The notes beneath the pieces were generated by a model. The model ran no database searches. It saw only the letters and a list, made by a program, of their open reading frames with translations, and was not told where the DNA came from. From assembly GCF_001642955.1 (NCBI RefSeq), contig NZ_LWSK01000007.1:1-64000 (forward strand): 64,000 bases of DNA. The letters are read 5' to 3'. Positions 1 through 64,000 of this stretch are shown here, in pieces. A program made the translations under genes and the position numbers. Numbering within the stretch: the stretch's first letter is position 1; every line of letters starts with the position of its first letter. The stretch is from Rubripirellula obstinata. Its GTDB lineage: Bacteria; Planctomycetota; Planctomycetia; Pirellulales; Pirellulaceae.

Positions 1-484
1 ACAACCGCAGTCGCTCGTCTTCGGGTAGCGCCCGGAAGTCGACCTCGGGATACGTCAACACGTAGTGAAAGACTTCGCCCAGTCCCGTCGCGACCGGTCC
101 CATCTCGGGACGATTGACGCCTTGCGGCAACTCGACGGTCGCTAGTCGTTCGCCGACGACTTGCCGAGCGAAGTAGATGTCGGTGCCGTCTTCAAAGGTG
201 ACGACGACTTGCGAGAAGCCAAACTTCGATACCGAGCGAATGTTTTCGAGCGATGGCAAACCGCTGAGCGATTGCTCGATGCTGTACGTGATCTGACGTT
301 CGATCTCTTCGGGCGAAAGCGACGCGGCGGTCGTGTTGACTTGCACCATCACCGGCGTCGTGTCGGGAAACGCGTCGATGTCCAGTTGAGCGAGCGCGTA
401 GCCTCCGCCGGCGATCAGGACGACGACGCCGAGCAATACGGCGACGCGGTGGCGAAGCGATAGGTCGATGAATTTTTCGAGCAT
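1..484 (-). CDS. CusA/CzcA-family heavy-metal RND efflux permease, N-terminal part (runs off the window)
   Basis: Reading leftwards from the ATG at 484 gives an open frame of 161 residues with no stop, so the gene continues outside the window. The start MLEKFIDLSLRHR, one hydrophobic helix (about residues 14-32), then the stretch around DIDAFPDTTPVMVQV and LSPEEIERQITYSIE is the hallmark of the CusA/CzcA branch of RND permeases. These inner-membrane proton-driven pumps export copper, silver, zinc or cobalt through an adaptor and an outer-membrane channel. The adaptor gene ends only 3 bp upstream, so the two are co-transcribed. The transported metal cannot be read from this fragment; the Cys-rich neighbours suggest copper or silver. 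Confidence 0.93.
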   Translation of the reverse strand, partial: MLEKFIDLSLRHRVAVLLGVVVLIAGGGYALAQLDIDAFPDTTPVMVQVNTTAASLSPEEIERQITYSIEQSLSGLPSLENIRSVSKFGFSQVVVTFEDGTDIYFARQVVGERLATVELPQGVNRPEMGPVATGLGEVFHYVLTYPEVDFRALPEDERLRL

Positions 485-487
485 GAA

Positions 488-2131
488 TCAGTGGCCGCAG
501 GTGCAGCCGGCTCCCAAGTTGCTACGCAGGAGTTGAGCGCGGAGCACATCGCTTCCACTGCTTGCGACGACTTCGCCGGGCAACACGCCAGCGATGATTT
601 CGACAAAACCATCTTGCTTCGCACCCGGACGCACCGAACGAGTCACAAAGAACTTCGGCCGGTCCTTTTCAAAGAATCTCGCGTCGCGAACAAACACGAC
701 ATGGCTCGACCCATCCCACTGCAACGATTGCTCGGGAACAACGATCGCCGATGGTTCTTGTCGCAGAACGATCTCACCACGGCCGAACGACTCATTGCGA
801 AGGCTTGCGTCTGCGTTCGATAGCTCGGCACGCACGCGAACGGTTCGAGTTTGCGGGTCGACATCGCTACTGATCCAAGTGATCAGGCCGTCGTGTTTGA
901 CTTGGCTGCCGTCGCCTTGGTAGCGAACCGGCAATTCAAGCCGAGCCAGCGATGCTTGTTCGGCGGCTACCCGAAGATCCAACCAAACCGTTCGCGTATC
1001 AGCGATGCGGAACATGCGGCTGCCGCGATCGACCACTTCGCCCACCGTGATGTCACGATCGACAATGCGCCCTTCGATCGGTGCCGTCACCGCGATCAGG
1101 TTGTCGCCACCGGTCGATGAATCAATTTGAGTCATTCCGATCTCACGAACCCGTCGCTTTGTCTCCGCGAGATTCGACGATTGCAGTGCGACATGATCGA
1201 CGCTCACGCCAAGGTTGGCGAAGTCGCGAATGACTTGTTCGACGCCGACGATCGCTTTCTGCATCGCCGTTTTTACTTCGATCACGCGGCTGCCGGGCAC
1301 CGCACCGCTGGGAGCGAGTTTCTCGACGCGAGCAAGCTGATCGAGTTGCAGGCGTTCTTCGAGGAGTGCCGACAGCAACTCCGACTTCAGCCGTCCGATG
1401 TCTTTGGAATCGACCACTGCCAACACGTCGCCAACTTTGACCCAGTCGCCGACATTGACCAGAACTTTGCGAACGATGCCGTCGGCCGATGGCGACACTT
1501 GGGCGGTCTTGGTCGCGTCGTATTGGATTTCGCCCGCCGCTTCGATCGACTCGGTGATGCTCGCCCGAGTCACCGGTTCAACGTCCACGCCTGCTTTGTT
1601 CATCGCTTCGATCGAGGCGAATTGAATCCGCGAACCCGCCGAACTGCTCAGCGGCAGATTCTCCGATCGCGGTATGAGCGACAACGCCTCGGCGGCTCGT
1701 TGCAAGTCCGCGTCGGTCACATCGACCGGCGTTTTGGTCTGTGCCAGTTCGGGATGATGTAGCACGCAACCATGGACGCCGTGTTCGTTACAGAACGTCA
1801 GTTCCGGCGGCGATTCGAGCAGCGACGGATCGCAAACGACGCAGTCATCTTCCGGCACGCCGTGGCTGTCGCACCACTGCGGTCCCGATGCAACCTCCGT
1901 CGTCGTAATGGAACTCAGCGATGGCAACTTCCAATCGTTGTGATGTCCATACCAGCCGATGCCGGCCAATAGGCTCAGCACCAAGACAGGCGGAATCCAT
2001 CCAAGGATCGTTGAAGCGATGTTCGCCTGCTCGGTCGTCGCTAAATTTCGCTCGGCTTCCGGGACGCCATTTTGCGCCGGCTGTTTGGTCACCGGCGCAT
2101 CGACGTCCGGCTTATCAAGAGTTGTAGACAT
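488..2131 (-). CDS. Efflux RND periplasmic adaptor (CusB-like, HlyD family) with N-terminal Cys/His metal-binding extension
   Basis: This 547-aa membrane-fusion protein links the RND permease to the outer membrane. It has one membrane helix near residues 42-61, then two Cys/His motifs (WCDSHGVPEDDCVVC and FCNEHGVHGC, about residues 87-130) that look like metal-capture sites, then the usual lipoyl/barrel-sandwich and coiled-coil portions (for example around SPSADGIVRKVLVNVGDW). The last residues, GAGCTCGH, form another Cys/His cluster. At 547 aa it is longer than a plain CusB (about 400 aa) because of the metal-binding N-terminus. The permease start follows 3 bp after its stop. Family assignment is firm; the role of the extension is inference. 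Confidence 0.93.
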   Translation of the reverse strand: MSTTLDKPDVDAPVTKQPAQNGVPEAERNLATTEQANIASTILGWIPPVLVLSLLAGIGWYGHHNDWKLPSLSSITTTEVASGPQWCDSHGVPEDDCVVCDPSLLESPPELTFCNEHGVHGCVLHHPELAQTKTPVDVTDADLQRAAEALSLIPRSENLPLSSSAGSRIQFASIEAMNKAGVDVEPVTRASITESIEAAGEIQYDATKTAQVSPSADGIVRKVLVNVGDWVKVGDVLAVVDSKDIGRLKSELLSALLEERLQLDQLARVEKLAPSGAVPGSRVIEVKTAMQKAIVGVEQVIRDFANLGVSVDHVALQSSNLAETKRRVREIGMTQIDSSTGGDNLIAVTAPIEGRIVDRDITVGEVVDRGSRMFRIADTRTVWLDLRVAAEQASLARLELPVRYQGDGSQVKHDGLITWISSDVDPQTRTVRVRAELSNADASLRNESFGRGEIVLRQEPSAIVVPEQSLQWDGSSHVVFVRDARFFEKDRPKFFVTRSVRPGAKQDGFVEIIAGVLPGEVVASSGSDVLRAQLLRSNLGAGCTCGH

Positions 2132-2249
2132 ACAGGCACACTCAAACGTTTTCGACTTTCAAAGATCGAGCGACGCCGACACAACATGCGCGCAGCAACC
2201 CGCTCAGAATTTGACGATCCGCTCGTCAAATGCGTAGGAAAGTCCGCTG

Positions 2250-2648
2250 CTAGATCAGCAGCGTGCAGAGAGTGGCCAATCGCTCGCCCGTCGTCGGCGG
2301 CCATTGACAGACATCGAGCCGAGCAGACGCCCGATGCAAAGAGGCCAGCGTCGACGCCAGCGTGTAGACAACGAAATCAAACGAGAGCGAATCAAGCGAA
2401 AGCGAGTCCAAAGCACTCGGCCCAACCGGCAGCGCCCCCGCACAGAAGCAATCGTGACACTCGCCACCCTCAGCCGGACAAGCCGGCTCCGGCAATTCGG
2501 AATCGTGGCAACAGCATGTTTCGCAAAGATCGACCGCCAGTGCGTCAGTGGACACGTCTGAACTTCCCGCATCGCAGCAGCGACCACCCAGTGCTGGACA
2601 GGCCAACACGGTGGCGATCATCAGAGTGCGAATCAATGCTTGAAACAT
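2250..2648 (-). CDS. Small secreted Cys-rich protein, probable metal-binding
   Basis: The 132-aa product begins with a signal-peptide-like stretch (MFQALIRTLMIATVLACPA) followed by dense cysteines: RCCDAG, LCETCCCHD and ECHDCFCAG within about 60 residues. The C-terminal half is hydrophobic and leucine/serine-rich. The frame is open up to 2768, but the upstream methyltransferase ends at 2686, so the ATG at 2648 is the sensible start. Its place 118 bp before the CusB-like gene on the same strand suggests a periplasmic copper- or silver-binding accessory. I do not recognise a named family. Function is inferred from composition and context only. Confidence 0.6.
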   Translation of the reverse strand: MFQALIRTLMIATVLACPALGGRCCDAGSSDVSTDALAVDLCETCCCHDSELPEPACPAEGGECHDCFCAGALPVGPSALDSLSLDSLSFDFVVYTLASTLASLHRASARLDVCQWPPTTGERLATLCTLLI

Positions 2649-2685
2649 GTCGTCATTATCGGTCGCGATGGTGTAAATGTAAAGC

Positions 2686-3339
2686 TCAATCCAATTTGTC
2701 CGACTGGGGATAAATGTCAAAACCAAACGACTTGCTGCATTGCATTGTGTTTGATTCTTCTGAATCACCCCGTCGGAACCAGTCGAAGACGTGATCGTGG
2801 CCTTCGATCCCGGTGACGGTGTGACGGGCGGGGGCGTCGAGGAATCCGGTGTGCTCGAAGCGTGATGTGATTTCTTTGTTGTGCGTTGGGTCCGGTGTTC
2901 GGTCGGAGTCCCAGCCGAGCATGAGATAGCCGCTGGGCTGTAGAACGCGGTGACAGGCTTTGATCATCGCGAGAACGTTGTCGGGCGAATCGACGCCGAA
3001 ACCAAGTAAGCCATTGATGTGGATCATGTCAAAACGGACACCGCGAAAGACCTGGTCGACCTTGCACATGTCGCCGGTTCGATGGAGTTGGCCGTTGCCA
3101 AATGCCGCGGCTGTCGGATCGAAGTCAATCGTCCAGACGGCTGTCGTCTGGCGATCAAAGGCTTCCGGATACCGCCGCGTGTAGCGACGGGTTCCGGCGA
3201 GCAGCACATTCGCTGGCTTCATCCTCGCCATCGCTGGAAGCATGACTTGCCGCAGGTACACGCGATCGGGCAACGACTGCACTTGCATGTTGAATCTGAT
3301 CGAGGCGACGGCGGACTTGGCTTTACGAGCAAGCGTCAT
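2686..3339 (-). CDS. Class I SAM-dependent methyltransferase-like protein
   Basis: A 217-aa protein with a Rossmann-type methyltransferase layout: ANVLLAGTRRYTRRYPEAF for strand 1, WTIDFDPTAAAFG as the acidic end of strand 2, then FDMIHINGLLGFG and a C-terminal region around VLQPSGYLMLGWD typical of the strand-5/strand-6 area. The glycine-rich loop is weaker than in classic members. The substrate is unknown. It lies 9 bp downstream of the anti-sigma-factor gene and 37 bp upstream of the Cys-rich protein, so it belongs to the metal block by position. It may be diverged in activity. Confidence 0.65.
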   Translation of the reverse strand: MTLARKAKSAVASIRFNMQVQSLPDRVYLRQVMLPAMARMKPANVLLAGTRRYTRRYPEAFDRQTTAVWTIDFDPTAAAFGNGQLHRTGDMCKVDQVFRGVRFDMIHINGLLGFGVDSPDNVLAMIKACHRVLQPSGYLMLGWDSDRTPDPTHNKEITSRFEHTGFLDAPARHTVTGIEGHDHVFDWFRRGDSEESNTMQCSKSFGFDIYPQSDKLD

Positions 3340-3348
3340 AGTGTTTAT

Positions 3349-4287
3349 TTAGCTCTCGACTCGATTTCCCAACCAGTTCACCAGCGTCGCCACTTCTTCT
3401 TGATCGCGAACGCCGACCGCCGTGACGCTGCGGGAACCCTGTTTCCACGTTGCCGCAATACTCGAATCGAGATCAACGAGGCAGCAATCCTTGTCGCCGC
3501 ACATCGCCATGCTTGATGGCCGATCGCCGAACCAAGCGGCTTCTTCGTCGTCATGTTCAAACAAAACCAGCGTCGAACCGTCGCTACGTTTGCAAACTGC
3601 CTTCACGCAAGTGCAACAAGGCATCTTCAAGACGCTGGTCGACGCGAGCGAATAGCCCTCTGGCAATCCACCCGAGATGATCGGACGGTAACCGACCAAC
3701 TTCACGGCACCATCCGAATCGACCGTTTCGCCGTTGTACTTCGACAGCAGCATCTGTTCCGCCGCGTCAGGATCGCTTGGCAATTTTTGCAAATAGTCAT
3801 TCATCACGCCTGCGAACTCGACCATGTGCTCCGCCGACATCGCTTCTTCGCCGTCGTGCGAGTGCATTGCCATCGCTCCCCCACTGCCCATCTCCTTCAC
3901 TCCCCCTCTTTCTTCGCCATACCACAGCCCCGCACCCAACAGCACCAAAACCGAAGCCGCCATCGACACCAAGCCCGCTCCGTAAGGTGACTCGCGAATC
4001 CAAGTCACGAACCGTCCTGACAGCATTACTGGCCGCCGCGACAACGTGACCGGCTCGGCTGGTGCCGGCAGCTCACGTTCAATTCGTTGCCACAAGTCCG
4101 ACGGCCTTGCCAGCACGGGTGACTGGTCAAAAGCCGACCCGAGTGACTCGAACGATGCCAGTTCCGCCGCGCACGCGGAGCAGTACCCGACGTGCTTCGC
4201 GATCGCTTCGTTCTGCGCAGCCGACAACTCACCGTCGTGGTAGGCCGACAGATGACGCTGCACCGTTTGGCAATCGTTCGTTGACAT
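3349..4287 (-). CDS. Transmembrane zinc-finger anti-sigma factor with a Cys/His-rich extracytoplasmic domain
   Basis: The N-terminus (residues 1-50) is a ZAS/zf-HC2 anti-sigma domain with the HVGYCSAC zinc motif. A single membrane helix follows at about residues 105-121 (AGLVSMAASVLVLLGAGLWYG). The outer part has a His/Met-rich linker (MAMHSHDGEEAMSAEHM) and a C-terminal globular region with PCCTCVKAVC and CGDKDCC clusters. Family knowledge: such proteins hold an ECF sigma factor at the membrane until a signal is sensed outside. The Cys/His clusters and metal-resistance neighbours suggest metal sensing (inference). No ECF sigma gene is adjacent: the upstream gene is divergent and encodes a lipoprotein. 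Confidence 0.82.
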   Translation of the reverse strand: MSTNDCQTVQRHLSAYHDGELSAAQNEAIAKHVGYCSACAAELASFESLGSAFDQSPVLARPSDLWQRIERELPAPAEPVTLSRRPVMLSGRFVTWIRESPYGAGLVSMAASVLVLLGAGLWYGEERGGVKEMGSGGAMAMHSHDGEEAMSAEHMVEFAGVMNDYLQKLPSDPDAAEQMLLSKYNGETVDSDGAVKLVGYRPIISGGLPEGYSLASTSVLKMPCCTCVKAVCKRSDGSTLVLFEHDDEEAAWFGDRPSSMAMCGDKDCCLVDLDSSIAATWKQGSRSVTAVGVRDQEEVATLVNWLGNRVES

Positions 4288-4472
4288 GACCCGCTCGCTC
4301 TTCAGGGGGACGTTTCGTGTTCAGGGTTTTGGATGCTCGACCATCCCGTTTCTTCACCGTTTCGGCGGAAAAAGAAAATTCTTTCGGCACTGCGTGAAGA
4401 AAGCCACGCCCCAGGCATCGAAACGCACGTCCCAACCGATCTCCGCCCTCCCAACATCGCGAAGGCAAATTC

Positions 4473-4898
4473 ATGAAAACGAAGCCAATCCTCTCCGCAT
4501 TTCTGGTCGGCCTGCTCGCCATCGGCATCTACGGCTGCTCGTCGCCGGAATCCGATCCCGTCGCACCGTCAGCCACTCCCGCCAGCGACACATCCGACGA
4601 TCACGCTGATCACGACCAAAGCGAGCACGATCACGCGGAACACGATCATGGCGATCAGGCCGACGTCGATGCCGATTCACCGATGGCCAAGATGATGCCC
4701 GGTTTGAAAGAGCTATCGCCAGAAGACTACAAGTCCGCGATGGCCCAACACATGTGCCCAGTCAGCGGCGAGATGCTGGGAACGATGGGAGCACCCGAGA
4801 AGGTCGACGTGAACGGCAAGTCGGTGTGGATTTGCTGCGACGGTTGCAAAGACAAACTGCTCGCCGATCCCGAGAAGTACCTAGCGAAAGTGAAGTAA
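4473..4898 (+). CDS. Lipoprotein with His/Asp-rich linker and YHS-like metal-binding domain
   Basis: The 141-aa product has a lipoprotein signal with the acylated Cys at residue 22 (LLAIGIYGCSS). A linker extremely rich in His, Asp and Glu (about residues 38-70, HDQSEHDHAEHDHGDQ) is a typical soft metal chelator. The C-terminal domain (CPVSGEMLGTMG, then VWICCDGCKDKL and DPEKYL) is a YHS-like fold of the copper/heavy-metal type. It starts a plus-strand operon with the methyltransferase 2 bp downstream and a second YHS protein after that. The likely role is capturing metal at the periplasmic face. It is divergent from the anti-sigma-factor gene across a 185-bp promoter region. Confidence 0.8.
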   Translation: MKTKPILSAFLVGLLAIGIYGCSSPESDPVAPSATPASDTSDDHADHDQSEHDHAEHDHGDQADVDADSPMAKMMPGLKELSPEDYKSAMAQHMCPVSGEMLGTMGAPEKVDVNGKSVWICCDGCKDKLLADPEKYLAKVK

Positions 4899-4900
4899 GC

Positions 4901-5578
4901 ATGTTGATGGCCACCGCGCAGTTCATGAAACGTGCCTTCACCAAAGGCCCATCCAATTCCCTGCAAAGCGTATTGAGCGTCGTCGATGACTATGCGTTCG
5001 ATCGTCGACACCAACTCGACACGCGATCCGAAGTCGCGATCAACGACTTGGACATCAGCGACGAAGACAAACAACACGCCGACAAGTACAAGCCAACGCG
5101 GGCTCGATACTTTCGCAAGATCATGGCCAAGCTCGATCTGCCACGTGACGGCGTCTTTGTCGACGTCGGGTGTGGCAAGGGCCGGATTCTGCTGCTCGCC
5201 GCCGAACACGGTTTCGACCGAGTCGTCGGTTTAGAGATCTCTCCCGCGTTGTGCGAGATCGCCAAACGGAACGTCGCGACCTTCCAAGAAAGCACGCCCA
5301 CCGCAAGCTCCATCAACGTCGTCTGCACCAACATCCTCGACTACCAGATGGACGGCAGCGAAACCGTCTTCTTCTTGTATTCGCCCTTCGACCGGCCGGT
5401 CACCGACAGTTTTCTGAGAATGATTCGGCAGTCACTCACTGATCATCCACGAGACCTATGGCTGATCATCGACGAGTTTCGTTTTCCCGAGTTGCTGAAG
5501 GACGACGAACTCTTGAAGCAATCGCTTGTCTACGAATACGGATCAGCCATCTTCCACGTTTATCACCACCACAGCTAA
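4901..5578 (+). CDS. Class I SAM-dependent methyltransferase
   Basis: A 225-aa protein with a clear motif I (FVDVGCGKGRILLLAAEHGF, near residues 84-103), the acidic end of strand 2 in VVGLEISPALCEIAKRN, and a motif IV-like VFFLYSPFDRPV. The start is taken at the ATG at 4901, 2 bp after the lipoprotein stop; the frame stays open upstream but would overlap that gene by about 150 bp. The substrate is unknown. It sits between two YHS-like metal-binding proteins, an arrangement that suggests but does not prove a link to metal handling. Confidence 0.78.
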   Translation: MLMATAQFMKRAFTKGPSNSLQSVLSVVDDYAFDRRHQLDTRSEVAINDLDISDEDKQHADKYKPTRARYFRKIMAKLDLPRDGVFVDVGCGKGRILLLAAEHGFDRVVGLEISPALCEIAKRNVATFQESTPTASSINVVCTNILDYQMDGSETVFFLYSPFDRPVTDSFLRMIRQSLTDHPRDLWLIIDEFRFPELLKDDELLKQSLVYEYGSAIFHVYHHHS

Positions 5579-5597
5579 TTCCCAACGGAGCATCTCC

Positions 5598-6473
5598 ATG
5601 CGACATCCATTCATTGCCGCAATCGCCGCCGCCACGTTACTGACGACCTCGCCTTTCGCGACCGCCCAAGATGCCGTTGCCACGCACGGTCACGGACAGC
5701 ACGCCGCTCAAGCAACCACTGGCCCACACGGTGGCACTCTGCAAACCGTCGGCGACCGTCGCGTTGAAACCGTGATCGCCGACAAAGGCATCATGTTTAT
5801 GATCCTTGGCAAGAACGACCAACCGATCGCCCCACCCGACGCGACCGGCACACTGAAACTGCGAGTCGGCGACAGCGAGAAGGAATACACCTACAGGCTC
5901 AAGACGCTCAAGAACCTCGCGATCGGCGTCGGCGTTGATCTTTACAAAGTCGTCGATCAACCGTTGCACATGAACGTCGAGATCACCAACATCGGCAGCC
6001 AGCCGTTGGTCTTCCACACGATGGGCAAACTAGCCGGCGGCAAGCTGTCCGACGAACTCCTCATCAGCCTCCAAGCCACGTGCCCCGTCAGCGGCCAACC
6101 GCTCGGCAGCATGGGCAAACCACCCAAGATCACGATCGGCGATAAGTCGTTGTTCGTCTGCTGTGCCGGCTGCACAAAGAAAGTCGAAGCCTCATCCGAC
6201 CAATACCTAACCAAATACTACACCGCCAAAGGCGAACAGGTCCGCGAAGGCGTCTTCAAATCAACGCTCGCAGACGCCGCCGCGATCGCCGCCCAGAAAA
6301 TATGCCCCGTCATGGACGAACCACTCGGCGGCATGGGCGTCCCCGGCAAAGTGAACGTAAACGGCAAAGCCATCTACATCTGCTGCCCTGGCTGCGCCAA
6401 AAAGCTAACCGCCGAACCAGACAAATACCTCGCCGCCCTGAAAGCCAAAGGCATCACCCCGCCGGCGTTTTGA
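5598..6473 (+). CDS. Secreted protein with two YHS-like metal-binding domains
   Basis: The 291-aa product has a cleavable signal peptide (MRHPFIAAIAAATLLTTSPFATAQ) and a His-rich start of the mature protein (HGHGQHAAQATTGPHGG). An Ig-like region of about 120 residues is followed by two YHS-like units, CPVSGQPLGSMG...FVCCAGC and CPVMDEPLGGMG...ICCPGCAKKL, matching the unit in the lipoprotein two genes upstream. A GGAG site lies 8 bp before the ATG at 5598; upstream in-frame starts would overlap the methyltransferase gene. It is probably a periplasmic copper or heavy-metal binding protein and the last gene of a three-gene operon. Confidence 0.78.
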   Translation: MRHPFIAAIAAATLLTTSPFATAQDAVATHGHGQHAAQATTGPHGGTLQTVGDRRVETVIADKGIMFMILGKNDQPIAPPDATGTLKLRVGDSEKEYTYRLKTLKNLAIGVGVDLYKVVDQPLHMNVEITNIGSQPLVFHTMGKLAGGKLSDELLISLQATCPVSGQPLGSMGKPPKITIGDKSLFVCCAGCTKKVEASSDQYLTKYYTAKGEQVREGVFKSTLADAAAIAAQKICPVMDEPLGGMGVPGKVNVNGKAIYICCPGCAKKLTAEPDKYLAALKAKGITPPAF

Positions 6474-6529
6474 TGAGAGGCTGAAGGGCAACGGCGTTCG
6501 ACCGGTCTTCAGTTAACGATTCCGCAAAG

Positions 6530-7291
6530 TCATTGGACAGACGGTGTCTTTTGTCCATCGGCGACAATCGCGTCCCGGACGTGCTCAAGTAGTCTTCCAA
6601 CGTGATCCGACATCGACCTCTTTGTTTCCTCAAGATCAACACCTTGTCGGTGGTGACTGATCTCATTTCGTAAGCGTGTGTAAACCGTTTCCATCACGCC
6701 GGCTTTGTGGTGCGGACTTTGCGACTCAGAAACGTCCGTTTCATGCTGACGAATAAAGGCATCAACGCGACCTTGATGATCACCGTGCAGCATCATCAGC
6801 AAGTTGTAGAAATGCATGAACCTCTCAACGCTTCCGTTGGATCGGATTGCTGAACGAAACATCTGTTTGTGGATCGACGCTGCAGGAGCCGAGTTCATGA
6901 TTTGTTTTTCGATAGTTTGTGCGGAAGCACGGGTCAGCGTCGTTGCGTTGCAACTGAGGTGCAAAGTGACCCCAGATGAGATGCTTTGTGTCGCAGGAGA
7001 TCGACTTTCATCTTCAAAAGCCTGCGATGATAATCGAGGCCGCCCAATCGCCATCCGTCGCTCGAAAGCCAATTCATCTAAAATCGTTTCAACTTCGTTA
7101 AGAGCGATCGCGACACCGTCTTCCTCTGACGAGACATTCGACACACTAACGGAAACACTGATCCCGTTCGCCGAATCCGCACGGAGATTCATACCCGAGA
7201 CTTCGCCAGCACGGCCTGGGAGGTTCACCACGTCGAATTCGATGGGATTGTTTTCCACGGGGGCAGAATATTGAACAGTGCCATTTAACAT
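6530..7291 (-). CDS. HEPN-motif protein downstream of an MmeI-like restriction enzyme
   Basis: A 253-aa protein of no named family that I recognise. Its C-terminal half is all-helical and contains RNEISH at residues 208-213, a match to the R-x4-6-H motif of HEPN ribonuclease domains, preceded by FMHFYNLLMMLHGDHQGRVDAFI, which fits a HEPN helix pair. The N-terminal 110 residues look like a beta-rich domain. The start at 7291 (MLNGTVQYSA) is chosen because it lies 11 bp after the stop of the upstream restriction enzyme, making the two a likely operon; upstream open frame overlaps that gene. Family knowledge: HEPN proteins often act as toxins or RNases in defence loci. The function here is inference. 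Confidence 0.6.
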   Translation of the reverse strand: MLNGTVQYSAPVENNPIEFDVVNLPGRAGEVSGMNLRADSANGISVSVSVSNVSSEEDGVAIALNEVETILDELAFERRMAIGRPRLSSQAFEDESRSPATQSISSGVTLHLSCNATTLTRASAQTIEKQIMNSAPAASIHKQMFRSAIRSNGSVERFMHFYNLLMMLHGDHQGRVDAFIRQHETDVSESQSPHHKAGVMETVYTRLRNEISHHRQGVDLEETKRSMSDHVGRLLEHVRDAIVADGQKTPSVQ

Positions 7292-7302
7292 TTTGTGAAG
7301 TC

Positions 7303-10300
7303 CTATTGAAAAACAGTAAACCGGCCGTCGTCGAGTTGGCGGACGTTGCCGACGGCGGCGAGGGTTTCGAGTAGTTCGGTGACTTGGGATTTGTTGGCGC
7401 GGGTGTAGTAGGCGGCGACTTCTTTGGCGTCGGCCGGGGCGGCGTGACGTTGCAACGCCGATTGGATCGCGACCATGCGGTCGGGCAGCGTTTTGGGCCA
7501 CGGTTGTTTCTTCGGTTTCGCCGCAGCGGATTTTTTGGCCGGCTTGGTCTTGTCGTCGCCAGCGAACGCGGTTTGCGTCGCGCCGTCGGGATTTTGAAAC
7601 TCGGGACGCAGCCAGCGAACGATGCCGCGCGATTCCTCTTCGGCCCGCTCGTGGTTCAGGTCGACCAGTCGCTCCAAGATCGCTTCGTCGTCCAGATCGT
7701 GAGGCCATCCGTAAGCGTCAAACACGGCGGCGTCTAAGTCGTCGTGAATCTGTTTTAGCACCGACACGAGTCCCTGTTCGTGGATCGTTTGATCCTTGGT
7801 CGTCAGCGTCTCGCCGGCCCGCAGTTTCTCCAGCACGTTGTACATCCCCGTCATCGTCAGCTTGGGATGTTTTTCCTGCTGCCGCTTGCGATGGGCGTCG
7901 AGCTGTTCAGCCAGTTCGGCGATGCGTTTGCGAGTGGCGTCGTCGGGATTGGGAAAGGGGAAGGTCTCGAAACAACGAGTTTTGTTGTAGCGAGGGTCGT
8001 TGCCGACACCCAATCGTCCACCGGTCGCCAATGCCCAGCAAACGTGAAGTTTGCTAGATAAGACGCCATGGAGTGATGCGTCGTCTACCGCGATTGCAAT
8101 CAGCATGTTGTCGGGCAGCACAGACTCGTCGAGCATCACGAAGAACCGATGTTTCGCCGTCTCCGTGGTTGCGATATAGCGTTTGACGCTATTCAACGCG
8201 GGGCGGAAAGTGTTTCGCGTCTTCCCAAAAAGCCACCATTTCTCTGCGTAAGTGATTGAGTCTTTAGTGCCTCCCACTTTGTTGTCACGTTCTGATTTGA
8301 CACGATCAACGACGTGTTGGTAGACCTCGGGATACTTTGCTTGGACTTGTTCAGCAGACAATCCGTAGAGATCAATCACCATCACATTCCGCGATCGCTG
8401 AGTGATGTCCTTTCCATTTCGATAGTGCCGGATGTGTTTTCCAAGACCTTCAAGGCGACCCAGTCCAAGCTGTACCGCTTCCTCCGGTGTCACAATAAAA
8501 CCCGAACCGTGAAGCTTCACACCTGGACAGCTAACGTCCTCATTCGCTTGCAATGTGATCGCCGCTCCAACGTTTGCACCGACGCGCAAATCGGCCTGAA
8601 TGATTCCGTCCTGAATGTCGAATCGAATTTCTGCCGCATCTTCGTCTCGCTCGGCTTCATGCTCGACCCGGTTTAGTTCACCGGTGCTTTCACCAGCCAC
8701 GCCCACCGTCATCGCAATCCGAACCGCCGCGCACATTGCCGTATCGACCCAAGGGTGATCGGGGATGGCGAACAACAGCGACAACGGTTCTTTCGCTTGC
8801 AGGTGCGGCGTGACGACTCGACGATTGAACGTCTGCCGCAAACTGTTGGTGGTGATCAATCCGAATCGCTTCGCTTCGCCGGTTCGCACTTTCTCCGCCG
8901 CGTTGTGCCACCAATACATGACGTAGTCGCACGACTCGGGCAATTTGCTGAACGTCGACCGGATCGCCTTTGTGTAGCCGTCGCCGAGTGCCTCCCGCAT
9001 TCGTGACGTGCCAATGAACGGCGGATTGCCGATGATGTAGTCCGTCTCAGGCCACTCGGCTTTTCGCGGATTGATGAAACGCAATTCTTGAACGCGAGCG
9101 TCTTCGTCGGGGACTTCTTCGCCAGTGACGCCGTGCGGCTTTGTTGTTCGTCCGTCCCAGCGGGTTACCGGATTGCCGTCGTCGTCGGTGACTGGTTCGA
9201 TGCTGTCCCAATCCAGTACCGCGTCGCGGCACTCGATGTTTCCGTAGTCCTTCAAGATCGGCTCGGGGATGCTGACCGAGTCGCGGGTTCGCTTGTACCA
9301 CTGGATCGAACCGATCCATAGCACCAACTCGGCCAGCGCCGCCGCTCGCGGGTTGACCTCGATGCCCAGAAACTGATGCGGGTCGATCGTCAAACCCGGC
9401 AACACGCCTTCATCGAAATCTCGCAGCGTGTTGAGCACTTCGCCCTCGAGCCGTTTCATCAACTCCATTGCGACGTACAGAAAGTTGCCGCTGCCGCAGG
9501 CCGGATCCAAGACTCGCGTTTCGCAAAGCCGGCCATGGAAATCACGCAGCAACTTGCGAGCTTCCGCCCGCTTGTCGTCTTCGTCCAACTGCATCGCCGC
9601 CGCGTAGGTCGCATCCCACTGCTCTCGCAACGGCTCGATGACCGTCGGCATCACCAACCGTTCGACGTAAGCCCGCGGCGTGTAGTGCGCCCCTAACTTG
9701 TGACGTTCGACTGGATCGAGTGCCCGTTCCAGCAACGTGCCAAAGATCGCCGGCTCGACTTCTTCCCAGCGATACTCCGCCGCTTCGACCAACAGTTCGA
9801 CTTGGTCATGGTTCAGTGGCAAAGCGGTTTTGTCTTTAAAGAACTTTCCGTTGAATTGTTTGATCTTCTCTTGCAAGATCCCCGAGAACGTACCCTCGTC
9901 CATGGACGCCCAAAGGTTCTCAGCCATCGGTGCGAACTTGTCCGGTTTCGTCCGCAGCCCCAGCAACATTTCGGTGAACGAATTGGGACGCAGCAACTCG
10001 ACGTCTTCTGCAAACATCGTGAACAAGCATCGCATCAAGAACCCGGCGACGACTTCGGGGTCATGCTCGGCTTCCAGACTCTTGGCCAGCTTCGCCAACC
10101 GCTCGGCGATCTCGCGAGTCACCTTGGCCGAAATCTTCGACGGGTCCAGCGAGTGCGGCTCGGTCCAAATCTTCGTCAGCAGATCGCGAGTCCGCTCATC
10201 ACGCAGCCGATCCAGCGGCACGCGATAGCCACGCGGATCGGGAAACGGCACATAGTTCTTGCCGGTGCCCGAGAAGTCGGCGTAGATGTCGAAGCAAAAT

Positions 10301-10746
10301 CCGACATCAACCACGACCAAGAACGGCGGCCATTCCTCGGGAATCGCTTCGGCGTAACCTTTGGCTTGCTTGTACGCCGCCTTCATCGCCCGGTCCCAAC
10401 CGGCCGTGCCCCGCTTGGCCGTCCCACCCAGCTTCTTCGCCGTGCGAGTCCGGGTAGCCAGCGCCTCGGCAGCTTCGGCCGCCTTGCGTTCGCTGCCCTG
10501 TTTCGACTCCAACACAAAGCACTCGGCTTTGAACAGATCGACGCGTCCGTGACTGACCGTCCCATCGCCGTTGTTGAACTCGACCGCCTTTTCAAACACG
10601 TACCGGTTCGAGTCCGAATCGGACCGCGTCGGATCGGGCTGTGGCACCCCCAGCAGATCGCACAACTCTTTCAAGAACGATTGCGAATTAGCCAGCTCCG
10701 CCCCACCGGATTCCTTCCAACGATCAACAAATTCATCCGGCGTCAT
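7303..10746 (-). CDS. MmeI-like single-chain restriction-modification enzyme (type IIG / class I DNA methyltransferase)
   Basis: This 1,147-aa protein has the layout of MmeI-type fusions. An N-terminal PD-(D/E)XK nuclease has D70, E80 and K82 in GRVDLFKAECFVLESK. A helical spacer follows, then an N6-adenine methyltransferase with motif I VLDPACGSGNF (about 412-422) and motif IV NPPF (574-577), then a target-recognition domain and a C-terminal helical tail with a basic AK-rich linker. One chain can therefore both methylate and cut an asymmetric site; the recognition sequence cannot be read. All key residues are present, so it appears intact. A HEPN-motif gene follows 11 bp downstream. Confidence 0.9.
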   Translation of the reverse strand: MTPDEFVDRWKESGGAELANSQSFLKELCDLLGVPQPDPTRSDSDSNRYVFEKAVEFNNGDGTVSHGRVDLFKAECFVLESKQGSERKAAEAAEALATRTRTAKKLGGTAKRGTAGWDRAMKAAYKQAKGYAEAIPEEWPPFLVVVDVGFCFDIYADFSGTGKNYVPFPDPRGYRVPLDRLRDERTRDLLTKIWTEPHSLDPSKISAKVTREIAERLAKLAKSLEAEHDPEVVAGFLMRCLFTMFAEDVELLRPNSFTEMLLGLRTKPDKFAPMAENLWASMDEGTFSGILQEKIKQFNGKFFKDKTALPLNHDQVELLVEAAEYRWEEVEPAIFGTLLERALDPVERHKLGAHYTPRAYVERLVMPTVIEPLREQWDATYAAAMQLDEDDKRAEARKLLRDFHGRLCETRVLDPACGSGNFLYVAMELMKRLEGEVLNTLRDFDEGVLPGLTIDPHQFLGIEVNPRAAALAELVLWIGSIQWYKRTRDSVSIPEPILKDYGNIECRDAVLDWDSIEPVTDDDGNPVTRWDGRTTKPHGVTGEEVPDEDARVQELRFINPRKAEWPETDYIIGNPPFIGTSRMREALGDGYTKAIRSTFSKLPESCDYVMYWWHNAAEKVRTGEAKRFGLITTNSLRQTFNRRVVTPHLQAKEPLSLLFAIPDHPWVDTAMCAAVRIAMTVGVAGESTGELNRVEHEAERDEDAAEIRFDIQDGIIQADLRVGANVGAAITLQANEDVSCPGVKLHGSGFIVTPEEAVQLGLGRLEGLGKHIRHYRNGKDITQRSRNVMVIDLYGLSAEQVQAKYPEVYQHVVDRVKSERDNKVGGTKDSITYAEKWWLFGKTRNTFRPALNSVKRYIATTETAKHRFFVMLDESVLPDNMLIAIAVDDASLHGVLSSKLHVCWALATGGRLGVGNDPRYNKTRCFETFPFPNPDDATRKRIAELAEQLDAHRKRQQEKHPKLTMTGMYNVLEKLRAGETLTTKDQTIHEQGLVSVLKQIHDDLDAAVFDAYGWPHDLDDEAILERLVDLNHERAEEESRGIVRWLRPEFQNPDGATQTAFAGDDKTKPAKKSAAAKPKKQPWPKTLPDRMVAIQSALQRHAAPADAKEVAAYYTRANKSQVTELLETLAAVGNVRQLDDGRFTVFQ

Positions 10747-10946
10747 CGTGCTGCTGTTCCCTCACCGCATCGGTCGTGCTTGGCTATCGTTTTCCCGGCG
10801 TGTGCAAACCCCTCTGGTCCCGCGTCTTTCGCCGCCTCGTTCAGCCCCAGATTGTAGCGGTCCGCCCGCGCGTTGCCTTTCCCCCGTCAAATTGACGGAG
10901 ATCCGATTTCGCTGTTCTGCTAGAATTACCGAGAAAATACACACTG

Positions 10947-10967
10947 CCGTGACCAGACGTGTCACGG
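10947..10967. promoter_or_regulatory. 19-bp palindromic operator, copy 1 (upstream of the DUF5131-TcmP genes)
   Basis: The core CGTGACCAGACGTGTCACG (10948-10966) has CGTGAC/GTCACG arms around a 7-bp centre, extended by one C/G pair on each side. It lies 37 bp before the DUF5131 start codon. The identical 19 bases occur in reverse orientation at 14083-14101, upstream of the XRE regulator gene. It is probably that regulator's binding site. Confidence 0.75.
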
Positions 10968-11003
10968 CCGGCTCGTAGCCTTGTCTCCAAGGAGGAGAGA
11001 AAG

Positions 11004-11828
11004 ATGTCAGAGATTGAATGGACCGACGAGACTTGGAACCCGGTGACGGGTTGCACCCAGATCAGTCCCGGCTGCGAGAACTGCTACGCATTACGCATGT
11101 CCCATCGTTTGCAAGCGATGGGCGTCGATAACTATCGCAATGGCTTCGAGCTGACGACGCACGACCATGTGCTGGAAAAACCGCTGTCGTGGAAGAAGCC
11201 GCGCAAGGTGTTCGTCAACTCGATGAGTGATCTGTTTCACCGCGACGTTCCCGTCGAGTTCATCGAGCGGGTTTTGGATGTTTGCCGGCGCGCGCATTGG
11301 CACCAATTTCAAATTTTGACGAAACGCACACAGCGACTTGCCCGCGAGGCGGATCGGTTCGATTGGCCCGACAATGTTTGGATGGGGACCAGCGTTGAAT
11401 CGCAGGACTACACGTTTCGCGTCGATCATCTGCGTCAGGTGCCCGCCGCGGTTCGATTCATCTCGTTCGAGCCGCTGATCGGACCAGTCGATCGAGTAGA
11501 CCTTAGCGGTATTGATTGGGCAATCGTTGGAGGCGAAAGCGGTCCTGGTTCGCGGCCATCGCATCCCGATTGGTTTCGCAAACTACGAAAGCTATGCGAA
11601 AAACAAGGCACTGCGTTTTTCTTCAAACAATATGGCGACTACGCGCCGGCACCGGAGGGAACGGAAGAAAAAAAGATTGTCAAAATTGGCCGTCAGGGCG
11701 ATGTTCGTGACCGAGATGATAAGAAGCCGCGGAAGACTGACGCCGCGGTGGTCCGGATGGGCAAAGGCAACGCCGGACGAACGCTAGACGGCCAAACATG
11801 GGATGCTTATCCTGAAGGGGTTAGCTAG
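11004..11828 (+). CDS. DUF5131 (phage Gp37/Gp68) family three-Cys-motif protein
   Basis: The 274-aa product carries the family signature WNPVTGCTQISPGCENCYA near the N-terminus with C17, C24 and C27, then VFVNSMSDLFH, FQILTKR and WAIVGGESGPG, all typical of DUF5131 (phage Gp37/Gp68). The fold is thought to be radical-SAM-like. The exact reaction is not established to my knowledge. A strong Shine-Dalgarno (GGAGGAGAG, 10991-10999) fixes the ATG at 11004; an in-frame ATG at 10959 would lie inside the operator. The next gene encodes TcmP, the recognised partner of three-Cys-motif proteins. Confidence 0.92.
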   Translation: MSEIEWTDETWNPVTGCTQISPGCENCYALRMSHRLQAMGVDNYRNGFELTTHDHVLEKPLSWKKPRKVFVNSMSDLFHRDVPVEFIERVLDVCRRAHWHQFQILTKRTQRLAREADRFDWPDNVWMGTSVESQDYTFRVDHLRQVPAAVRFISFEPLIGPVDRVDLSGIDWAIVGGESGPGSRPSHPDWFRKLRKLCEKQGTAFFFKQYGDYAPAPEGTEEKKIVKIGRQGDVRDRDDKKPRKTDAAVVRMGKGNAGRTLDGQTWDAYPEGVS

Positions 11829-11857
11829 CACACCACCCAATCATCCGGAGGGGATCA

Positions 11858-13111
11858 ATGGTCAAGTCACAGGACGCTTTCTCGTGGAAGGACGGCAATC
11901 GCCCTGTTTGTCCGATCCATAGTCAGGTCAAACTGGACATTCTTCGAACCTACATCGAAGCCTACTTCTCAACGGTTGCGGCGAACCCCGCGATTCCCGT
12001 CGTTAACATTCACTTGGTCGACGCATTCGCGGGCGGTGGGGTGCTGAAGGATCCGATCTCTGGTGGTCCGGTCGCCGGTTCGCCGTTCGTCATGTTGAAC
12101 ACCGTGCATGGTGCGCAGCAGACGATCAATGCCAGCCGGACGAGCACGAAGCTAGATATTCGGGCTCGTTATCACTTTGCGGACGCGAGCCGGTCGGCCG
12201 TTTCGGAATTGACCCGAGGCATCCAGGCATCGGAGTATGCGTCCAAGTTGCATTCGGGCGACATTCAGATTGACCGGATGAAATTCGACAACTATCTGCC
12301 GCATTTGCTGGGTCGCATTCCATCTAACGAAAAGACGAAAGCACTTTTCTTTCTTGATCAGTGTGGTTGGAACATCGCCACGCTAGATCACTGCAACGCT
12401 ATCCTTCGGCATCTTCCCAAGGCGGAGATTATTTGGAATATCAGCGTCGAGTCGCTCGCGACATTCGCCAATGAAAATCAAGACTTTCGTAAAGGCATTG
12501 AGCGATTCGGGGTGGACCTCGGTGATGCATTCACCAGCCAAGCTTCATTCAATCACTTCAGCGATTGGCGAAAATCGCTTATCGCCATCTTTTTGGACAA
12601 GATTAGGAAAGGATGCGACGCGAACTACGTCAGCCCTTTTATGGTTCAGCACGATGGCTGGGGCTATTGGTTGTTGCACCTCAGCAATCATCCCCAGGCA
12701 AACAACGTCATGAAGGCGACGCACTGGCAACATCAAAACCATTCACTCCACGAGGGCTTCGCTGGGCTAAAGATGCTGGAGTTCAATCGCGACAATTTCC
12801 ATCAAACGACGATGTTTCGCTTTGACGAAGCAGCAGGGAAATCGACCCACGAAGCTTTGTTTGTCGAGCTTGTTCCGAAATTGCATGAACTCGGCGGCAA
12901 CGTGACGCGTGATGACTTCGTACGAGCGATCGCTAACGAGACACCTGCGGATGTTTCTCGTATTGACTCGGCATTCGCGGAATTGAAGGAAGAAGGGCAC
13001 GTTCGCATCCGAGGCCCGAAAGGCGAACAAAGACGTGGCGGTCCGAAGCACGGCCAGGATCGCATCTCGCTGCCTCCGCAGCCGAAGCTGTTCCTGCCAA
13101 TGAGTAATTGA
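11858..13111 (+). CDS. tcmP: Three-Cys-motif partner protein TcmP
   Basis: A 417-aa protein with the TcmP pattern: CPIHSQVKLDILRTYIEAYF at the N-terminus, then VDAFAGGGVL (a methyltransferase-like glycine loop) and FFLDQCGW in place of a motif IV. The C-terminal part (SRIDSAFAELKEEGHVRIRG) looks like a winged helix. TcmP is defined by its co-occurrence with three-Cys-motif (DUF5131-type) genes, and that partner lies 29 bp upstream. A GGAGG site precedes the ATG by 7 bp. The molecular role is unknown. The shared operator suggests an inducible, perhaps prophage- or stress-linked, module. Confidence 0.9.
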   Translation: MVKSQDAFSWKDGNRPVCPIHSQVKLDILRTYIEAYFSTVAANPAIPVVNIHLVDAFAGGGVLKDPISGGPVAGSPFVMLNTVHGAQQTINASRTSTKLDIRARYHFADASRSAVSELTRGIQASEYASKLHSGDIQIDRMKFDNYLPHLLGRIPSNEKTKALFFLDQCGWNIATLDHCNAILRHLPKAEIIWNISVESLATFANENQDFRKGIERFGVDLGDAFTSQASFNHFSDWRKSLIAIFLDKIRKGCDANYVSPFMVQHDGWGYWLLHLSNHPQANNVMKATHWQHQNHSLHEGFAGLKMLEFNRDNFHQTTMFRFDEAAGKSTHEALFVELVPKLHELGGNVTRDDFVRAIANETPADVSRIDSAFAELKEEGHVRIRGPKGEQRRGGPKHGQDRISLPPQPKLFLPMSN

Positions 13112-13162
13112 TTCGTCTGCTCGCCGGGCATGTGGCCCGAACTGGCGATCTGCCGACGACGC

Positions 13163-13618
13163 TCATTCGGCGATGACGACCTCTCCTCGTTTCTCCTGGA
13201 TAGGTTCGATTGAGCGACGATGCCTGGCCGCATCGTTCAGCGGCACGACGCGTATCCGCCCTGGCATCGCAAACAGCCCGACGTCGTGCGTAAATCTCCG
13301 TCGACATTCCTCGCAGGATTTCTGGTGGGCATAAGTTCTGGTCCGCACAGCCAACTCGGACTCCAGCTTTTCAATCGTCAGCCAAGCCCGGTGCAGTTCA
13401 CCCTTCAACGCCGCCAGCATCTCTTCGTCAACCACGCCAGCCAGCTCGGGGAGCTCTAAGCCGGTCCGCCTCTCCGCCGACGCCCAAGCGTTAATCGAGT
13501 ACCGAATGTAGGTCCAGCAGGTCTCGCACCAGCGATCGCCCGGTTCTTCGTCATGCTCAAAACGTGATCCGCAGCGGGCACAATCCATGTTCGTTTCGGG
13601 GAGATCGACGACAGTCAT
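13163..13618 (-). CDS. Zn-ribbon-containing hypothetical protein
   Basis: The 151-aa product has a four-Cys zinc knuckle near the N-terminus (C13, C16, C31, C34 in DCARCGSRF...WCETCWTY) and a second CxxC (CEECRRRFTHDVGLF) towards the C-terminus, with a helical, possibly coiled-coil middle (ALKGELHRAWLTIEKLESEL). I do not recognise a family. The ATG at 13618 overlaps the stop of the XRE regulator by 4 bp (ATGA), so the two are translationally coupled. It converges on the tcmP gene with 51 bp between stops. It may bind nucleic acid or act with the regulator. Confidence 0.65.
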   Translation of the reverse strand: MTVVDLPETNMDCARCGSRFEHDEEPGDRWCETCWTYIRYSINAWASAERRTGLELPELAGVVDEEMLAALKGELHRAWLTIEKLESELAVRTRTYAHQKSCEECRRRFTHDVGLFAMPGRIRVVPLNDAARHRRSIEPIQEKRGEVVIAE

Positions 13619-13995
13619 TTCGGTTCGCCTCCAACGAGTGCATGCGAACCGTTGCAACGTGCCTGAACGTCACTGATCGCGTCCACCAACTCATCGTCCG
13701 AAAGCTGGCCCGCGACACGGATCAACGCCGGCATGGTGGTTGGATGCCGGCGAATGATCGGCTCCAGATCTTCAGGAATCCGATCAGCCAGACCGATCCA
13801 GAAATCAGGATCATCGCCAAGAATTTCAGCGATCCTCGCCGCACGACTTGCCGTCACGGGAGGAAACTTCTGCTGCTCCACTTGCGACAGATACGTCGAA
13901 CTGACGTCGATCATTTTGGCAAACGTCCGCAACGAATACCCCTGGTTCAATCGAGCTTTTCGGAGCTGCCCTCCGAACCCATGTTTCTCAAACAC
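13615..13995 (-). CDS. XRE-family helix-turn-helix transcriptional regulator
   Basis: A 126-aa protein whose residues 9-62 (LRKARLNQGYSLRTFAKMIDVSSTYLSQVEQ...) form a standard XRE/Cro helix-turn-helix, followed by a helical C-terminal part. It is likely the repressor of both arms of this module. A 19-bp palindrome at 14083-14101, 88 bp upstream of its start, is repeated exactly in reverse orientation upstream of the DUF5131 gene at 10948-10966. Its stop overlaps the start of the Zn-ribbon gene. Repression is inference from the shared operator and family. Confidence 0.88.
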   Translation of the reverse strand: MFEKHGFGGQLRKARLNQGYSLRTFAKMIDVSSTYLSQVEQQKFPPVTASRAARIAEILGDDPDFWIGLADRIPEDLEPIIRRHPTTMPALIRVAGQLSDDELVDAISDVQARCNGSHALVGGEPK

Positions 13996-14082
13996 TGCAT
14001 TCCCTCATTGGACCACGCAATCTCAAACAACGCGGCAGGCCAATCCCGCCACGCAAACAACACCGGAATGCTATCCATCGCC

Positions 14083-14101
14083 CGTGACACGTCTGGTCAC
14101 G
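14083..14101. promoter_or_regulatory. 19-bp palindromic operator, copy 2 (upstream of the XRE regulator)
   Basis: CGTGACACGTCTGGTCACG is the exact reverse complement of the 10948-10966 site, including the non-palindromic centre. It lies 88 bp upstream of the regulator's start codon. Two identical copies 3.1 kb apart, each before a different arm of the module, support a shared binding site for the XRE protein. Confidence 0.75.
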
Positions 14102-14132
14102 CCTCCGACAAATCCACCAGAAAACTTCCGCC

Positions 14133-14181
14133 GCGAATAACCCAAAGCCCAAAACACGCACTTCACCGCCGGGTTATTCGC
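14133..14181. repeat. Inverted repeat GCGAATAACCC / GGGTTATTCGC
   Basis: GCGAATAACCC at 14133-14143 and its perfect reverse complement at 14171-14181 are separated by 27 bp. The first 10 bases of the arm recur at 14457-14466. Upstream of both direct copies there is a similar A-rich stretch ending in TTCCG. It could be a regulatory site or a remnant of a mobile element. Confidence 0.5.
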
Positions 14182-14566
14182 AAACCCAACGGCTCATCCA
14201 TAACCCAAATGCCGAGAGATTTCGCAGGATCACGCAATGATCCCATCCCGACAAACGCCTATGATCTACGCCCGCAACGCCGCGCACGGTTGCCGATGTT
14301 TGTCGGGAATAGTCGGCAACGGAAACTGGAACTCCGTTGCATTGTTCCAGCAGGCGTTTCCGTTCCAAGCCAGCCGCCGGCTAGCGTTCCCGATGCACAA
14401 CAGAACCAGCGTTATCTGACTCTCTTTGACGCCGCCGCAAAACTATTTTCCGAAGCGCGAATAACCACATCTCTTTTTGGTACACTTTGTGCTCACGGTC
14501 GCTGACCCGTGTTGACCACTCAACTTCTCTGTTTGGTTGGAACAATTTCCGACCCTCCAGTAAACG

Positions 14567-14600
14567 AAAAGCCGTCGTGGCTCCCACGACGGCTTTTTTC
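14567..14600 (+). terminator. Intrinsic terminator in the gene-poor region
   Basis: A perfect 10-bp stem (GCCGTCGTGG at 14571-14580 with CCACGACGGC at 14584-14593) has a 3-nt loop and is followed by TTTTTT on the plus strand. There is no plus-strand protein gene within 1.4 kb upstream, so it may end a small RNA. Confidence 0.8.
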
Positions 14601-15134
14601 GTTTTTTGCCCAGCGTTTCGCGACGTTTCCGCCCGCCGGCCAGTTTCTCAGAACCGCGATTCTCTCACCCGTCGTCGCCACTCCGGGTAATGGACCGCCC
14701 CCGTTTTCGAGTGTTTTGGCCCGTTCTCTCAGACCTCTCTGTCCCTCGACCGTTTCGGGTGAACACCCGTCTGCATCGCTCTCCCGAGACGAACCCCCAA
14801 GGTTCCGCTCGGTGAAAGACGCGAACAAAACTCGTCTCGTTCGGGTTATGAACGATGCGAAAAATTGATTTGGCACTGCGAAACACAGTGTTTCGAGCAA
14901 CTCGGCTCGGATTCTCGGGGCGGCGTAAAGTTCTTGGCCTGCTGGCCGCTCCGCTGGGTGGCACGGTCTCTCAGCCAAGATGCCATTTTGTCGGATAGGT
15001 ATATCGAGAGAGAACCTGTGGGTATCGCCTCAGTACTCAAACGGGCGGCGAATCTTCGGTGCCATTCACCTCGATCAGAGTGGCTTCCAGTTTTTCCGCC
15101 CCGAAACCCGACTTGCGCACGCGGTCAAGCGTGC

Positions 15135-15521
15135 CTATTCAGTCAAGTCGTCCGGGGTACTTTCGCTCTGCTCTAAGTCGTAGAGAGCGGCGTAGTCGCC
15201 GGCGAGGTAAGCCTCGAAAGGTTCCGTGTAGGGATGCCAATGCTGGTCGACCACCGCCTGACGTCGGTTGGCCGTTTCCTTTCGCTTGCGAACCATTTCT
15301 TCATCGTTTTTTTCACGCTGGGCCAAGTACGCCGGATCAAGCTGGACGCCGAGTATTTTCAGTTCAGCAGCCGCACAGCGCCAATCGACGCCGAAGTGGT
15401 TGCAGTAACCACGCAGAATATTCTTCCCCGTAAATGTTGGCAGCCATGTCTTTGCCGAAGCGAGCCGACCCGCACGATTCATGCGTTTGACTCTCGGCGG
15501 TAACGGTTTACGTTTTGCCAT
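15135..15521 (-). CDS. Conserved-looking hypothetical protein paired with an AAA ATPase
   Basis: A 128-aa protein with a basic N-terminus (MAKRKPLPPRVKRMNRAGRL), the stretch KNILRGYCNHFGVDWRCAAAELKILG, and a charged helical C-terminus. No catalytic motif is visible and I cannot name the family. It starts 6 bp after the stop of the upstream AAA ATPase gene on the same strand, so the two form a likely operon. It may be the effector or adaptor of the ATPase, but that is inference. Confidence 0.6.
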   Translation of the reverse strand: MAKRKPLPPRVKRMNRAGRLASAKTWLPTFTGKNILRGYCNHFGVDWRCAAAELKILGVQLDPAYLAQREKNDEEMVRKRKETANRRQAVVDQHWHPYTEPFEAYLAGDYAALYDLEQSESTPDDLTE

Positions 15522-15527
15522 GCTCGG

Positions 15528-16274
15528 TCAATCGTCCCCAAGCAAATGCGTCAGCATCCGACGTGGATTATCCAGGAATGATTTGGTGACTCGGTAGTGC
15601 TCGGTGTCTTCGTACGCGATCGGGTTAATGCCGTCGTCGCCGAACGAATAGATCTGGGCGTCTGGGTAACTCATGATGATCGGCGAGTGCGTCGCGATGA
15701 CGACCTGGGAGTCTTGTTTGACGATGCTATCGAGCAACACCAGGAATTCAAGTTGGCGTTGCGGCGATAGGGCTGCTTCAGGTTCGTCGAGAAAGTACAG
15801 ACCTTGCCCGAAGCGGTTTTCGACCAGCGTCATGAACGCTTCGCCGTGCGATTGTTCGTGCAACGACTTGTCGCCGTAGCTGCCGCCGACGCCGAGGTTC
15901 TCGATCTCGGTCGCGACGTTGAACAGACTCTCTGCTCGCACGAACCAAGCATCCGGGACGAGCGCGTGATATCGGCAGAGCTTCAAAGCCTTATGCAATT
16001 CCGAATGGCTCTCGCGCGTCGCAAACATCATGTTCCGGCTACCGCCTTCGGCATTCAGCCCGTTGGCGATCGCGATCGCCTCGAGCATTGTCGACTTGCC
16101 CGATCCGTTCTCGCCGACAAAGAACGTGACCTTCGGATGCAGGTCGAGTTTGCGAAACGATTTCGTCGACGGCAAATTAAATGCGTAGTGCGTCGGGTCG
16201 TAGATCCGTGACGGATCGAGAAAAACAGACTCGATGAACGGTCCCGGCGTCACGCCTCGTTTGATGGATTTCAT
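15528..16274 (-). CDS. AAA family ATPase (ABC/OLD-like predicted ATPase)
   Basis: The 248-aa protein has Walker A GENGSGKS (residues 54-61), an ABC-like region before Walker B, Walker B with DEPEAALSP (after GQGLYFLDEP) and the H-switch ATHSPIIMSYPDAQI. The LSPQRQLEFLVLLDSIV segment matches single-domain predicted ATPases with an ABC-type head, often found in toxin-antitoxin or defence loci. There is no long coiled coil. A 128-aa gene follows 6 bp downstream. The ATPase assignment is firm; the process it serves is unknown. Confidence 0.87.
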   Translation of the reverse strand: MKSIKRGVTPGPFIESVFLDPSRIYDPTHYAFNLPSTKSFRKLDLHPKVTFFVGENGSGKSTMLEAIAIANGLNAEGGSRNMMFATRESHSELHKALKLCRYHALVPDAWFVRAESLFNVATEIENLGVGGSYGDKSLHEQSHGEAFMTLVENRFGQGLYFLDEPEAALSPQRQLEFLVLLDSIVKQDSQVVIATHSPIIMSYPDAQIYSFGDDGINPIAYEDTEHYRVTKSFLDNPRRMLTHLLGDD

Positions 16275-16321
16275 TAGACTACGTCGAACGGTTTTTTATT
16301 TCCAAACTGGCGAGCAATCCC

Positions 16322-16885
16322 ATGGCATGGCGACCGACGCATTTGATGCAAAGCGGCGAACTTGACAACACCACGCCCGGCTGGACGATCGGCTGGTTGA
16401 AGCTAGACGGTTTTGAATCGCCGCTGCAGTTAAAACTCGCCGGCAACTGCCACCCGGATCTAGCCGGCTGGAAGTTTCGCATCCATCGTATCGAACCGGA
16501 ATTGATCGACGAAGACGACGATCACAACCCGGACTATTCAGGCATCAAACTCGATCAGTCCGGCCACGTCGGCGACATCACCGCCGATCAGATGATCAAG
16601 CACTTCGACATTCCAACGAGCGAACTGCTCCGCCGCATGCGAGCCGGCGAAAAACCGCCTTTCACCTGGCGGAAATGCCTGTATTTGGAATGGTACAGCA
16701 ATGCGAACGGCCGAGCGGTGATCCAGAGCACGCGACTGGAGGTCGAGCGTGTCGGCGAGCGAGCGTTCGAGCTAACCGAGGAACAGTGGAAAGAGCAATC
16801 GCTTCAAAATGCTGACGAGATGAATCACTTCATGGCACAACTCGGCGACGCATTAGAAGAACGCGACTCAACGGATGACGCATGA
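16322..16885 (+). CDS. Hypothetical protein
   Basis: A 187-aa acidic protein, beta-rich at the start (GWTIGWLKLDGFESPLQLKLAGNCHPDLAGWKF is typical of a sandwich) with a charged, helical C-terminus. No catalytic motif, signal peptide or membrane segment is seen. Its last 4 bp overlap the start of the next gene (ATGA), so the two are coupled. Function is unknown. Confidence 0.65.
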   Translation: MAWRPTHLMQSGELDNTTPGWTIGWLKLDGFESPLQLKLAGNCHPDLAGWKFRIHRIEPELIDEDDDHNPDYSGIKLDQSGHVGDITADQMIKHFDIPTSELLRRMRAGEKPPFTWRKCLYLEWYSNANGRAVIQSTRLEVERVGERAFELTEEQWKEQSLQNADEMNHFMAQLGDALEERDSTDDA

Positions 16886-17229
16886 AAGATCATCCGGATC
16901 GACTTCCGATTGAGAGGTGCCAACACGGTTGGCTGTATCGTGTCTACTCTCGCAATCTGAACCTCGGCGTCTATCGCGAAGAAGAGCGTGGGTTCGTAGG
17001 CATTCGGCATAAAATGGGCAGCCGGTATCTGTTCACGGAATACCACTGGGACATTGGCCCACCGTACGGCACCGCCAATCCGCTCGAAGCGATCTGCCAG
17101 TGCCCAGTCGATCGCCTTGACGAGTACTTCCGCCCGGTTTCTGGTTCGGAAATCGACCCAAATACCGAACTGTTTGATTGGATCGAAGAGCAAGGCAAGC
17201 TCTTGAACATCACGCCCGAAAGCTGTTGA
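16882..17229 (+). CDS. Hypothetical protein
   Basis: A 115-aa protein with a beta-rich central part (GWLYRVYSRNLNLGVYREEERGFVGIRHK, then YLFTEYHWDIGPPYG). No known domain is recognised. It is translationally coupled to the 187-aa gene upstream and ends 3 bp from the convergent stop of the repeat-protein operon. Confidence 0.62.
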   Translation: MKDHPDRLPIERCQHGWLYRVYSRNLNLGVYREEERGFVGIRHKMGSRYLFTEYHWDIGPPYGTANPLEAICQCPVDRLDEYFRPVSGSEIDPNTELFDWIEEQGKLLNITPESC

Positions 17230-17232
17230 CGT

Positions 17233-17769
17233 TTACGAGGTCATCTCATTGATTGCCCGCTGCCAACTACCGAACGTTCGTCGGATCGCCATCGCCTTGT
17301 CTCGGTTTTCGAGACAGACTTCGCTGTAGACCAATGACTGGCTGGCGGCTTGACGCTCACGGAGCCAGAGAATCATCGTCTCGCGGTCGAAGTTTTCTGG
17401 TCGACGGCGGGAGACGTTGGACAGGTTGATGCCGGCGGCGGTGAGCGCGGCTCGCCAACTGCCGTGGTGACGCAGGGCGGCGTCGTAGAGCGGGCGGTTG
17501 CGGGATCGGTTGACCATCGCCGCTAGGTCGTAGCCTGTGGTACACAGACGCCGGAGTTGTTGTGCGGTCCGATCGGCCGTGAGCTCGCGACTGCGGCCGA
17601 CGTCGCGGGCACGGACGCCGGAGTATTCCAGTGCGGTCTCCCACGAACCGAAGTCTTCGATCGCGGCGGCGTGCAAGAGTTCGTCGCTTGTGCGGACTTC
17701 GTCTTCGAGCAGACTCTCGCCGGCGACGTCGCGTTCGACGATCTTGCGGATGATGGCTTCGCGAATCAT
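17233..17769 (-). CDS. Homing-endonuclease-associated repeat protein (three repeats)
   Basis: The 178-aa product consists of three units of about 60 residues, each ending in a variant of FGSW-x2-A-x3-AG (DFGSWETALEYSG, HHGSWRAALTAAG, TFGSWQRAINEM). This is the pattern of the homing-endonuclease-associated (HNH) repeat, a small helical DNA-binding unit. No nuclease domain is present. The ATG at 17769 overlaps the stop of the nine-repeat gene by 4 bp. The last repeat is slightly shortened at the C-terminus. It probably binds DNA together with its larger neighbour (inference). Confidence 0.75.
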   Translation of the reverse strand: MIREAIIRKIVERDVAGESLLEDEVRTSDELLHAAAIEDFGSWETALEYSGVRARDVGRSRELTADRTAQQLRRLCTTGYDLAAMVNRSRNRPLYDAALRHHGSWRAALTAAGINLSNVSRRRPENFDRETMILWLRERQAASQSLVYSEVCLENRDKAMAIRRTFGSWQRAINEMTS

Positions 17770-19343
17770 GACGCCACCTTCTTCCCATCGGGCGAAACAA
17801 CGCCGGCGGCGATCAAGCCTTTCTCCCAAGAACCAAAACGTCGCCGAGTTCGGTTCAAAAGATACTTGCATCCCGGATCGCGACTGTCCAACGATAACCC
17901 CTCCCGGTGCCGCTGGCGGATCATCGCCAAAACTTCAGCCGATGTGTGGCGTTTGCATTCCGGTGTTAGGCCCGCCGCTTCGATCGCTCTGTTCCATGAA
18001 CCAAAATGCGTTTTTGCTCCGATGAAGAGCGACGGGAACTCTTGATGAACGTGGATCAGCTTGCCACCTTTTGCTTTCCACTTTTGGATCTCTGCGAGGA
18101 CACGGGCTGGATCCCATCGACGTGGGTTCGGCTTGAAGTTGACCTTGTCTTTCAATCCGGCCGCCGCAACCGCAGCCAGCCATGATCCGAACAAGCGTTT
18201 TGCCGCATCGCCCAAACCGCGATCGCCGAATCCAAATTGGTCTTTGGGATCGCCGGCCAAGAAACGATCTTGGATCGCGACCAGCACACGTTCCTTCGTC
18301 CAAACGCGACCGTTGCGTCCGTTGGATTCGCGTCGCTCGATGCCGGCCGCTTCCATCGCCGCGACGTGACTGCCGAAGTATCGGTAGCAAGCGGACGACA
18401 GACGCGAATCAGACTGGACCAAATTTGTCGCGGTGCCTCGTTCGTGCCAAACCCGCAATCGTTCAATGACCCGTTGTTTGTTCCATCGTTCGGTCCGGAT
18501 CGGTTCGATGCCAGCCGCTTTGATCGCCGCCCGCCAAGAGCCGAAGTGATGTCGTGCGGCCCCATTGAGCGATTGGTCTTCTTGCCATGTCTTGTGAAGA
18601 TCCAACCCATCGGCCTGGCGTTTGAGGATAGCCTTGATCACTTTCTCTGGCGTCCATCGTCTCACACGTTTCACCGAAACGCCGGCCGCCTCGCAAGCGT
18701 TCAGCCACGATTCAAACCGACGCCTCGCCGAGCGATAAAACATCTCGTCTCGCCGAAGTTCTAAAACGTCGCCGCCGCCGGCAGCGTGGTCTCGAATCGT
18801 CGCGACAACCTCTTCTGCCGACAGCTTACCCATCGGCGGACGCGGGTGGCCCGCCGCCGCCCGAGCGTTGCCCCAAGTGCCGAACAACCGAACCGCCGTC
18901 GCGTACAGCCGAGGGTCTTCATGCGTCGTCAATTGCAGCGGCCGGCCGTCGTCATGTCGTTTCTTGATCGCCTCGATGACCATGTCTCGGTTCCAATCAA
19001 GATGAGCCAGCTTGCGGCACAAACACCGAACGCCCGCGGCTTTGCAAGCAGACCGTAAAGTGCCGAACTCCGACCGCGCCGCAGACACCAACGTCGCTGG
19101 CACGGGCAGTCCTTGTCCACGTGTCCGTTGCAGTTCCAAAATGATCCGATCGCGATGCCACTTCTTGCGAGCCGGTTTGATCCCAGCTTCATCGAGCGTC
19201 ATCCGCCACGAACCAAACAAGTAGCATGCCATCGACGTCATCGCAGAATCTTGCCGAGACAGTGCGTTCGCCGGCACGCCTTCCTCGTGCCACTTTCGCA
19301 GCCGTTCAACGATGATCTCCTTCGTCCATTTGCGTTTTGTCAT
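17766..19343 (-). CDS. Homing-endonuclease-associated repeat protein (nine tandem repeats, no nuclease domain)
   Basis: The whole 525-aa protein is made of about nine units of 55-62 residues. The consensus is W(T/N/D)-x3-VI-x2-I then a variable loop and AA-x4-FGSW-x2-A-x2-AAG. Units can be seen at LFGSWRMTLDEAG, EFGTLRSACKAAG, LFGTWGNARAAAG, RFESWLNACEAAG, HFGSWRAAIKAAG, YFGSHVAAMEAAG, LFGSWLAAVAAAG, HFGSWNRAIEAAG and RFGSWEKGLIAAG. Such repeats normally accompany HNH or LAGLIDADG nucleases, but no nuclease is fused here. A modular array of this kind could read a long DNA site, like TALE or PPR arrays (inference). It is the fourth gene of the recombinase/ParB operon, 3 bp after the second ParB-like gene. 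Confidence 0.82.
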   Translation of the reverse strand: MTKRKWTKEIIVERLRKWHEEGVPANALSRQDSAMTSMACYLFGSWRMTLDEAGIKPARKKWHRDRIILELQRTRGQGLPVPATLVSAARSEFGTLRSACKAAGVRCLCRKLAHLDWNRDMVIEAIKKRHDDGRPLQLTTHEDPRLYATAVRLFGTWGNARAAAGHPRPPMGKLSAEEVVATIRDHAAGGGDVLELRRDEMFYRSARRRFESWLNACEAAGVSVKRVRRWTPEKVIKAILKRQADGLDLHKTWQEDQSLNGAARHHFGSWRAAIKAAGIEPIRTERWNKQRVIERLRVWHERGTATNLVQSDSRLSSACYRYFGSHVAAMEAAGIERRESNGRNGRVWTKERVLVAIQDRFLAGDPKDQFGFGDRGLGDAAKRLFGSWLAAVAAAGLKDKVNFKPNPRRWDPARVLAEIQKWKAKGGKLIHVHQEFPSLFIGAKTHFGSWNRAIEAAGLTPECKRHTSAEVLAMIRQRHREGLSLDSRDPGCKYLLNRTRRRFGSWEKGLIAAGVVSPDGKKVAS

Positions 19344-19346
19344 CTT

Positions 19347-20195
19347 TCAACCCTCCGTGTTTTCGAGGATTTGTTCAAAGATCGTCGTCAGCTCCGCGTG
19401 ATGTTCCGTCAAATACGCTTTCACCTCCGCGTTGCCCAGCAACTGCCGAACGTAAATCACCGTCTTCAGCAAGTTCGTCGTGTACTGCCGGTAGAGACCC
19501 GAATAGAAATCCTGTTGCTGTTCGGCTTCTTGCAGTTTTTTGAGCAACTGACTTTTCTTCTCGTCCGCTTCCGTCCACGGCGACTTCTTACCGTTCGCCT
19601 TGGTCCGTTTCGCCACCGGCGTTTTCAATACCAACCCGCGAGCGAACGTTGTCGAGTAGTCATTGCACGATTGCATCAGCTTCAAGATCTCAAGCTGGCG
19701 GTCCTGCTTGACGTTGGTCAACTCCTTCGCCGTTTGCAGATTGATCTTGTTCGCGTTGAAGGCTTTCACCACTTCAGGATGCAACTTGGTTAAGAGGCCT
19801 TTGTTCAGCCGGTGGCCGATGCCTTGCATGCCGAGCGCCGTCGCGATCGTCTTCTCATCGAGTTCTTCGAGCGACTTGCGAAGCATCCGCATCTCTTGCG
19901 ACGCCGAAAGCTGATTCACCATGCGGTTGCTGGTGAAGCCGTCGCGTTCTTCGTGAATCAAACATGGCACGGTTTCGACGCCATGTTCAAGCAAGATCCG
20001 ATACCGAAGCGTCCCATCGAGGATCTCGTAAGTGTCGCCGAGCGAAAAAACGATCAGCGGCTCGATCAATCCCACCGCCCGCAAGCTGGCCTCTATCCGC
20101 TGCGAGTACTTCTTCGCCACCTTACGCTCGTTCCGCGGCACAAGCTTCACGATCGAAATGTCCTGGCCCCGCGGGCCACCGTTACCGGAAGTCAT
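19347..20195 (-). CDS. ParB/RepB-like partition protein with ParB nuclease-fold N-terminus
   Basis: A 282-aa protein with a ParB/sulfiredoxin-fold N-terminal domain (GLIEPLIVFSLGDTYEILDGTLRYRILLEHGVETVPCLIHEE, residues 43-84), a helical HTH region (KTIATALGMQGIGHRLNKGLL) and a RepB-like C-terminus. It overlaps the stop of the upstream ParB-like gene by 4 bp. No ParA ATPase is present nearby, so the pair probably does not act in ordinary partition. In planctomycetes such ParB-like pairs follow a serine recombinase, as here (recalled, not searched). Confidence 0.85.
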   Translation of the reverse strand: MTSGNGGPRGQDISIVKLVPRNERKVAKKYSQRIEASLRAVGLIEPLIVFSLGDTYEILDGTLRYRILLEHGVETVPCLIHEERDGFTSNRMVNQLSASQEMRMLRKSLEELDEKTIATALGMQGIGHRLNKGLLTKLHPEVVKAFNANKINLQTAKELTNVKQDRQLEILKLMQSCNDYSTTFARGLVLKTPVAKRTKANGKKSPWTEADEKKSQLLKKLQEAEQQQDFYSGLYRQYTTNLLKTVIYVRQLLGNAEVKAYLTEHHAELTTIFEQILENTEG

Positions 20196-21097
20196 GATTG
20201 GCCTCCTTCGGTCGTGATCGGTTCAAACTGGAAGTCGCCCGAAAGCACCGGCTGTTTATCCAGCTTCGCTTTTCGCAAGATCGCCACAAACGCGTCGTCT
20301 TTGAACAGCGTGTTGATGCCGGACAACAACGTCATGAACCGGTTCTCTTTCGACTTCGCCTCGCGGACGTACGACGTTTTGACCTTCGTCGTCTCGGCGA
20401 TGTCGCTGACCAGTTGGTTGACGGTGTAGTCCTTGTCGACGTTCGCCTTCTTGGTGTGCTTGGCCCGCGCCGAGATGATCCGCCGAGCCTGGCCAAAGTT
20501 GTTGGTCGTCACTATGCCGCGATCGAACGCGTCCATCAAGATATTCTGCATCTGCGAATCTTCCGTCGCCGAAACCTGGATCGCGAACTTGATCGGAAAC
20601 ACGCCGCTCTCGACGCCGTGGATCAACCGTTCCTCGCCCTGTTCGACCAATCGGATGTAGTTGCGGATGTAGTCTTCCGTTTTGCAGGCAACCTTAGCGA
20701 TGCGTTTGAAGTCCCAACCTTCGTCATGCAGCCGTTTCAGTTCCCTCGCAAAATCCATACTGCCGGGTTTGGTCCGAGCGATGTTCTCGATCAACGATTG
20801 CAGCAGTGCCTCTTTCCGCGTGCAGGTCACGACCTCGGCCGCGACGTGCGTCTTGCCGAGTTGTTTGTGGGCCAGCAACCGGCCTTCGCCGCAGATCAAT
20901 TCGTACTTGCCAGTCGTTTCGAGAAACTTGTCGTTGACGCGGATCGGTTTCATCAACCCAACGCCCTCGATGCTTTCGACGTTCATGTCGAATTGTTCTT
21001 GGTCGCGATTCCGCGAGTTGATCACCTTCACCTTGTCGATCGGCACGTCTTCGTAACGCCGCTGGGCGATGGGGCAAATGTTGTTGAGTGGTTCCAT
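20192..21097 (-). CDS. ParB N-terminal domain protein
   Basis: The 301-aa product has a ParB-type N-terminal domain (PIDKVKVINSRNRD, then KYELICGEGRLLAHKQLGKT, where GEGRL replaces the usual GERR) followed by ENIARTKPGSMDFARELKRL and a helix-turn-helix (WDFKRIAKVACKTEDYIRNYIRL). Mg/CTP-type ParB activity cannot be judged from this. It starts 15 bp after the recombinase stop and overlaps the second ParB-like gene by 4 bp. It is probably a DNA-binding accessory of the recombinase module. Confidence 0.87.
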   Translation of the reverse strand: MEPLNNICPIAQRRYEDVPIDKVKVINSRNRDQEQFDMNVESIEGVGLMKPIRVNDKFLETTGKYELICGEGRLLAHKQLGKTHVAAEVVTCTRKEALLQSLIENIARTKPGSMDFARELKRLHDEGWDFKRIAKVACKTEDYIRNYIRLVEQGEERLIHGVESGVFPIKFAIQVSATEDSQMQNILMDAFDRGIVTTNNFGQARRIISARAKHTKKANVDKDYTVNQLVSDIAETTKVKTSYVREAKSKENRFMTLLSGINTLFKDDAFVAILRKAKLDKQPVLSGDFQFEPITTEGGQS

Positions 21098-21112
21098 GAT
21101 GGTTTGCTTTCG

Positions 21113-22600
21113 TTAAAGAAGTTGTTGAAGAAACTGCAAATCGGTCCGGCCGAACAATTCGGTGCGGACTGATGAACTGGTGAAGCGAATCGGTTTGGAA
21201 TCCGATCCAAACCGCGGCAACGCGATGAAGCCGAGAATGTTGAAGTCGGCGGGCTCGGACAGCAGCACGCCGAGCGTCATGTCGATGACCGGCCGAGGGT
21301 CGCGGCGGATCGGCCAGTACGATTCGTAGCCGTGCGGAATCGGAACCGCCGGTTGAATCGAAACGGTCAACTTCTGGTCGAGCACCAGAAAGTCCGAGTA
21401 AGCGGTCACCTCGGGAATGTGCCCGCGGATCTGTTCGTGAACGTTCTCGCGAGCCTTCCCGCGTTCGCCGTCGAACAGATTCTGAAAGGCTTGGTCGAGC
21501 GAACCGAACTGTCGCGAATACGCCCCCGACGAAGGCAGCTCGTCATCCAATCGCAATAGCCCCGGCCGCACCATGCCGCGCGACCGATAGAGCTCATCGA
21601 GCACCCGCAACATGTAGTCCGGGTCGTATCGTTGCTTGCGTTTCTCGAAGATCTCCTGCGCCCGAAGAAACAGATCAAACTCAATGATTCCTGAGAATGC
21701 GTCCGTCGTCCGCACCCACTTCTCGACCGGGTTAGGCAGACTCGGCGTCTTCAGCTTGCCCGACGTCCGGTTGTAGACCATCGTGCCGGCGTACTTCTCG
21801 TTGCGAAGCCGGGCGACCACGCCGCCCGCGCCCCAACGTCCGTTGCTCGGCGACGGGATTCCGTCGTCGTTGAGCCCCTCGGCGATTTTGAACTCCGAGT
21901 ATCCCTTCTCAACGAACTCTTCAAAGATCCGCCGAACCACCGCGACCTGTTCCGGCGGCCCTTCGGTCAACGTCACCCGTTGGTTTTGGATGCCCTTGTG
22001 TTGGCCGGCTTCCAAAACGTGCAACGGTTCGCGTTTCTCATCGAGCAACAACCGTGACAAACCATACGGAGGTTTGCCGCCGGCGAGATACCCTTGCTCG
22101 GCGATCTTCACGCATCCCCGCCAAACCTTGTCGCTCAATTCGCGACTGTACTGGGCGGCCCGGAACCGCTCGAACTGGACGTAGACCGGATAGAGCGGAT
22201 CGTTCTCTTTCGGCTTACCGATCGTCGTGTAGATGACCTGCTTCTTGTTCTTCTTGCAGATCGCCGAAAACTGAGCCGACAAGTCGATGTCTTGAAACCG
22301 ACCCCACCGCGAAACGTCCAAGCACAACACGTACTCGAAATCATTCCGCTTCGCGATCCATTCCTCCATCATCTCCGTGAACGCCGGCCGGCCTTCGGAG
22401 TTCAGCCCCGATCGCCCCGCGTCACAAAACTCGCGAATGATCTCGACCCCATGTTCGCGAGCCCAAGCCCGCACCTGATCCTGTTGAATCGGGATCGAGT
22501 TTTCTTGCCGGTCCTGAGCCGAGTGCCGGTAGTAAGCCACGGCCCGCACCAGAGGCGGAGCGTCCGCATCCGGGATTTCAATTTCCCACCAATGATTCAC
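21113..22600 (-). CDS. Large serine recombinase (resolvase/invertase N-terminus plus recombinase domain)
   Basis: A 495-aa protein with the resolvase catalytic motif AYYRHSAQD (nucleophile S27), a partner region CDAGRSGLNSEGRPAF, and a recombinase domain (GYLAGGKPPYGLSRLLLDE, then IFEEFVEKGYSEFKIAEGLNDDGIPSP and a GAGGVVARLRNEKYAG helix). Serine recombinases of this size act in integration, excision or switching of DNA. The zinc-ribbon Cys cluster usual in phage integrases is not evident, and the C-terminal 150 residues are unusual. It heads a five-gene operon with the ParB-like and repeat genes. A sequence 70 bp upstream of its start is repeated upstream of a truncated second recombinase. 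Confidence 0.9.
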   Translation of the reverse strand: MNHWWEIEIPDADAPPLVRAVAYYRHSAQDRQENSIPIQQDQVRAWAREHGVEIIREFCDAGRSGLNSEGRPAFTEMMEEWIAKRNDFEYVLCLDVSRWGRFQDIDLSAQFSAICKKNKKQVIYTTIGKPKENDPLYPVYVQFERFRAAQYSRELSDKVWRGCVKIAEQGYLAGGKPPYGLSRLLLDEKREPLHVLEAGQHKGIQNQRVTLTEGPPEQVAVVRRIFEEFVEKGYSEFKIAEGLNDDGIPSPSNGRWGAGGVVARLRNEKYAGTMVYNRTSGKLKTPSLPNPVEKWVRTTDAFSGIIEFDLFLRAQEIFEKRKQRYDPDYMLRVLDELYRSRGMVRPGLLRLDDELPSSGAYSRQFGSLDQAFQNLFDGERGKARENVHEQIRGHIPEVTAYSDFLVLDQKLTVSIQPAVPIPHGYESYWPIRRDPRPVIDMTLGVLLSEPADFNILGFIALPRFGSDSKPIRFTSSSVRTELFGRTDLQFLQQLL

Positions 22601-22669
22601 GTGTGAGATCCTTTCGCAAAAGTCAAAGTCGTGGCCGCGAACCCAACGTTCGCGACACCGACAAGACAG

Positions 22670-22742
22670 TTACGAGAGCACCCCCACATGCCTCAAGCGG
22701 CTAAGTCACACCTGTCGCCCAGATTCCCGAGACTTTGTCACA
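22670..22742. repeat. Imperfect direct repeat upstream of the large recombinase, copy 1
   Basis: The stretch starts TTACGAGAGCACCCC and continues with CTCAAGCGGC and AGATTCC-like blocks. A similar stretch starts at 23271, before the truncated recombinase. Both copies sit about 70 bp upstream of their gene's start. It may be a shared promoter/operator or a recombination site. Confidence 0.55.
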
Positions 22743-22770
22743 CGATGCGAAACCGACCGACAAACCCCAA

Positions 22771-22808
22771 CAAAAATTCTCGCCGACGGCCACCCCATCG
22801 ACGAGAAT
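22771..22808 (-). terminator. Intrinsic terminator after the truncated recombinase
   Basis: On the minus strand a 14-bp stem (ATTCTCGTCGATGG with CCGTCGGCGAGAAT, with two G-T pairs) has a 5-nt loop and is followed by TTTT. It lies 27 bp after the stop of the small recombinase gene, which it would terminate. Confidence 0.75.
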
Positions 22809-22834
22809 CAACGTTCAAAAACCAAGACCTGTGC

Positions 22835-23203
22835 CTAATCAATCAACAACATCGTCTTCCCATTCTCTTCGCAAACAGCGGCAAGCTCCGCACCCCCATC
22901 GTCAACCACCCGCCCCAGCCGACTCCGATCAAAACAAATCACCGCATCAAAATCATCCCGCCGCGCAACCCACTCCTCCATCAACTCAACCAACCCCGGC
23001 CGATCCTCCGCTGTCGCCGCCCCCGAGTCAAAAAACTCCCGAACAATCCGCACCCCATTCGCCGCCGCCCACCGTCGAACAAAATCACGTTGCACTTCAA
23101 CCGATCGTCCCTCGTCATCCAACGAGGACCGAAAGTAAGCCACCGCCCGAGTCCCCACCGACTCCACCGCCGGCACCGAATCCAAATTCAATTCATCAAC
23201 CAC
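22835..23203 (-). CDS. Truncated serine recombinase: stand-alone resolvase catalytic domain
   Basis: The 122-aa product matches the first 120 residues or so of the neighbouring recombinase in layout: AVAYFRSSLDDEGRSVEVQR with the catalytic Ser at the same position (S27), FFDSGAATAEDRPGLVELMEEWVARRDDFDAVICFDRSRLGR, and it ends at EENGKTMLLID. It has no E-helix, recombinase domain or DNA-binding part, and a terminator follows. It could be a degenerate paralogue or a functional catalytic-only protein that pairs with the large one. Its upstream region is also duplicated. Confidence 0.7.
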   Translation of the reverse strand: MVDELNLDSVPAVESVGTRAVAYFRSSLDDEGRSVEVQRDFVRRWAAANGVRIVREFFDSGAATAEDRPGLVELMEEWVARRDDFDAVICFDRSRLGRVVDDGGAELAAVCEENGKTMLLID

Positions 23204-23270
23204 GAGAACAACTCCCTCGCAAAGCCAAGATCAAGCCGCCGACCCAACGCCAACGAACCCAACCCAACAC

Positions 23271-23343
23271 TTACGAGAGCACCCCAGCAGTCATCAAGCG
23301 GCGATGTCTGATTGGCCGCCGAGATTCCAAGCGTTTCAAGACG
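23271..23343. repeat. Imperfect direct repeat upstream of the truncated recombinase, copy 2
   Basis: It starts TTACGAGAGCACCCC like the copy at 22670 and shares the TCAAGCGGC and GAGATTCC-like blocks in the same order. Its distance to the start codon (about 68 bp) is nearly that of copy 1 to the large recombinase. Confidence 0.55.
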
Positions 23344-23369
23344 CTGGCACGACATCACGCCCAAGGACT

Positions 23370-24251
23370 TCACGCATCCGAGAACACATCACAAAACGGA
23401 CGCAGGTATCGACGCTGCTCGGACCAATCGGTGATCGCGAAAGTCACGTGTGAGAATGCTCCGGCGAAGTCACCTTCGAGTGCCTCGCGGAAATCCGACG
23501 CCGTTTGGTGCGGGTCGTTACCAAACACACCGCAGCCCCAAGCACCCAATACGAGTGACTCGTACTCATACGCTCGGGCGATCGCCAGGACACGGTGGAT
23601 CCTCCCGCGAAGCATTCTCGCGGAATCCGTTCGTCCAATCGCTGGAGCGTACGGTGCCGCACACGTCAGAAAACTGAGCAACCAAGGTTGGTCGCATTCC
23701 ATCCCGGCGTCGTTTCGGAAAACGGGAACGTCCGGAGACAAGATGGCCCAATCACTCGACGCAGCCGGATCGTTCTCGCGATGGAATTCATACATCGGAT
23801 CGCCAAACAACGTCGCGTACAACGCACTCGACCGACAAAGCGTCTCCTCCTGTGCCGTCGCGCCCCGCAGAAACCCACCACCCGGCTCGACACCGTTGGC
23901 AAAGTTGAGTGCCAACGGACGAAGACCACCCGCGATCAAAGCACTCGCCGCCGCCAAGGTCGTTTGATTCACGACCGTCACCAGCGTCTCGTCCAACAAC
24001 TGCCTATCATGATCCGGCAACGAAGCATCCGGTGGAATAGACACCTTCGCAACTTCAGCCGCTTTGATCTCGGCCGACCAATTCACCAGCCCGTGGTCAC
24101 TCAGGTATTCCCCGTTGTCGATAGCTTCGAGAGCCGATCGCCCGAGCGATTCAGCAATCTCGTACCGGATCTCGAGCACACGCCGATTCCGACGAGCCAA
24201 ATCATCCGAATCCGTGCATGGGCTGCACTTCAACAACGATCCACTATTCAT
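23370..24251 (-). CDS. Microbial-type poly(ADP-ribose) glycohydrolase (TIGR02452 family)
   Basis: A 293-aa protein with the microbial PARG signature: NFANGVEPGGGFLRGATAQEETLCRSS, that is GGG-x6-QEE, then LYATLFGDPMYEF and a conserved VLGAWGCGVFGNDP near the C-terminus. These macrodomain-fold enzymes cleave ADP-ribose polymers or mono-ADP-ribose adducts. The ATG at 24251 overlaps the GIY-YIG stop by 8 bp; the frame is open upstream but would run far into that gene. Its place at the end of the defence-like operon suggests that ADP-ribose, NAD or reversal of ADP-ribosylation matters to the system (inference). Confidence 0.88.
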   Translation of the reverse strand: MNSGSLLKCSPCTDSDDLARRNRRVLEIRYEIAESLGRSALEAIDNGEYLSDHGLVNWSAEIKAAEVAKVSIPPDASLPDHDRQLLDETLVTVVNQTTLAAASALIAGGLRPLALNFANGVEPGGGFLRGATAQEETLCRSSALYATLFGDPMYEFHRENDPAASSDWAILSPDVPVFRNDAGMECDQPWLLSFLTCAAPYAPAIGRTDSARMLRGRIHRVLAIARAYEYESLVLGAWGCGVFGNDPHQTASDFREALEGDFAGAFSHVTFAITDWSEQRRYLRPFCDVFSDA

Positions 24252-25149
24252 CGACTTCACTGGGAAGTTGCGACTGTCTCCAATCGCGATAGGTTTGTCT
24301 GGTGTCGGCGGTCTTCCAAAGGCCGGGACCGTTGGAGTTGCCTGCAGCGACGATGGCCGCACCGGCACTGGGACTAGCCAAGTAGACGTCCTCGGCGAAG
24401 AGTAATAGGCCCTGTCCAGAAACTTCGACCAGCTTTTTCTCGTCGACCAGCTGCTGACGAAGCTTTCGATAGCTCGTCCAGCTTGCTCTTGGTTCAAGTG
24501 TGGCTGTCGAACCTTTCAGCACGACAAATTCGCCGTCCACCTCTTTCGCTGTCGCTTTTGCCTCGCCGGAAGCGAACTCAAAAAGCGGTGATTCGTCATC
24601 ACCAAGTGGTTCGCTGGAATCCGGTCGATTGACTGTGGGCTTCGGTTTCAAAAAGGAGAATCCGATCACAGGAAGAGTCAATTCAATGTGTTCGAGAAAA
24701 CCTTCCATGTCGGCCAAGTCAGCTTCGGGCAGATGCGTCGGGGCTGGAGCCGTGCTGTTATGAATCTTCGCCCGACCGGCAGCGTATCCCAACGCGATCA
24801 ACCGACTCTCGAGGTAACGAACATGGGCTTTGGTGAGATTCAAGTCCTTGCTGATCACGCAAACACAGCGAGTCCAGAAGTCCTTTGATTCGTCTTTGTT
24901 GTGCTTCACCAAACGCGTCATCACGTTGTCACCCTCACCGATGTAAACGATTTCATTCATCGGGTTCTCGGGATCCGGACCGGCCAGGATGTAGATGCCT
25001 GTTCGGGTCACCTCTTCACGTTTGGCAAGATCAGCCAAACGGCTACGCGGCGCGACAAGCATCTTGCCCGACCAGTTCATCACTTCGGCTGTGAACAGCC
25101 CCGACGGGTCACCGTCGGGAAAAAAGAGGCGAATGGATCGTCCGTTCAT
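24244..25149 (-). CDS. GIY-YIG nuclease family protein with C-terminal DUF4357-like domain
   Basis: A 301-aa protein. GIYILAGPD...EIVYIGEGDNVMTRLVKHNKD (about residues 52-90) is a complete GIY-YIG motif with the downstream Arg, and the glutamate-bearing helix is VRYLESRLIALGYAAGRAKIHN. The C-terminal third (ATAKEVDGEFVVLKGSTA, then SYRKLRQQLVDEKKLVE and SPSAGAAIVAAGNSNGP) looks like DUF4357. Family members nick or cut DNA, often in defence loci. It lies 36 bp after the SNF2-like helicase gene and overlaps the PARG gene, so it is part of the operon. Confidence 0.87.
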   Translation of the reverse strand: MNGRSIRLFFPDGDPSGLFTAEVMNWSGKMLVAPRSRLADLAKREEVTRTGIYILAGPDPENPMNEIVYIGEGDNVMTRLVKHNKDESKDFWTRCVCVISKDLNLTKAHVRYLESRLIALGYAAGRAKIHNSTAPAPTHLPEADLADMEGFLEHIELTLPVIGFSFLKPKPTVNRPDSSEPLGDDESPLFEFASGEAKATAKEVDGEFVVLKGSTATLEPRASWTSYRKLRQQLVDEKKLVEVSGQGLLLFAEDVYLASPSAGAAIVAAGNSNGPGLWKTADTRQTYRDWRQSQLPSEVDE

Positions 25150-25185
25150 TTTGAATCTTTCAACGGTGCTAATTGAGTTCGGTGT

Positions 25186-28020
25186 TTAAATCGTGGAGTC
25201 AGTGCCCAAGCTGGTCGCCGATTCGGCTTCCAGTCGGAACGCTAGCTCTTGGGCAGCAATCAGGGGAAATGGAATTCGCTCGGAAAGCTTGTCCGTGCTT
25301 CGAGCATCGACTCGGTATTCCTCTCCCATGACGACGTTGAACCAACGCTCGCGATCCATCACCACGCGATACATTTTCTCATCTTGTGTCTCACCGATAT
25401 AGGGGATGAACACTTGGATGGATTGACCAACGCGTTCGGCCTTCGCACCAATACGATCAACTCGCCCAGTTCGTTGTTCAAGATTGCTGGGGTTCCAGCA
25501 CAGGTCGTGATGAATAATGTGCCGGCAGTTTAGATGCAGGTCGACTCCCTCGGACATCACACTGCTGGCAACAAGAATCTCGGGATAGAACGGAGTATTG
25601 AACGTCAGCATCAACCGCTGCCTCGTCTCGCTTCGCGTTCGACCGTTGACCAATCGCACGTTGGGGAGGAGTTGTTCCGCCGTATCACCTTGAAGCTCGT
25701 CATCATCATATTCTGACGCTGAGTCGACTCCGAAGTGAGCCCCGGTTTGGATACGCTTCACCGCGTTGATGTAGGCATCTCGCTGGTCTGTGCCGCAACG
25801 CTCGACCAAGAACGTGAAGAACTGCTTTACGACGGTTCCGAATGCTAATCCGGATTCATCGGTTGCGTTAAACGTCGCTTGCATCAACTGATCTGGTTCA
25901 CTGTCTTCAGCAAGTGGAAAGAATCGCACCAGAAATGATGGTGTTCGCAGGTTGCGTCGAATGATTTCGACCAACGCGACTTCGTGCGCTCTTAAGCTCG
26001 GATATTTGGTCAGCAATTGTAGAGTCTCGCGATCGCAGGCACGCCGAAGCGGACCGTCGTCGTCGAAGAAACGCTTTCCGATCCGCGACAACTCGGCTGC
26101 CGCTTCATCCGTCGAGCACGACAATTTGTTGGCACCAAGTCGGAGGATCTCATCGCCTACCGCATTTGAGATGCGTCGGCGCAGCGTTCGCCCCGTTTGG
26201 ACGTAATGACAAAAGACGACCACTTTCTCACCTCGCTTCCAGATATCGACGGATCGTGCGACGGTGGCGTCGACCTTTGGGTGCGCCAATGAACCGGTGT
26301 CGCTTGGTGCTATCAGGCCATCGAGTTTGTTCAGGTACCAATCTGTTTGCTTGGTATCGCTAATATCAGTGTCACTATCGTCATCGTCGTCGATCGACTT
26401 CTCACCGCTTCCCATTCGTGTGTGCAAGAACGCTTCGTAGCTGGACGATAGACCCTCCGCAAACAGGGGACGCGATTCGGGTTGAGCTGACGACGCTCGA
26501 CATGCCAACAAGAACGGCAACAATGCTTCGCCGGTAACGCTCAGTCCTTGTTCTTTCACAGGTCGTTCGGTTTCATCATCCGATTTCAACGAGATGGCTG
26601 CACCAACCCGACGTTCGCGCCGCGGCAAATCCTTCTCGCCCGGCAATTCCCGTGATTTCAAATGGCGGATCACCCATGGTTGCAGAAAACGCTCCGCCTC
26701 CCGCAAGGATTGCTTCGCTCGATCAAAACAGACAACGACATCTTCAGCGGCTCCACTCAAGCCGTTTGCGTTTCTTGCCGCGGGCCACCAATCCTGGGCG
26801 TCTTCGTAGGACTTACCCTCGACCCGCAAATCGTCACGCGTTAACCGCCCCCAAGCGTGATCGAGACACAACGCTGCTTCTTGTGCCCGATCGAGACTTT
26901 GCCGCAACGACTGTCGTGCTTCTGCAAAGGCGTCCAATCCATCCGACGGAGCCGACTTGCCTGTCCAATGAATTCCTTGGAAGCGATCGAGCACACTACA
27001 CAACTCACCATGCCCAAGCTGAAACGGTGTCGCCGTCAAGAACAGCATCCGCTCAAACACACCAGACAAAGCTCCTTGCGAGATCGCTTCGGCATCCGCC
27101 AGAGAATCTTCCGATCGAAAGAGCTTTGCAAGTCTCGTGTCGGCATTCTTCAGGTGGTGAGCTTCGTCTAAGATCAACAACGGTAACCGCTGACGGAATC
27201 TTACGAGACAATCTAGCCAGACTTCGCGTAGCTGTTCCTTGATTGCATGCCGCGCCGCCACCAGTTTTGCATCAAAGTGCTTGGTGCGACGCTGCGGAAT
27301 GTCTTGCAGTGCATCGAACACCGCCGATGTATCGAGTTGCGGCAGTAATTTTGCAATCGCCTCGGGCACCGGATCATCGTCCGCGCCGGTGATATCCTTG
27401 ATCAGCGGCAGCCAATTGCTGGGCGGCGTCGCGAGCAGCTTGTTCCAAATGCCCTCGTCTTTGCGTGTGAGGTCCTTCTTTTGAAGCAGGTCGCCGAGGA
27501 ACCGACCCAATGCTCGCTTCAAGCCGCTCGTGTTTCTTCGTCGATGCAGGCTACGCTGGATCAGAGCCAACATTACCCAAGGGTCATTCAATCCGCGACT
27601 CATCGCGCCGTGCGTCATGAAGATGATCGAGCAGCGTCGGTCCTTCGGGTCGTCCAAGAGTTTCAGGAAATCGACCGCCTTCTCCGCCGTCTTGAACCGA
27701 ATGCGTTTCGCGATCTTGTTGGGCAGGCAACGCTCGCAAAACAAACCGAGATCCTGCGGCCATTTGTCTTTCAAAGTGGACGGCACCATCACGACAACCG
27801 GCCGGCCGCCTCGGTTCGACAACGCGACCGAGACGGCAACGGAGATCGCGACGAAAGTTTTACCCATGCCCACTTCGTCGGCCAGGATGACGCCCGGCTG
27901 ATCGGCTAGACGACGCAAGATCGCCGCGGCCGTCTTGGACTGACGGGATGCGTCGGCCTTGGAAATCCTGCCGGTCACGTGCAGGTTGATTTCAGAATTT
28001 AACGAGTACGAGAGACTCAT
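25186..28020 (-). CDS. SNF2-like DEAH helicase / translocase of the defence-like operon
   Basis: A 944-aa protein with a Q-rich start and Walker A DEVGMGKT (residues 48-55 region), DEAH box LLILDEAHHLKN (DEAH 285-288) and a C-terminal helicase core with VASSVMSEGVDLHLNC and QRTGRVDRIGA (motif VI). The QRTGR-DR-G signature and the whole layout fit SNF2/RapA-like dsDNA translocases. Its ATG overlaps the stop of the phospholipase-D gene (ATGA at 28017). A large insertion (about residues 400-620) between the two lobes is not recognised. It is likely the motor of the defence complex (inference). Confidence 0.86.
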   Translation of the reverse strand: MSLSYSLNSEINLHVTGRISKADASRQSKTAAAILRRLADQPGVILADEVGMGKTFVAISVAVSVALSNRGGRPVVVMVPSTLKDKWPQDLGLFCERCLPNKIAKRIRFKTAEKAVDFLKLLDDPKDRRCSIIFMTHGAMSRGLNDPWVMLALIQRSLHRRRNTSGLKRALGRFLGDLLQKKDLTRKDEGIWNKLLATPPSNWLPLIKDITGADDDPVPEAIAKLLPQLDTSAVFDALQDIPQRRTKHFDAKLVAARHAIKEQLREVWLDCLVRFRQRLPLLILDEAHHLKNADTRLAKLFRSEDSLADAEAISQGALSGVFERMLFLTATPFQLGHGELCSVLDRFQGIHWTGKSAPSDGLDAFAEARQSLRQSLDRAQEAALCLDHAWGRLTRDDLRVEGKSYEDAQDWWPAARNANGLSGAAEDVVVCFDRAKQSLREAERFLQPWVIRHLKSRELPGEKDLPRRERRVGAAISLKSDDETERPVKEQGLSVTGEALLPFLLACRASSAQPESRPLFAEGLSSSYEAFLHTRMGSGEKSIDDDDDSDTDISDTKQTDWYLNKLDGLIAPSDTGSLAHPKVDATVARSVDIWKRGEKVVVFCHYVQTGRTLRRRISNAVGDEILRLGANKLSCSTDEAAAELSRIGKRFFDDDGPLRRACDRETLQLLTKYPSLRAHEVALVEIIRRNLRTPSFLVRFFPLAEDSEPDQLMQATFNATDESGLAFGTVVKQFFTFLVERCGTDQRDAYINAVKRIQTGAHFGVDSASEYDDDELQGDTAEQLLPNVRLVNGRTRSETRQRLMLTFNTPFYPEILVASSVMSEGVDLHLNCRHIIHHDLCWNPSNLEQRTGRVDRIGAKAERVGQSIQVFIPYIGETQDEKMYRVVMDRERWFNVVMGEEYRVDARSTDKLSERIPFPLIAAQELAFRLEAESATSLGTDSTI

Positions 28021-30107
28021 GCTGTCACCTCATCGAACACCGAAGCGACGTAAGCTTGTAGATTGGCCGGCGCGTTGGTTCCTCCATCAGCCTCAATCAG
28101 AGTTCGCAATTTCCCGCAAAGCTCCTGCACTTCGCTGCGGTGGACTGCCACGTCGACACATCCCTCGCACGCGACGACGTTCGCTCGCGACAGCTCCAGA
28201 GTCAGCTCGGCGATCAAGAACGCGGATTCAGTCGGCGAGGTTGCTTCGCGAGCAATCGCCTCGGCGAGAGCCATGACGCCAACCGGGCCGTGCAATCGCC
28301 AATGGAGCGTTTCGATCGTTGCGGCGGGACGCTCAACTCGCTCCCGCATCCGAGTCAGTGCCCACGACAACCGTCGCGTGCGTTGCAACAAGAAACCGCT
28401 GGTGTCGACCCGTTTGTGCGGATCAATTGCCGTGACAACTTCATCGTGATTGGCTTTCGATTTCCTGGACAGGTAGTCCGCCATCACGCGATGCAGCGGT
28501 CGCGATGACCCAAGCAAATCCATCAACACACTAAGCGGCAAATCTTTCAGTTCATCCGGTGGCGGCAACGATTCTGGTGAAGCCACGTTGACGGGCCACC
28601 AAGCGGTGCCGGCTTGATCGCCCAGCCGCACCTCGAAACCACTCGGTGGTCGCGTTTTCGTCCAAGGCAGCGTCACCTTCGCGGGTGACCCTGCCGCTTT
28701 CCACCGTTGGCAGTCGAACCACGCCTCTTCAGTTCCTTCGATCGACAGGCTAAACGCTTCACTGCGATTACCCACGAATTCCAGCGAGACGACGCCATTG
28801 TCACTGGCACTATTGCCGTCACTTGCATCGAGCGAGTAAACCGCATCGCCAAAGAATCCTGGCAACGCAAGTTGTTCCAGAGCATCCGCGTCTTCTTCGT
28901 TCGGCGGAGGCTGCCAAGTCACGTCCGCAGCGTCAACCACCTCGCTTTTCGGAAACGTTGCCTCGACAGCTTTGAATAGCTTTTCGTCCCGTTTGCTGTC
29001 GAGCACATAAACCAGGTTGGCTTCCAAGTTCGATCGTTTTCCAATGCCCATGCCGGCACTGGTGAAATTGCTCGACCCGATTTGATAAGCCGCGTAACGA
29101 TCGTCTTGCAACCAAATGCCCTTGGCATGAAGTGGTCGAGAATCTGGAGCAGTGACTCTGGCAAACTCGACAACAGCACTTTGCCGAGGTGTTCGACGCA
29201 ACGATTCGGGGGCTTGCAGCACCCATCGCGAATGCCCCAGTTCTTCCCATCCAACACATTGTTCACCAGCAACGTGATAACCGACGGTGACTTCACCGCG
29301 ACTGCGAAGCAATTGCCAGATTCGATCAACCGGTGTGTTCTTCGATTCCGGCGGATCAAAAAATGGACTGACGATGTCCGCCGACTTCGGACCGACGCCG
29401 GCCGGCCAGATCTCTTCCAGTTGATCGAACCCGGAATCGCCAACGTCACCCGCTTTGCTCGCTGGTTCGACGAACAGCGTCTTTACCTGCACCGCTGGCC
29501 GCTTGCGATCGGTTTCGCGCGTTCCCCACCCGGCACAATCGCTCTCAACTCGATCAATCAGCGTATTCCAACGCAGTGCAGCCGGCGTCGTTGTTGAGCT
29601 GTAACGAACAACTCGCCGCAAGAAGCTTGCTGTCTCAAGCAAGCATTCAATCGGCGAGTCACTGCCCGCATGAAAATCGAGGACGCCGAACACTTCCAAG
29701 TTCCGTCGATAGCCGTCTTCCGTCAGGTTCGCCGACCCGATCATCAAGCGAACGTGGTTCGACCAAACCAACAAGCTGACCTTGGCATGCTGAATCCCTG
29801 GCAAACGTGCCGGCAGCAAGTCCCAACGCAGACTACGCGACCCGCGACAATGATGAGCGTCGACCAATACCGACGCGCACTGCAATCGCGCCAGCTTATC
29901 TTCGCGTTCGATCAAATACGCCGGACCGTCGTCGGTCGGATTGGTTTCTAATCCGAGGAAGCTCGCCAAGCATTCCTCTTCAAAGAACGCCGCGTCAAAC
30001 GTGAACGACGTTGCAAGCACGCCGATTGGATCGCCCGCGTTTTCCGGTGGAACCCAAGCGTCCAACAGTTTGCCGAAACCTTCCCGTGATTTCCGACGCT
30101 TAGCCAA
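28017..30107 (-). CDS. Phospholipase-D-family protein with two HxK motifs
   Basis: The 696-aa protein has two PLD half-sites: QHAKVSLLVWSNHVRLMIGSANLT (H107, K109, N127) and LHAKGIWLQDDRYAAYQIGSSNFT (H327, K329), enough for one active site made of both halves. PLD-fold enzymes in defence systems (for example DISARM DrmC or DpdK) are thought to cut nucleic acid. The C-terminal 250 residues are unrecognised. Stop and start codons overlap with the genes on both sides (4 bp and 8 bp), so the operon is tightly coupled. Confidence 0.86.
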   Translation of the reverse strand: MAKRRKSREGFGKLLDAWVPPENAGDPIGVLATSFTFDAAFFEEECLASFLGLETNPTDDGPAYLIEREDKLARLQCASVLVDAHHCRGSRSLRWDLLPARLPGIQHAKVSLLVWSNHVRLMIGSANLTEDGYRRNLEVFGVLDFHAGSDSPIECLLETASFLRRVVRYSSTTTPAALRWNTLIDRVESDCAGWGTRETDRKRPAVQVKTLFVEPASKAGDVGDSGFDQLEEIWPAGVGPKSADIVSPFFDPPESKNTPVDRIWQLLRSRGEVTVGYHVAGEQCVGWEELGHSRWVLQAPESLRRTPRQSAVVEFARVTAPDSRPLHAKGIWLQDDRYAAYQIGSSNFTSAGMGIGKRSNLEANLVYVLDSKRDEKLFKAVEATFPKSEVVDAADVTWQPPPNEEDADALEQLALPGFFGDAVYSLDASDGNSASDNGVVSLEFVGNRSEAFSLSIEGTEEAWFDCQRWKAAGSPAKVTLPWTKTRPPSGFEVRLGDQAGTAWWPVNVASPESLPPPDELKDLPLSVLMDLLGSSRPLHRVMADYLSRKSKANHDEVVTAIDPHKRVDTSGFLLQRTRRLSWALTRMRERVERPAATIETLHWRLHGPVGVMALAEAIAREATSPTESAFLIAELTLELSRANVVACEGCVDVAVHRSEVQELCGKLRTLIEADGGTNAPANLQAYVASVFDEVTA

Positions 30108-31443
30108 CTCCCACCTCGCCGGAAATCAAATTCAGGTCGCTCGCAAACGACCACAACGAATGCGTTCGATAAGCATGCACGTACTCGGATGCTGGTCGCG
30201 GATTGTAATCGCGGATGTAACCTGGCCGGATCAGGTAGGAACCATCATCGAAGCGATCGAACCATGGCGCTTTACCGGCGGGCGGTTTGTCACGTTGGAC
30301 CTTTGTGTGAAACGCCAACAACTGGTCGGCCCACAACGCGGGAGTGGCCGAATCAGCGAACGGATCGAACGAGCGAGTGAACCGATCGACCAAGCCCAAT
30401 GGAGCAAGGGCCTCGACAACGCTTGGATAAACCCCAGCAGTTTTCGTCGCTGCCTCCTTCACCGCGTCTAATTCGGTAAATTCGCCCGCCTTCACCCGCA
30501 CTTGCTGCTCCACCATGTATTTCAAGCAAGCATCGAAAGCACTTTGCAGATAGCGAGCGAACTGCTCGTAGCAGGAGATCGCATGAAGCAGATCACGAAG
30601 CGGCTCGCTCGCACGCGGCATCAACCATTGGTGGAATCGCCGCTCCGAAGGCCAGTCCGACTCACGCTCCCTTGCCCAAACCTCTTGCCCCGCACCCGAC
30701 GTCAACGCATCGAAGATCTCACCCCGGTAACCATCAACCATCTTGCCAGTATCGGAGGACGCGATCGCGGCACGAATTGCCTCGGACTCCTGCGGTCCCG
30801 CAGCGTAGATCCCAAAGTGGTCAACAAAGAACTTACCCCAGGACTTCCGCGCCGTCGCACCCGCCACCAGACCGTCCCGGATTCCTTCACGCAATCGTTC
30901 GCGATGATTGCGGCCCGGCCCACCGCCGCTGCCCAAAAAGCCCTCCAGTTCTTGATCCGATTCCCATGCCGACAAAATCGAGAACCCGGCATCACCGAGC
31001 CGCCCCGCTTGCTCGACACCGATCTCGCGTGCCAACGCACGATAGATCCCATGGAATCCAAACGTCCGCGGCCCCTTCAAGTAGCCACGCGCTGACATAG
31101 GAATACCCTCGGCGCGCAACTTGTCCGCTTTATCGCGCCCCGGCAAACCGCGCAGTAAAGACTTGTCCTTGGTCTCCCGAGCCAAGCCTTCAACCACGTA
31201 CCACTCGAACACCTGCCACGGCTCACTCACTCCGTCCTCGGCAACGTGCTCTTCATCAAACGTGCTGCACAGCCAAAGCGACGCCGCAATCACCGTCAAG
31301 AACCTCGGATGTTGCTGCCGTTCCCGCACTCCCGGCACCATCCGTGACGCTAGCGAATCCGCAATCGGGTAGATCCCCAGCGGATCAATCGACCCTTCCG
31401 CCGATTCCGCCGGATCAGCTTCGCTCAACATCGGCATCAACAT
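30100..31443 (-). CDS. Unrecognised 447-aa protein of the defence-like operon
   Basis: I do not recognise this family. The start (DPLGIYPIADSLASRMVPGVRERQQHPRFLTVIAASLWLC, after a low-complexity MLMPMLSEADPAESAEGS) and the rest are mostly helical, with a glycine-rich GSGGGPGRNHRERLREGIRDGLV and no catalytic motif or membrane segment. It overlaps the RelE-UvrD stop by 7 bp and the PLD gene by 8 bp, so it is an integral part of the operon. Size and position beside a PLD gene recall uncharacterised proteins in similar loci, but homology was not established. It may be a target-recognition or assembly subunit. Confidence 0.72.
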   Translation of the reverse strand: MLMPMLSEADPAESAEGSIDPLGIYPIADSLASRMVPGVRERQQHPRFLTVIAASLWLCSTFDEEHVAEDGVSEPWQVFEWYVVEGLARETKDKSLLRGLPGRDKADKLRAEGIPMSARGYLKGPRTFGFHGIYRALAREIGVEQAGRLGDAGFSILSAWESDQELEGFLGSGGGPGRNHRERLREGIRDGLVAGATARKSWGKFFVDHFGIYAAGPQESEAIRAAIASSDTGKMVDGYRGEIFDALTSGAGQEVWARERESDWPSERRFHQWLMPRASEPLRDLLHAISCYEQFARYLQSAFDACLKYMVEQQVRVKAGEFTELDAVKEAATKTAGVYPSVVEALAPLGLVDRFTRSFDPFADSATPALWADQLLAFHTKVQRDKPPAGKAPWFDRFDDGSYLIRPGYIRDYNPRPASEYVHAYRTHSLWSFASDLNLISGEVGVG

Positions 31444-33551
31444 GATTCACCACCGGTTAAGAACTGAGAGTTCGCGAAGCCACCGACCGTGCTCACATAC
31501 AGTTGGTCCCTTGCGCGTGTCGCGGCAACATAAAGCAGGTTCTGTTCAGCAGCGATGTGGCGATCGCGTGCTCGCTGGTCCTCGTCTCGCCCTCGAAACT
31601 TCGTCGGAAAGACCGCATCGGCCAGTCCCGCGATGATGACGCATCGGAACTCAAGCCCTTTGACTCGATGCATCGTCGCCAATTGCACTCCGCTTCCGAC
31701 GGAGGTGTCGCCATCAAGCACGGTGAACTCTACACCCTCTTTCTTCAATCCTGATTTGAGTTTTTTCAACAGCCAACCTGCTCGGACAACGATTGCAATT
31801 TCTTCCGGCGGAAATTCGTCCTTGAGCGAAAGCACGAGCTCGGCAATCGCGTTAGATTCGGATTGCTGGTCATCGTGTTCGAGCAGAACAGGTTCTGGAC
31901 CGCTGAATAGAGAATGAGTCGAAATTTCGGACCACGAAGAATCACATAGGTCCGCAGTGGTCAACGCACTGCTTCGTCCGGTCGCCCAACTGCGAATCTG
32001 TTCGGTCGTCCGATAGTTGATCTGCAAGCGATGAATTCGTTCCGAAATATGAATGTCACCGTCGGCAAGTTGCGTGGGTTCGTGATAAATTCTCTGCCGA
32101 GGATCGGCAACGATGAACAGATCGTCGGCAGCCGGTCGCACCAATGACCGGATGAATCGCCAATCGCTTGCGGTGAAGTCCTGGCCCTCGTCGACAATGA
32201 CGTGTCGATAGGTTGGCGACGCGGCGGTAGCGGACAGATTGCTTGCGGTCGTAGTGACACCGACCCAACTCAGCTTTCCGCTCAAGCGAAGCGCCTCGTC
32301 AAAATTCTCAAACGCTTTCCAGACGCCGGCTTTCTCACGTCGTGACAACGATGGCGTCCGCCCGACACGCGACATTTGCAGGTATTCGTCTCTGGTGGTG
32401 ACGCCTCGGATGGCGTGCGTGTAGAACCACTCATCACGCAGAACATCCGTTTCTAGTTTGGTGGGATTGTCGATCGCAACTTGATCCCATGCGAGCGAAA
32501 TGTCGTCGTCGGATGCGACTTGAACCGGACCGGAAGTTCGCAGCCATGACATCGCGTGCTCGTGGATGTGTTGAACTTCGATGCGTTCGTACTCATCGCC
32601 ACAAAACGTCCGTAGTACCGACCGCACATTTTCTGCGAGGTTTTTTGTAAAAGTCGTGAAAAGAACTCGCTCGTCGGGCGAGAGTTTCAAGGCGAGCTGT
32701 CGTGCCCGGTGCATCGCAACGATAGTTTTTCCGGTTCCCGCACCACCCAGAACTAACGTCGGCCCGGCGAACGACTGCTGAGTCATCTGACGTTGGTGAG
32801 GATGCAGGAACACTCGCCATTGTTCCAGCGGTGCAGAAAGAACACGATCCAATTCATCGTCACTATCGACTCTGCGAAAACGTCTAGACGACTGATTGCT
32901 CGCCAGTGCTCGATCTTCTTCAGCAATCTCGTCGAGTGACGATTTCTGTTCCTTCTCTTCGAGCAACAAGCCGACATACTCTTTGACGCTCTCGATCGAC
33001 TCGCCCTCGGCAAGCCACACGAGCGATTCAAACGCCTCGGCCGGCAACACGTTCTGTAGCTGCGTGAGCTGTTCCTTTGATTGCAGTTGCCGAACCGCCG
33101 GCAGCAAGACGGGGGGAATTCCGAACGAGAGGAAAGTCGCGTCATCATGAGAAAACAGTGCGTTTTCATTGGCAGACGCCGTCGCCGCTTGGGCGACCGC
33201 CTGCTGGACTTGTTCGACATTCAAAATTTGCAGTGATTGAGTCTCCGGATGGACCTCGAACGTGCGGTTCCTGGCCCAATCCATCGCTTCGTCGTGGTTG
33301 TCGACCCAAACCAGAACGTAAGTGTTGCCCGAATCAGGGTGCAGCACGACGGCCCGGTACTTTTGATCAATCCGAACGGTGCGAACGCGATCGTCCGCCA
33401 TGTTGTGGATCTTCTCGTAGTTGATCGCCGCCGATTTTGGATCCGCTCTAAACTTTTTGGCAAACTCTTGAACCTTCTTTCGTTGCGACTTCGGCAGTCG
33501 CGCCAGAGCATCCATGAATTCGTTGCTGATGGCCAATCGCGGAACACTCAT
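31437..33551 (-). CDS. RelE/ParE-like domain fused to a UvrD-family helicase
   Basis: In the 704-aa product, residues 1-95 look like a RelE/ParE-type toxin fold (FMDALARLPKSQRKKVQEFAKKF, then DDRVRTVRIDQKYRAVVL and YVLVWVDNHDEAMDWA). After a linker comes a superfamily-1 helicase with Walker A GGAGTGKT (269-276), motif II VIVDEGQDFT, and motifs QINYRTTEQI and MHRVKGLEFRCVIIAGL. The RelE-like part lacks an obvious antitoxin gene nearby. Overlaps of 4 and 7 bp with both neighbours show tight coupling. The toxin-fold domain may bind RNA or ribosomes, or serve as an interaction module. Confidence 0.85.
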   Translation of the reverse strand: MSVPRLAISNEFMDALARLPKSQRKKVQEFAKKFRADPKSAAINYEKIHNMADDRVRTVRIDQKYRAVVLHPDSGNTYVLVWVDNHDEAMDWARNRTFEVHPETQSLQILNVEQVQQAVAQAATASANENALFSHDDATFLSFGIPPVLLPAVRQLQSKEQLTQLQNVLPAEAFESLVWLAEGESIESVKEYVGLLLEEKEQKSSLDEIAEEDRALASNQSSRRFRRVDSDDELDRVLSAPLEQWRVFLHPHQRQMTQQSFAGPTLVLGGAGTGKTIVAMHRARQLALKLSPDERVLFTTFTKNLAENVRSVLRTFCGDEYERIEVQHIHEHAMSWLRTSGPVQVASDDDISLAWDQVAIDNPTKLETDVLRDEWFYTHAIRGVTTRDEYLQMSRVGRTPSLSRREKAGVWKAFENFDEALRLSGKLSWVGVTTTASNLSATAASPTYRHVIVDEGQDFTASDWRFIRSLVRPAADDLFIVADPRQRIYHEPTQLADGDIHISERIHRLQINYRTTEQIRSWATGRSSALTTADLCDSSWSEISTHSLFSGPEPVLLEHDDQQSESNAIAELVLSLKDEFPPEEIAIVVRAGWLLKKLKSGLKKEGVEFTVLDGDTSVGSGVQLATMHRVKGLEFRCVIIAGLADAVFPTKFRGRDEDQRARDRHIAAEQNLLYVAATRARDQLYVSTVGGFANSQFLTGGESC

Positions 33552-36500
33552 GCCGTGCCTGCCTCCTTCAGTGCAGATTGAATTGCCTTCGCATCAGCGG
33601 CAACATCTTTACTGACAACAATCGTCCAGCTACGTGACTTGAACTGCTCCGCTGAACCTTCATCACCCTTGCGGAAATAGGCAACCGATTTGTCGAGCCA
33701 CGCCAACTCGCACTCGGCAATCGTGACGCCGTCTTCATCGTCCAATGGGTGCCCCGGTTCGGGGACCGGGATTTTTTCTTCGGCGAGTTGAAGCACCAAC
33801 TTGCGGACGTCGCCGCTAACTAGATCGAGAACCTCTTCGTAGTCAGCGGAGAGCTTGGTTGTGTGTTTCGCGATCGAATCGGTCGTGGATTTTGATAAAG
33901 ATCCATTGGTCTGAGGATCTTTAGCAAGATCCACTACCTCAGAAACCGAACCCAAAGCCGCAGTCAATTCTGCGTTCTCATCCAGCGATCTTGCAAACTC
34001 TTTCCCCACCAGCAATCGGCCAAGCTTTTTCAGGTGACGGCGCATCGCACCGCTATCATCCAAATCAACCCGTGTGATTTCCAACACGTTGTATCCCTTG
34101 CTTCGTAACCACGATCGGATCTCGTTATCCTTGGCCGCAGTCGCCGCGTTGCCGTGGATGTGGTTGCTCATGCCATCGAGATAGATGCAAATCCCCATTT
34201 CGTCAGGGTCATCGGGATCCGGATCAAAAAAGACATCGGGAGTCGTGCTGCTCAAATTCGGACTTGGCCGAAACTCATGCCGAAATCGAATCTGTTGTTG
34301 AAACGAGCCGGTTGCAAAGCCTGCCGCTGACAACAAATGCTTCAATTTGGCCTCGGCATCGTTGACTTCGCCCGCCGGCGCGACGGGGTTGTTGTCCGGC
34401 GACGGTTGTAGGGATGGAATGGGGTGCTCTTCGACAAGTTGGTTACCCGCTCGCTCGAAGAACTCCAACCCTGCGTGACGATCGAGATAGCGGTGGTAGT
34501 ACGCATTACGAAACGTTTGCAGACAGTGATTGCAGGAACTTCCACAATCCGATGGGCAGCCCGCCAACATCTCCGCCGCCGTCGAGACGATGCGTGGAAA
34601 GTTTTCAAGCAATTGAGCCAGCAAGCCTGAACCGCCCGGCATCGGATCCCACAGGCTGCCATCGACCTCATCACGATCAACATGGCCAACAACAAGCACC
34701 TGCAAGTCATCCAAATGCATGTCCAACACGGACGCCGCCGCTTGACGAATGGATTCAAGGATTGTGTAAGCGGTTGATTGATCCTTAACGCCCACCATCG
34801 TGATCGAGTCCGCGACCACGTCGGCATAGAAGCCAACATTGACCGGCTCCTGCCCGCACCACTCGGTGTGCTTGTCGCGGAAGTTTTGGATCTGGCGAAC
34901 CGAGGAGAGCGGAGACACGCTCTGCCCGCAGATTTGGCAAACCGGGTATCCCATTTCCGGCGGCGTTCGATCCACCAGCGAAGACGCACCCACATTCACC
35001 ATGCGGTAGTGAACGCCCCGCCGGAAATGCATTGGGCTGCCGCCCCAAGCAAACGCTTGGCCGCCGTTGTGCCGTCCCTGTTCGCGCCCGTACGTCGCTA
35101 CGGATAATTGAAATCGGTTCTCTTCCTCGTCCGAAATCTGGGACATGTGAACCAAGTCCACGTCGCAAACAGGAATGGCCATTAACTCGATATCGCTCAG
35201 GCTGCCCGCGGCGCTGCTGCGGTCACTTTCGATAATGGCTTCGCGATCGACGTTCACCGCAAACACGGGTGTATCGACTTCGTCCATGTCAGCTTCGCGG
35301 TGGAATCGACGCGCAACAAAGCGATGTCCGTTCGCGTAGATCAAATTCCCTGGCACGTACTCGCGGAGTGCCATCGACGCGGCCCGCGGCAAATTGAAAT
35401 CCATCGCCCCCATTTGCCAACGCGGCACTTCCGCCATCCCAACGATCGCGCCGCCATCTAATCCATAGCCCGGCAAAAAACCTTCCTGCGACAGAACGCT
35501 GAAAGTGACCGTGTCGTCAACGCCATCGGCATCGCCACGACGACGACGCCCCATGCCTTTGAGCTGTTTGACGAGTCGATCGCAACGTTTGAAGTGCGCT
35601 TCGTCGTCATAGCTGAGCGTGCCCTCGTCGTCACGCACCCGATTCAAACGGCGAATTTCACGAATCGCCCATTGCAGCCGTTTGCGCAGCCGACCGATTA
35701 CGCCATCCAGATTGTTCGCCACTTCGTCGATGTGCCTAGCGATCTCGTCAGCCGTCGTTACGTCGGCGTCCTCGTCCGGCCAACCATCCCGAAACGCTCG
35801 ACCAACGTACTGCAACAAATCATCCCGATGTGATGCGATTAAATCCTGCAGCGGCTGAACGTTGAACGGTTGGCTGCGCAGTTGTCCCGATGCCGTGAAC
35901 AGGTAATGCGTGATGCGCGACGGCAGCGTTTCCTTCAACGTATCGTGAATCAATTCTCGAGCCGACTCGGGCAAACCAGACGCTGGACGGGCTAATTGAT
36001 TCAGTCGCGTGATCACCGTGGCCGCGACGTGTTTGGCAACCAAGACATTATTTCGCAAGTTGAACGCCGGCGGGTCGACCCTTCCGCCAAGCATTCGCAT
36101 CGGATCGTTGAAGTACGACCGGTCGTGCGATGCCGGCCGGCAATAAGTGATGTTCACCGCCATCCGGTGACGACGTCCAGCACGCCCGGCACGCTGCCAA
36201 TAGTTGGCCGGTAACGGCGGAACATTGCGAAGCAAAACCGAGTCCAAAGCCCCGATGTCGACACCAAGTTCCAAAGTGGGCGTGCAAACCAATGTGTTGA
36301 CTCGATCGCCGCTGCCTTTGAACCAGTTTTCAATCTTCTCACGATGCGCCTGGGGAACCATCGCCGTATGCTCTTCCGGGCGTAGCATCGCGTAGCGCTG
36401 GTCAAGCACCTGCAAGTCGTAGTTGTCAGGATCTTCGCCCACAAATTCCAAAGTGCCATCGCATTGCCAGGCCAAACACAGACTGCCCGGCGTCCGTCGG

Positions 36501-39388
36501 GTCACCCGGCGGCGACAACGATTGCAGCAGTAATAGCCGTGGTTCTCGGTGATGCGAATTTTGTCTGAATCAATTTGATAGACCCCACTGCATCGCGGCA
36601 AAGCCCTCCCTTTGTTACTGCGCAACGTCACCGGCACGAGCAACGCCTTCGTCGGATCCGTGCAGAAAGCCCACAATTCTTCGATGAAGTCGCCTACATC
36701 GTCTGGCGGCACACCCCACTTACGGACAATGGACCGGATCAAGTTGTTTCGCTGTGACATCCAAGCCGTCACCCGTTCTCGCTCGTCAGCACCGCTGAGC
36801 TCGAGCTTCATTCCCTTCGGACCGGGCAGGATCGGCAAATAACCGCGTTGGATTTCCAGATCGCCGTCATGCCAATAACGCGAGAAGATTTCGTTATGTG
36901 AATCTCGCAACAAACGTCGCCGACGCAGCATATCCAACAGCGTTTCAACTCCGATCTTCAGCTCGTCCGCCGGCATCGCCAATCGGTTCGCCCAAGACTG
37001 AATAAAAGCGTCCGAAGTGCTCAGCCCCTCATACGACACCGTGATTCGCCCCCACGGCTCCAAGCCCTTGCGTTGATTCGATGCCATCGTGATCTCACGC
37101 AGCATCTGAATCCGCAGGAAGTAAGCTCGCTCGTCCGCATGCGATCCGCCGCTGCCCTCTTTCGGTGCTACCCGCCAAACTTCGGGGATCAACGCTCGCG
37201 AATAAGAATCATCCCGATCAAGCCCGTCGCTCATCTTCAGCGCAACATCGCCGATCGACACCGCGTTGCCCGCGATCGCTTCGGCCATCAAACCCCGCAA
37301 ACGAAAACGCCGGGCATGGTCCTTCATCCAGCCGGCTTGGAAAGCCGCGTCTTGTCGATTATCCGCAAACAACAGCAAGCGTTTCCGCTCTGCGTGATGC
37401 ACCATGTCCTGCGCAAGAACATGCACGTCGGCAACTGAGGTCGCCCGGACTTCGCGAATCGGTTCACGATAACGTCGCCCATTGGCGCTGCCCAAAGCCC
37501 GGCAAGAAAAACAGCTTGTCAGATTGCCGGGATGCGAATCATTGCTTTTAACAGCATACAGCCGAACCATCTCCGACATCGTCCCACAGGCTTGGCAACG
37601 CGACTTCGCATTCGGATGCCCCGCACCACAACCGCGGCAAAAGTACAACGCCGTGGCTCGCGCATGATTGTCGAGGCCTTGACCATCTTGATTGACGATC
37701 GTGTCCAGCAAAACCACACGAACGCCTCCGTGCTTCTCTTCTTGCGGAGCCCAAAAGTGGTCCTCGTCTTCGCCCATCTCTCCGCCACCCGGCGTGTTGC
37801 CGGTGTACTGGAAATCCTTCAAGTGAGTGGTCAGGTAATGTTGACCACAGGTATTGCAGGAAAACAGTCGCGGACGCCACCACTTCTCGGCGCTCTCTCC
37901 GCGTTCCAGTTCCTCGGCGCTGCTAAGCGAAAGCTTCGGTTCGCTTCCCGTTTCAAACGAGACCACGCCACCCGTGATACCACGCAAGAAACCGTGCACG
38001 ACCGGTCGCATCAAGGGCCGGCCGTCCTTCAGCGATGCCGCCCCCAGCGTCAGGTAGCACAACAATTCTTCTTCACCGACTTTGCGACCGACCGTGGTCT
38101 TCAATTCACTCAGCAAGGTTGACAGCTCGCGAGGCCCCATCAACGAAGTGCGGATCTGCTTGGCAATTTCGTTTTGGCGAAGATCATCGAACAACGCTTC
38201 CTGCCAATCTTCACCACTGATCTCACGCTTCGTCAGCCGCCGGTAAACCGACGTGACTTGCTCTTCCGGATTGAGCGACTCGACCGCGGTCAGTGTGTCG
38301 GCCAGCAGTTTGGAAAGTTCGCGAGGTCGCTCGGGACGATAGCTTGTGCTGGCCCATTCGTCGTTTTGGTATTCTTCGTTGACCGTCACGACCGATGCCG
38401 CATCGACGCCAAAGAAACGCGAAGCAAATTTTCGGGCCGCGTCCGGTTCCGTTTCGTCCACGATCGTGGCGGAAGTTGCAATGCAAGTCGTGTGCGAAGC
38501 GTCCTTGCCACAGAACGCTCGCAGTCGTCGGATCAGGCAAGCGGTCTCGGCCCCCTGAATCCCGGTGAACGTGTGAGCCTCGTCAAAGACCAGAAAGTCA
38601 AGCATCGCGTTGTCAAACAGTTCGACGTCACGCTGTCGAGTCAGCAGCAGTTCCAACTGTTTGATATTCGTCAGCAGGATGCGTGGTTGGCTGCCGCTGG
38701 TCCGCATCATCTCTCGCGAGCAAACCTCCTCGACCGGGTGAACCGAATCGCTCAGTCCCGCCTCGCGAGTTTCGCGGATGCGGAACTCATAATCGCCGCG
38801 GCTCTCACCCACCTCCATTCGATGGCCGTGAACCTCCCGCTCGTTTTCGGGCGTCTTGCCGACGTACATTCCAAATGTGATGCCACTGCCGGCCAACAGC
38901 CCACGCATCCGGTCCAATTGATCTTCGGCCAGCGCGTTCATCGGATAGACGATCACCGCTGTCACGCCCGCCGGTGCGTTCTGGTCACGCAGTTCCAAAC
39001 AGCGACTGATGATCGGAAACAAAAAGCATTCTGTCTTTCCCGATCCCGTTCCCGTGCTGACCAGTGTCGGGCTGCCATCCACCACCGATCGGAAGGCCCG
39101 TTCCTGGTGCCCGTATGCTGCCGTGAAACCGCTCGGCACGATCCGTTTCATGTGCGGATGAAAAACCCCGTCGTCAATCAACTGATCAACCGATGCGCCT
39201 TGGCGAAACCCACGAGACAAACTGACGTAGGGACCGCGCAGCAGCGGTGATGTTCGGACGGTATCGAGCCGCAACTGATCCCGCATTTGGTCGTACAAAC
39301 GAGGATCAGCCAGCGCGTAGCTGGTCAATTGATAACGAAGGAAGCTCCGAACAATCTTTTCGGTATAAACAATCGGATTCAGCGGCAT
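33548..39388 (-). CDS. Giant DEAH helicase with DUF1998-like C-terminus and putative PD-(D/E)XK tail
   Basis: Starting at the ATG at 39388, the product has 1,946 aa. Walker A STGTGSGKT (111-119), FDEAHTFTG (DEAH at 269-272) and the motif V-VI part LELGVDIGALDSVLLRNVPP/YWQRAGRAGRR make a complete SF2 helicase. Cys clusters (NTCGQHY, FCRGCGAG...CQACG, CCNRCRRR, CQICGQSV) and a late CPSDCGSSCNHCLQTFRN block match DUF1998/MZB-type proteins. After that comes TPDVFFDPDPDDPDEMGICIYLDG...DNEIRSWLRSKGYNVLEI, resembling a Vsr/DUF559-type nuclease. The layout recalls Druantia DruE, or a fusion of DISARM DrmA and DrmB. It is the first gene of the operon. Confidence 0.86.
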   Translation of the reverse strand: MPLNPIVYTEKIVRSFLRYQLTSYALADPRLYDQMRDQLRLDTVRTSPLLRGPYVSLSRGFRQGASVDQLIDDGVFHPHMKRIVPSGFTAAYGHQERAFRSVVDGSPTLVSTGTGSGKTECFLFPIISRCLELRDQNAPAGVTAVIVYPMNALAEDQLDRMRGLLAGSGITFGMYVGKTPENEREVHGHRMEVGESRGDYEFRIRETREAGLSDSVHPVEEVCSREMMRTSGSQPRILLTNIKQLELLLTRQRDVELFDNAMLDFLVFDEAHTFTGIQGAETACLIRRLRAFCGKDASHTTCIATSATIVDETEPDAARKFASRFFGVDAASVVTVNEEYQNDEWASTSYRPERPRELSKLLADTLTAVESLNPEEQVTSVYRRLTKREISGEDWQEALFDDLRQNEIAKQIRTSLMGPRELSTLLSELKTTVGRKVGEEELLCYLTLGAASLKDGRPLMRPVVHGFLRGITGGVVSFETGSEPKLSLSSAEELERGESAEKWWRPRLFSCNTCGQHYLTTHLKDFQYTGNTPGGGEMGEDEDHFWAPQEEKHGGVRVVLLDTIVNQDGQGLDNHARATALYFCRGCGAGHPNAKSRCQACGTMSEMVRLYAVKSNDSHPGNLTSCFSCRALGSANGRRYREPIREVRATSVADVHVLAQDMVHHAERKRLLLFADNRQDAAFQAGWMKDHARRFRLRGLMAEAIAGNAVSIGDVALKMSDGLDRDDSYSRALIPEVWRVAPKEGSGGSHADERAYFLRIQMLREITMASNQRKGLEPWGRITVSYEGLSTSDAFIQSWANRLAMPADELKIGVETLLDMLRRRRLLRDSHNEIFSRYWHDGDLEIQRGYLPILPGPKGMKLELSGADERERVTAWMSQRNNLIRSIVRKWGVPPDDVGDFIEELWAFCTDPTKALLVPVTLRSNKGRALPRCSGVYQIDSDKIRITENHGYYCCNRCRRRVTRRTPGSLCLAWQCDGTLEFVGEDPDNYDLQVLDQRYAMLRPEEHTAMVPQAHREKIENWFKGSGDRVNTLVCTPTLELGVDIGALDSVLLRNVPPLPANYWQRAGRAGRRHRMAVNITYCRPASHDRSYFNDPMRMLGGRVDPPAFNLRNNVLVAKHVAATVITRLNQLARPASGLPESARELIHDTLKETLPSRITHYLFTASGQLRSQPFNVQPLQDLIASHRDDLLQYVGRAFRDGWPDEDADVTTADEIARHIDEVANNLDGVIGRLRKRLQWAIREIRRLNRVRDDEGTLSYDDEAHFKRCDRLVKQLKGMGRRRRGDADGVDDTVTFSVLSQEGFLPGYGLDGGAIVGMAEVPRWQMGAMDFNLPRAASMALREYVPGNLIYANGHRFVARRFHREADMDEVDTPVFAVNVDREAIIESDRSSAAGSLSDIELMAIPVCDVDLVHMSQISDEEENRFQLSVATYGREQGRHNGGQAFAWGGSPMHFRRGVHYRMVNVGASSLVDRTPPEMGYPVCQICGQSVSPLSSVRQIQNFRDKHTEWCGQEPVNVGFYADVVADSITMVGVKDQSTAYTILESIRQAAASVLDMHLDDLQVLVVGHVDRDEVDGSLWDPMPGGSGLLAQLLENFPRIVSTAAEMLAGCPSDCGSSCNHCLQTFRNAYYHRYLDRHAGLEFFERAGNQLVEEHPIPSLQPSPDNNPVAPAGEVNDAEAKLKHLLSAAGFATGSFQQQIRFRHEFRPSPNLSSTTPDVFFDPDPDDPDEMGICIYLDGMSNHIHGNAATAAKDNEIRSWLRSKGYNVLEITRVDLDDSGAMRRHLKKLGRLLVGKEFARSLDENAELTAALGSVSEVVDLAKDPQTNGSLSKSTTDSIAKHTTKLSADYEEVLDLVSGDVRKLVLQLAEEKIPVPEPGHPLDDEDGVTIAECELAWLDKSVAYFRKGDEGSAEQFKSRSWTIVVSKDVAADAKAIQSALKEAGTA

Positions 39389-39487
39389 CGGTGCCCCATC
39401 GTGAATGGTCGCTATCGGCGGGTGGGTGGACGAGCGACCATCATAAAGGTTCAGCCCTCGGTTGACCTTCCCCCTCAAAACTGATCA

Positions 39488-39516
39488 ACCTCCACCAAAC
39501 GAAGTTTGGGGGAGGT
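39488..39516. repeat. Hairpin repeat upstream of the giant helicase gene
   Basis: ACCTCCACCAAAC (39488-39500) and GTTTGGGGGAGGT (39504-39516) form a 12-of-13-bp stem around GAA. The GGGGGAGGTCGAGCGACGA sequence that follows resembles the element at 39667. Confidence 0.65.
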
Positions 39517-39624
39517 CGAGCGACGACGTTCAGGAGTTTGCGAGGGAGGGGGCCGGATGCTTATTTTGTACGGTTGACGAACCAGCATGTCGGCCCCCTC
39601 CCGAACAAGGCTATCGCCTGTTCG

Positions 39625-39651
39625 ACCTCCCCCAGCTTCGCCGGGGGAGGT
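39625..39651. repeat. Perfect 9-bp hairpin, same family as the neighbours
   Basis: ACCTCCCCC (39625-39633) pairs with GGGGGAGGT (39643-39651) around a 9-nt AGCTTCGCC loop. It lies in the same cluster as the other GGGGAGG-rich hairpins. Confidence 0.65.
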
Positions 39652-39666
39652 AAACAAAAACCTCTG

Positions 39667-39704
39667 CCCGCGCAGCGGGAGGGGTCGAGCGACAGCGAGG
39701 GGGA
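39667..39704. repeat. 38-bp repeat, intergenic copy
   Basis: A 38-bp sequence starting CCCGCGCAGCGGGAGGGG contains the short hairpin CCCGC/GCGGG and the GAGCGACAGCGAGGGGGA tail. The identical 38 bases occur inverted inside the giant methyltransferase gene at 49841-49878. Confidence 0.8.
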
Positions 39705-39733
39705 CGGTTAGGACCATCGCCACAATAAGTGGC

Positions 39734-39797
39734 GTAGCGAAACTCGCCAAGAGTTTCGGCAACTCGACAAACCGAAAGTCTTGGCGACTTTCGCTAC
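39734..39797. repeat. Long REP-like inverted repeat (26-bp arms, 24 of 26 bp paired)
   Basis: The left arm (39734-39759) starts GTAGCGAAACTCGCC; the right arm (39772-39797) ends GGCGACTTTCGCTAC. Only two positions mismatch, with a 12-nt loop. It could also end transcription on either strand. It resembles intergenic repeats of Rhodopirellula genomes (recalled, not searched). Confidence 0.75.
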
Positions 39798-39947
39798 CAA
39801 TTTTCCCGCCACGAATTGTTCCGACGGTCGTTAGATAACGATATGGTTTCCACCACGACGCAACTTGCTAAGTTCTCTGGATAGTGGACCCCCACCGGCG
39901 ACATGTTGTCGTCGGTGCTTGTTTCTCAAGGATGTCTTCCTCGATCA

Positions 39948-40550
39948 ATGTTTGAATTACCCTTCTCGGTCAGTCTGACCCGCGGTGACACGGGAAGGCC
40001 GGAGGCCGCAAAGATCGTCGAACTCGATCGCACCTTGGCGAAAACTCAGATTGATGGCCGATGGTGGAAGATCGAATCAGGCCGAACCGCTCGTTCCGAA
40101 GAACAAGACCATCATTGGCAATGGGTGAAAGTGCTTGGTGAACAACGAACGAATCTCGCCTACCAGGCAATCGCTGTTCAAACGCCAGACCAGGAAGTTC
40201 AGGGTGCCGCGACGTATTTCGTCGATTCCAAGAGCAGATTGGAGGAGGGAGAAGGTACCATCAATCTCGACCGGATCGCTACAGCTCCTCGAAATCGTCC
40301 GTGGCTTTGCGAACCCCCTCGTTTCAAGGGTGTCGGGTATTGTTTGCTGCTAGCTGTCGTGCGGCACAGCTATCTCCTGGGCCTTGGCGGGCGAGTTTGG
40401 CTGACGTCTGTTCCGGACCAAAAAACGCATGACTTCTACCTCGCAAGGGGATTTGAGGTTATCTTTGAAGATGAGGATGGAATTTTGGATTTTGAAATTT
40501 CCGCCTCCGGGGCGTGTGCCTGGCTCGCTGAAGAGGGCTATCCGATATGA
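39948..40550 (+). CDS. GNAT-like N-acetyltransferase
   Basis: The product is about 200 aa. Its last half has a GNAT core: AATYFVDSKSR, then FKGVGYCLLLAVVRHSYLLGLGG (acetyl-CoA pyrophosphate loop region) and FYLARGFEVIFEDEDG. The N-terminal part is less typical. The start is uncertain: the ATG at 39948 (MFELPFSVSLTRGD) is preferred over that at 39903, but neither has a clear Shine-Dalgarno. It begins a plus-strand operon, with the next gene overlapping by 4 bp. The substrate is unknown; in such loci GNATs may act as tRNA- or protein-modifying toxins, which cannot be shown here. Confidence 0.7.
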   Translation: MFELPFSVSLTRGDTGRPEAAKIVELDRTLAKTQIDGRWWKIESGRTARSEEQDHHWQWVKVLGEQRTNLAYQAIAVQTPDQEVQGAATYFVDSKSRLEEGEGTINLDRIATAPRNRPWLCEPPRFKGVGYCLLLAVVRHSYLLGLGGRVWLTSVPDQKTHDFYLARGFEVIFEDEDGILDFEISASGACAWLAEEGYPI

Positions 40551-40819
40551 AAAGCAAATCAAACACTCAGCAGATCAACGACGACTTCGCACCCGTTTCA
40601 GGTGGCCGAGGGCAGGCGGATTCTTATCGGCGTGATGACGTCGACGACTTGGCGTCGGTCAAGGCAGACTCGCAACTCGATCGACACATCGTTCGGCTAC
40701 TCGCACTGCACAAGAAGCTGCGAGTCAGGTTCAAGAATCAGGACCTGAGCCAGTTCAGCGATGATGCCAAACGAGTTCTGCTAGCCGACATGAATGATCT
40801 GCTTGGCATCAAAAGCTGA
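40547..40819 (+). CDS. Small hypothetical protein between the GNAT and the ImmA/IrrE protease
   Basis: A 90-aa hydrophilic protein with a charged N-terminus and a helical C-terminal half (DRHIVRLLALHKKLRVRF, then SDDAKRVLLADMNDLLGI). No known domain is recognised and no helix-turn-helix is evident. Its start overlaps the GNAT stop (ATGA), and the ImmA/IrrE gene begins 9 bp later, so it is part of that operon. It could be a regulator or small partner of the protease. Confidence 0.6.
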   Translation: MKSKSNTQQINDDFAPVSGGRGQADSYRRDDVDDLASVKADSQLDRHIVRLLALHKKLRVRFKNQDLSQFSDDAKRVLLADMNDLLGIKS

Positions 40820-40828
40820 TTCAAGTCG

Positions 40829-41767
40829 GTGATTTCTTTCGATGACGTCGAGTCGTACGCTGCAACCCATTTTCCAGCGGCTCCCGAACAGCTCGTCAAG
40901 GACTTTGGCATCGAAGTCCGCGCATCCAATACGCCTGGATGCGACGGATGGTGCCTTCAATATGACGATCGAACAATCATCCGGCTTAACGGCGAACTGA
41001 CTCGGCACCAACGGCGATTCACGCTTGCTCATGAACTCGGGCATTTGATCCTGGGGATTCCGTCAATGTTCGGCGAATCGTTCGAGGACATGCTTTCATC
41101 GGACAGCGACGAAGAGAGACGGGTCAACGAGGTTGCATCCTGTTTGCTGATGCCGCTAACGGAAGTTCGCAAGGACGCAGGCCGACTTCCGGTTGTCGCG
41201 GCAGCGCTAAAACGACTCGCCAAGCGTGCCAAGGTGTCGGAACTTGCCGCCGCGGTGCGAGTGTGTAATCTCACCGAACAACTGGGACTGCTCAACGCAT
41301 CGGTCGTTGCGTTTTCCGGGGACGAAATCCGTTGGCAATGGTCGCGTACCCTGCGTATGTCCGAGCAGACCGCTTTTGATTTGCGTCAAGAAGCACAAGC
41401 CATCAGCCCCGATGCGTTTCGAGCGGACCACAACGAGAGCCAAACCGTCGTCGCATCCGTACTCGAAAATCCGTTTTTCGGCACTTCCACTTTGTTCGTT
41501 CAACTGCTGCCGTCCGAACAGGGAAACCAACTTTCGATCGAAGAACGACGAGCGGCGTTTGAACGAATGCAGTTACGCGATGACGACGCATTTCGCAATC
41601 AGCTCTCGGGAATCCTCGGTGCTTTCAAAGCTAAGTGTGTCGGCCTCTCGCACGACGAGGCCGTCCGGCTTTTCTGGGAAAAGAACGAGGCTCGGCTACA
41701 GTCAACCTGCATCAATACCGACGAAGGACGCGACTACATTAAGATCCGAATCGGCCAATTGCTTTAG
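40829..41767 (+). CDS. ImmA/IrrE-family metallo-endopeptidase
   Basis: In this 312-aa protein (GTG start) residues 60-75 read RHQRRFTLAHELGHLILG, the HExxH zinc site (H68, E69, H72). ERRVNEVASCLLMPLTEVRK supplies the glutamate-bearing third-ligand helix (E in RRVNEVA). ImmA/IrrE proteases cleave XRE-type repressors to induce mobile elements or stress genes. The C-terminal 150 residues are a family-typical extension of unknown role. No XRE gene is in this operon; the nearest seen is at 13.6-14.0 kb. Its target is unknown. Confidence 0.87.
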   Translation: MISFDDVESYAATHFPAAPEQLVKDFGIEVRASNTPGCDGWCLQYDDRTIIRLNGELTRHQRRFTLAHELGHLILGIPSMFGESFEDMLSSDSDEERRVNEVASCLLMPLTEVRKDAGRLPVVAAALKRLAKRAKVSELAAAVRVCNLTEQLGLLNASVVAFSGDEIRWQWSRTLRMSEQTAFDLRQEAQAISPDAFRADHNESQTVVASVLENPFFGTSTLFVQLLPSEQGNQLSIEERRAAFERMQLRDDDAFRNQLSGILGAFKAKCVGLSHDEAVRLFWEKNEARLQSTCINTDEGRDYIKIRIGQLL

Positions 41768-41783
41768 CAACCCGGAGAAAGAC

Positions 41784-42077
41784 ATGTTCGCCAAAGAACT
41801 CACCGAACTCGATCAGGAAGAAACGATCAATGAGGCGCTCGACTTGGCTTTCGATCGGATTGACGATGCGTTTTTGGAAGGACGCTTTGAGTGGGTCGAT
41901 CAATTCCTGAAGAACGCCGATGTCGAAAGCATGTCGATCTCACTACTGGTCGGTATCCTGACGGTGACGGCCGCCGCCGAAAGCAAGCTGCCCCATCGAA
42001 ACGAATTCCGAGACCGATCCGAAAGCGTGATTCGCAACCGCGGACGCTATGACGACAAAATCCTGCGTGATCTCTGA
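41784..42077 (+). CDS. Small hypothetical protein after the ImmA/IrrE gene
   Basis: A 97-aa acidic, helical protein (MFAKELTELDQEETINEALDLAFDRIDDAFLEGRFEWVDQFLKN). A GGAG site 8 bp before the ATG supports this start; open frame upstream overlaps the protease gene. No domain is recognised. It is the last gene of the plus-strand operon, ending 6 bp from the convergent TPR gene stop. Confidence 0.65.
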   Translation: MFAKELTELDQEETINEALDLAFDRIDDAFLEGRFEWVDQFLKNADVESMSISLLVGILTVTAAAESKLPHRNEFRDRSESVIRNRGRYDDKILRDL

Positions 42078-42083
42078 TCAACG

Positions 42084-43322
42084 CTACGCCGCAACTTGGC
42101 GAAGCAATTCATTAACGTTGCGTGTTTGACGGGGCGGCAGTGTGTAAACCGCTGATACACCGTTGCGGTCGGTATTGTCAGGCTGCATCAATCGCATATT
42201 CAACGCGAGTTCCCGGTCGGTCGGATTGAGCTGTTTTGCTTCCCGCATCAAATAGATCGCTTGGTGTGGCCGATCCGACATCGCGTAACCAAGTGCCATC
42301 AGATGCCGCACTTTGGACCGATCGCTTGCTCGCGCCGCGAATTGCAAACCATCCGAAGCTACCACGATTGCTTGGTCATGCATCCCCTCGTGCAGCAACC
42401 AGTTTGCATACTCCAAATAGGCAATCACGCTCTTTGTGCGTAACGTTACAGCCTGCTTAAAATCCTCGATCGCGAGCGAGTAGTCGTTCGTTAAATGAAC
42501 GATACCTCTCGCAGCGTGAAGCTCGGGATTTCGGGAGTCTTCTTGAAGCCACTGATCGAGCGCGGATGTTGCCTCATCGGTTTGACCCAGATTGAGGAGT
42601 GCAAAAGCGAGAGTCACAACGGCGGAAGCGCTTTGCGACTGGCGAGCCTCAAGGGTCTCAGCTTGCTCAAGGCCACGTTTCAAGTACTCGACAGCTCTCT
42701 CATCATGGGTCTTATTCCCGGTGTTGATTGCTAGATCGTGGCAAGCTTCACCAGCAGCCAACAGCACGCCCGCGTCCTCGGGGCAATCAGAAACGTATTT
42801 CTCAGCAAGGCTTGCGAGCGAGTCCCAATCTTTCATCTTCTTGAGTAGTTCCAACGCTAGATGCTTGTATCCGGAATCCGCTGGATCGAGGCGGATCGCG
42901 TTTTTCAGGAATACGAACGCAACTTCGGGATAGCCGAGTTCGGCCCAAGCCCGATAACGCATGTAATCCACGACGGACCTTTCCATCATGCCATCTTGGT
43001 ATCGCAGCACGCAAACAAGTTCTCGCCAATTCGCCGTATCGTATGCCACTTGCAGACGGGTTGCGACTTCATCTGGCGATGGCTTGGTATCGCAATTTGG
43101 TGGCCGCTCTTCGTCCAGCAATGAATACAAATCTGCCGACAATCCCCAGACATCCAGACGCTGCTGATCGCTGAGCATTTCGTACAGTTCTAGACGCTCC
43201 TCTTCACGTTCATCGTCTTCTGGAAAGTCCCCATGCTTTATGCGATGCTCGAAACGATCAAGCGTATCGTCCAAATAGAAACGAAACGCGGACTCGGGGC
43301 GGTGGATCAGTTTAACAATCAT
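42084..43322 (-). CDS. TPR-repeat protein
   Basis: A 412-aa protein with a charged N-terminus, then TPR-like helix pairs (AWAELGYPEVAFVFLKNAIRLDPADSGYKHLALELLKK, ASAVVTLAFALLNLGQTDEATSALDQWLQEDSRNPELHAARGIVHL, HQAIYLMREAKQLNPTDRELALNM). TPR arrays bind partner proteins. The N-terminal 120 residues are unrecognised. The start overlaps the stop of the upstream small gene (4 bp), so it is the last gene of an operon with the Ntn-hydrolase-like protein. The partner is unknown. Confidence 0.82.
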   Translation of the reverse strand: MIVKLIHRPESAFRFYLDDTLDRFEHRIKHGDFPEDDEREEERLELYEMLSDQQRLDVWGLSADLYSLLDEERPPNCDTKPSPDEVATRLQVAYDTANWRELVCVLRYQDGMMERSVVDYMRYRAWAELGYPEVAFVFLKNAIRLDPADSGYKHLALELLKKMKDWDSLASLAEKYVSDCPEDAGVLLAAGEACHDLAINTGNKTHDERAVEYLKRGLEQAETLEARQSQSASAVVTLAFALLNLGQTDEATSALDQWLQEDSRNPELHAARGIVHLTNDYSLAIEDFKQAVTLRTKSVIAYLEYANWLLHEGMHDQAIVVASDGLQFAARASDRSKVRHLMALGYAMSDRPHQAIYLMREAKQLNPTDRELALNMRLMQPDNTDRNGVSAVYTLPPRQTRNVNELLRQVAA

Positions 43323-43777
43323 GCGTCATTCTCTCCGTCTTCCCAAAGTTCTTTCGTATCAGCAATTGCCTGTCTGTACTCGTCCATGGGCATCGTTTGG
43401 TCTGGCTGAATCGTCCCGTGGTCTGGACTCACCTCGCCATCAGGAACCAAACACAAGCCCGGCGCAATTCCGCCTTGCTCGTAGTCCCCCTCCCCCAGTC
43501 TAAACACTCGCAGCGAGTTCGGGCCAGTTGCACCGATCACTCTTTCGGAACCATGTAAACGCTTGGGCACCATGTCCGGCGGAAAGCGATCAGGAATCCG
43601 GCGGCCAATCCCTGCGATCGAGGAAAAAACCGACAACCCACCGACGCCGGGAACGGCATCGCCGTTTTCGTCGGCTTTCAAGTCCCGCTCGCGTATCCCC
43701 AGCTTCGTCGCCGACTCCCCGACTACTGGCTTCGGCGGATCGCCCTCGGCTTTCATGATTCGGTAGGCTTTCGGCAT
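43319..43777 (-). CDS. Hypothetical protein between the Ntn hydrolase and the TPR protein
   Basis: A 152-aa protein with no recognised domain, rich in Pro and Gly (for example GIGRRIPDRFPPDMVPKRLHG and GEGDYEQGGIAPGLCLVPDGEVSPDHGTI). The ATG at 43777 is chosen; a TTG at 43810, right after the upstream stop, would add 11 residues. Its last 4 bp overlap the TPR gene start. The Pro/Gly-rich composition suggests an extended or loosely folded protein. Confidence 0.55.
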   Translation of the reverse strand: MPKAYRIMKAEGDPPKPVVGESATKLGIRERDLKADENGDAVPGVGGLSVFSSIAGIGRRIPDRFPPDMVPKRLHGSERVIGATGPNSLRVFRLGEGDYEQGGIAPGLCLVPDGEVSPDHGTIQPDQTMPMDEYRQAIADTKELWEDGENDA

Positions 43778-43810
43778 GGCTTTTAGTGGCTCTCTGGTCC
43801 ATTGATGCAA

Positions 43811-44680
43811 TCATGGAATCGTCGTCGAGCCACAACGAATGCGGTCGTAGTCGGCGATGAAGTCAGCGAGTGATTGCGTGAGTTTATTTCGCGAGGTTTG
43901 AATTCCATGGTTCAGCGTTTCAATCGCTTTTAGGTCGGTTGGCGTCAACTCCGCTCGTTGTAACTTGCAAAAAGTTCGTTGTCCGCCGGTCAGTTGTCCA
44001 TTGATTGCCCGAATGGTCGATCGAAGCTGATCCCACCAAGGCGAGACCACATTCCAATGAGCACGGATATCGCTGGGCGCGTGACTGATCCGAAGACTGC
44101 GGTCCCCGGTCAAATAGCTTCTAGATTTATGAATCATCGCAATCGCCAAAGAGTCATCCACTGTCAAGCTCTCGTTGGCAGCGTCGGCATAGTGCAAGGC
44201 TTCAAAGAGCAGGTCTTCAAGTTGATCACCTGGAAACACAATTCCAAGAGTCTGATTCCTACCTGCAGCACGGTAGACAAACTGGGATCCTGAACCAATG
44301 GTTCCAAAGCCTTGCTCAGGCCCAAAGTGCTTGAATTTCCCCGGCTCGAATTCGGACACCGACGTATTACCGTGACTATCACATCCAATCAGCAAAGTGA
44401 CGCAGTGTCCGTATACAAACGGTTGCACCTCATCTGAAAAGAATTGTTCAATCGCGGCACGCACATCTTTGACATTGTGCTCTGTCGTATATCCAAGCGA
44501 CTTTTCCAAATGTGCGAACTGCCGCATGATGATATCGCCGGCACCCGCCATCCCCACCAGAAAATTTGCTCCGACAAACTGCTTGTGGAAGCCATGACTT
44601 TCGGCGTCTGTCGTCGATCCTTGACTATCGGAAAACAGAACCGCACTCTCTCGGGATGCGATGGCGATGTGAACGGTCAT
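43811..44680 (-). CDS. Proteasome-subunit-like Ntn hydrolase
   Basis: A 289-aa protein starting MTVHIAIASRESAVLFSDSQGST. That is a Thr right after the start Met, followed by a strand-loop-strand and an Asp at the position seen in proteasome/HslV-type beta subunits. Then come FVGANFLVGMAGAGDIIMRQF and a helical segment typical of the fold. The Thr would be the nucleophile after Met removal. It is not HslV or Anbu proper and no partner ATPase is adjacent. A terminator separates it from the STAS-like gene upstream. The protease activity and its substrate are inference. Confidence 0.75.
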   Translation of the reverse strand: MTVHIAIASRESAVLFSDSQGSTTDAESHGFHKQFVGANFLVGMAGAGDIIMRQFAHLEKSLGYTTEHNVKDVRAAIEQFFSDEVQPFVYGHCVTLLIGCDSHGNTSVSEFEPGKFKHFGPEQGFGTIGSGSQFVYRAAGRNQTLGIVFPGDQLEDLLFEALHYADAANESLTVDDSLAIAMIHKSRSYLTGDRSLRISHAPSDIRAHWNVVSPWWDQLRSTIRAINGQLTGGQRTFCKLQRAELTPTDLKAIETLNHGIQTSRNKLTQSLADFIADYDRIRCGSTTIP

Positions 44681-44693
44681 TGGAAAATCCCAC

Positions 44694-44723
44694 GAAAAAA
44701 CCCACTGCAATCATTACAGTGGG
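44694..44723 (-). terminator. Intrinsic terminator after the STAS-like gene
   Basis: On the minus strand CCCACTG (44723-44717) and CAGTGGG (44707-44701) form a 7-bp stem around a 9-nt loop, followed by TTTTTT. It sits 31 bp after the STAS-like stop and 14 bp before the Ntn-hydrolase ATG, so the downstream genes may need their own promoter. Confidence 0.82.
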
Positions 44724-44754
44724 CGATTGTCACACAAATGGATTCAGCGGTCGA

Positions 44755-45096
44755 TCAGTGGACCGCTTCAGGCTGAAAATCGTTTACCCATTCTTCGATA
44801 CTCTCCTGCTGAAAACCAAATTCAGTTTTCCACTGAACCTTGCGGGCTTGGTCGAGTCGCAGGGGTGCCTGCTCGTGAATGGTCTGCAAGAAAGAATTGA
44901 CGAACGACGAGATCAACATCGCTGCATCGACGTCCGTCATGTCGAGGGTCAGCGATTGCCAGTCGACGTCTTCTTGCTGCAGCAATCGGGTAGCCAACTG
45001 CGCACCTTCGTCAACCGGATAGCCCATTCCGATTAAGCGATTTCCATTGATCACGTTCATGTTTCTAGCCGATTCAAGAAGCATCACAAAATCCAT
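44755..45096 (-). CDS. STAS-like (DUF4325) domain protein
   Basis: The 113-aa product has the layout of the STAS-like DUF4325 family: MDFVMLLESARNMNVINGNRLIGMGYPVDEGAQLATRLL, then VDWQSLTLDMTDVDAAMLISSFVNSFLQTIHEQ, where a beta strand is followed by the helix of the STAS fold. Small STAS-like proteins often pair with a GHKL ATPase, which lies 52 bp upstream on the same strand. The start at 45096 is chosen; the open frame extends to 45132. The pair may form a partner-switching module. Confidence 0.75.
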   Translation of the reverse strand: MDFVMLLESARNMNVINGNRLIGMGYPVDEGAQLATRLLQQEDVDWQSLTLDMTDVDAAMLISSFVNSFLQTIHEQAPLRLDQARKVQWKTEFGFQQESIEEWVNDFQPEAVH

Positions 45097-45148
45097 TCTC
45101 CATGGTCGTCGTATCAAATGTCGTGCCGACACGGCAAGAGCGTCCTCG

Positions 45149-46039
45149 TCAAATCCGTAGGTTCATTACCGATAGTGTACCTTGCAGAAAAGGGTTTGTC
45201 GTCGGTCCACCGTCCAATTTCCGGCTGTAACAACGGCCGTTGGACACGTGAAAAAGGCCGTTTCCGCTGAGAATCAGCAGGCGACCACCGTTTGCCTTCA
45301 CCGTCTCCACCTGCTTGAAAAGGCCCGCACCCTGGTTGGACAGGTGGCGTTTCGAGGTGACCTTACGTTTGCAAGCAAAGCCTATTCGTTTGCCGTCGTG
45401 CTGGGCGATTTGCAGGCGATCGGCCAGCGGACCGATCGTCGCGGGTATCGACCGCCCGAAGTCGATAGCCGCCAATTGCACGGATTTCTGCTTGCGGTTC
45501 GACTGACCGGCTAGCAGCAGATGCCCGGCATCGTCGAGCCCACCGATCCCATGTTGAAAGCCGTTGGTGGTGACTTCGCCAATTTGCAGCTTCCATTTCG
45601 CGATTTCTTCACGCGAGGCCGTCGTTTCTTGACCAACTGATTTGGCCCACTCCGCAATATCCGTCACCATTTCGTCCTTGCTGTCGATTTCACGCAGTAG
45701 ATAGTCGCCTTCGGCACGTTCACAGGTCGCCCTGGCATCACGTTCACGCAGGAAGTGTTCCAAATGACGAACGACAAGGTCCATTGCTTCCCCCGTTCCG
45801 TTCACGCAGGCTTGCCACCCCATTCGCGATAAGCAACGCCCGGCGTACATCAGCAACAAAATGCCGCCCGCGTCAATCTTTTGACACTGAGTCAATTGGT
45901 ACACGGCTGTCCCCGCATCGCTGGAAGCCTCAGCTCGATTGGTTAGGCCGATGGCAACACGGTAGCTGGCCATCAAAGACTTCGGGCATGCCGTCAGCAT
46001 TTGCTCGGGACACTCGTTGATCAGGATCTTGCCAGTCAT
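45149..46039 (-). CDS. GHKL-type ATPase (histidine-kinase-like)
   Basis: In this 296-aa protein the N-box EVTTNGFQHG (E155, N159, H163), a G1-like box AAIDFGRSIPATIG (about 190-203) and a G2-like box NQGAGLFKQVETVKANGGRL form the Bergerat ATP-binding fold. The N-terminal 100 residues contain a second, STAS-like or sensory part. It is followed by the STAS-like gene. Such pairs resemble anti-sigma/anti-anti-sigma partners, although the kinase function cannot be read from the sequence. It starts 20 bp after the giant methyltransferase, so it may belong to that defence block. Confidence 0.78.
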   Translation of the reverse strand: MTGKILINECPEQMLTACPKSLMASYRVAIGLTNRAEASSDAGTAVYQLTQCQKIDAGGILLLMYAGRCLSRMGWQACVNGTGEAMDLVVRHLEHFLRERDARATCERAEGDYLLREIDSKDEMVTDIAEWAKSVGQETTASREEIAKWKLQIGEVTTNGFQHGIGGLDDAGHLLLAGQSNRKQKSVQLAAIDFGRSIPATIGPLADRLQIAQHDGKRIGFACKRKVTSKRHLSNQGAGLFKQVETVKANGGRLLILSGNGLFHVSNGRCYSRKLDGGPTTNPFLQGTLSVMNLRI

Positions 46040-46059
46040 TGTTTGGTCCTCGAGCCTAC

Positions 46060-49000
46060 CTACCGACGCCGTTTCGACGGCTTGGGTTCACCGGTGAGCC
46101 TGAACGGCTCTTCTGGTGGTTGGTTGTTGGTGGCCGGTGGTTGGTTGCTAGTGGTATGTGTTTGGTAGTCGGCGGATTCTTCACCAACCATCGACCCTGA
46201 GTCACCATCTACCAGCCGGCGGTACGCTGGCTCTCCGAGGAGGTTTCGGGCGTGGAGGTGGCATTCGGCCCAGGATTCTTCGGGGGTTTGGGCGAGCTGC
46301 CAATCGTAAAAGCGAGGCCCGAAACACTCCCGCACCGGTTGAGCCTGCTTCGCCCGCTGGTCATGACCCAACCCATAATCCGATAATCGCAACGTCTCAG
46401 GAAGCTGCCAACCCTCCCCGTCGTTCTGGGTTAGGAAGTCCGCGACGCCGGCGGATTCACTCCCAGACGTTTCGATTAGATTTTTTAGATCGTTAAATGC
46501 AATTTGAGACAAGACCGTTGAACGGATTTCCGGTCGATTGTCCTTGGCGATCCGCCAAAATCCCTTCGGGTCGCGATTCGATGGCATTTGTCCTACTGCA
46601 AAGTCACAGTCTTTGAAGATCCATCGAAAATCATCGCTGGTTAGTTGAAATGCTGCACCAGCGATCGCTTCTAGAATGCACCTGAGCCGCATTCTTTCGT
46701 GCGGTGTCGCGGCGAGTCTGGGCGTCTCCAATTTTGGGACGATCCGAACCAGGTCAGATGCGAACACTCGATTTGGAATCAGAAGTTGAGCCGCAACACT
46801 CAATAGACAAAGTCGTAACTTTTCGTTCTTGCTTGGCTTTGGAAGCGGCGTTTCGCTAATTACAAAGTCGCTAAGATTCAGTCCCCCAACTTTTTTCCGC
46901 ACGATGAAATCATATGCAAATGTCCCTATGATCGAGCTAACGCAAAGTGCCGTTTCAGAACTCATTTTTTTCGGAACATAAAAGAACACGCTGTCGCACG
47001 CGGGTGTGTCACGCAAATACGTTGCAATCATTGTGCGAGAGTTTGTTGTTGATGAAATCCGCATGTAAGAGATTTTTGGTCCGTCCGGTGCTTTGCCCGA
47101 CAACGATTGAACAGTTTTCCCCATCAAATACTGCGGCGAAATCGTCTTATCCGCCGGGCTGGTTGGCTCCCATACTGCTGTTCGCCCCTTTCCGCTAATC
47201 CATCCTTTCTCACTAAAGTCTGCAATACCAATCATCCGCCCTTCATAGAGCGGCATGGCGATCGCAGGGCCAACTGGTTGAACTTCCTCGGTCTCGCCAT
47301 CCTCGTTTTCAATCTTGAAGATAATCGGCTTCCCGTTGGCTTGGGTGAACTCTTCCACGTCGATGTCTTCTTCGTGGATGAACTGTTCTCCGTCGCGGCT
47401 GAGGAAGATGCCAGCGGGGATTTGGGTTCGGGGGCAATTCGGTGGGGCGGGGCTGGTGGATGTGCGGGATTGCCATTTGCCTTTGATCCAGCGGCTGTAT
47501 TCGTCTGGGATGTAGCCGCGTTCTTCCCACCAAGTCCGTGGCGGAAACAACTTGCTGTCGTTGGTCATGTCGAATTCACGCGAGTACGTGATGCCCCAAC
47601 CGTCGGGGCCGTCGTCGCCCAGCAGCACGCTGCCCGAGTAGATCTTTTCGAGCACTTCCAAGTCGCGACGTGACTGGATCTCCAAGATCGCTTTGCTGCG
47701 TGGTGAGAACTGAATCACTCGCTCGCGCGGATACTTGGTCGCGTATCGTTCGCCCGATTCCCAATCCTCGATGTCGCGACGCATGAACGCCGTCTTGATC
47801 GACTCGGTGCGGCCACCCTTGGTGATGATCAACGGGTTGAACTTGAACGAACGGTGAATGTCGAAAATGCCTTCGCGATTTTCAAACCCGAACAGCCATT
47901 CCCATTGGCATCTATCCAGGAACAACTCTCGCAAGTTTCGCGTGCCGTGGTCGGAATAGATGCCCGATGGCACGATCATGCCTAACCGGCCACCAGAGTG
48001 CAGCAAGGCGTGCGATTGTTCCAGGAACATTTTATAGAGGTTGATGTCGCCGCCGCCCTGATGACGGTACCCGCGATCGTCTTCGAGCTGCATCGAGTAG
48101 CCCGAGAGTGCTTCGCGATTCTCTTTCCATTTGTCGTGCCGACGCTGAGACGATGCAAAACTGTCTCGCCCACGATCGCCCAGATTGATGTCGTGGGTTT
48201 GCTTGCCGTCGTTGGCCGTGTTGACGCGATTGCCGAACGCATAGCCGCTGCCCTTGAGCCAATTCGACAACGCTCGGAAGTCGGCGTTGTAGAGCAACCA
48301 GTTGCGTTCCACGTCGGCGTCGGCCTCGAACAAGTTCTCCTGAACCTTGTTGGCAGCCTGTTTGCCGTAGCTGCGATACAGCGGATCGAGTGCCGAGAAG
48401 AATTCTTTGCTGTTGGGTTTGGCGATGTCCCAGGGCGGATTGCCGATCACACAGTCAAAACCACCGTCACTTGCAAACACGTCGGGAAATTCGAGTTGCC
48501 AGTGAAAGAATCGCAGGCGGTCGGCGGTCTCGATGACGATCTGACGCGCTGGTTCGGACATCTTGCCATCGTAGAAATTCAAGACGCCGGGACACTGGTC
48601 AATTTGTTCGGGCGGCCAGAACCAAGTCGCACACCATTGGTCGAGTGAAAACTTGGCGGCCCGGTAGGCGTCCGATTCCAGCAACTCGCGATACTGTTGT
48701 GCCCTGGCTTCGACTTGGTGAATGCCCAACGCGTGGATTTCTTGCAGTGCCCGTTCGGCGTCATCATGAACGGTTTGCACGTCGACCAAATCGACTCCGG
48801 TGTAAAGCTCTTGGGCACCGTCGATGTAGTCCTTCAATTCATTTTTGACGTCACCAACACCGGCCTTGATGGCTTTGCCCCAGCCGTCTTTTTCAAAGTG
48901 AACACCGTTGGAATGGTTTTTGTCGCCGCCTTCACGCATCCATGCCATCGCGGGGTAGTGCATGAATTGGTCGAACCAGGTTCCGACCAGCGAGTTTCCG

Positions 49001-51444
49001 CACTTGATCTTGTGATCCAGAAAGGTGAACGGCAAACGGCGGTCGAGCGTTTCGATCCAAAGGCTCAATCGACAAAGCTCGACGGCCAGCGGGTCGAGAT
49101 CGACGCCGTAGATGCAGCGTTCGACGATGTAACGTCGCAGTACGGCTTTGGTACGCGGCTCGAACTCGGCGTCGTCGGGACGACACGGCAAAGACTCGGT
49201 GGCTAGTGGCTGGTGATTGGTGGCTTGTGATTGGGAGTCGATTGGTGGGTGGATGAGTTCGATTACTGTGTGATCGGCATAGTCTTTGAAACGTTTGTGA
49301 TAGACAAGAGAATGGTAGAGGGCATCGGTAAGAAAACGCAGCGCCGCAAGCGGGAACGAACCACTGCCGCAGGCGGGGTCGCACACCTTCAGCGAAAGAA
49401 TCTCTTCCGGTAGCCGGGGGATGGTGGTTGGTGATTGGGGGATGGTGGTTAGTGATTGATTTTCTCCAGCCACTAAACACAAATCACCAACCACCACTAA
49501 AGGACGCAACGTTCGGTGGACGGTGGGGATGGCCAGTTGCGGACGGGTGTAGAACGTGCCGCTGCCTTTTCGTGTGCCGCCCCAACGGACGAGGTAGCGT
49601 TCGCCGGGCAACACGACTTTGGTAATGATCTGCTTGGCTTTGCGGTCGATCGCGGCCTGATGACCGAGTTGCTTTTCGGGCGTCATCGCGCCGCGTGGTT
49701 TGCGGACCAGCTTGCCGACTTCGATCGCTCGCTTGGCCCAGGCTTCTGCGGCGGTGCGGGCGGTGTGGCGGATGTCGTCGGCGGATTCCTCTTCGGTGTC
49801 GTCGCTGGTTTCGTCGTCCTCGTCGTCTTCAGGCTCGCCCTCCCCCTCGCTGTCGCTCGACCCCTCCCGCTGCGCGGGAGGGGTGTCATCCTCATCTTCG
49901 TCGCTCGCTTCCTCTTCGTCGTCACCGGATGAAGTGTCCTTCATTTTCTCCAGCAGGTTCTTGAGCGACTTGTCATCCATCGCTTCGAGGGTCGATAGCG
50001 GCAAGGCGGGTTGGTTGCCAACGGCCAAGAAGATGACGGGGCCATCATCACCAGCGACTCGTAGTTCAAAGTCCAACAGGCCTTCGTACAGGATGCCGAT
50101 GTATTCGCTGTCGAGTGATGAGAAATCGACGGGCGAGGGAACCCAGGTGCCACCGCGGCCTTGGCGAATTTTGACCTTGGTCCGCGAGAGCAGATCAAGA
50201 ATGGAGTAGACCTTGGCGTCGCTGATGACTTCGTGTTCGTAACAACCTTGTTCGAGCACGTGCAGGGCACGGCTGACGCCGTCGCTGCTGTCGGCTTGGC
50301 CAGGCGCGAACAGACTGCCGCCATAGCTGGGTACGGCGAGGGCTTCGTGGGAACTGCCGTCGTGGATCAGCCGAAACAGGGACACGACGCGTGGGTAGGC
50401 GGAATAGCTGCCCGCACGACGACTTGGCGAAACGCGTTCGAGTTGGTCTCGCAGGCCGGACAGAGAATAACACTCGTGAAAGATCGGGTTGTCTTTGGGC
50501 AGCAAGCCTTCCCGCGATTCGGCGAACAGGCCGACAACCAAACGCATGACCAACCGCACGCCGGCTCGGTAGATTTCCTGGTTGCTGGGGGCTGGTGGTT
50601 GGTGGCTAGTGGTTGATGAATGGGGTTTTCCATTCACCAACCCCAAACCACTAGCCCCTTCCTCCCTAGCCACCAACCCCCAGTCACCAAGCACTGGCCC
50701 ATGAGCTTGGATCAGGATTTCGACGGCTTGCCGCACGCGTTCGCCCAGAACGGCCGACAAGTCGGCTTGCCCCTTGCGGCTGTCGGCGATGGCTTCGACC
50801 AGCGGACTGCTTTCGTCGCTCGATGACGGTGTCCAGATTGGTGGATTCAACAGCGCCCGCAGCCCAAACAGCTCGGCGGATGTCTGTCCGCTCTCGAGCC
50901 AGCGGTCGATGTCCCATTCACAGAACGCTTCGTAGTCGAGACCCGCCATGACGAGACGCCACTGGCGACCGTTGGTAACGACGGCCAGTTTTTCGTCGCC
51001 GCCACGTAGCCACTGGATCGCCGCGGTGACGGCGCGTTTGCCGCGACCGACGCCAACACGTTTTTCGGCGTCGATGAACACGGGCAGGATGGCTTCGGAT
51101 GGACCACGCCACAGATGGTTGGGTTTGACGTCGTCGCCGGCGATGGTGCGGCGGGTCCAACGGGCGGGATCGACGGAGGTGCCGCGATCCCAAGTTCCGG
51201 CGCGGGCGAATCCGCAAATGGAATCGAGCACGTAACTGACGAACTTGCCTCGCCCGGCGTTTTCATCTTGCTCGAACGAAACGATGCGGCGACGGAGTCG
51301 ATCGGTTTCAAACGAGCTGAGCGGGGGCGGCGGATCGGAGATCAGCTTGGTGAGCCGAGTCGGATCGACGAGCATGCCGCCGTGACGAAGTGCGTTCCAC
51401 CAGTCGATGGTGGTGGTTGGGGGCTGGTGATTGGTGGTTGGCAT
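46060..51444 (-). CDS. Giant Eco57I-type DNA methyltransferase (DrmMI-like candidate)
   Basis: About 1,794 aa from the ATG at 51444. The start is unsure because the upstream frame runs into CCA-rich repeats; ATG 51375 and GTG 51576 are alternatives. The N-terminus (WWNALRHGGMLVDPTRLTKL and AVVTNGRQWRLVMAGLDYEAF) fits large type IIG/DISARM-like methyltransferases. Motif I KVCDPACGSGSFPLAALRFL and motif IV GNPPWD are intact, and a long target-recognition part follows. Acidic and repeat-derived inserts (TNHQPP-like peptides, one 38-bp repeat) interrupt non-catalytic linkers. Gene order with the SNF2 helicase upstream fits DISARM class 1 (drmD then drmMI). The assignment is tentative. Confidence 0.8.
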   Translation of the reverse strand: MPTTNHQPPTTTIDWWNALRHGGMLVDPTRLTKLISDPPPPLSSFETDRLRRRIVSFEQDENAGRGKFVSYVLDSICGFARAGTWDRGTSVDPARWTRRTIAGDDVKPNHLWRGPSEAILPVFIDAEKRVGVGRGKRAVTAAIQWLRGGDEKLAVVTNGRQWRLVMAGLDYEAFCEWDIDRWLESGQTSAELFGLRALLNPPIWTPSSSDESSPLVEAIADSRKGQADLSAVLGERVRQAVEILIQAHGPVLGDWGLVAREEGASGLGLVNGKPHSSTTSHQPPAPSNQEIYRAGVRLVMRLVVGLFAESREGLLPKDNPIFHECYSLSGLRDQLERVSPSRRAGSYSAYPRVVSLFRLIHDGSSHEALAVPSYGGSLFAPGQADSSDGVSRALHVLEQGCYEHEVISDAKVYSILDLLSRTKVKIRQGRGGTWVPSPVDFSSLDSEYIGILYEGLLDFELRVAGDDGPVIFLAVGNQPALPLSTLEAMDDKSLKNLLEKMKDTSSGDDEEEASDEDEDDTPPAQREGSSDSEGEGEPEDDEDDETSDDTEEESADDIRHTARTAAEAWAKRAIEVGKLVRKPRGAMTPEKQLGHQAAIDRKAKQIITKVVLPGERYLVRWGGTRKGSGTFYTRPQLAIPTVHRTLRPLVVVGDLCLVAGENQSLTTIPQSPTTIPRLPEEILSLKVCDPACGSGSFPLAALRFLTDALYHSLVYHKRFKDYADHTVIELIHPPIDSQSQATNHQPLATESLPCRPDDAEFEPRTKAVLRRYIVERCIYGVDLDPLAVELCRLSLWIETLDRRLPFTFLDHKIKCGNSLVGTWFDQFMHYPAMAWMREGGDKNHSNGVHFEKDGWGKAIKAGVGDVKNELKDYIDGAQELYTGVDLVDVQTVHDDAERALQEIHALGIHQVEARAQQYRELLESDAYRAAKFSLDQWCATWFWPPEQIDQCPGVLNFYDGKMSEPARQIVIETADRLRFFHWQLEFPDVFASDGGFDCVIGNPPWDIAKPNSKEFFSALDPLYRSYGKQAANKVQENLFEADADVERNWLLYNADFRALSNWLKGSGYAFGNRVNTANDGKQTHDINLGDRGRDSFASSQRRHDKWKENREALSGYSMQLEDDRGYRHQGGGDINLYKMFLEQSHALLHSGGRLGMIVPSGIYSDHGTRNLRELFLDRCQWEWLFGFENREGIFDIHRSFKFNPLIITKGGRTESIKTAFMRRDIEDWESGERYATKYPRERVIQFSPRSKAILEIQSRRDLEVLEKIYSGSVLLGDDGPDGWGITYSREFDMTNDSKLFPPRTWWEERGYIPDEYSRWIKGKWQSRTSTSPAPPNCPRTQIPAGIFLSRDGEQFIHEEDIDVEEFTQANGKPIIFKIENEDGETEEVQPVGPAIAMPLYEGRMIGIADFSEKGWISGKGRTAVWEPTSPADKTISPQYLMGKTVQSLSGKAPDGPKISYMRISSTTNSRTMIATYLRDTPACDSVFFYVPKKMSSETALCVSSIIGTFAYDFIVRKKVGGLNLSDFVISETPLPKPSKNEKLRLCLLSVAAQLLIPNRVFASDLVRIVPKLETPRLAATPHERMRLRCILEAIAGAAFQLTSDDFRWIFKDCDFAVGQMPSNRDPKGFWRIAKDNRPEIRSTVLSQIAFNDLKNLIETSGSESAGVADFLTQNDGEGWQLPETLRLSDYGLGHDQRAKQAQPVRECFGPRFYDWQLAQTPEESWAECHLHARNLLGEPAYRRLVDGDSGSMVGEESADYQTHTTSNQPPATNNQPPEEPFRLTGEPKPSKRRR
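46109..46206. repeat. Degenerate CCA-rich repeat within the methyltransferase C-terminus
   Basis: Stretches such as TGGTTGGTTGTTGGTGGCCG and ATTCTTCACCAACCATCG encode TTSNQPPATNNQPPEE-like peptides. The block is part of a family seen six more times between here and 52 kb. Confidence 0.6.
49198..49252. repeat. Degenerate CCA-rich repeat inside the methyltransferase gene
   Basis: The plus strand reads GGTGGCTAGTGGCTGGTGAT and similar; the minus strand encodes an inserted TNHQPLATE-like peptide between catalytic regions. Confidence 0.55.
49427..49503. repeat. Degenerate CCA-rich repeat, two opposed halves, inside the methyltransferase gene
   Basis: GGTGGTTGGTGATTGGGGGA-like sequence is followed after a TTTTCTCCAG spacer by ACAAATCACCAACCACCACT, so the two halves run in opposite senses. 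It encodes ENQSLTTIPQSPTTIPRLPEE-like residues. Confidence 0.55.
49841..49878. repeat. 38-bp repeat, copy inside the methyltransferase coding region (inverted)
   Basis: All 38 bases are the reverse complement of the intergenic element at 39667-39704, 10 kb away. On the coding strand they give a PAQREGSSDSEGE-type acidic insert, in an already acidic linker. The reading frame is kept. Confidence 0.8.
50583..50691. repeat. Degenerate CCA-rich repeat, opposed halves, inside the methyltransferase gene
   Basis: A GGTTGGTGGCTAGTGG-like half (50594 onward) is followed by CATTCACCAACCCCAAACCA and CAGTCACCAAGC. It encodes HSSTTSHQPPAPSNQE-like residues, and the frame is preserved through the block. 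Confidence 0.55.
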
Positions 51445-51627
51445 ACGGGTAGTTGGTGGTTTGTAGTTGGTGATTGGCACACGGGTAGTTGGTGGTTTGT
51501 GGTTGGTCAGTGGGCTAAGGGTTGACTGGCGATTGGGGAACGGCCAAGGCAATTTCTCCAACCACCCACCAACCACCAGTCACTAACCACCAGCCACTAT
51601 TCACCATCCACTACCCACCAGCCTCCA
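51410..51627. repeat. CCA-rich repeat block with a 36-bp tandem duplication, between the methyltransferase and the four-helix-bundle gene
   Basis: Two 36-bp copies (51440-51475, 51476-51511), each containing CACGGGTAGTTGGTGGTTTG or its ATACGGG variant, lie at the start region of the methyltransferase. Further CCACCAGTCACTAACCACCA-like sequence runs to 51627 at the end of the four-helix-bundle gene. Confidence 0.65.
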
Positions 51628-51985
51628 ATTTGCGTCGAAGTGAACGAATCAGTCCCGAGAGCATTCGGCCAACGGTCGCAGCTTCAGCGGCCAACTGTTC
51701 GTCGTCAGGATTGGGGATGTATCCAAGTCGTACTGCAATTTCAATTTGAGTCTCAATTTCGGCTAGTGAACCGCGTGCAATTGACAGATGGTGCACAAAC
51801 TCTTTTGTCGAAGTTCTGGACTGACCTTCGGCAATATTCGAGGGGACCGATACAGCGGCACGCTGCAACTGGGAACAAAGTCCAAAGCGTTCATCTGCCG
51901 GAAACTTCTTCGTCGCGGCGTAGATCGCTACAACCAAATCCATTCCCTTCTGCCAAACTTCTAATTCTCGATAACTACGAACCAT
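51611..51985 (-). CDS. Four-helix-bundle (S23/Avd-like) protein
   Basis: A 124-aa protein with the family pattern MVRSYRELEVWQKGMDLVV, then FPADERFGLCSQLQRAAVSVPSNIAEGQSR, STKEFVHHLSIARGSLAEIETQ and a final helix. These small proteins are best known from 23S rRNA intervening sequences and from retroelement accessory (Avd) proteins, but stand-alone copies of unknown role are frequent. It is flanked on both sides by CCA-rich repeats, and its last residues (EAGG) arise from that repeat. It separates the SNF2 and methyltransferase genes, so it may be a later insertion. Confidence 0.9.
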   Translation of the reverse strand: MVRSYRELEVWQKGMDLVVAIYAATKKFPADERFGLCSQLQRAAVSVPSNIAEGQSRTSTKEFVHHLSIARGSLAEIETQIEIAVRLGYIPNPDDEQLAAEAATVGRMLSGLIRSLRRKLEAGG

Positions 51986-52004
51986 TCGTCTTTCTCCAAA
52001 ACAA

Positions 52005-52040
52005 GACACCAACCACCAACCCCTAACCACCAGCCACCAA
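52005..52040. repeat. Degenerate CCA-rich repeat at the end of the DrmD-like gene
   Basis: ACACCAACCACCAACCCCTA and CCAGCCACCA lie on the plus strand. The final codons of the upstream helicase (VAGG and stop) come from this repeat. Confidence 0.55.
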
Positions 52041-55000
52041 ACGAATCTCGACGGCCAACGGGAACACCGATGCATCGCCGTCGATGCTGAATCGCCGGGG
52101 CAGCAACCGATTGATGACTCGTTCGCGCTCGCGGGTCAGTTGGCTGCGGACTTCTTCATAGTGCCGCGTGCGTCGCTCAATCTCCTCTTTCTTCTTGGAG
52201 ATGTTGCGGTCGATCTCGTCCAGGGTGTCTTCGCTGTCGAATAGCCGACCTTCCTGCCGCTGGCGTTTGAGCGTCTTGATCTCTTTCTCAATCTTCTCAA
52301 GCGTGTTGTCGGCGATCAGCGTCGATACTTCGCCCTGTCGACTTGCAAAGTTTTTGTTCTCTTGTTCAATCGCTTGCTTGCTGTCGATGGCAAGCTGTCC
52401 GACAAGATCGTCGGTCAGCTTGGTTTTCAAACCGGCGATGGCGTCGAGCAGATCGAGTTCGATGTCGGCGAAGATTTCGGCCGCGCGGTCTTTCAGCGTC
52501 TCGTCGGTGGTTGGCGAAGCACCACGGAGTTGTCGTGCAGGGACATGCGGCAAGGCGGACGACAGTTCACCGCCTGCGACGGTAAACGTCACCGTGCGAA
52601 TCCAGTGGTGGAACGTCTCACGGAGTCCGTTGACGGCAAGTTCTTCCAGGTGAAGCAAGACGAATGCGTCAGCCCCGGTGGGAACTTCGCCGGTGCGAAC
52701 GGTCCAGCGGCTGACGGCGGACGGGCCGGGATAACGACGTCGACTAAGCGAACCGATCGCCTTGGCGACCAGTGGATGGCCGAGGTGCATCATTTGCAGA
52801 TTGCCGGGAGGCCGAAAGACGAGCCGGTTGCCGATCTGTTGCAGGCAGGGATCGGCGGTGAATGCGAGATACGGCAGTGCCCCGACAACGCCGCCGGTAC
52901 TGCCGCGGCGAATCGTCTGGTCGATCGTGTCGCTCCACATCGGTAGCCCAGGGTTCAAGATGCGGCAGCGTCCCTTGGCGTCGGGCTGGCCAAGTTGCGG
53001 TCGCGATGCGCCCAAGCCCATCGCGACGTCCAATAGTTCGTACTCGGCGTCACCATCAAAATCGAGTTCCGCGGCGAGGGCTTCCAGACGATCAATGCTC
53101 GCATCGTCATCGTCCATCTCGGCGGTCGATGCACTGTCGTCACCTTCAAATTCGGCTTGCCCCTTGGCCGATTCCAACCGCAGTTCGAGTTGTTGCTGAT
53201 CGACGGTCTCGCCCTTGATCATTTGGCGGTGCATCGCTTCGTCGAGAATTTCACCGACGGCACCAAGGTCTTCTCGCATCTGATCGACTTTATGGATCAG
53301 TTTGGACATGAACCGCAGGTCGGCGTTCTCTTGAGAGATGAAGTGATAGGTGAACACGTCTCGGGCTTGGCCGTGACGATCAAGCCGGCCATTGCGTTGT
53401 TCGATGCGGGCGGGGTTCCAAGGACAATCGAAGTGCAACAGATGGCGAGCGGTCTCTTGCAGGTTCAATCCCTCGGATGCTGCGTCGGTGGCGATCAACA
53501 CGCGGACATGAGAGTCGGGATCGTTGAATTGTTCCTTGATTTGTTCGCGTTGCTGGTCGTCCATGCCTCCGTATAAAGAGAGGAAGTTGTCTTGCTGGTC
53601 CGGGAACTTTTCGCGAACGCGGCGAAGCAGATAGTCGAGCGTCGTTTTGTATTCGGTGAAAACAACCAAACGCTCCTCATCGTCCCAACCGTTGTCGTCT
53701 TGAAGTTGCGTCTCGATCAGCTCGATCAGCACATCGAAACGGGCGTCCGCTTTGGGATTGATCGTGTGTCGTGATGAAGACAATTCCAGATCTTCGGCCG
53801 AGGCGGGCAGTGGAAAGCCAAGAGCCTGGACCGCTTCGTCGATGGCGGCGATTTCGGCCGCGAGATCGTCGGCGAAATGATTCAACCAAGCACCGATGAC
53901 GGTCGTGGCGGATGCTTCGCGTTGCTGCGATTCGTTGTCGTCGGCGGTGTCCTCGGCAACGCTGCGGCTGGCCGCTGCCATCTCGCCATCATCCGCCTCG
54001 TCTTGTTCCAGCAGGCCGAGTTTGCACCGGTACCAGCTTTCGGCGAATGTTGCTGGTCCGCTGAGCAATCGCTTGCCCAAGATTTCGATGGCGAATGTGC
54101 CCGACATCCGACGCCGACCGCGAGACTGGGCAACGATCTTGCGAACTTCATCGCGAAACTCGTCAACCGCGGTGATCAGTTGGCTCTCTTTCTTCGAGAA
54201 CGACAACGGAATTGCTTGTGGCTCTTTCCGTTCGGAAAACTTTGGCGGATCGGTGCGAGCGTTGATGTCGCGTTTCAATCGCCGGACGACGACTTGTTCG
54301 ATTCGTTTGCGTTCGGCGGGTTTCAGTTCATCGGTTTGGCTGAAGCGAACAGGATCCAACATCTCCAGTAGGCCGGAGAACGAACGCGTGCGACCGTTGT
54401 GCGGTGTGGCTGTCAAAAACAGACGATGCTCGAAATACGGCGCGACCAACCGCAGCATCTTGCACAAATCACTGTCCTCGCCCATCGCCGACGGCATCAG
54501 GTTGTGGACTTCGTCAACGATCAGCAAGTCCCAAGGAAGATGAGGAGAGTCTTCGCTGACCTGGCATGCACTGTGGAACTGTTCCAGGACATCGGGTTGT
54601 TTCAGGTAGTGATACGAGGTGATTGCGCGGGCGCTCGATCGCCACGGGTTGGCGTCGATGCCAATCGTTCGCTTCAACTTCTGGGTCGCGTCGCGGTCGA
54701 TAACATCCATGGGCAACGAGAACTTGTCCCACATTTCATCTCGCCACTGAACGCGTAGCGACGCCGGCGTCAACACCAACACGCGGCGGATTCGTCGACG
54801 GATCAACAATTCGCGAAGGACCAAGCCGGCTTCGATCGTTTTCCCCAAACCGACGTCGTCCGCGATCATCATGTTGATGCGTGGCATCCGCAGCGCTTTG
54901 AGCAGAGGCACCATCTGGTAATCCTCGACCTGCACCGCTCCATGAAACGGCGAGCACACCGGCATCCGGTCCAGCGGACCATCGCCGTCGGGATCCAGAT

Positions 55001-55307
55001 AGGGCGACAATGCGGACCAACGACTCGCGCGGACAACGGCATCGAATTCGTCCGGTGGCATTGGCCGGTCGGACGGCAATGGAACGGCGGCCGGACTAAG
55101 GAGCTCTCGATGCGGTTCACATTCCCAAAGCAATTGCTCTGTTTCAGGCGACTCGCTGTCTTTGTATTCCAGCCTCACCAAGTGGACGACGCCATCGTCA
55201 CCATCAAACGGACGCACTTCACTGATGACGGCCCGACGTTTCCGCACGATCGCCATCATGCCGACGCGAGGATTCTCAGCGGAGGTTTCAACAAGAGATG
55301 CCATCAT
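52023..55307 (-). CDS. SNF2-like helicase (DISARM DrmD-like candidate)
   Basis: The 1,094-aa protein has Walker A DVGLGKT (151-157), motif II LLIVDEVHNL (DEVH, 265-268), and a complete C-terminal lobe with ATDAASEGLNLQ and IEQRNGRLDRHGQA. An N-terminal small beta domain and a C-terminal coiled-coil-rich region (KEIKTLKRQRQEG, KKKEEIERRTRHYEEVRSQLTRERERV) before RRFSIDGDASVFPL fit RapA-like SNF2 helicases such as DrmD. It is the first gene of the second defence-like block, with the giant methyltransferase downstream. DISARM assignment rests on the pair and order only: drmA, drmB and drmC are not in this operon. Confidence 0.85.
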   Translation of the reverse strand: MMASLVETSAENPRVGMMAIVRKRRAVISEVRPFDGDDGVVHLVRLEYKDSESPETEQLLWECEPHRELLSPAAVPLPSDRPMPPDEFDAVVRASRWSALSPYLDPDGDGPLDRMPVCSPFHGAVQVEDYQMVPLLKALRMPRINMMIADDVGLGKTIEAGLVLRELLIRRRIRRVLVLTPASLRVQWRDEMWDKFSLPMDVIDRDATQKLKRTIGIDANPWRSSARAITSYHYLKQPDVLEQFHSACQVSEDSPHLPWDLLIVDEVHNLMPSAMGEDSDLCKMLRLVAPYFEHRLFLTATPHNGRTRSFSGLLEMLDPVRFSQTDELKPAERKRIEQVVVRRLKRDINARTDPPKFSERKEPQAIPLSFSKKESQLITAVDEFRDEVRKIVAQSRGRRRMSGTFAIEILGKRLLSGPATFAESWYRCKLGLLEQDEADDGEMAAASRSVAEDTADDNESQQREASATTVIGAWLNHFADDLAAEIAAIDEAVQALGFPLPASAEDLELSSSRHTINPKADARFDVLIELIETQLQDDNGWDDEERLVVFTEYKTTLDYLLRRVREKFPDQQDNFLSLYGGMDDQQREQIKEQFNDPDSHVRVLIATDAASEGLNLQETARHLLHFDCPWNPARIEQRNGRLDRHGQARDVFTYHFISQENADLRFMSKLIHKVDQMREDLGAVGEILDEAMHRQMIKGETVDQQQLELRLESAKGQAEFEGDDSASTAEMDDDDASIDRLEALAAELDFDGDAEYELLDVAMGLGASRPQLGQPDAKGRCRILNPGLPMWSDTIDQTIRRGSTGGVVGALPYLAFTADPCLQQIGNRLVFRPPGNLQMMHLGHPLVAKAIGSLSRRRYPGPSAVSRWTVRTGEVPTGADAFVLLHLEELAVNGLRETFHHWIRTVTFTVAGGELSSALPHVPARQLRGASPTTDETLKDRAAEIFADIELDLLDAIAGLKTKLTDDLVGQLAIDSKQAIEQENKNFASRQGEVSTLIADNTLEKIEKEIKTLKRQRQEGRLFDSEDTLDEIDRNISKKKEEIERRTRHYEEVRSQLTRERERVINRLLPRRFSIDGDASVFPLAVEIRLVAGG

Positions 55308-55417
55308 GGCCCCATTTGCAACGAATTTACTAACGAATGAGGCAAGTCAACTCGAATGCACACCTCAAAGCGACGCAGTTTATCGTTTCCAAAGTGGCCT
55401 AACGAGATGGCTAGCTT

Positions 55418-56002
55418 TCATAGAAGTGTCCCAATATTGCATTCGGCTCCTGACATTGGAAAGGTCAAGAACTCCACAGGGACCGCATCGACCAGCCAAA
55501 CTCCGTTAGCCGACAAAAAGAAGCGGTGTCCGTCTTGGTGCATCGCTGCTGCGTCGACTTGAAGAATGATCGGCTTGCCGCGCCGCGAGCCGACTTTGAT
55601 GGCTGTCGCTTCATCGGTTGAAAGATGCACGTGATTGCGAGATCGTTTCTCGAGGCCAGTGGACCGGATGCTTTCGATGAACGCGGCGACGGTTCCGTGA
55701 TACAGCGTTGCCGGTGGCGTCGTTTCGGCGAGTTTCAAGTCGACGCTGGCGACCGAGTGCCCTTGGCTGGCGCGAATGCGAAGTCCATCGTCACTTAACG
55801 CGAACCGCTTCTTGTCATTGGTCGCGACGACTTCGTGAAGGAGTTCGAGTGACAACTGCTTGCCATGCTGATTCGCCGCGTCGATCAACGCGTTGATCTC
55901 AAGCCAGCCTTCCTCGTCGAGCTGCATGCCGACAACTTCGGGTTGATGACGCAGGACCAAGCTGAGGAACTTGCTGGTTGAAACGAGTGATTTATCTTTC
56001 AT
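55418..56002 (-). CDS. kptA: RNA 2'-phosphotransferase, Tpt1/KptA family
   Basis: A 194-aa protein of normal KptA length. It starts STSKFLSLVLRHQPEVVGMQLDEEGW with the conserved Arg-His (R18, H19), then RFALSDDGLRIRASQGHS, YHGTVAAFIESI, RNHVHLSTD and a C-terminal NGVWLVDAVPVEFL. KptA transfers an RNA 2'-phosphate to NAD+, releasing ADP-ribose-1''-2''-cyclic phosphate and nicotinamide; in bacteria the cellular role is unclear and some members ADP-ribosylate nucleic acid ends. It lies 110 bp upstream of the DrmD-like gene on the same strand, so it could be either linked or ordinary. Confidence 0.93.
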   Translation of the reverse strand: MKDKSLVSTSKFLSLVLRHQPEVVGMQLDEEGWLEINALIDAANQHGKQLSLELLHEVVATNDKKRFALSDDGLRIRASQGHSVASVDLKLAETTPPATLYHGTVAAFIESIRSTGLEKRSRNHVHLSTDEATAIKVGSRRGKPIILQVDAAAMHQDGHRFFLSANGVWLVDAVPVEFLTFPMSGAECNIGTLL

Positions 56003-56021
56003 TGCAATGTCGATTGGTTTG

Positions 56022-57035
56022 TCATTTCTTCGCGACCAATGCCACGCCGATGATCGCGACGGACATGCCGATGAAATGATAAGGTGTGGACGGTTCTTTG
56101 AGCAATAAAATCGCCAACAGCATTGTTAACACCGGCCCGGCTGATCCGATCACTGATGTTCGAGTCGCTCCGATACGCACGATGGCTTCGTTGATCAAGT
56201 AACTTGGGATGACGGTGCAGCCGATTGCGAGTCCCGCTCCATACACAAACACCAATGGGTTGGACTGGAAGAACGAGGCGAGCGGTCGCGTTGCGGCAAA
56301 TTGAATCGCAACGAATACCGTCGATCCCATCATTGCCAGCGACGTGAACTCGCGGCTTCCGATCGCCTGCATCGTTGGTTTGGCAAACAGCACATAGATC
56401 GAATAGCTGAGTGCCGCTCCCATTACCAGGATGATGCCTTTCGTAGTATCCGCATCACCGGCGTAGTTGCGTTCTTGGCTGTACATCAGCCAAACGCCGA
56501 CATAGCAAAGTCCGATCGACAGAACGATCTTCCAGCTCAGCCGCTCGCCCAGGAACATCCAAGCAAGAACAGCAATGATGGCAGGGTAGCTGAACAGCGT
56601 CAGCCGCTCCATCTGCGCCGAGATGTACTCCAGCCCGAGCAAGTCCAGGTAAGCCGCGAGGTAATAGCCGAAGAACCCGAGCAACAACGCTCGAAAGATT
56701 AATCGTCGCGAGATCGGTTTGGCGGATTGTTTCGCGGCAGCACGGCGTTTCAATGCCAACCAGACGAACAAGTAGACCGGAAACGAAAACACCATTCGCA
56801 ACGTCAGCAGGCCGGTCGCATCCAAGCCGAGTCCGTAAACCAACTTCGCGACAATCGACTTCGACGCAAACAGAAACGTCCCGATGATCGCCATCGCAAC
56901 GCCGGAGACAAAACGATGGTCTTCAGCGGATGAGTTGTCGCCGGGCGTCCCGTCGTCATTGCTGGCTTGGGGAGCATGCGACAAAGATCTAAGTCCGAAA
57001 GGGCTGGTGAAGTCGTGATGGCACGACAGATTCAC
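56022..57035 (-). CDS. EamA/DMT-family transporter
   Basis: A 337-aa membrane protein with about ten hydrophobic helices in two five-helix halves (GVAMAIIGTFLFASKSIVAK and later ALLLGFFGYYLAAYLDLLGL; EYISAQMERLTLFSYPAIIAVLAWMFLGERLSWKIVLSIGL is the EamA core). The N-terminal 45 residues are hydrophilic and may be over-called. The substrate (small metabolite or drug) is unknown. It is 19 bp upstream of the kptA start on the same strand. Confidence 0.9.
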   Translation of the reverse strand: MNLSCHHDFTSPFGLRSLSHAPQASNDDGTPGDNSSAEDHRFVSGVAMAIIGTFLFASKSIVAKLVYGLGLDATGLLTLRMVFSFPVYLFVWLALKRRAAAKQSAKPISRRLIFRALLLGFFGYYLAAYLDLLGLEYISAQMERLTLFSYPAIIAVLAWMFLGERLSWKIVLSIGLCYVGVWLMYSQERNYAGDADTTKGIILVMGAALSYSIYVLFAKPTMQAIGSREFTSLAMMGSTVFVAIQFAATRPLASFFQSNPLVFVYGAGLAIGCTVIPSYLINEAIVRIGATRTSVIGSAGPVLTMLLAILLLKEPSTPYHFIGMSVAIIGVALVAKK

Positions 57036-57253
57036 AGAACGTTACCGAACCCCGCACATCCGCTGTAGACACCTGGGCGCGTTAAAAGTTCGCTGATTCG
57101 TAAATGCCTTGAAAAACTTCGCATCAGAGAGATCGCTGGATCAAAACGATAGGGGACGGCGTTACGAATTCCGAAACGCCTCCATCACACCAACCTCTGC
57201 CTCAACCGATAGATCACCCATTGAGCTGCCGCCCAAACTTGTCACCGCGCACG

Positions 57254-57287
57254 AAAAACGGCTGCATTGGATTGTCCAATGCAGCCG
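57254..57287 (-). terminator. Intrinsic terminator after the proline-rich gene
   Basis: A perfect 13-bp stem (CGGCTGCATTGGA / TCCAATGCAGCCG) with a TTG (minus strand CAA) loop is followed on the minus strand by TTTTT. It ends the glycosyltransferase/radical SAM operon 27 bp after its last stop. Confidence 0.85.
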
Positions 57288-57314
57288 TGGCGTGAATTCA
57301 GTTGGTAGAGACGA

Positions 57315-57794
57315 CTATTCTTCGTCGTCTTCGTAGGTTGGCGGCCAGTCGTCGAGGATGCCGGGGTATTTGTACCAGTCTTCGCCCCAGTCGCCCGGAT
57401 GCACAACGGGATAATCGGGCATCGCGGGGTAAGCTTCGCCAGGGTGGCCGGGTGGAAGGTTGTCCGGGTAAGAGTGACCCGGCGGCAGGTGGTACGGGTG
57501 GTCGGGCGGTAGTCGCGGCCAAATGTGTGGCGGCAATGTTCCTTCGATGATTACCGGCGGTTCGGGGCGCGGCGGCCACCCGTGTTCTTCGGGGTACCAC
57601 GGCGGACGCGGGCCAGGATCAGGATGGCCGGGCGGATAGTCGTCGGGCCACACCGGCGGCGGTGGCGGCGGCGGGATCGGTAGTGGGATGCCGACGATTG
57701 GCGGTTCGGGTTCGTAGGGCGGATCGTCGGCCGGCGGATCGAACGGCGGGACGAACGGATACGGCGGCATGTCGGGATGGTGAGGCGACGTCAT
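57315..57794 (-). CDS. Proline-rich low-complexity protein
   Basis: A 159-aa protein of about one third proline with tyrosine, aspartate and histidine (PPGHPDPGPRPPWYPEEHGWPP, PPDHPYHLPPGHSYPDNLPPGH). It starts at the ATG at 57794, which overlaps the radical SAM stop by 4 bp, so it is translated. Such extended Pro-rich chains may be surface or spacer proteins, or substrates of the upstream radical SAM enzyme. No signal peptide is seen. No named family is recognised. Confidence 0.65.
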   Translation of the reverse strand: MTSPHHPDMPPYPFVPPFDPPADDPPYEPEPPIVGIPLPIPPPPPPPVWPDDYPPGHPDPGPRPPWYPEEHGWPPRPEPPVIIEGTLPPHIWPRLPPDHPYHLPPGHSYPDNLPPGHPGEAYPAMPDYPVVHPGDWGEDWYKYPGILDDWPPTYEDDEE

Positions 57795-58606
57795 GGCAGG
57801 ACACTCCGTTGCAGCGGGTTGGGGTGGGTGAACTTGGTGCGGTTGCTTGGGCAAAGTCCGCACTGCGGGATGGCTTTGGTTTCGATGAACTTGCGAAGTT
57901 CATCGTCGGTGGCGTCGGGCGTGATCGCTTTGTAGTCGCGGAAGAGTTGCCACTGCGGGAGATCTCGCAGGTTGAGCTTGGCTTCGAGTTGAGCGAAGTA
58001 GGCGAGCGCGGGACACTTCCACAGCATGCCGCGATAAAGTTGCGTGCAAGTCTTCTGCATGCAGACTTTGAACGCGGCATCCGGTTTGGAATCGAACGGC
58101 ATCGGCTTGCCGTTCTCGACGTTGTATTGCCGCATCCAACCGCGATGCGATTGGCGGATCTTGATCTGAATGCCGGGATGCTCTTCTCGCCATCGCCAAA
58201 CGAGGCGTTTCACTTCACGGAATCGTTTGACGTAGTCGTCGTGTGTGCCGTGTTGGCTGACTTCGAGCCGGCAGTTGGTGTCGACCAGAACCTTGGGCAA
58301 CTCTGGGAAGCGATGCAGGAAGAACCCGTTGGTGACCAGCATTAGGTTGCTGTCGGACCAATGCTTCCTCGCGAGTTGGATGTGCTCGATGAGTTGCGGG
58401 TTCAGCAGTGGTTCGCCACCGAGCAACGCGAACCGCTTCGGTCGCAAGCGATGTGACCATTTCGAGTAGTCCGCATCGGCTTCGTCGACCGTCGGCAGAC
58501 TTCCGGCGACGTGGAAGTTCGAGTAGTGGCTGCATTGTTGGCACGATAGGTTGCAACCATGGGCCACGTGATATTCAAGTGCCGGCAACGGCAAGCGTCG
58601 ATCCAT
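57791..58606 (-). CDS. Radical SAM protein
   Basis: The 271-aa protein has the 4Fe-4S motif CNLSCQQC (C18, C22, C25), the GGEPLLNPQL loop and a C-terminal part with extra cysteines (VCMQKTC, CGLCPS) that could bind an auxiliary cluster as in SPASM/twitch proteins. The substrate is unknown. Its start overlaps the glycosyltransferase upstream by 32 bp and its stop overlaps the Pro-rich gene by 4 bp, suggesting that the Pro-rich protein or a sugar-linked product is its target (inference). Confidence 0.88.
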   Translation of the reverse strand: MDRRLPLPALEYHVAHGCNLSCQQCSHYSNFHVAGSLPTVDEADADYSKWSHRLRPKRFALLGGEPLLNPQLIEHIQLARKHWSDSNLMLVTNGFFLHRFPELPKVLVDTNCRLEVSQHGTHDDYVKRFREVKRLVWRWREEHPGIQIKIRQSHRGWMRQYNVENGKPMPFDSKPDAAFKVCMQKTCTQLYRGMLWKCPALAYFAQLEAKLNLRDLPQWQLFRDYKAITPDATDDELRKFIETKAIPQCGLCPSNRTKFTHPNPLQRSVLP

Positions 58607-59615
58607 CGACGGCGTCCTCTTTGATGCGTAATCGAAAGCGTGATGCGTTCACGCCAAGGCGAAGAAAGAACCGCGTCAGAACCAAATGCGTCGATGCGGT
58701 CTCGGCATGGCTGAGCATTCGCGGATCAAGGCGGTGCGGTTCGTTGGACCACTCGCCGGTGACAATCAACTTCGGGTAGGCTGCCAGCAAGTTCGCGGCC
58801 AATTCCGGCGTGAAGATCGGACCGATGTCGTACTCGGCCGGCGGGTTGTTTCCGATGTTGTTGATAACCTGCTGCGACGGGGCGTGGTTCGGGTACGGCA
58901 ACTCCGGGTCGGCGAAGCGTCGCCAGCGGCATTTGTTCAGAAACGGTTTGGACTTGCCGATGAAATGGTAAACGCACGACTGCATCACTGGGTTCGGTGC
59001 CCAGTCGGCGGCTTGCTGGACGCTGGTGTTGAACTCGCCGGGCAGGAACGCGATGTAGCCCGGATGGTCGTTCCACAACTGGTTGATGATCAACGACTCG
59101 TCGGTCGCCTGATCATGGGCACCCCAGCACTTCATCATGTGGGCGATGATGCGGTCAAACATCGGACCAAACATTTCGGTCTCATACAGGTACAAACCGC
59201 CATTGGGATGCAGCCAAGTCAGCGCGGGCTCCAAACCGCATCGCTCCGCCCAAACATCGTGAGCCTTCTTCTGCCAACCGCCGTTGTCGATTCGGTTTTG
59301 AGCACACTGCCGCTCGGCGACGATGCCGAACTGTTTCGGCTTCACCAAATCGAACGGCGACGGGCAGTCCGAACGGATCACCATGTCGTTGTCTAATTGC
59401 AACACATGCGACGAACCAAACGTCTCATGCACGTGCCGGCAAACGAACATCTTCTGCCAGAAAGGATGCACCGGTTTGAGGTTTTGCCGGATCCACAGCA
59501 ACTCCGCACCCCAACGATCCGCCGCCGCGGCGTAGCTCTCGCGAACATTCTTCAGAGCACGCCGCGGCGGTAGGTCCAACACCGCAATGACTTTCCCTGG
59601 TGATTTCACTTCCAT
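58575..59615 (-). CDS. GT8-like glycosyltransferase-type protein
   Basis: A 346-aa protein with a GT-A-like core: SSHVLQLDNDMVIRSDCPSPFDLV (LDNDM as the metal-binding DxD), WLHPNGGLYLYETEMFGPM and a long C-terminal part. The N-terminus (PGKVIAVLDLPPRR, ENVRESYAAAADRWGAELLWI) fits a sugar-nucleotide fold. The acceptor is unknown. It belongs to an operon of four sugar-transfer or modification genes, with overlaps of 10 bp upstream and 32 bp downstream. Confidence 0.75.
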   Translation of the reverse strand: MEVKSPGKVIAVLDLPPRRALKNVRESYAAAADRWGAELLWIRQNLKPVHPFWQKMFVCRHVHETFGSSHVLQLDNDMVIRSDCPSPFDLVKPKQFGIVAERQCAQNRIDNGGWQKKAHDVWAERCGLEPALTWLHPNGGLYLYETEMFGPMFDRIIAHMMKCWGAHDQATDESLIINQLWNDHPGYIAFLPGEFNTSVQQAADWAPNPVMQSCVYHFIGKSKPFLNKCRWRRFADPELPYPNHAPSQQVINNIGNNPPAEYDIGPIFTPELAANLLAAYPKLIVTGEWSNEPHRLDPRMLSHAETASTHLVLTRFFLRLGVNASRFRLRIKEDAVDGSTLAVAGT

Positions 59616-60319
59616 ACGACTCTTTCCAATCCGTGTTTGCGAAGGCTGGCTTTGAGGAATTCGGGACGGCGTCGAACGTAGCCCGGCGGATCAACATGTT
59701 CATGTTTGAACGAGTGGTCGATATCACAGGCGACGTTCACACCGGCGAGTTTGCATCGCCAGAAGAAGTCCCAGTGTTCCTCGACCTTCAGCGATTCGTC
59801 CCAACGGATCGCTTGCAAGATGTCTCGGTAGGCGACGAAGCAATTGCCGACGTAGTGGCACCAGCGAATTGAGCCGCGTCGTTTGTAGTTGCCGTGCGGG
59901 ATGCGGAGCACCTTGTTCGCAACGCTCATCATCTTCGGCCGTTCTTGTTGGTTGCTCAGCGCTGCCAGCAAGTCGATGTCATGATGCCGATTCAGCTTGC
60001 GGACCAATTCTGGCAACCGTGTTTCCGCCGTCACCAAATGATCGTCGTCGGTGAATACTACGATCGGTGTTTCGCCGGCGTCCAGTAGTTGGTTCCGGCC
60101 AGCCGACAGGCCAATGTCGTATTCGGTCTCGATCAACTGATCGACCATCGCGGCTTCATCGGGGCAGTTGGTCGAGAACCGCAACTCGGGTTGGCCGTCG
60201 TCGAGCACGTGGATCAACGGTCGGTCTTCGTCGTAGTGCCGGTGGATACTGCGAACGAGTGCCGCGCAGCACTGCGGCCGATGAATCGTCTTGATGCAGA
60301 AGGTGACTTGATCACACAC
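59606..60319 (-). CDS. GT2-family glycosyltransferase
   Basis: A 237-aa protein with the GT-A start CDQVTFCIKTIHRPQCCAALVRSIHRHYDEDRPLIHVLDDGQPE and the DxD-like TDDDH motif; C-terminal HYVGNCFVAYRDIL and EEHWDFFWRC are shared with the paralogue upstream. It is likely an inverting transferase building surface polysaccharide. It overlaps its paralogue by 8 bp, which points to a recent duplication. Confidence 0.85.
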   Translation of the reverse strand: MCDQVTFCIKTIHRPQCCAALVRSIHRHYDEDRPLIHVLDDGQPELRFSTNCPDEAAMVDQLIETEYDIGLSAGRNQLLDAGETPIVVFTDDDHLVTAETRLPELVRKLNRHHDIDLLAALSNQQERPKMMSVANKVLRIPHGNYKRRGSIRWCHYVGNCFVAYRDILQAIRWDESLKVEEHWDFFWRCKLAGVNVACDIDHSFKHEHVDPPGYVRRRPEFLKASLRKHGLERVVWK

Positions 60320-61052
60320 GGACGATACCTCCGCCGGGATATCGCATTGAATGGAAACCGTGCTTGCGAAGCCCCATGGATCGGTACTTCGCTCGTTTTC
60401 GCAGCCGCCGGTAGTCTTCCGATTCGACGTGAGCGTGTTTGACGAAGCAATCGCCGGCGACGGCGATTTTCAATTGAGCCAGCTTGGCTCGATAGAAGAA
60501 CTCCCAGTGCTCGAACGTTTTGATCGCTTCGTCCCATCGCAGCGTGCGGATCGTTTCGGTGCGAGCCAGAAACGCGTTTGACGACATGTCGCACCAAGCG
60601 ACGTAACCGTTTCGTCGTGTCTCGCCGCGGTGAATCCAAATCCGCTTGCCGTTCATCAGCCTGGACAGCATCGTCGGTCGGCCACCACTACCTTGGCGAA
60701 CGCCGAGGATGTCGGTTTCATTCGAGTTGAAGCGATCGCAAAGCCGATCGAGGTTCAGATTCTCGGTGATGACGTGGTCATCGTCCAGCAAAAACATGTG
60801 TTCGGTTCTCACTGCATCAACTGCAATGTTGCGACCCACTCCAACACCAACATCGACGCGGGCCAGTTGGATGACTTGGCACTTCGCCGCAGTCTCCGGG
60901 TACGCCGGCAGAAAGCGACGATCGGGCTGCCCGTCGTCGACCACGATGATTTTGGGTTCGGCGATGTGTTTACAGAGCGACTCGACCAACCGGTGGCACG
61001 ACCAAGGTCGATGGATCGTCTTGATGCAAAACGTGATGTCATTGACGTTCAA
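60312..61052 (-). CDS. GT2-family glycosyltransferase, paralogue of the neighbour
   Basis: A 246-aa protein with the same layout as the downstream gene: DITFCIKTIHRPWSCHRLVESLCKHI, IIVVDDGQPDRRF, LLDDDHVI as DxD, EHWEFFYRAKLAQL and a C-terminal LRKHGFHSM that matches LRKHGLERV. Substrate and acceptor are unknown. It is the first gene of the glycosyltransferase operon, which runs to 57315, and is divergent from the rhodanese gene across 62 bp. Confidence 0.85.
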   Translation of the reverse strand: MNVNDITFCIKTIHRPWSCHRLVESLCKHIAEPKIIVVDDGQPDRRFLPAYPETAAKCQVIQLARVDVGVGVGRNIAVDAVRTEHMFLLDDDHVITENLNLDRLCDRFNSNETDILGVRQGSGGRPTMLSRLMNGKRIWIHRGETRRNGYVAWCDMSSNAFLARTETIRTLRWDEAIKTFEHWEFFYRAKLAQLKIAVAGDCFVKHAHVESEDYRRLRKRAKYRSMGLRKHGFHSMRYPGGGIVRV

Positions 61053-61114
61053 ATAGGTCTCTCCTTAAACTTTCGTCACCAAGAACGAACCCGATACCCG
61101 AATCGAGCAAACAA

Positions 61115-61504
61115 GTGAACGACCAGATCTCTTTCTACGAATCGAAACTTCAGTTTGAGATAGACTCGTGGGATCTGAGCGAAGCGATGCGTTCTATGAA
61201 GAAACCTGTTGTCATTGACGCTCGGTCAAGCGAAGCGTTCGATCGCGAGCATATCCCCGGAGCCATCTGTGTTCCGCATCGAACGATGACAAAGGAATCA
61301 ACTGCCAGAATTCCGCCAGATGCAGCAATTGTCGTTTACTGTGATGGCATTGGTTGCAATGGATCCACAAAGGGAGCCTTGAATATGGCAAGACTTGGCT
61401 TCAACACGAAAGAACTTTTAGGCGGTCTGGATTGGTGGAAGCGCGATGGACACCCGACGGAAGGAACGATGGACCAGATTAAGACTGGGGCATGTGAATG
61501 CTAA
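61115..61504 (+). CDS. Rhodanese-like protein
   Basis: A 129-aa protein starting at GTG with the rhodanese pattern: PVVIDARSSEAFDREHIPGAICVPHR, then VVYCDGIGCNGSTKGALNMARLGF, where C76 is the active-site cysteine. The active-site loop (CDGIGCNG) is of the usual length but carries a second cysteine. It may carry sulfur or act as a phosphatase-like regulator. It is divergent from the glycosyltransferase operon. Confidence 0.88.
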   Translation: MNDQISFYESKLQFEIDSWDLSEAMRSMKKPVVIDARSSEAFDREHIPGAICVPHRTMTKESTARIPPDAAIVVYCDGIGCNGSTKGALNMARLGFNTKELLGGLDWWKRDGHPTEGTMDQIKTGACEC

Positions 61505-61511
61505 GCGACTA

Positions 61512-61769
61512 TCACCAAATGTTGAGTAGTTTCCGGGCGACTCGCATCACGTGCCGATAGTCCTTCGGTCGCGACGCGTGCAGCTTGCTTCGCAGGATAA
61601 TCTTCACCGGTGGAACCCGTCCGTAGATCGAGTCCATCGAGATGCGGTACAGCAAATTGAGGTCGGCGTCGGTTTGGCCGAACGAAAATTCGTGGGCGTG
61701 CAATGCGAACGAACCGAACAGCAGAAACCGCGGCTTGACCCGTTGAAGCACGTCGATGGGTTGCCTCAT
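61512..61769 (-). CDS. Small hypothetical protein, overlapping the GT8-like gene
   Basis: An 85-aa basic protein (MRQPIDVLQRVKPRFLLFGSFALHAHEFSF, then YGRVPPVKIILRSKLHASRPKDYRHVMRVARKLLNIW). It starts at the ATG at 61769, which overlaps the upstream transferase stop (ATGA), and ends 7 bp from the rhodanese stop on the other strand. No domain is recognised. Confidence 0.5.
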   Translation of the reverse strand: MRQPIDVLQRVKPRFLLFGSFALHAHEFSFGQTDADLNLLYRISMDSIYGRVPPVKIILRSKLHASRPKDYRHVMRVARKLLNIW

Positions 61770-62518
61770 GCGAACGATCCTCCTTGAAGTTCGGCGACTC
61801 CGGTTTCCCACCAACGTTTGAGCAACTCATCCGGCACCGATCCGTCGGGCTGGACCAAACGCAGGACGTGGCGATGGTGCGTGATCCGGATCGACGAGTA
61901 GTGACGGACTTGGTCGCGAGCCCTGCAGTTCCATTCGGCTGGCAAAACAAAAGATGGCACAGCGTGGCGAAGCAATGCCTTGGTCAGCAAGATTTCATCG
62001 TTGCCGCCTTGGTAGTGCCGCCGCCAATGAGCGAGAGCATTGAGAACTCGTTGGCACTTCTTCAACATCACGACGCCCGAGTTCATCGACGGAACGCCGC
62101 AGATACGGACTTTGTCGCAGCGGCGTGAAACGCCGTGGACGTAGATTGCTTCGTAGCCGTATTTGTCGGTTAACAATTCAGCGGGCTCGATCGCCGATGA
62201 GTTGAGCACCACGGTGTCAGCGTCTAGATAGACGGTTCGATCAAACGGCAGCCATGGAATGAAGCGTGGTTTGACGTGGTAGCCGCCAGTGGCTGACACC
62301 TCGAAACGGTACTCGACCGTCGGGCACGCGTCGGTAGGCTGGTTGGTGAACAGCGCGACTGGGACGGCGGGGCAATGGTGGCGTAGCGATGCAATCGACC
62401 GCCGCAGTTGCCATAGCGACTTGCCGCCGATGGCGATGTACATCACGCCGAAGTCTTCGGTTGGCTTCGGAAATTTGGTGGGCATCGCCGGCGAAATCAG
62501 GGGAGAAACTTCCATCAT
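61766..62518 (-). CDS. GT8-like glycosyltransferase-type protein
   Basis: A 250-aa protein with a GT-A fold core: FGVMYIAIGGKSLWQLRRSIASLRHHCPAVPVALFTNQ, VKPRFIPWLPFDRTVYLDADTVVLN (DAD metal site) and SMNSGVVMLKKCQRVLNALAHW; C-terminal LRLVQPDGSVPDELLKRWWETG. The donor and acceptor are not known. It may act with the glycosyltransferase operon on the other side of the rhodanese gene. Confidence 0.78.
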   Translation of the reverse strand: MMEVSPLISPAMPTKFPKPTEDFGVMYIAIGGKSLWQLRRSIASLRHHCPAVPVALFTNQPTDACPTVEYRFEVSATGGYHVKPRFIPWLPFDRTVYLDADTVVLNSSAIEPAELLTDKYGYEAIYVHGVSRRCDKVRICGVPSMNSGVVMLKKCQRVLNALAHWRRHYQGGNDEILLTKALLRHAVPSFVLPAEWNCRARDQVRHYSSIRITHHRHVLRLVQPDGSVPDELLKRWWETGVAELQGGSFA

Positions 62519-62549
62519 TCGGGCATTGACTCAGGATTAGCTGATCGTA

Positions 62550-62567
62550 TAGTAAATGCGTTTACTA
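62550..62567. promoter_or_regulatory. Palindromic operator upstream of the MarR operon
   Basis: TAGTAAATGCGTTTACTA has perfect 7-bp arms around TGCG. It lies 33 bp upstream of the ABM start codon in the divergent promoter region. The operon's third gene encodes a MarR regulator, whose sites are typically such palindromes. Confidence 0.65.
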
Positions 62568-62599
62568 ACGATTCCTTTCGTTCACACAGGAGAACCTTC

Positions 62600-62932
62600 A
62601 TGAGCACCATATCCGTCGACCAATCTGTCATGACGCTCGTCAATTGCTTTTCAGTCGATCCCGCGAAGGCAGACGAATTGATGGCCGTTCTGGTGGAGGC
62701 TACCGAAAGCGTCATGCGACACATCCCCGGTTTTGTATCCGCCAATTTGCACATGGCCGAGGATAAACGACACGTTGTAAACTACGCCCAGTGGCGTAGC
62801 CGTGCGGATTTTGACGCAATGCTTGCCCGCGATGACGCTCGAGAACACATGGGTAAAGCAGCTTCACTGTGCAACGGGTTTACGCCCGTCATTTGTCACG
62901 TCGTTCACGCTGAATCGCGAGCATCTTCATGA
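62600..62932 (+). CDS. Antibiotic biosynthesis monooxygenase (ABM) family protein
   Basis: A 110-aa dimeric ferredoxin-like protein: VMTLVNCFSVDPAKADELMAVLVEATESVMRHIPGFVSANLHMAEDKRHVVNYAQWRSRADFDAML is the ABM pattern, with the strand-helix-strand and the W-Asp loop. Such proteins are heme- or quinone-acting enzymes, or simple dimer domains. It overlaps the EVE-domain gene by 4 bp. Confidence 0.9.
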   Translation: MSTISVDQSVMTLVNCFSVDPAKADELMAVLVEATESVMRHIPGFVSANLHMAEDKRHVVNYAQWRSRADFDAMLARDDAREHMGKAASLCNGFTPVICHVVHAESRASS

Positions 62933-63369
62933 TCAAATTCTGGATCGGTGTCGCGGTGCTTGACCACATCGAATCAGCCGTCGCAGGCGGCTTCGTTCAA
63001 CTTGGTCATGGCAAAGAAGCTCCCGTCCGCCGGCTGTCAGACGGGGACGGCATCATTCTTTACGCCACTCGTCAGTCGCTCGAAGGCGGTGATTCAGTTT
63101 CCTCGTTTGCCGCCGTCGGTCGAGTCGTCGGTGATGAAGTCAAGCAGGTCCGACAAAGCGATTGCTTTGAGCCGTTTCGTCGCGATGTTCAATACGACGA
63201 CAATGTCTCGCCGGTTGCGGTCCGGCCGCTGCTCGAATTGCTGTCGTTCACCCGCGGCAAAGGGAATCACTGGGGCATGGCGTTTCGGCGAGGTTCATTC
63301 GCAATCCCGCAAGACGATTTCGATTTGATTCGCGATGCGATGAAGGACGCTTACCGTGGCAAACATTGA
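62929..63369 (+). CDS. EVE-domain protein (UPF0310-like)
   Basis: A 146-aa protein starting IKFWIGVAVLDHIESAVAGGFVQLGHGKEAPVRRLSDGDGIILYATRQSLEGG, an EVE (PUA-like) domain of the UPF0310 type that binds modified bases in DNA or RNA. It continues with SFAAVGRVVGDEVKQV and a C-terminal KGNHWGMAFRRGSF. It overlaps the ABM gene by 4 bp and the MarR gene by 14 bp, so it is in one operon with both. Confidence 0.9.
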   Translation: MIKFWIGVAVLDHIESAVAGGFVQLGHGKEAPVRRLSDGDGIILYATRQSLEGGDSVSSFAAVGRVVGDEVKQVRQSDCFEPFRRDVQYDDNVSPVAVRPLLELLSFTRGKGNHWGMAFRRGSFAIPQDDFDLIRDAMKDAYRGKH

Positions 63370-63766
63370 CTGGACGAAAGCGTCGAAGTTCGCCGAATCA
63401 TCGGAAAGCCCCGGCTTCAATCTTTGGCAGCAATTTCACCAGTGGCAGCGACTGATCAACCAGACGCTAGCACCATGTGGTGTGACTCAAATGCAATTCA
63501 GCATGTTGGCGGTAATCGGATACCTTTCGAGAGACAAAGCAATCGTGACTCAGCAAGATGTGTCGAAGTTCGCCAGCGTTGATCGGATGTTGGTGTCGCA
63601 AATCGTACGCCGACTTGAAAAGGACGGGATGGTTAACCGATCGGCCAATCCCCACGATGCGAGAGCGTTTTCGCTAACTCTCACGAAGAAGGGAGCCAAC
63701 CGTCTTGCCAAGGCGTTGCCTTTGGTCGAACAAGCGGACGAGGAGTTCTTTGCTGAACAACAATGA
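63356..63766 (+). CDS. MarR-family transcriptional regulator
   Basis: A 136-aa protein (GTG start, 14 bp inside the EVE gene) with the winged helix of MarR: MQFSMLAVIGYLSRDKAIVTQQDVSKFASVDRMLVSQIVRRLEKDGMVNRSANPHDARAFSLTLTKKG. It probably represses its own operon through the 62550-62567 palindrome, and its ligand is unknown. Its stop lies 10 bp from the convergent partial gene. Confidence 0.9.
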   Translation: MANIDWTKASKFAESSESPGFNLWQQFHQWQRLINQTLAPCGVTQMQFSMLAVIGYLSRDKAIVTQQDVSKFASVDRMLVSQIVRRLEKDGMVNRSANPHDARAFSLTLTKKGANRLAKALPLVEQADEEFFAEQQ

Positions 63767-63776
63767 ATAGATTGAT

Positions 63777-64000
63777 TCATCCATGCTTGCGTAGGTCCGG
63801 ATTGACGTGGTCGATGGCCGATGCGATCTCTTCTTCGGTCGGTTCGATGCCGAGGAACTCGATCAGGTTCTTGATCACTTCTTCGGGGTACGTGGTCAGC
63901 TCGGCGAATTCGATCCTGAAGACGGGAACGTCGGGGTGAGCGGCGATGAAGGCGTCGCGGTGTTGGAGCAGACTGCGTTGCAGTTGTTCGCATTGTTCGT
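63777..64000 (-). CDS. Sulfotransferase-family protein, C-terminal part (runs off the window)
   Basis: The minus-strand frame ending at 63777 encodes 74 residues with no start in the window. The sequence includes QRSLLQHRDAFIAAHPDVPV, then FRIEFAELTTYPEEVIKNLI, EFLGI and a final VNPDLRKHG. This matches the C-terminal part of P-loop sulfotransferases, where the segment before FLGI lies near the PAPS-binding site. Confidence is limited by the missing N-terminus. Confidence 0.6.
   Translation of the reverse strand, partial: EQCEQLQRSLLQHRDAFIAAHPDVPVFRIEFAELTTYPEEVIKNLIEFLGIEPTEEEIASAIDHVNPDLRKHG

Follow-up and report, generated by a model that had tools for sequence, protein, structure and literature searches.

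Among the closest known systems to the locus described here is ARMADA type II, which a 2025 preprint (PMC12458937) presents as ArmA (a BrxHII-like helicase), ArmB (a PglX-like methyltransferase), ArmC (a YprA-like helicase), and ArmD (RelE-GajB). The E. coli ATCC 8739 locus, which we take as the reference, has the published type II order A-B-C-D, and the preprint reports that the E. coli system protects without killing the cell and requires all four genes. Druantia type III (DruE-DruH) has a related giant YprA-like helicase, and in DISARM the DrmA helicase and the DUF1998 protein DrmB are encoded by separate genes, alongside the PLD protein DrmC. The ZacABC and PDC-M27ABC systems share a three-gene order of an uncharacterized protein, a PLD protein, and an SNF2 helicase, and in PDC-S14 the letter S denotes a single-gene candidate. 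PMC12988326 describes PDCs as candidates that were found by guilt-by-embedding and are mostly unvalidated. No description of the Zac system was found in the literature among the matches listed, and PDC-M27 is not named in three papers that mention PDC-S14.

The stretch of Rubripirellula obstinata DNA analyzed here (64,000 nucleotides, referred to as the window) contains a run of seven genes on the minus strand, preceded by further defense genes (Table 1). Among named genomes its nearest matches are Neorhodopirellula pilleata and Rhodopirellula europaea, which fits a planctomycete of the Pirellulaceae. We consider it very probable that this run is a composite defense array, in which an ARMADA core is followed by an independent module of genes 3-5, putatively for DNA restriction, and an accessory gene 6, with a PARG gene behind them.

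Table 1. Features of the window, with positions counted from its first nucleotide
Feature	Position	Strand	Description
ArmA	52023..55307	minus	BrxHII/DrmD-like SNF2 helicase, 1094 aa; PADLOC DrmD 2e-193
ArmB	46060..51576	minus	PglX/DrmMI-like DNA methyltransferase, 1838 aa; NPPW at residue 1046
Slot	39389..46059		minus: 296, 125, 299, 163, and 412 (TPR) aa; plus: 215, 90, and 312 (CapP-like IrrE peptidase) aa
Gene 1 (assigned to ArmC)	33548..39388	minus	YprA-like DEAD/DEAH helicase that contains an MZB zinc-binding domain, 1946 aa
Gene 2 (assigned to ArmD)	31437..33551	minus	GajB/UvrD-like helicase with a fused RelE-like N-terminus, 704 aa
Gene 3	30100..31443	minus	predicted all-helical protein, 447 aa; opens the putative free-standing three-gene module; Zac/PDC-M27-like A position
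Gene 4	28017..30107	minus	PLD-type protein with two HxK...GSxN motifs; B position
Gene 5	25186..28020	minus	SNF2-like translocase, 944 aa; C position; PDC-M27C 1e-39, DrmD 2e-27, ZacC 5e-24
Gene 6	24244..25149	minus	GIY-YIG + DUF4357 protein, PADLOC PDC-S14, 301 aa
Gene 7	23370..24251	minus	microbial-type PARG (TIGR02452), 293 aa; GGG...EE motif present

The seven-gene run and the ARMADA core

All seven ORFs are intact on the minus strand, extending over 39478-33548, 33551-31437, 31443-30100, and 30107-28017 for genes 1-4 and over 28020-25186, 25149-24244, and 24497-23370 for genes 5-7. For gene 1, the ATG at 39388 is the preferred start, because the alignment with the N. pilleata ArmC (1944 aa) begins there; for gene 7, it is the ATG at 24251. 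With these starts, the gene pairs 1/2, 2/3, 3/4, 4/5, and 6/7 overlap by 4, 7, 8, 4, and 8 bp, and genes 5 and 6 are separated by 36 bp; the ORF coordinates thus bear out the initial annotation, which had described seven ORFs with five overlaps of 4-8 bp and one 36-bp gap. Overlaps this tight suggest that the genes are transcribed together, rather than that their products form a single complex. A scan for sigma-70-type promoters ahead of gene 1 found none. The DNA before ArmC at 39400-39900 is GC-rich and contains inverted repeats, and a palindrome-like motif at 39625-39649 occurs once in the window. Genes 3-6 share 77-79% amino-acid identity with their counterparts in Rhodopirellula europaea 6C, and fourfold sites (G, A, V, T, and P codons counted) differ by 59-64%, which argues that these are real genes under strong purifying selection; second codon positions differ by 9-13%.

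Pfam assigns DEAD/Helicase_C/MZB to gene 1, UvrD to gene 2, PLD to gene 4, SNF2/Helicase_C to gene 5, and PARG to gene 7. The GIY-YIG match of gene 6 is weak (E 0.06), its DUF4357 match is clear (2e-10), and gene 3 receives no domain label. Five of the seven proteins (1, 2, 4, 5, and 6) have matches to anti-phage profiles of PADLOC with E values of 2e-14 or lower, which supports the defense character that had been proposed for the run; the array presumably has an anti-phage function. The PADLOC result for gene 3 is marginal (E 0.02), and no PADLOC profile matched gene 7.

ArmA and ArmB (55307-46060) stand upstream of the run with 6.7 kb of other genes between, and the guess that a methyltransferase might come from the adjacent block proved right, as ArmB matches the PADLOC profiles REase_MTase_IIG (E = 0) and DrmMI (2e-118) as well as Pfam Eco57I (3e-26). 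Each of the window's ArmA-D proteins best-matches its own counterpart in the E. coli locus, with 28% identity over 587 aa for ArmA, 23-29% in pieces for ArmB, 23-26% in pieces for ArmC, and 38% over 706 aa for ArmD; the identities of just 22-29% over partial length for ArmA, ArmB, and ArmC are counted against the ARMADA assignment. For gene 1, the score against E. coli ArmC (227 bits) exceeds that against DruE III (189 bits). Gene 2 has no match to a RelE model in Pfam, and its RelE-like label is taken from the alignment with E. coli ArmD, which is termed RelE-like in PMC12458937. The window has the type II order of A-B-C followed by a GajB-like helicase with a RelE-like N-terminus, all on one strand, and its BrxHII-like ArmA, NPPW-bearing PglX-like ArmB, YprA-like ArmC, and RelE-like/UvrD ArmD agree with the type II components as that preprint characterizes them. 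On sequence grounds, genes 1 and 2 are ArmC and ArmD, the last two genes of an ARMADA locus with the arrangement ArmA-ArmB-(inserted genes)-ArmC-ArmD. In type II, ArmC has an active Vsr-type nuclease at its C-terminus, with inactive domains behind it. By-eye reading of the alignment finds an LDG...H motif in the window's ArmC and a tail that it shares with E. coli ArmC; the structure model of this putative nuclease tail is poor (mean pLDDT 50), with no fold match reaching E 0.001. ArmD homologues (E 1e-40) occur in 23 of 391 genomes of the phylum and in 4 of 98 relatives, the genome itself being excluded.

The ArmC branch and the ArmB-ArmC interval

The ArmC proteins of the window, N. pilleata, G058, and G489 (a Vicinamibacterales MAG, locus L086) form a clade with SH-aLRT support of 100 in a 22-protein tree and again with 19 proteins, on a branch of 1.6-1.7 changes per column; these trees of YprA-like proteins are quick ones, calculated without bootstrap and carrying long-branch and composition warnings. 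The clade falls outside the type II rows, which comprise E. coli, Nostoc, Microvirga, and four genomes from the same phylum as the window; it is also outside archaeal A-B-C loci that we assigned to type I from the description in the PMC12458937 preprint. In the same quick trees, with their long-branch warnings, a constraint that unites the clade with type II is not rejected (cost of 0.12 log units, p-AU 0.50), and the joining of the clade with the type-I-like rows has a support of 5. These data suggest that the window's ArmC belongs to a clade that separated long ago and stands apart from the type II and type-I-like forms sampled. Related ArmC proteins (E <= 1e-100) occur in 10 of 396 genomes of the class, the window's own not counted, and in 7 of 149 genomes in a set around G489, with G489 and G488 included; the four named members of this ArmC group were placed in the tree, and the remaining ones were grouped by score. 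Locus L162 (G040) has the order ArmC-ArmD-ArmA-ArmB, with an ArmC that groups with the archaeal type-I-like rows and thus a RelE-UvrD ArmD outside type II.

The window also differs from type II in the 6,671 bp between the end of ArmB and the start of ArmC, here called the slot. Among the 12 loci of the window's ArmC group in which ArmB and ArmC are both at least partly visible, the slot measures 2,378 to 16,207 bp in 11 and 332 bp in G549. In contrast, ArmB and ArmC are spaced by -1 bp in E. coli, 2 bp in Microvirga, 630 bp in Nostoc, and -1 bp in Natrinema, and by about 3 bp, as read from the map, in the planctomycete type II locus G169. The slot may nevertheless not be unique to the window's clade, because two planctomycete loci of the type II clade, G114 and G226, show no ArmB match in the 4-6 kb ahead of ArmC. 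ArmD follows ArmC in 7 of the 12 loci (window, N. pilleata, G058, G787, G779, G575, and G549) and was not found after ArmC in 4 of the 11 judgeable ones (G784, G466, G847, and G489), the contig of G797 ending inside ArmC; the four-gene set is therefore not universal in this ArmC group.

The contents of the slot vary between loci. Those of N. pilleata and G058 hold a DRT3 reverse-transcriptase pair, with matches to Drt3a (1e-83) and Drt3b (1e-141) in the former and, in the latter, a match to Drt3a (3e-82) and a 629-aa gene that is 90% identical to the N. pilleata Drt3b; DRT3 is reported as an immune system (PMC13174585). A family of 757-764 aa with no assigned function recurs in N. pilleata, G058, and G787. 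In the window, the 163-aa slot protein (43319-43810, minus strand) adjoins the TPR protein and has a sub-threshold match to a Tse2-type ADP-ribosyltransferase (E 0.0012). Beside ArmC lies a divergent plus-strand cassette (39903-41767) that encodes the 215-aa and 90-aa proteins and the CapP-like IrrE peptidase; it is common to the window and G058 at 80-86% identity and is possibly a damage-responsive regulator of the array. On inspection by eye the 215-aa protein was taken for an acetyltransferase, which Pfam did not confirm.

Genes 3 to 7 and the readings of the run

Scanning genome contigs with a gene-3 profile returned 63 loci, which the record titles place in many phyla. Of the 62 loci in which 400 bp or more lie beyond gene 3, 60 have gene 4 next to it, and gene 5 occurs in 50 of the 53 loci in which 3 kb or more lie beyond gene 3. 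In whole genomes other than the window's own, gene 3 was detected in 5 of 98 relatives and in 9 of 391 genomes of the phylum; 12 of these loci were mapped, and genes 4 and 5 adjoin gene 3 or its match in 10 of them, with G001 having no intact gene-4 ORF and G370 gene 5 only in part. ARMADA genes lie in the flanks of four of the 63 loci (L081, L084, L086, and L100) at score limits of >150 bits for ArmD, >120 for ArmC, and >300 for ArmA or ArmB, the flanks spanning at most 10 kb, many being shorter, with at least 2.5 kb upstream in 50 of 63. Weaker ArmA-D matches, which were not counted, occur in L045, L055, L060, L065, L077, L080, L085, L088, L098, and L101. A search of plasmids and phages for gene 3 gave none at E 1e-5. 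The 63 loci argue that genes 3-5 are a free-standing operon of many phyla, independent of ARMADA.

In its gene order this operon resembles ZacABC and PDC-M27ABC, and genes 4 and 5 match the B and C profiles in the corresponding positions. Gene 4 (696 aa) matches ZacB (2e-14), PDC-M27B (1e-7), and DrmC (2e-5) in PADLOC, and its two HxK...GSxN half-sites are invariant in 11 of 11 aligned sequences. Gene 3, however, matches ZacA at the margin (E 0.021), and PDC-M27A is matched by 4 of 10 gene-3 homologues (best E 2e-4). The predicted structure of gene 3 is nearly all-helical (mean pLDDT 91); its comparison with solved structures gave no match at E <= 0.001 (best E 1.0), and a solved-structure profile search gave nothing credible. 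The C-terminal part (about 298-412) aligns with several chains at Z about 5-6, values of Z < 13 being common for helical models, and some of the matched stretches are presumably winged-helix domains, which we treat as a lead.

Gene 6 matches PDC-S14 over nearly its whole length (9e-113), here in an operon behind genes 3-5, unlike the single-gene candidate. Homologues, partial ones counted and own genome excluded, occur in 9 of 98 relatives for gene 6 and 9 of 59 for gene 7. Of the 63 gene-3 loci, L039 alone (R. europaea 6C, 77%) has gene 6 immediately behind gene 5, and its contig ends just after gene 6; among the 39 loci with at least 6.5 kb beyond gene 3, none has gene 6 downstream, and L071 has a 29% homologue upstream of gene 3. 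Homologues of 74-75% identity follow a PDC-M27 A-B-C operon in G003 (A 4e-18, ZacB 1e-18, C 6e-82) and dndB-dndC-dndD plus a 127-aa ORF in G034. Gene 6 thus appears to be an accessory gene, found beside unrelated systems too. Gene 7 matches TIGR02452 at 202.7 bits against a curated cut-off of 50, and solved PARGs at 9e-49. It is present in none of the 63 gene-3 loci, and of the gene-7 loci mapped (G027, G034, G003, and G017) G027 alone has a gene-6 remnant before gene 7; PARG lies ∼37 kb from gene 6 in G034 and >1 Mb from it in G003. It is probably a passenger.

The separation of ARMADA from the genes behind it is most directly seen in two relatives. N. pilleata Pla100 has ArmA, ArmB, ArmC, and ArmD at 98, 72, 96, and 95% identity to the window, but its gene 3 breaks off after 56 matching residues; behind it stand short remnants of genes 4 and 5 and, as read by eye, of the start of gene 6. 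In G058, of the same family, the four proteins are 90, 69, 89, and 72% identical, and no match to genes 3-7 is present in the mapped 44 kb. ArmA-D have therefore been maintained without genes 3-7. One could regard genes 1-6 as an extended ARMADA type whose PLD/SNF2 module is an effector arm lost secondarily in N. pilleata, which once carried genes 3-5 behind ArmD. ArmD and gene 3 do overlap by 7 bp, the order ArmC-ArmD-gene3-gene4-gene5 recurs in a distant Acidobacteria MAG (L084, with no ArmA/ArmB match in the stretch mapped), and genes 3-5 lie about 250 bp ahead of ArmA in L081 and L086, gene 5 being split in L086. Together with an ArmA-like gene (35% over 422 aa) at the gene-3 locus of G385, a YprA-like gene (28% over 364 aa) at that of G001, and the G362 locus described next, these cases make some link between ARMADA and genes 3-5 possible. 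We nonetheless find the extended type unlikely, as gene 3 is absent from 14 mapped ArmD-homologue loci (13 genomes) and from 10 mapped ArmC loci, excepting a fifteenth ArmD-homologue locus, that of G362, in which genes 3-5 lie ∼8 kb from an ArmD-like gene (30% over 427 aa) on the opposite strand. Moreover, 59 of the 63 gene-3 loci have no ARMADA gene at the set score limits, some with short flanks, and in R. europaea 6C the 10 kb upstream of genes 3-6 contain no ArmA-D match.

The initial annotation had read the run as one undescribed seven-gene anti-phage system, and the tight junctions across all seven ORFs lend themselves to this. Genes 1 and 2 go to ARMADA and the others are separable, no other mapped locus holds all seven, and the recurrence of genes 6 and 7 around gene 3 is as sparse as given above, so that this reading is already largely refuted and hardly tenable. 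The annotation had named scattering of the genes among relatives as evidence against itself, and scattering is largely what was found, with genes 3-5 outside ARMADA in most of the 63 loci, genes 6 and 7 mostly unlinked, and ArmC-ArmD without gene 3 in G058. We know of no published system containing all seven genes. A published system with this gene set, also named there as contrary evidence, exists in part, since genes 1 and 2 belong to ARMADA (PMC12458937).

A resemblance to DISARM and Druantia had been pointed out as well, and related profiles are indeed matched. If the run were a variant of either, gene 1 would be DruE, accompanied by DISARM-like PLD and SNF2 genes. PADLOC 2.0 names gene 1 DruE (9e-106), a label from 2023 that predates the ARMADA preprint, and matches gene 5 to DrmD behind PDC-M27C; NCBIfam gives DrmD for gene 5 (2e-32) and DrmC for gene 4 (3e-7), both far below cut-off (112.6 of 610 and 30.4 of 133 bits). 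However, there is no DruH for 17 window proteins among the PADLOC matches listed, a RelE-UvrD partner standing in its place, and four DruE III rows and gene 1 lie on opposite sides of a branch with SH-aLRT 100. Unlike DrmA/DrmB, the helicase and the MZB zinc-binding domain share one ORF, and gene 4, with its length and two HxK sites, is closer to ZacB than to DrmC. Such a variant is very improbable, and the composite array accounts for the run as the reading that we prefer.

Proposed working, meaning, and flanking genes

By analogy with related proteins, we infer that ArmA and ArmB serve self-marking or discrimination and ArmC and ArmD attack. ArmB with ArmA would mark self DNA or recognize unmarked DNA. 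ArmC would load on single-stranded parts of replicating phage DNA and then travel along it, its relative DruE being reported as a helicase-nuclease that loads on 3' single-stranded DNA (PMC13192584); the C-terminal nuclease-like region of ArmC would cut. ArmD would contribute another motor and perhaps a domain that cuts RNA. In the module of genes 3-5, gene 5 would move on DNA and deliver it to gene 4, and gene 3 would recognize or couple. Judging by PLD nucleases, the two HxK half-sites of gene 4 could form one complete PLD active site within a single chain, which would cut DNA. Gene 6 would add a nicking activity.

As judged from these comparisons of sequence, the new element is a divergent, slot-bearing ARMADA, and the rest of the array consists of known or candidate systems in a composite. 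A plausible reading of overlapping genes as one system is thereby corrected, ARMADA, which in the literature searched appears in one 2025 preprint and is mentioned in two later papers, gains a divergent branch, and an immune operon is seen to carry other immune genes inside. Tentatively, and with less confidence than doubt, we suggest that the window's ARMADA may belong to a third lineage (Planctomycetota, Acidobacteriota) that is built as a docking operon, in which entire foreign immune modules (the DRT3 pair, the Zac/PDC-M27-like PLD module, and the TPR/ADP-ribosyltransferase-like cassette) are taken up between ArmB and ArmC or behind ArmD and are then expressed together as layers around a single methylation-based self/non-self switch. 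Should the slot prove real and general, the genes in it would make a shortlist of new defense genes, such as the 757-764-aa family that N. pilleata, G058, and G787 share, and it would become testable whether nested systems are expressed jointly.

Several neighboring genes are also of note. Between ArmA and ArmB, a 23S_rRNA_IVP / bAvd-like protein (51611-52075, minus strand; PF05635, 7e-40) is 89% identical in G058 at the same place and has no match in the N. pilleata stretch. Directly upstream of ArmA is a KptA/Tpt1 RNA 2'-phosphotransferase (55418-56002, minus strand; PF01885, 4e-52), which is near ArmA in G787 too (73% over 139 aa). We take KptA/Tpt1, PARG, and the weak ADP-ribosyltransferase match to be three ADP-ribose-related genes in or beside the array. 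Below gene 7, a serine recombinase and two ParB/RepB-like proteins occupy 19347-22600 (minus strand), followed next by an HNH-repeat protein at 17766-19343. This recombinase/ParB-like block may mark a mobile element, and DNA resembling it (79%) lies ∼4 kb from genes 3-5 in G001 (L022:866-4817).
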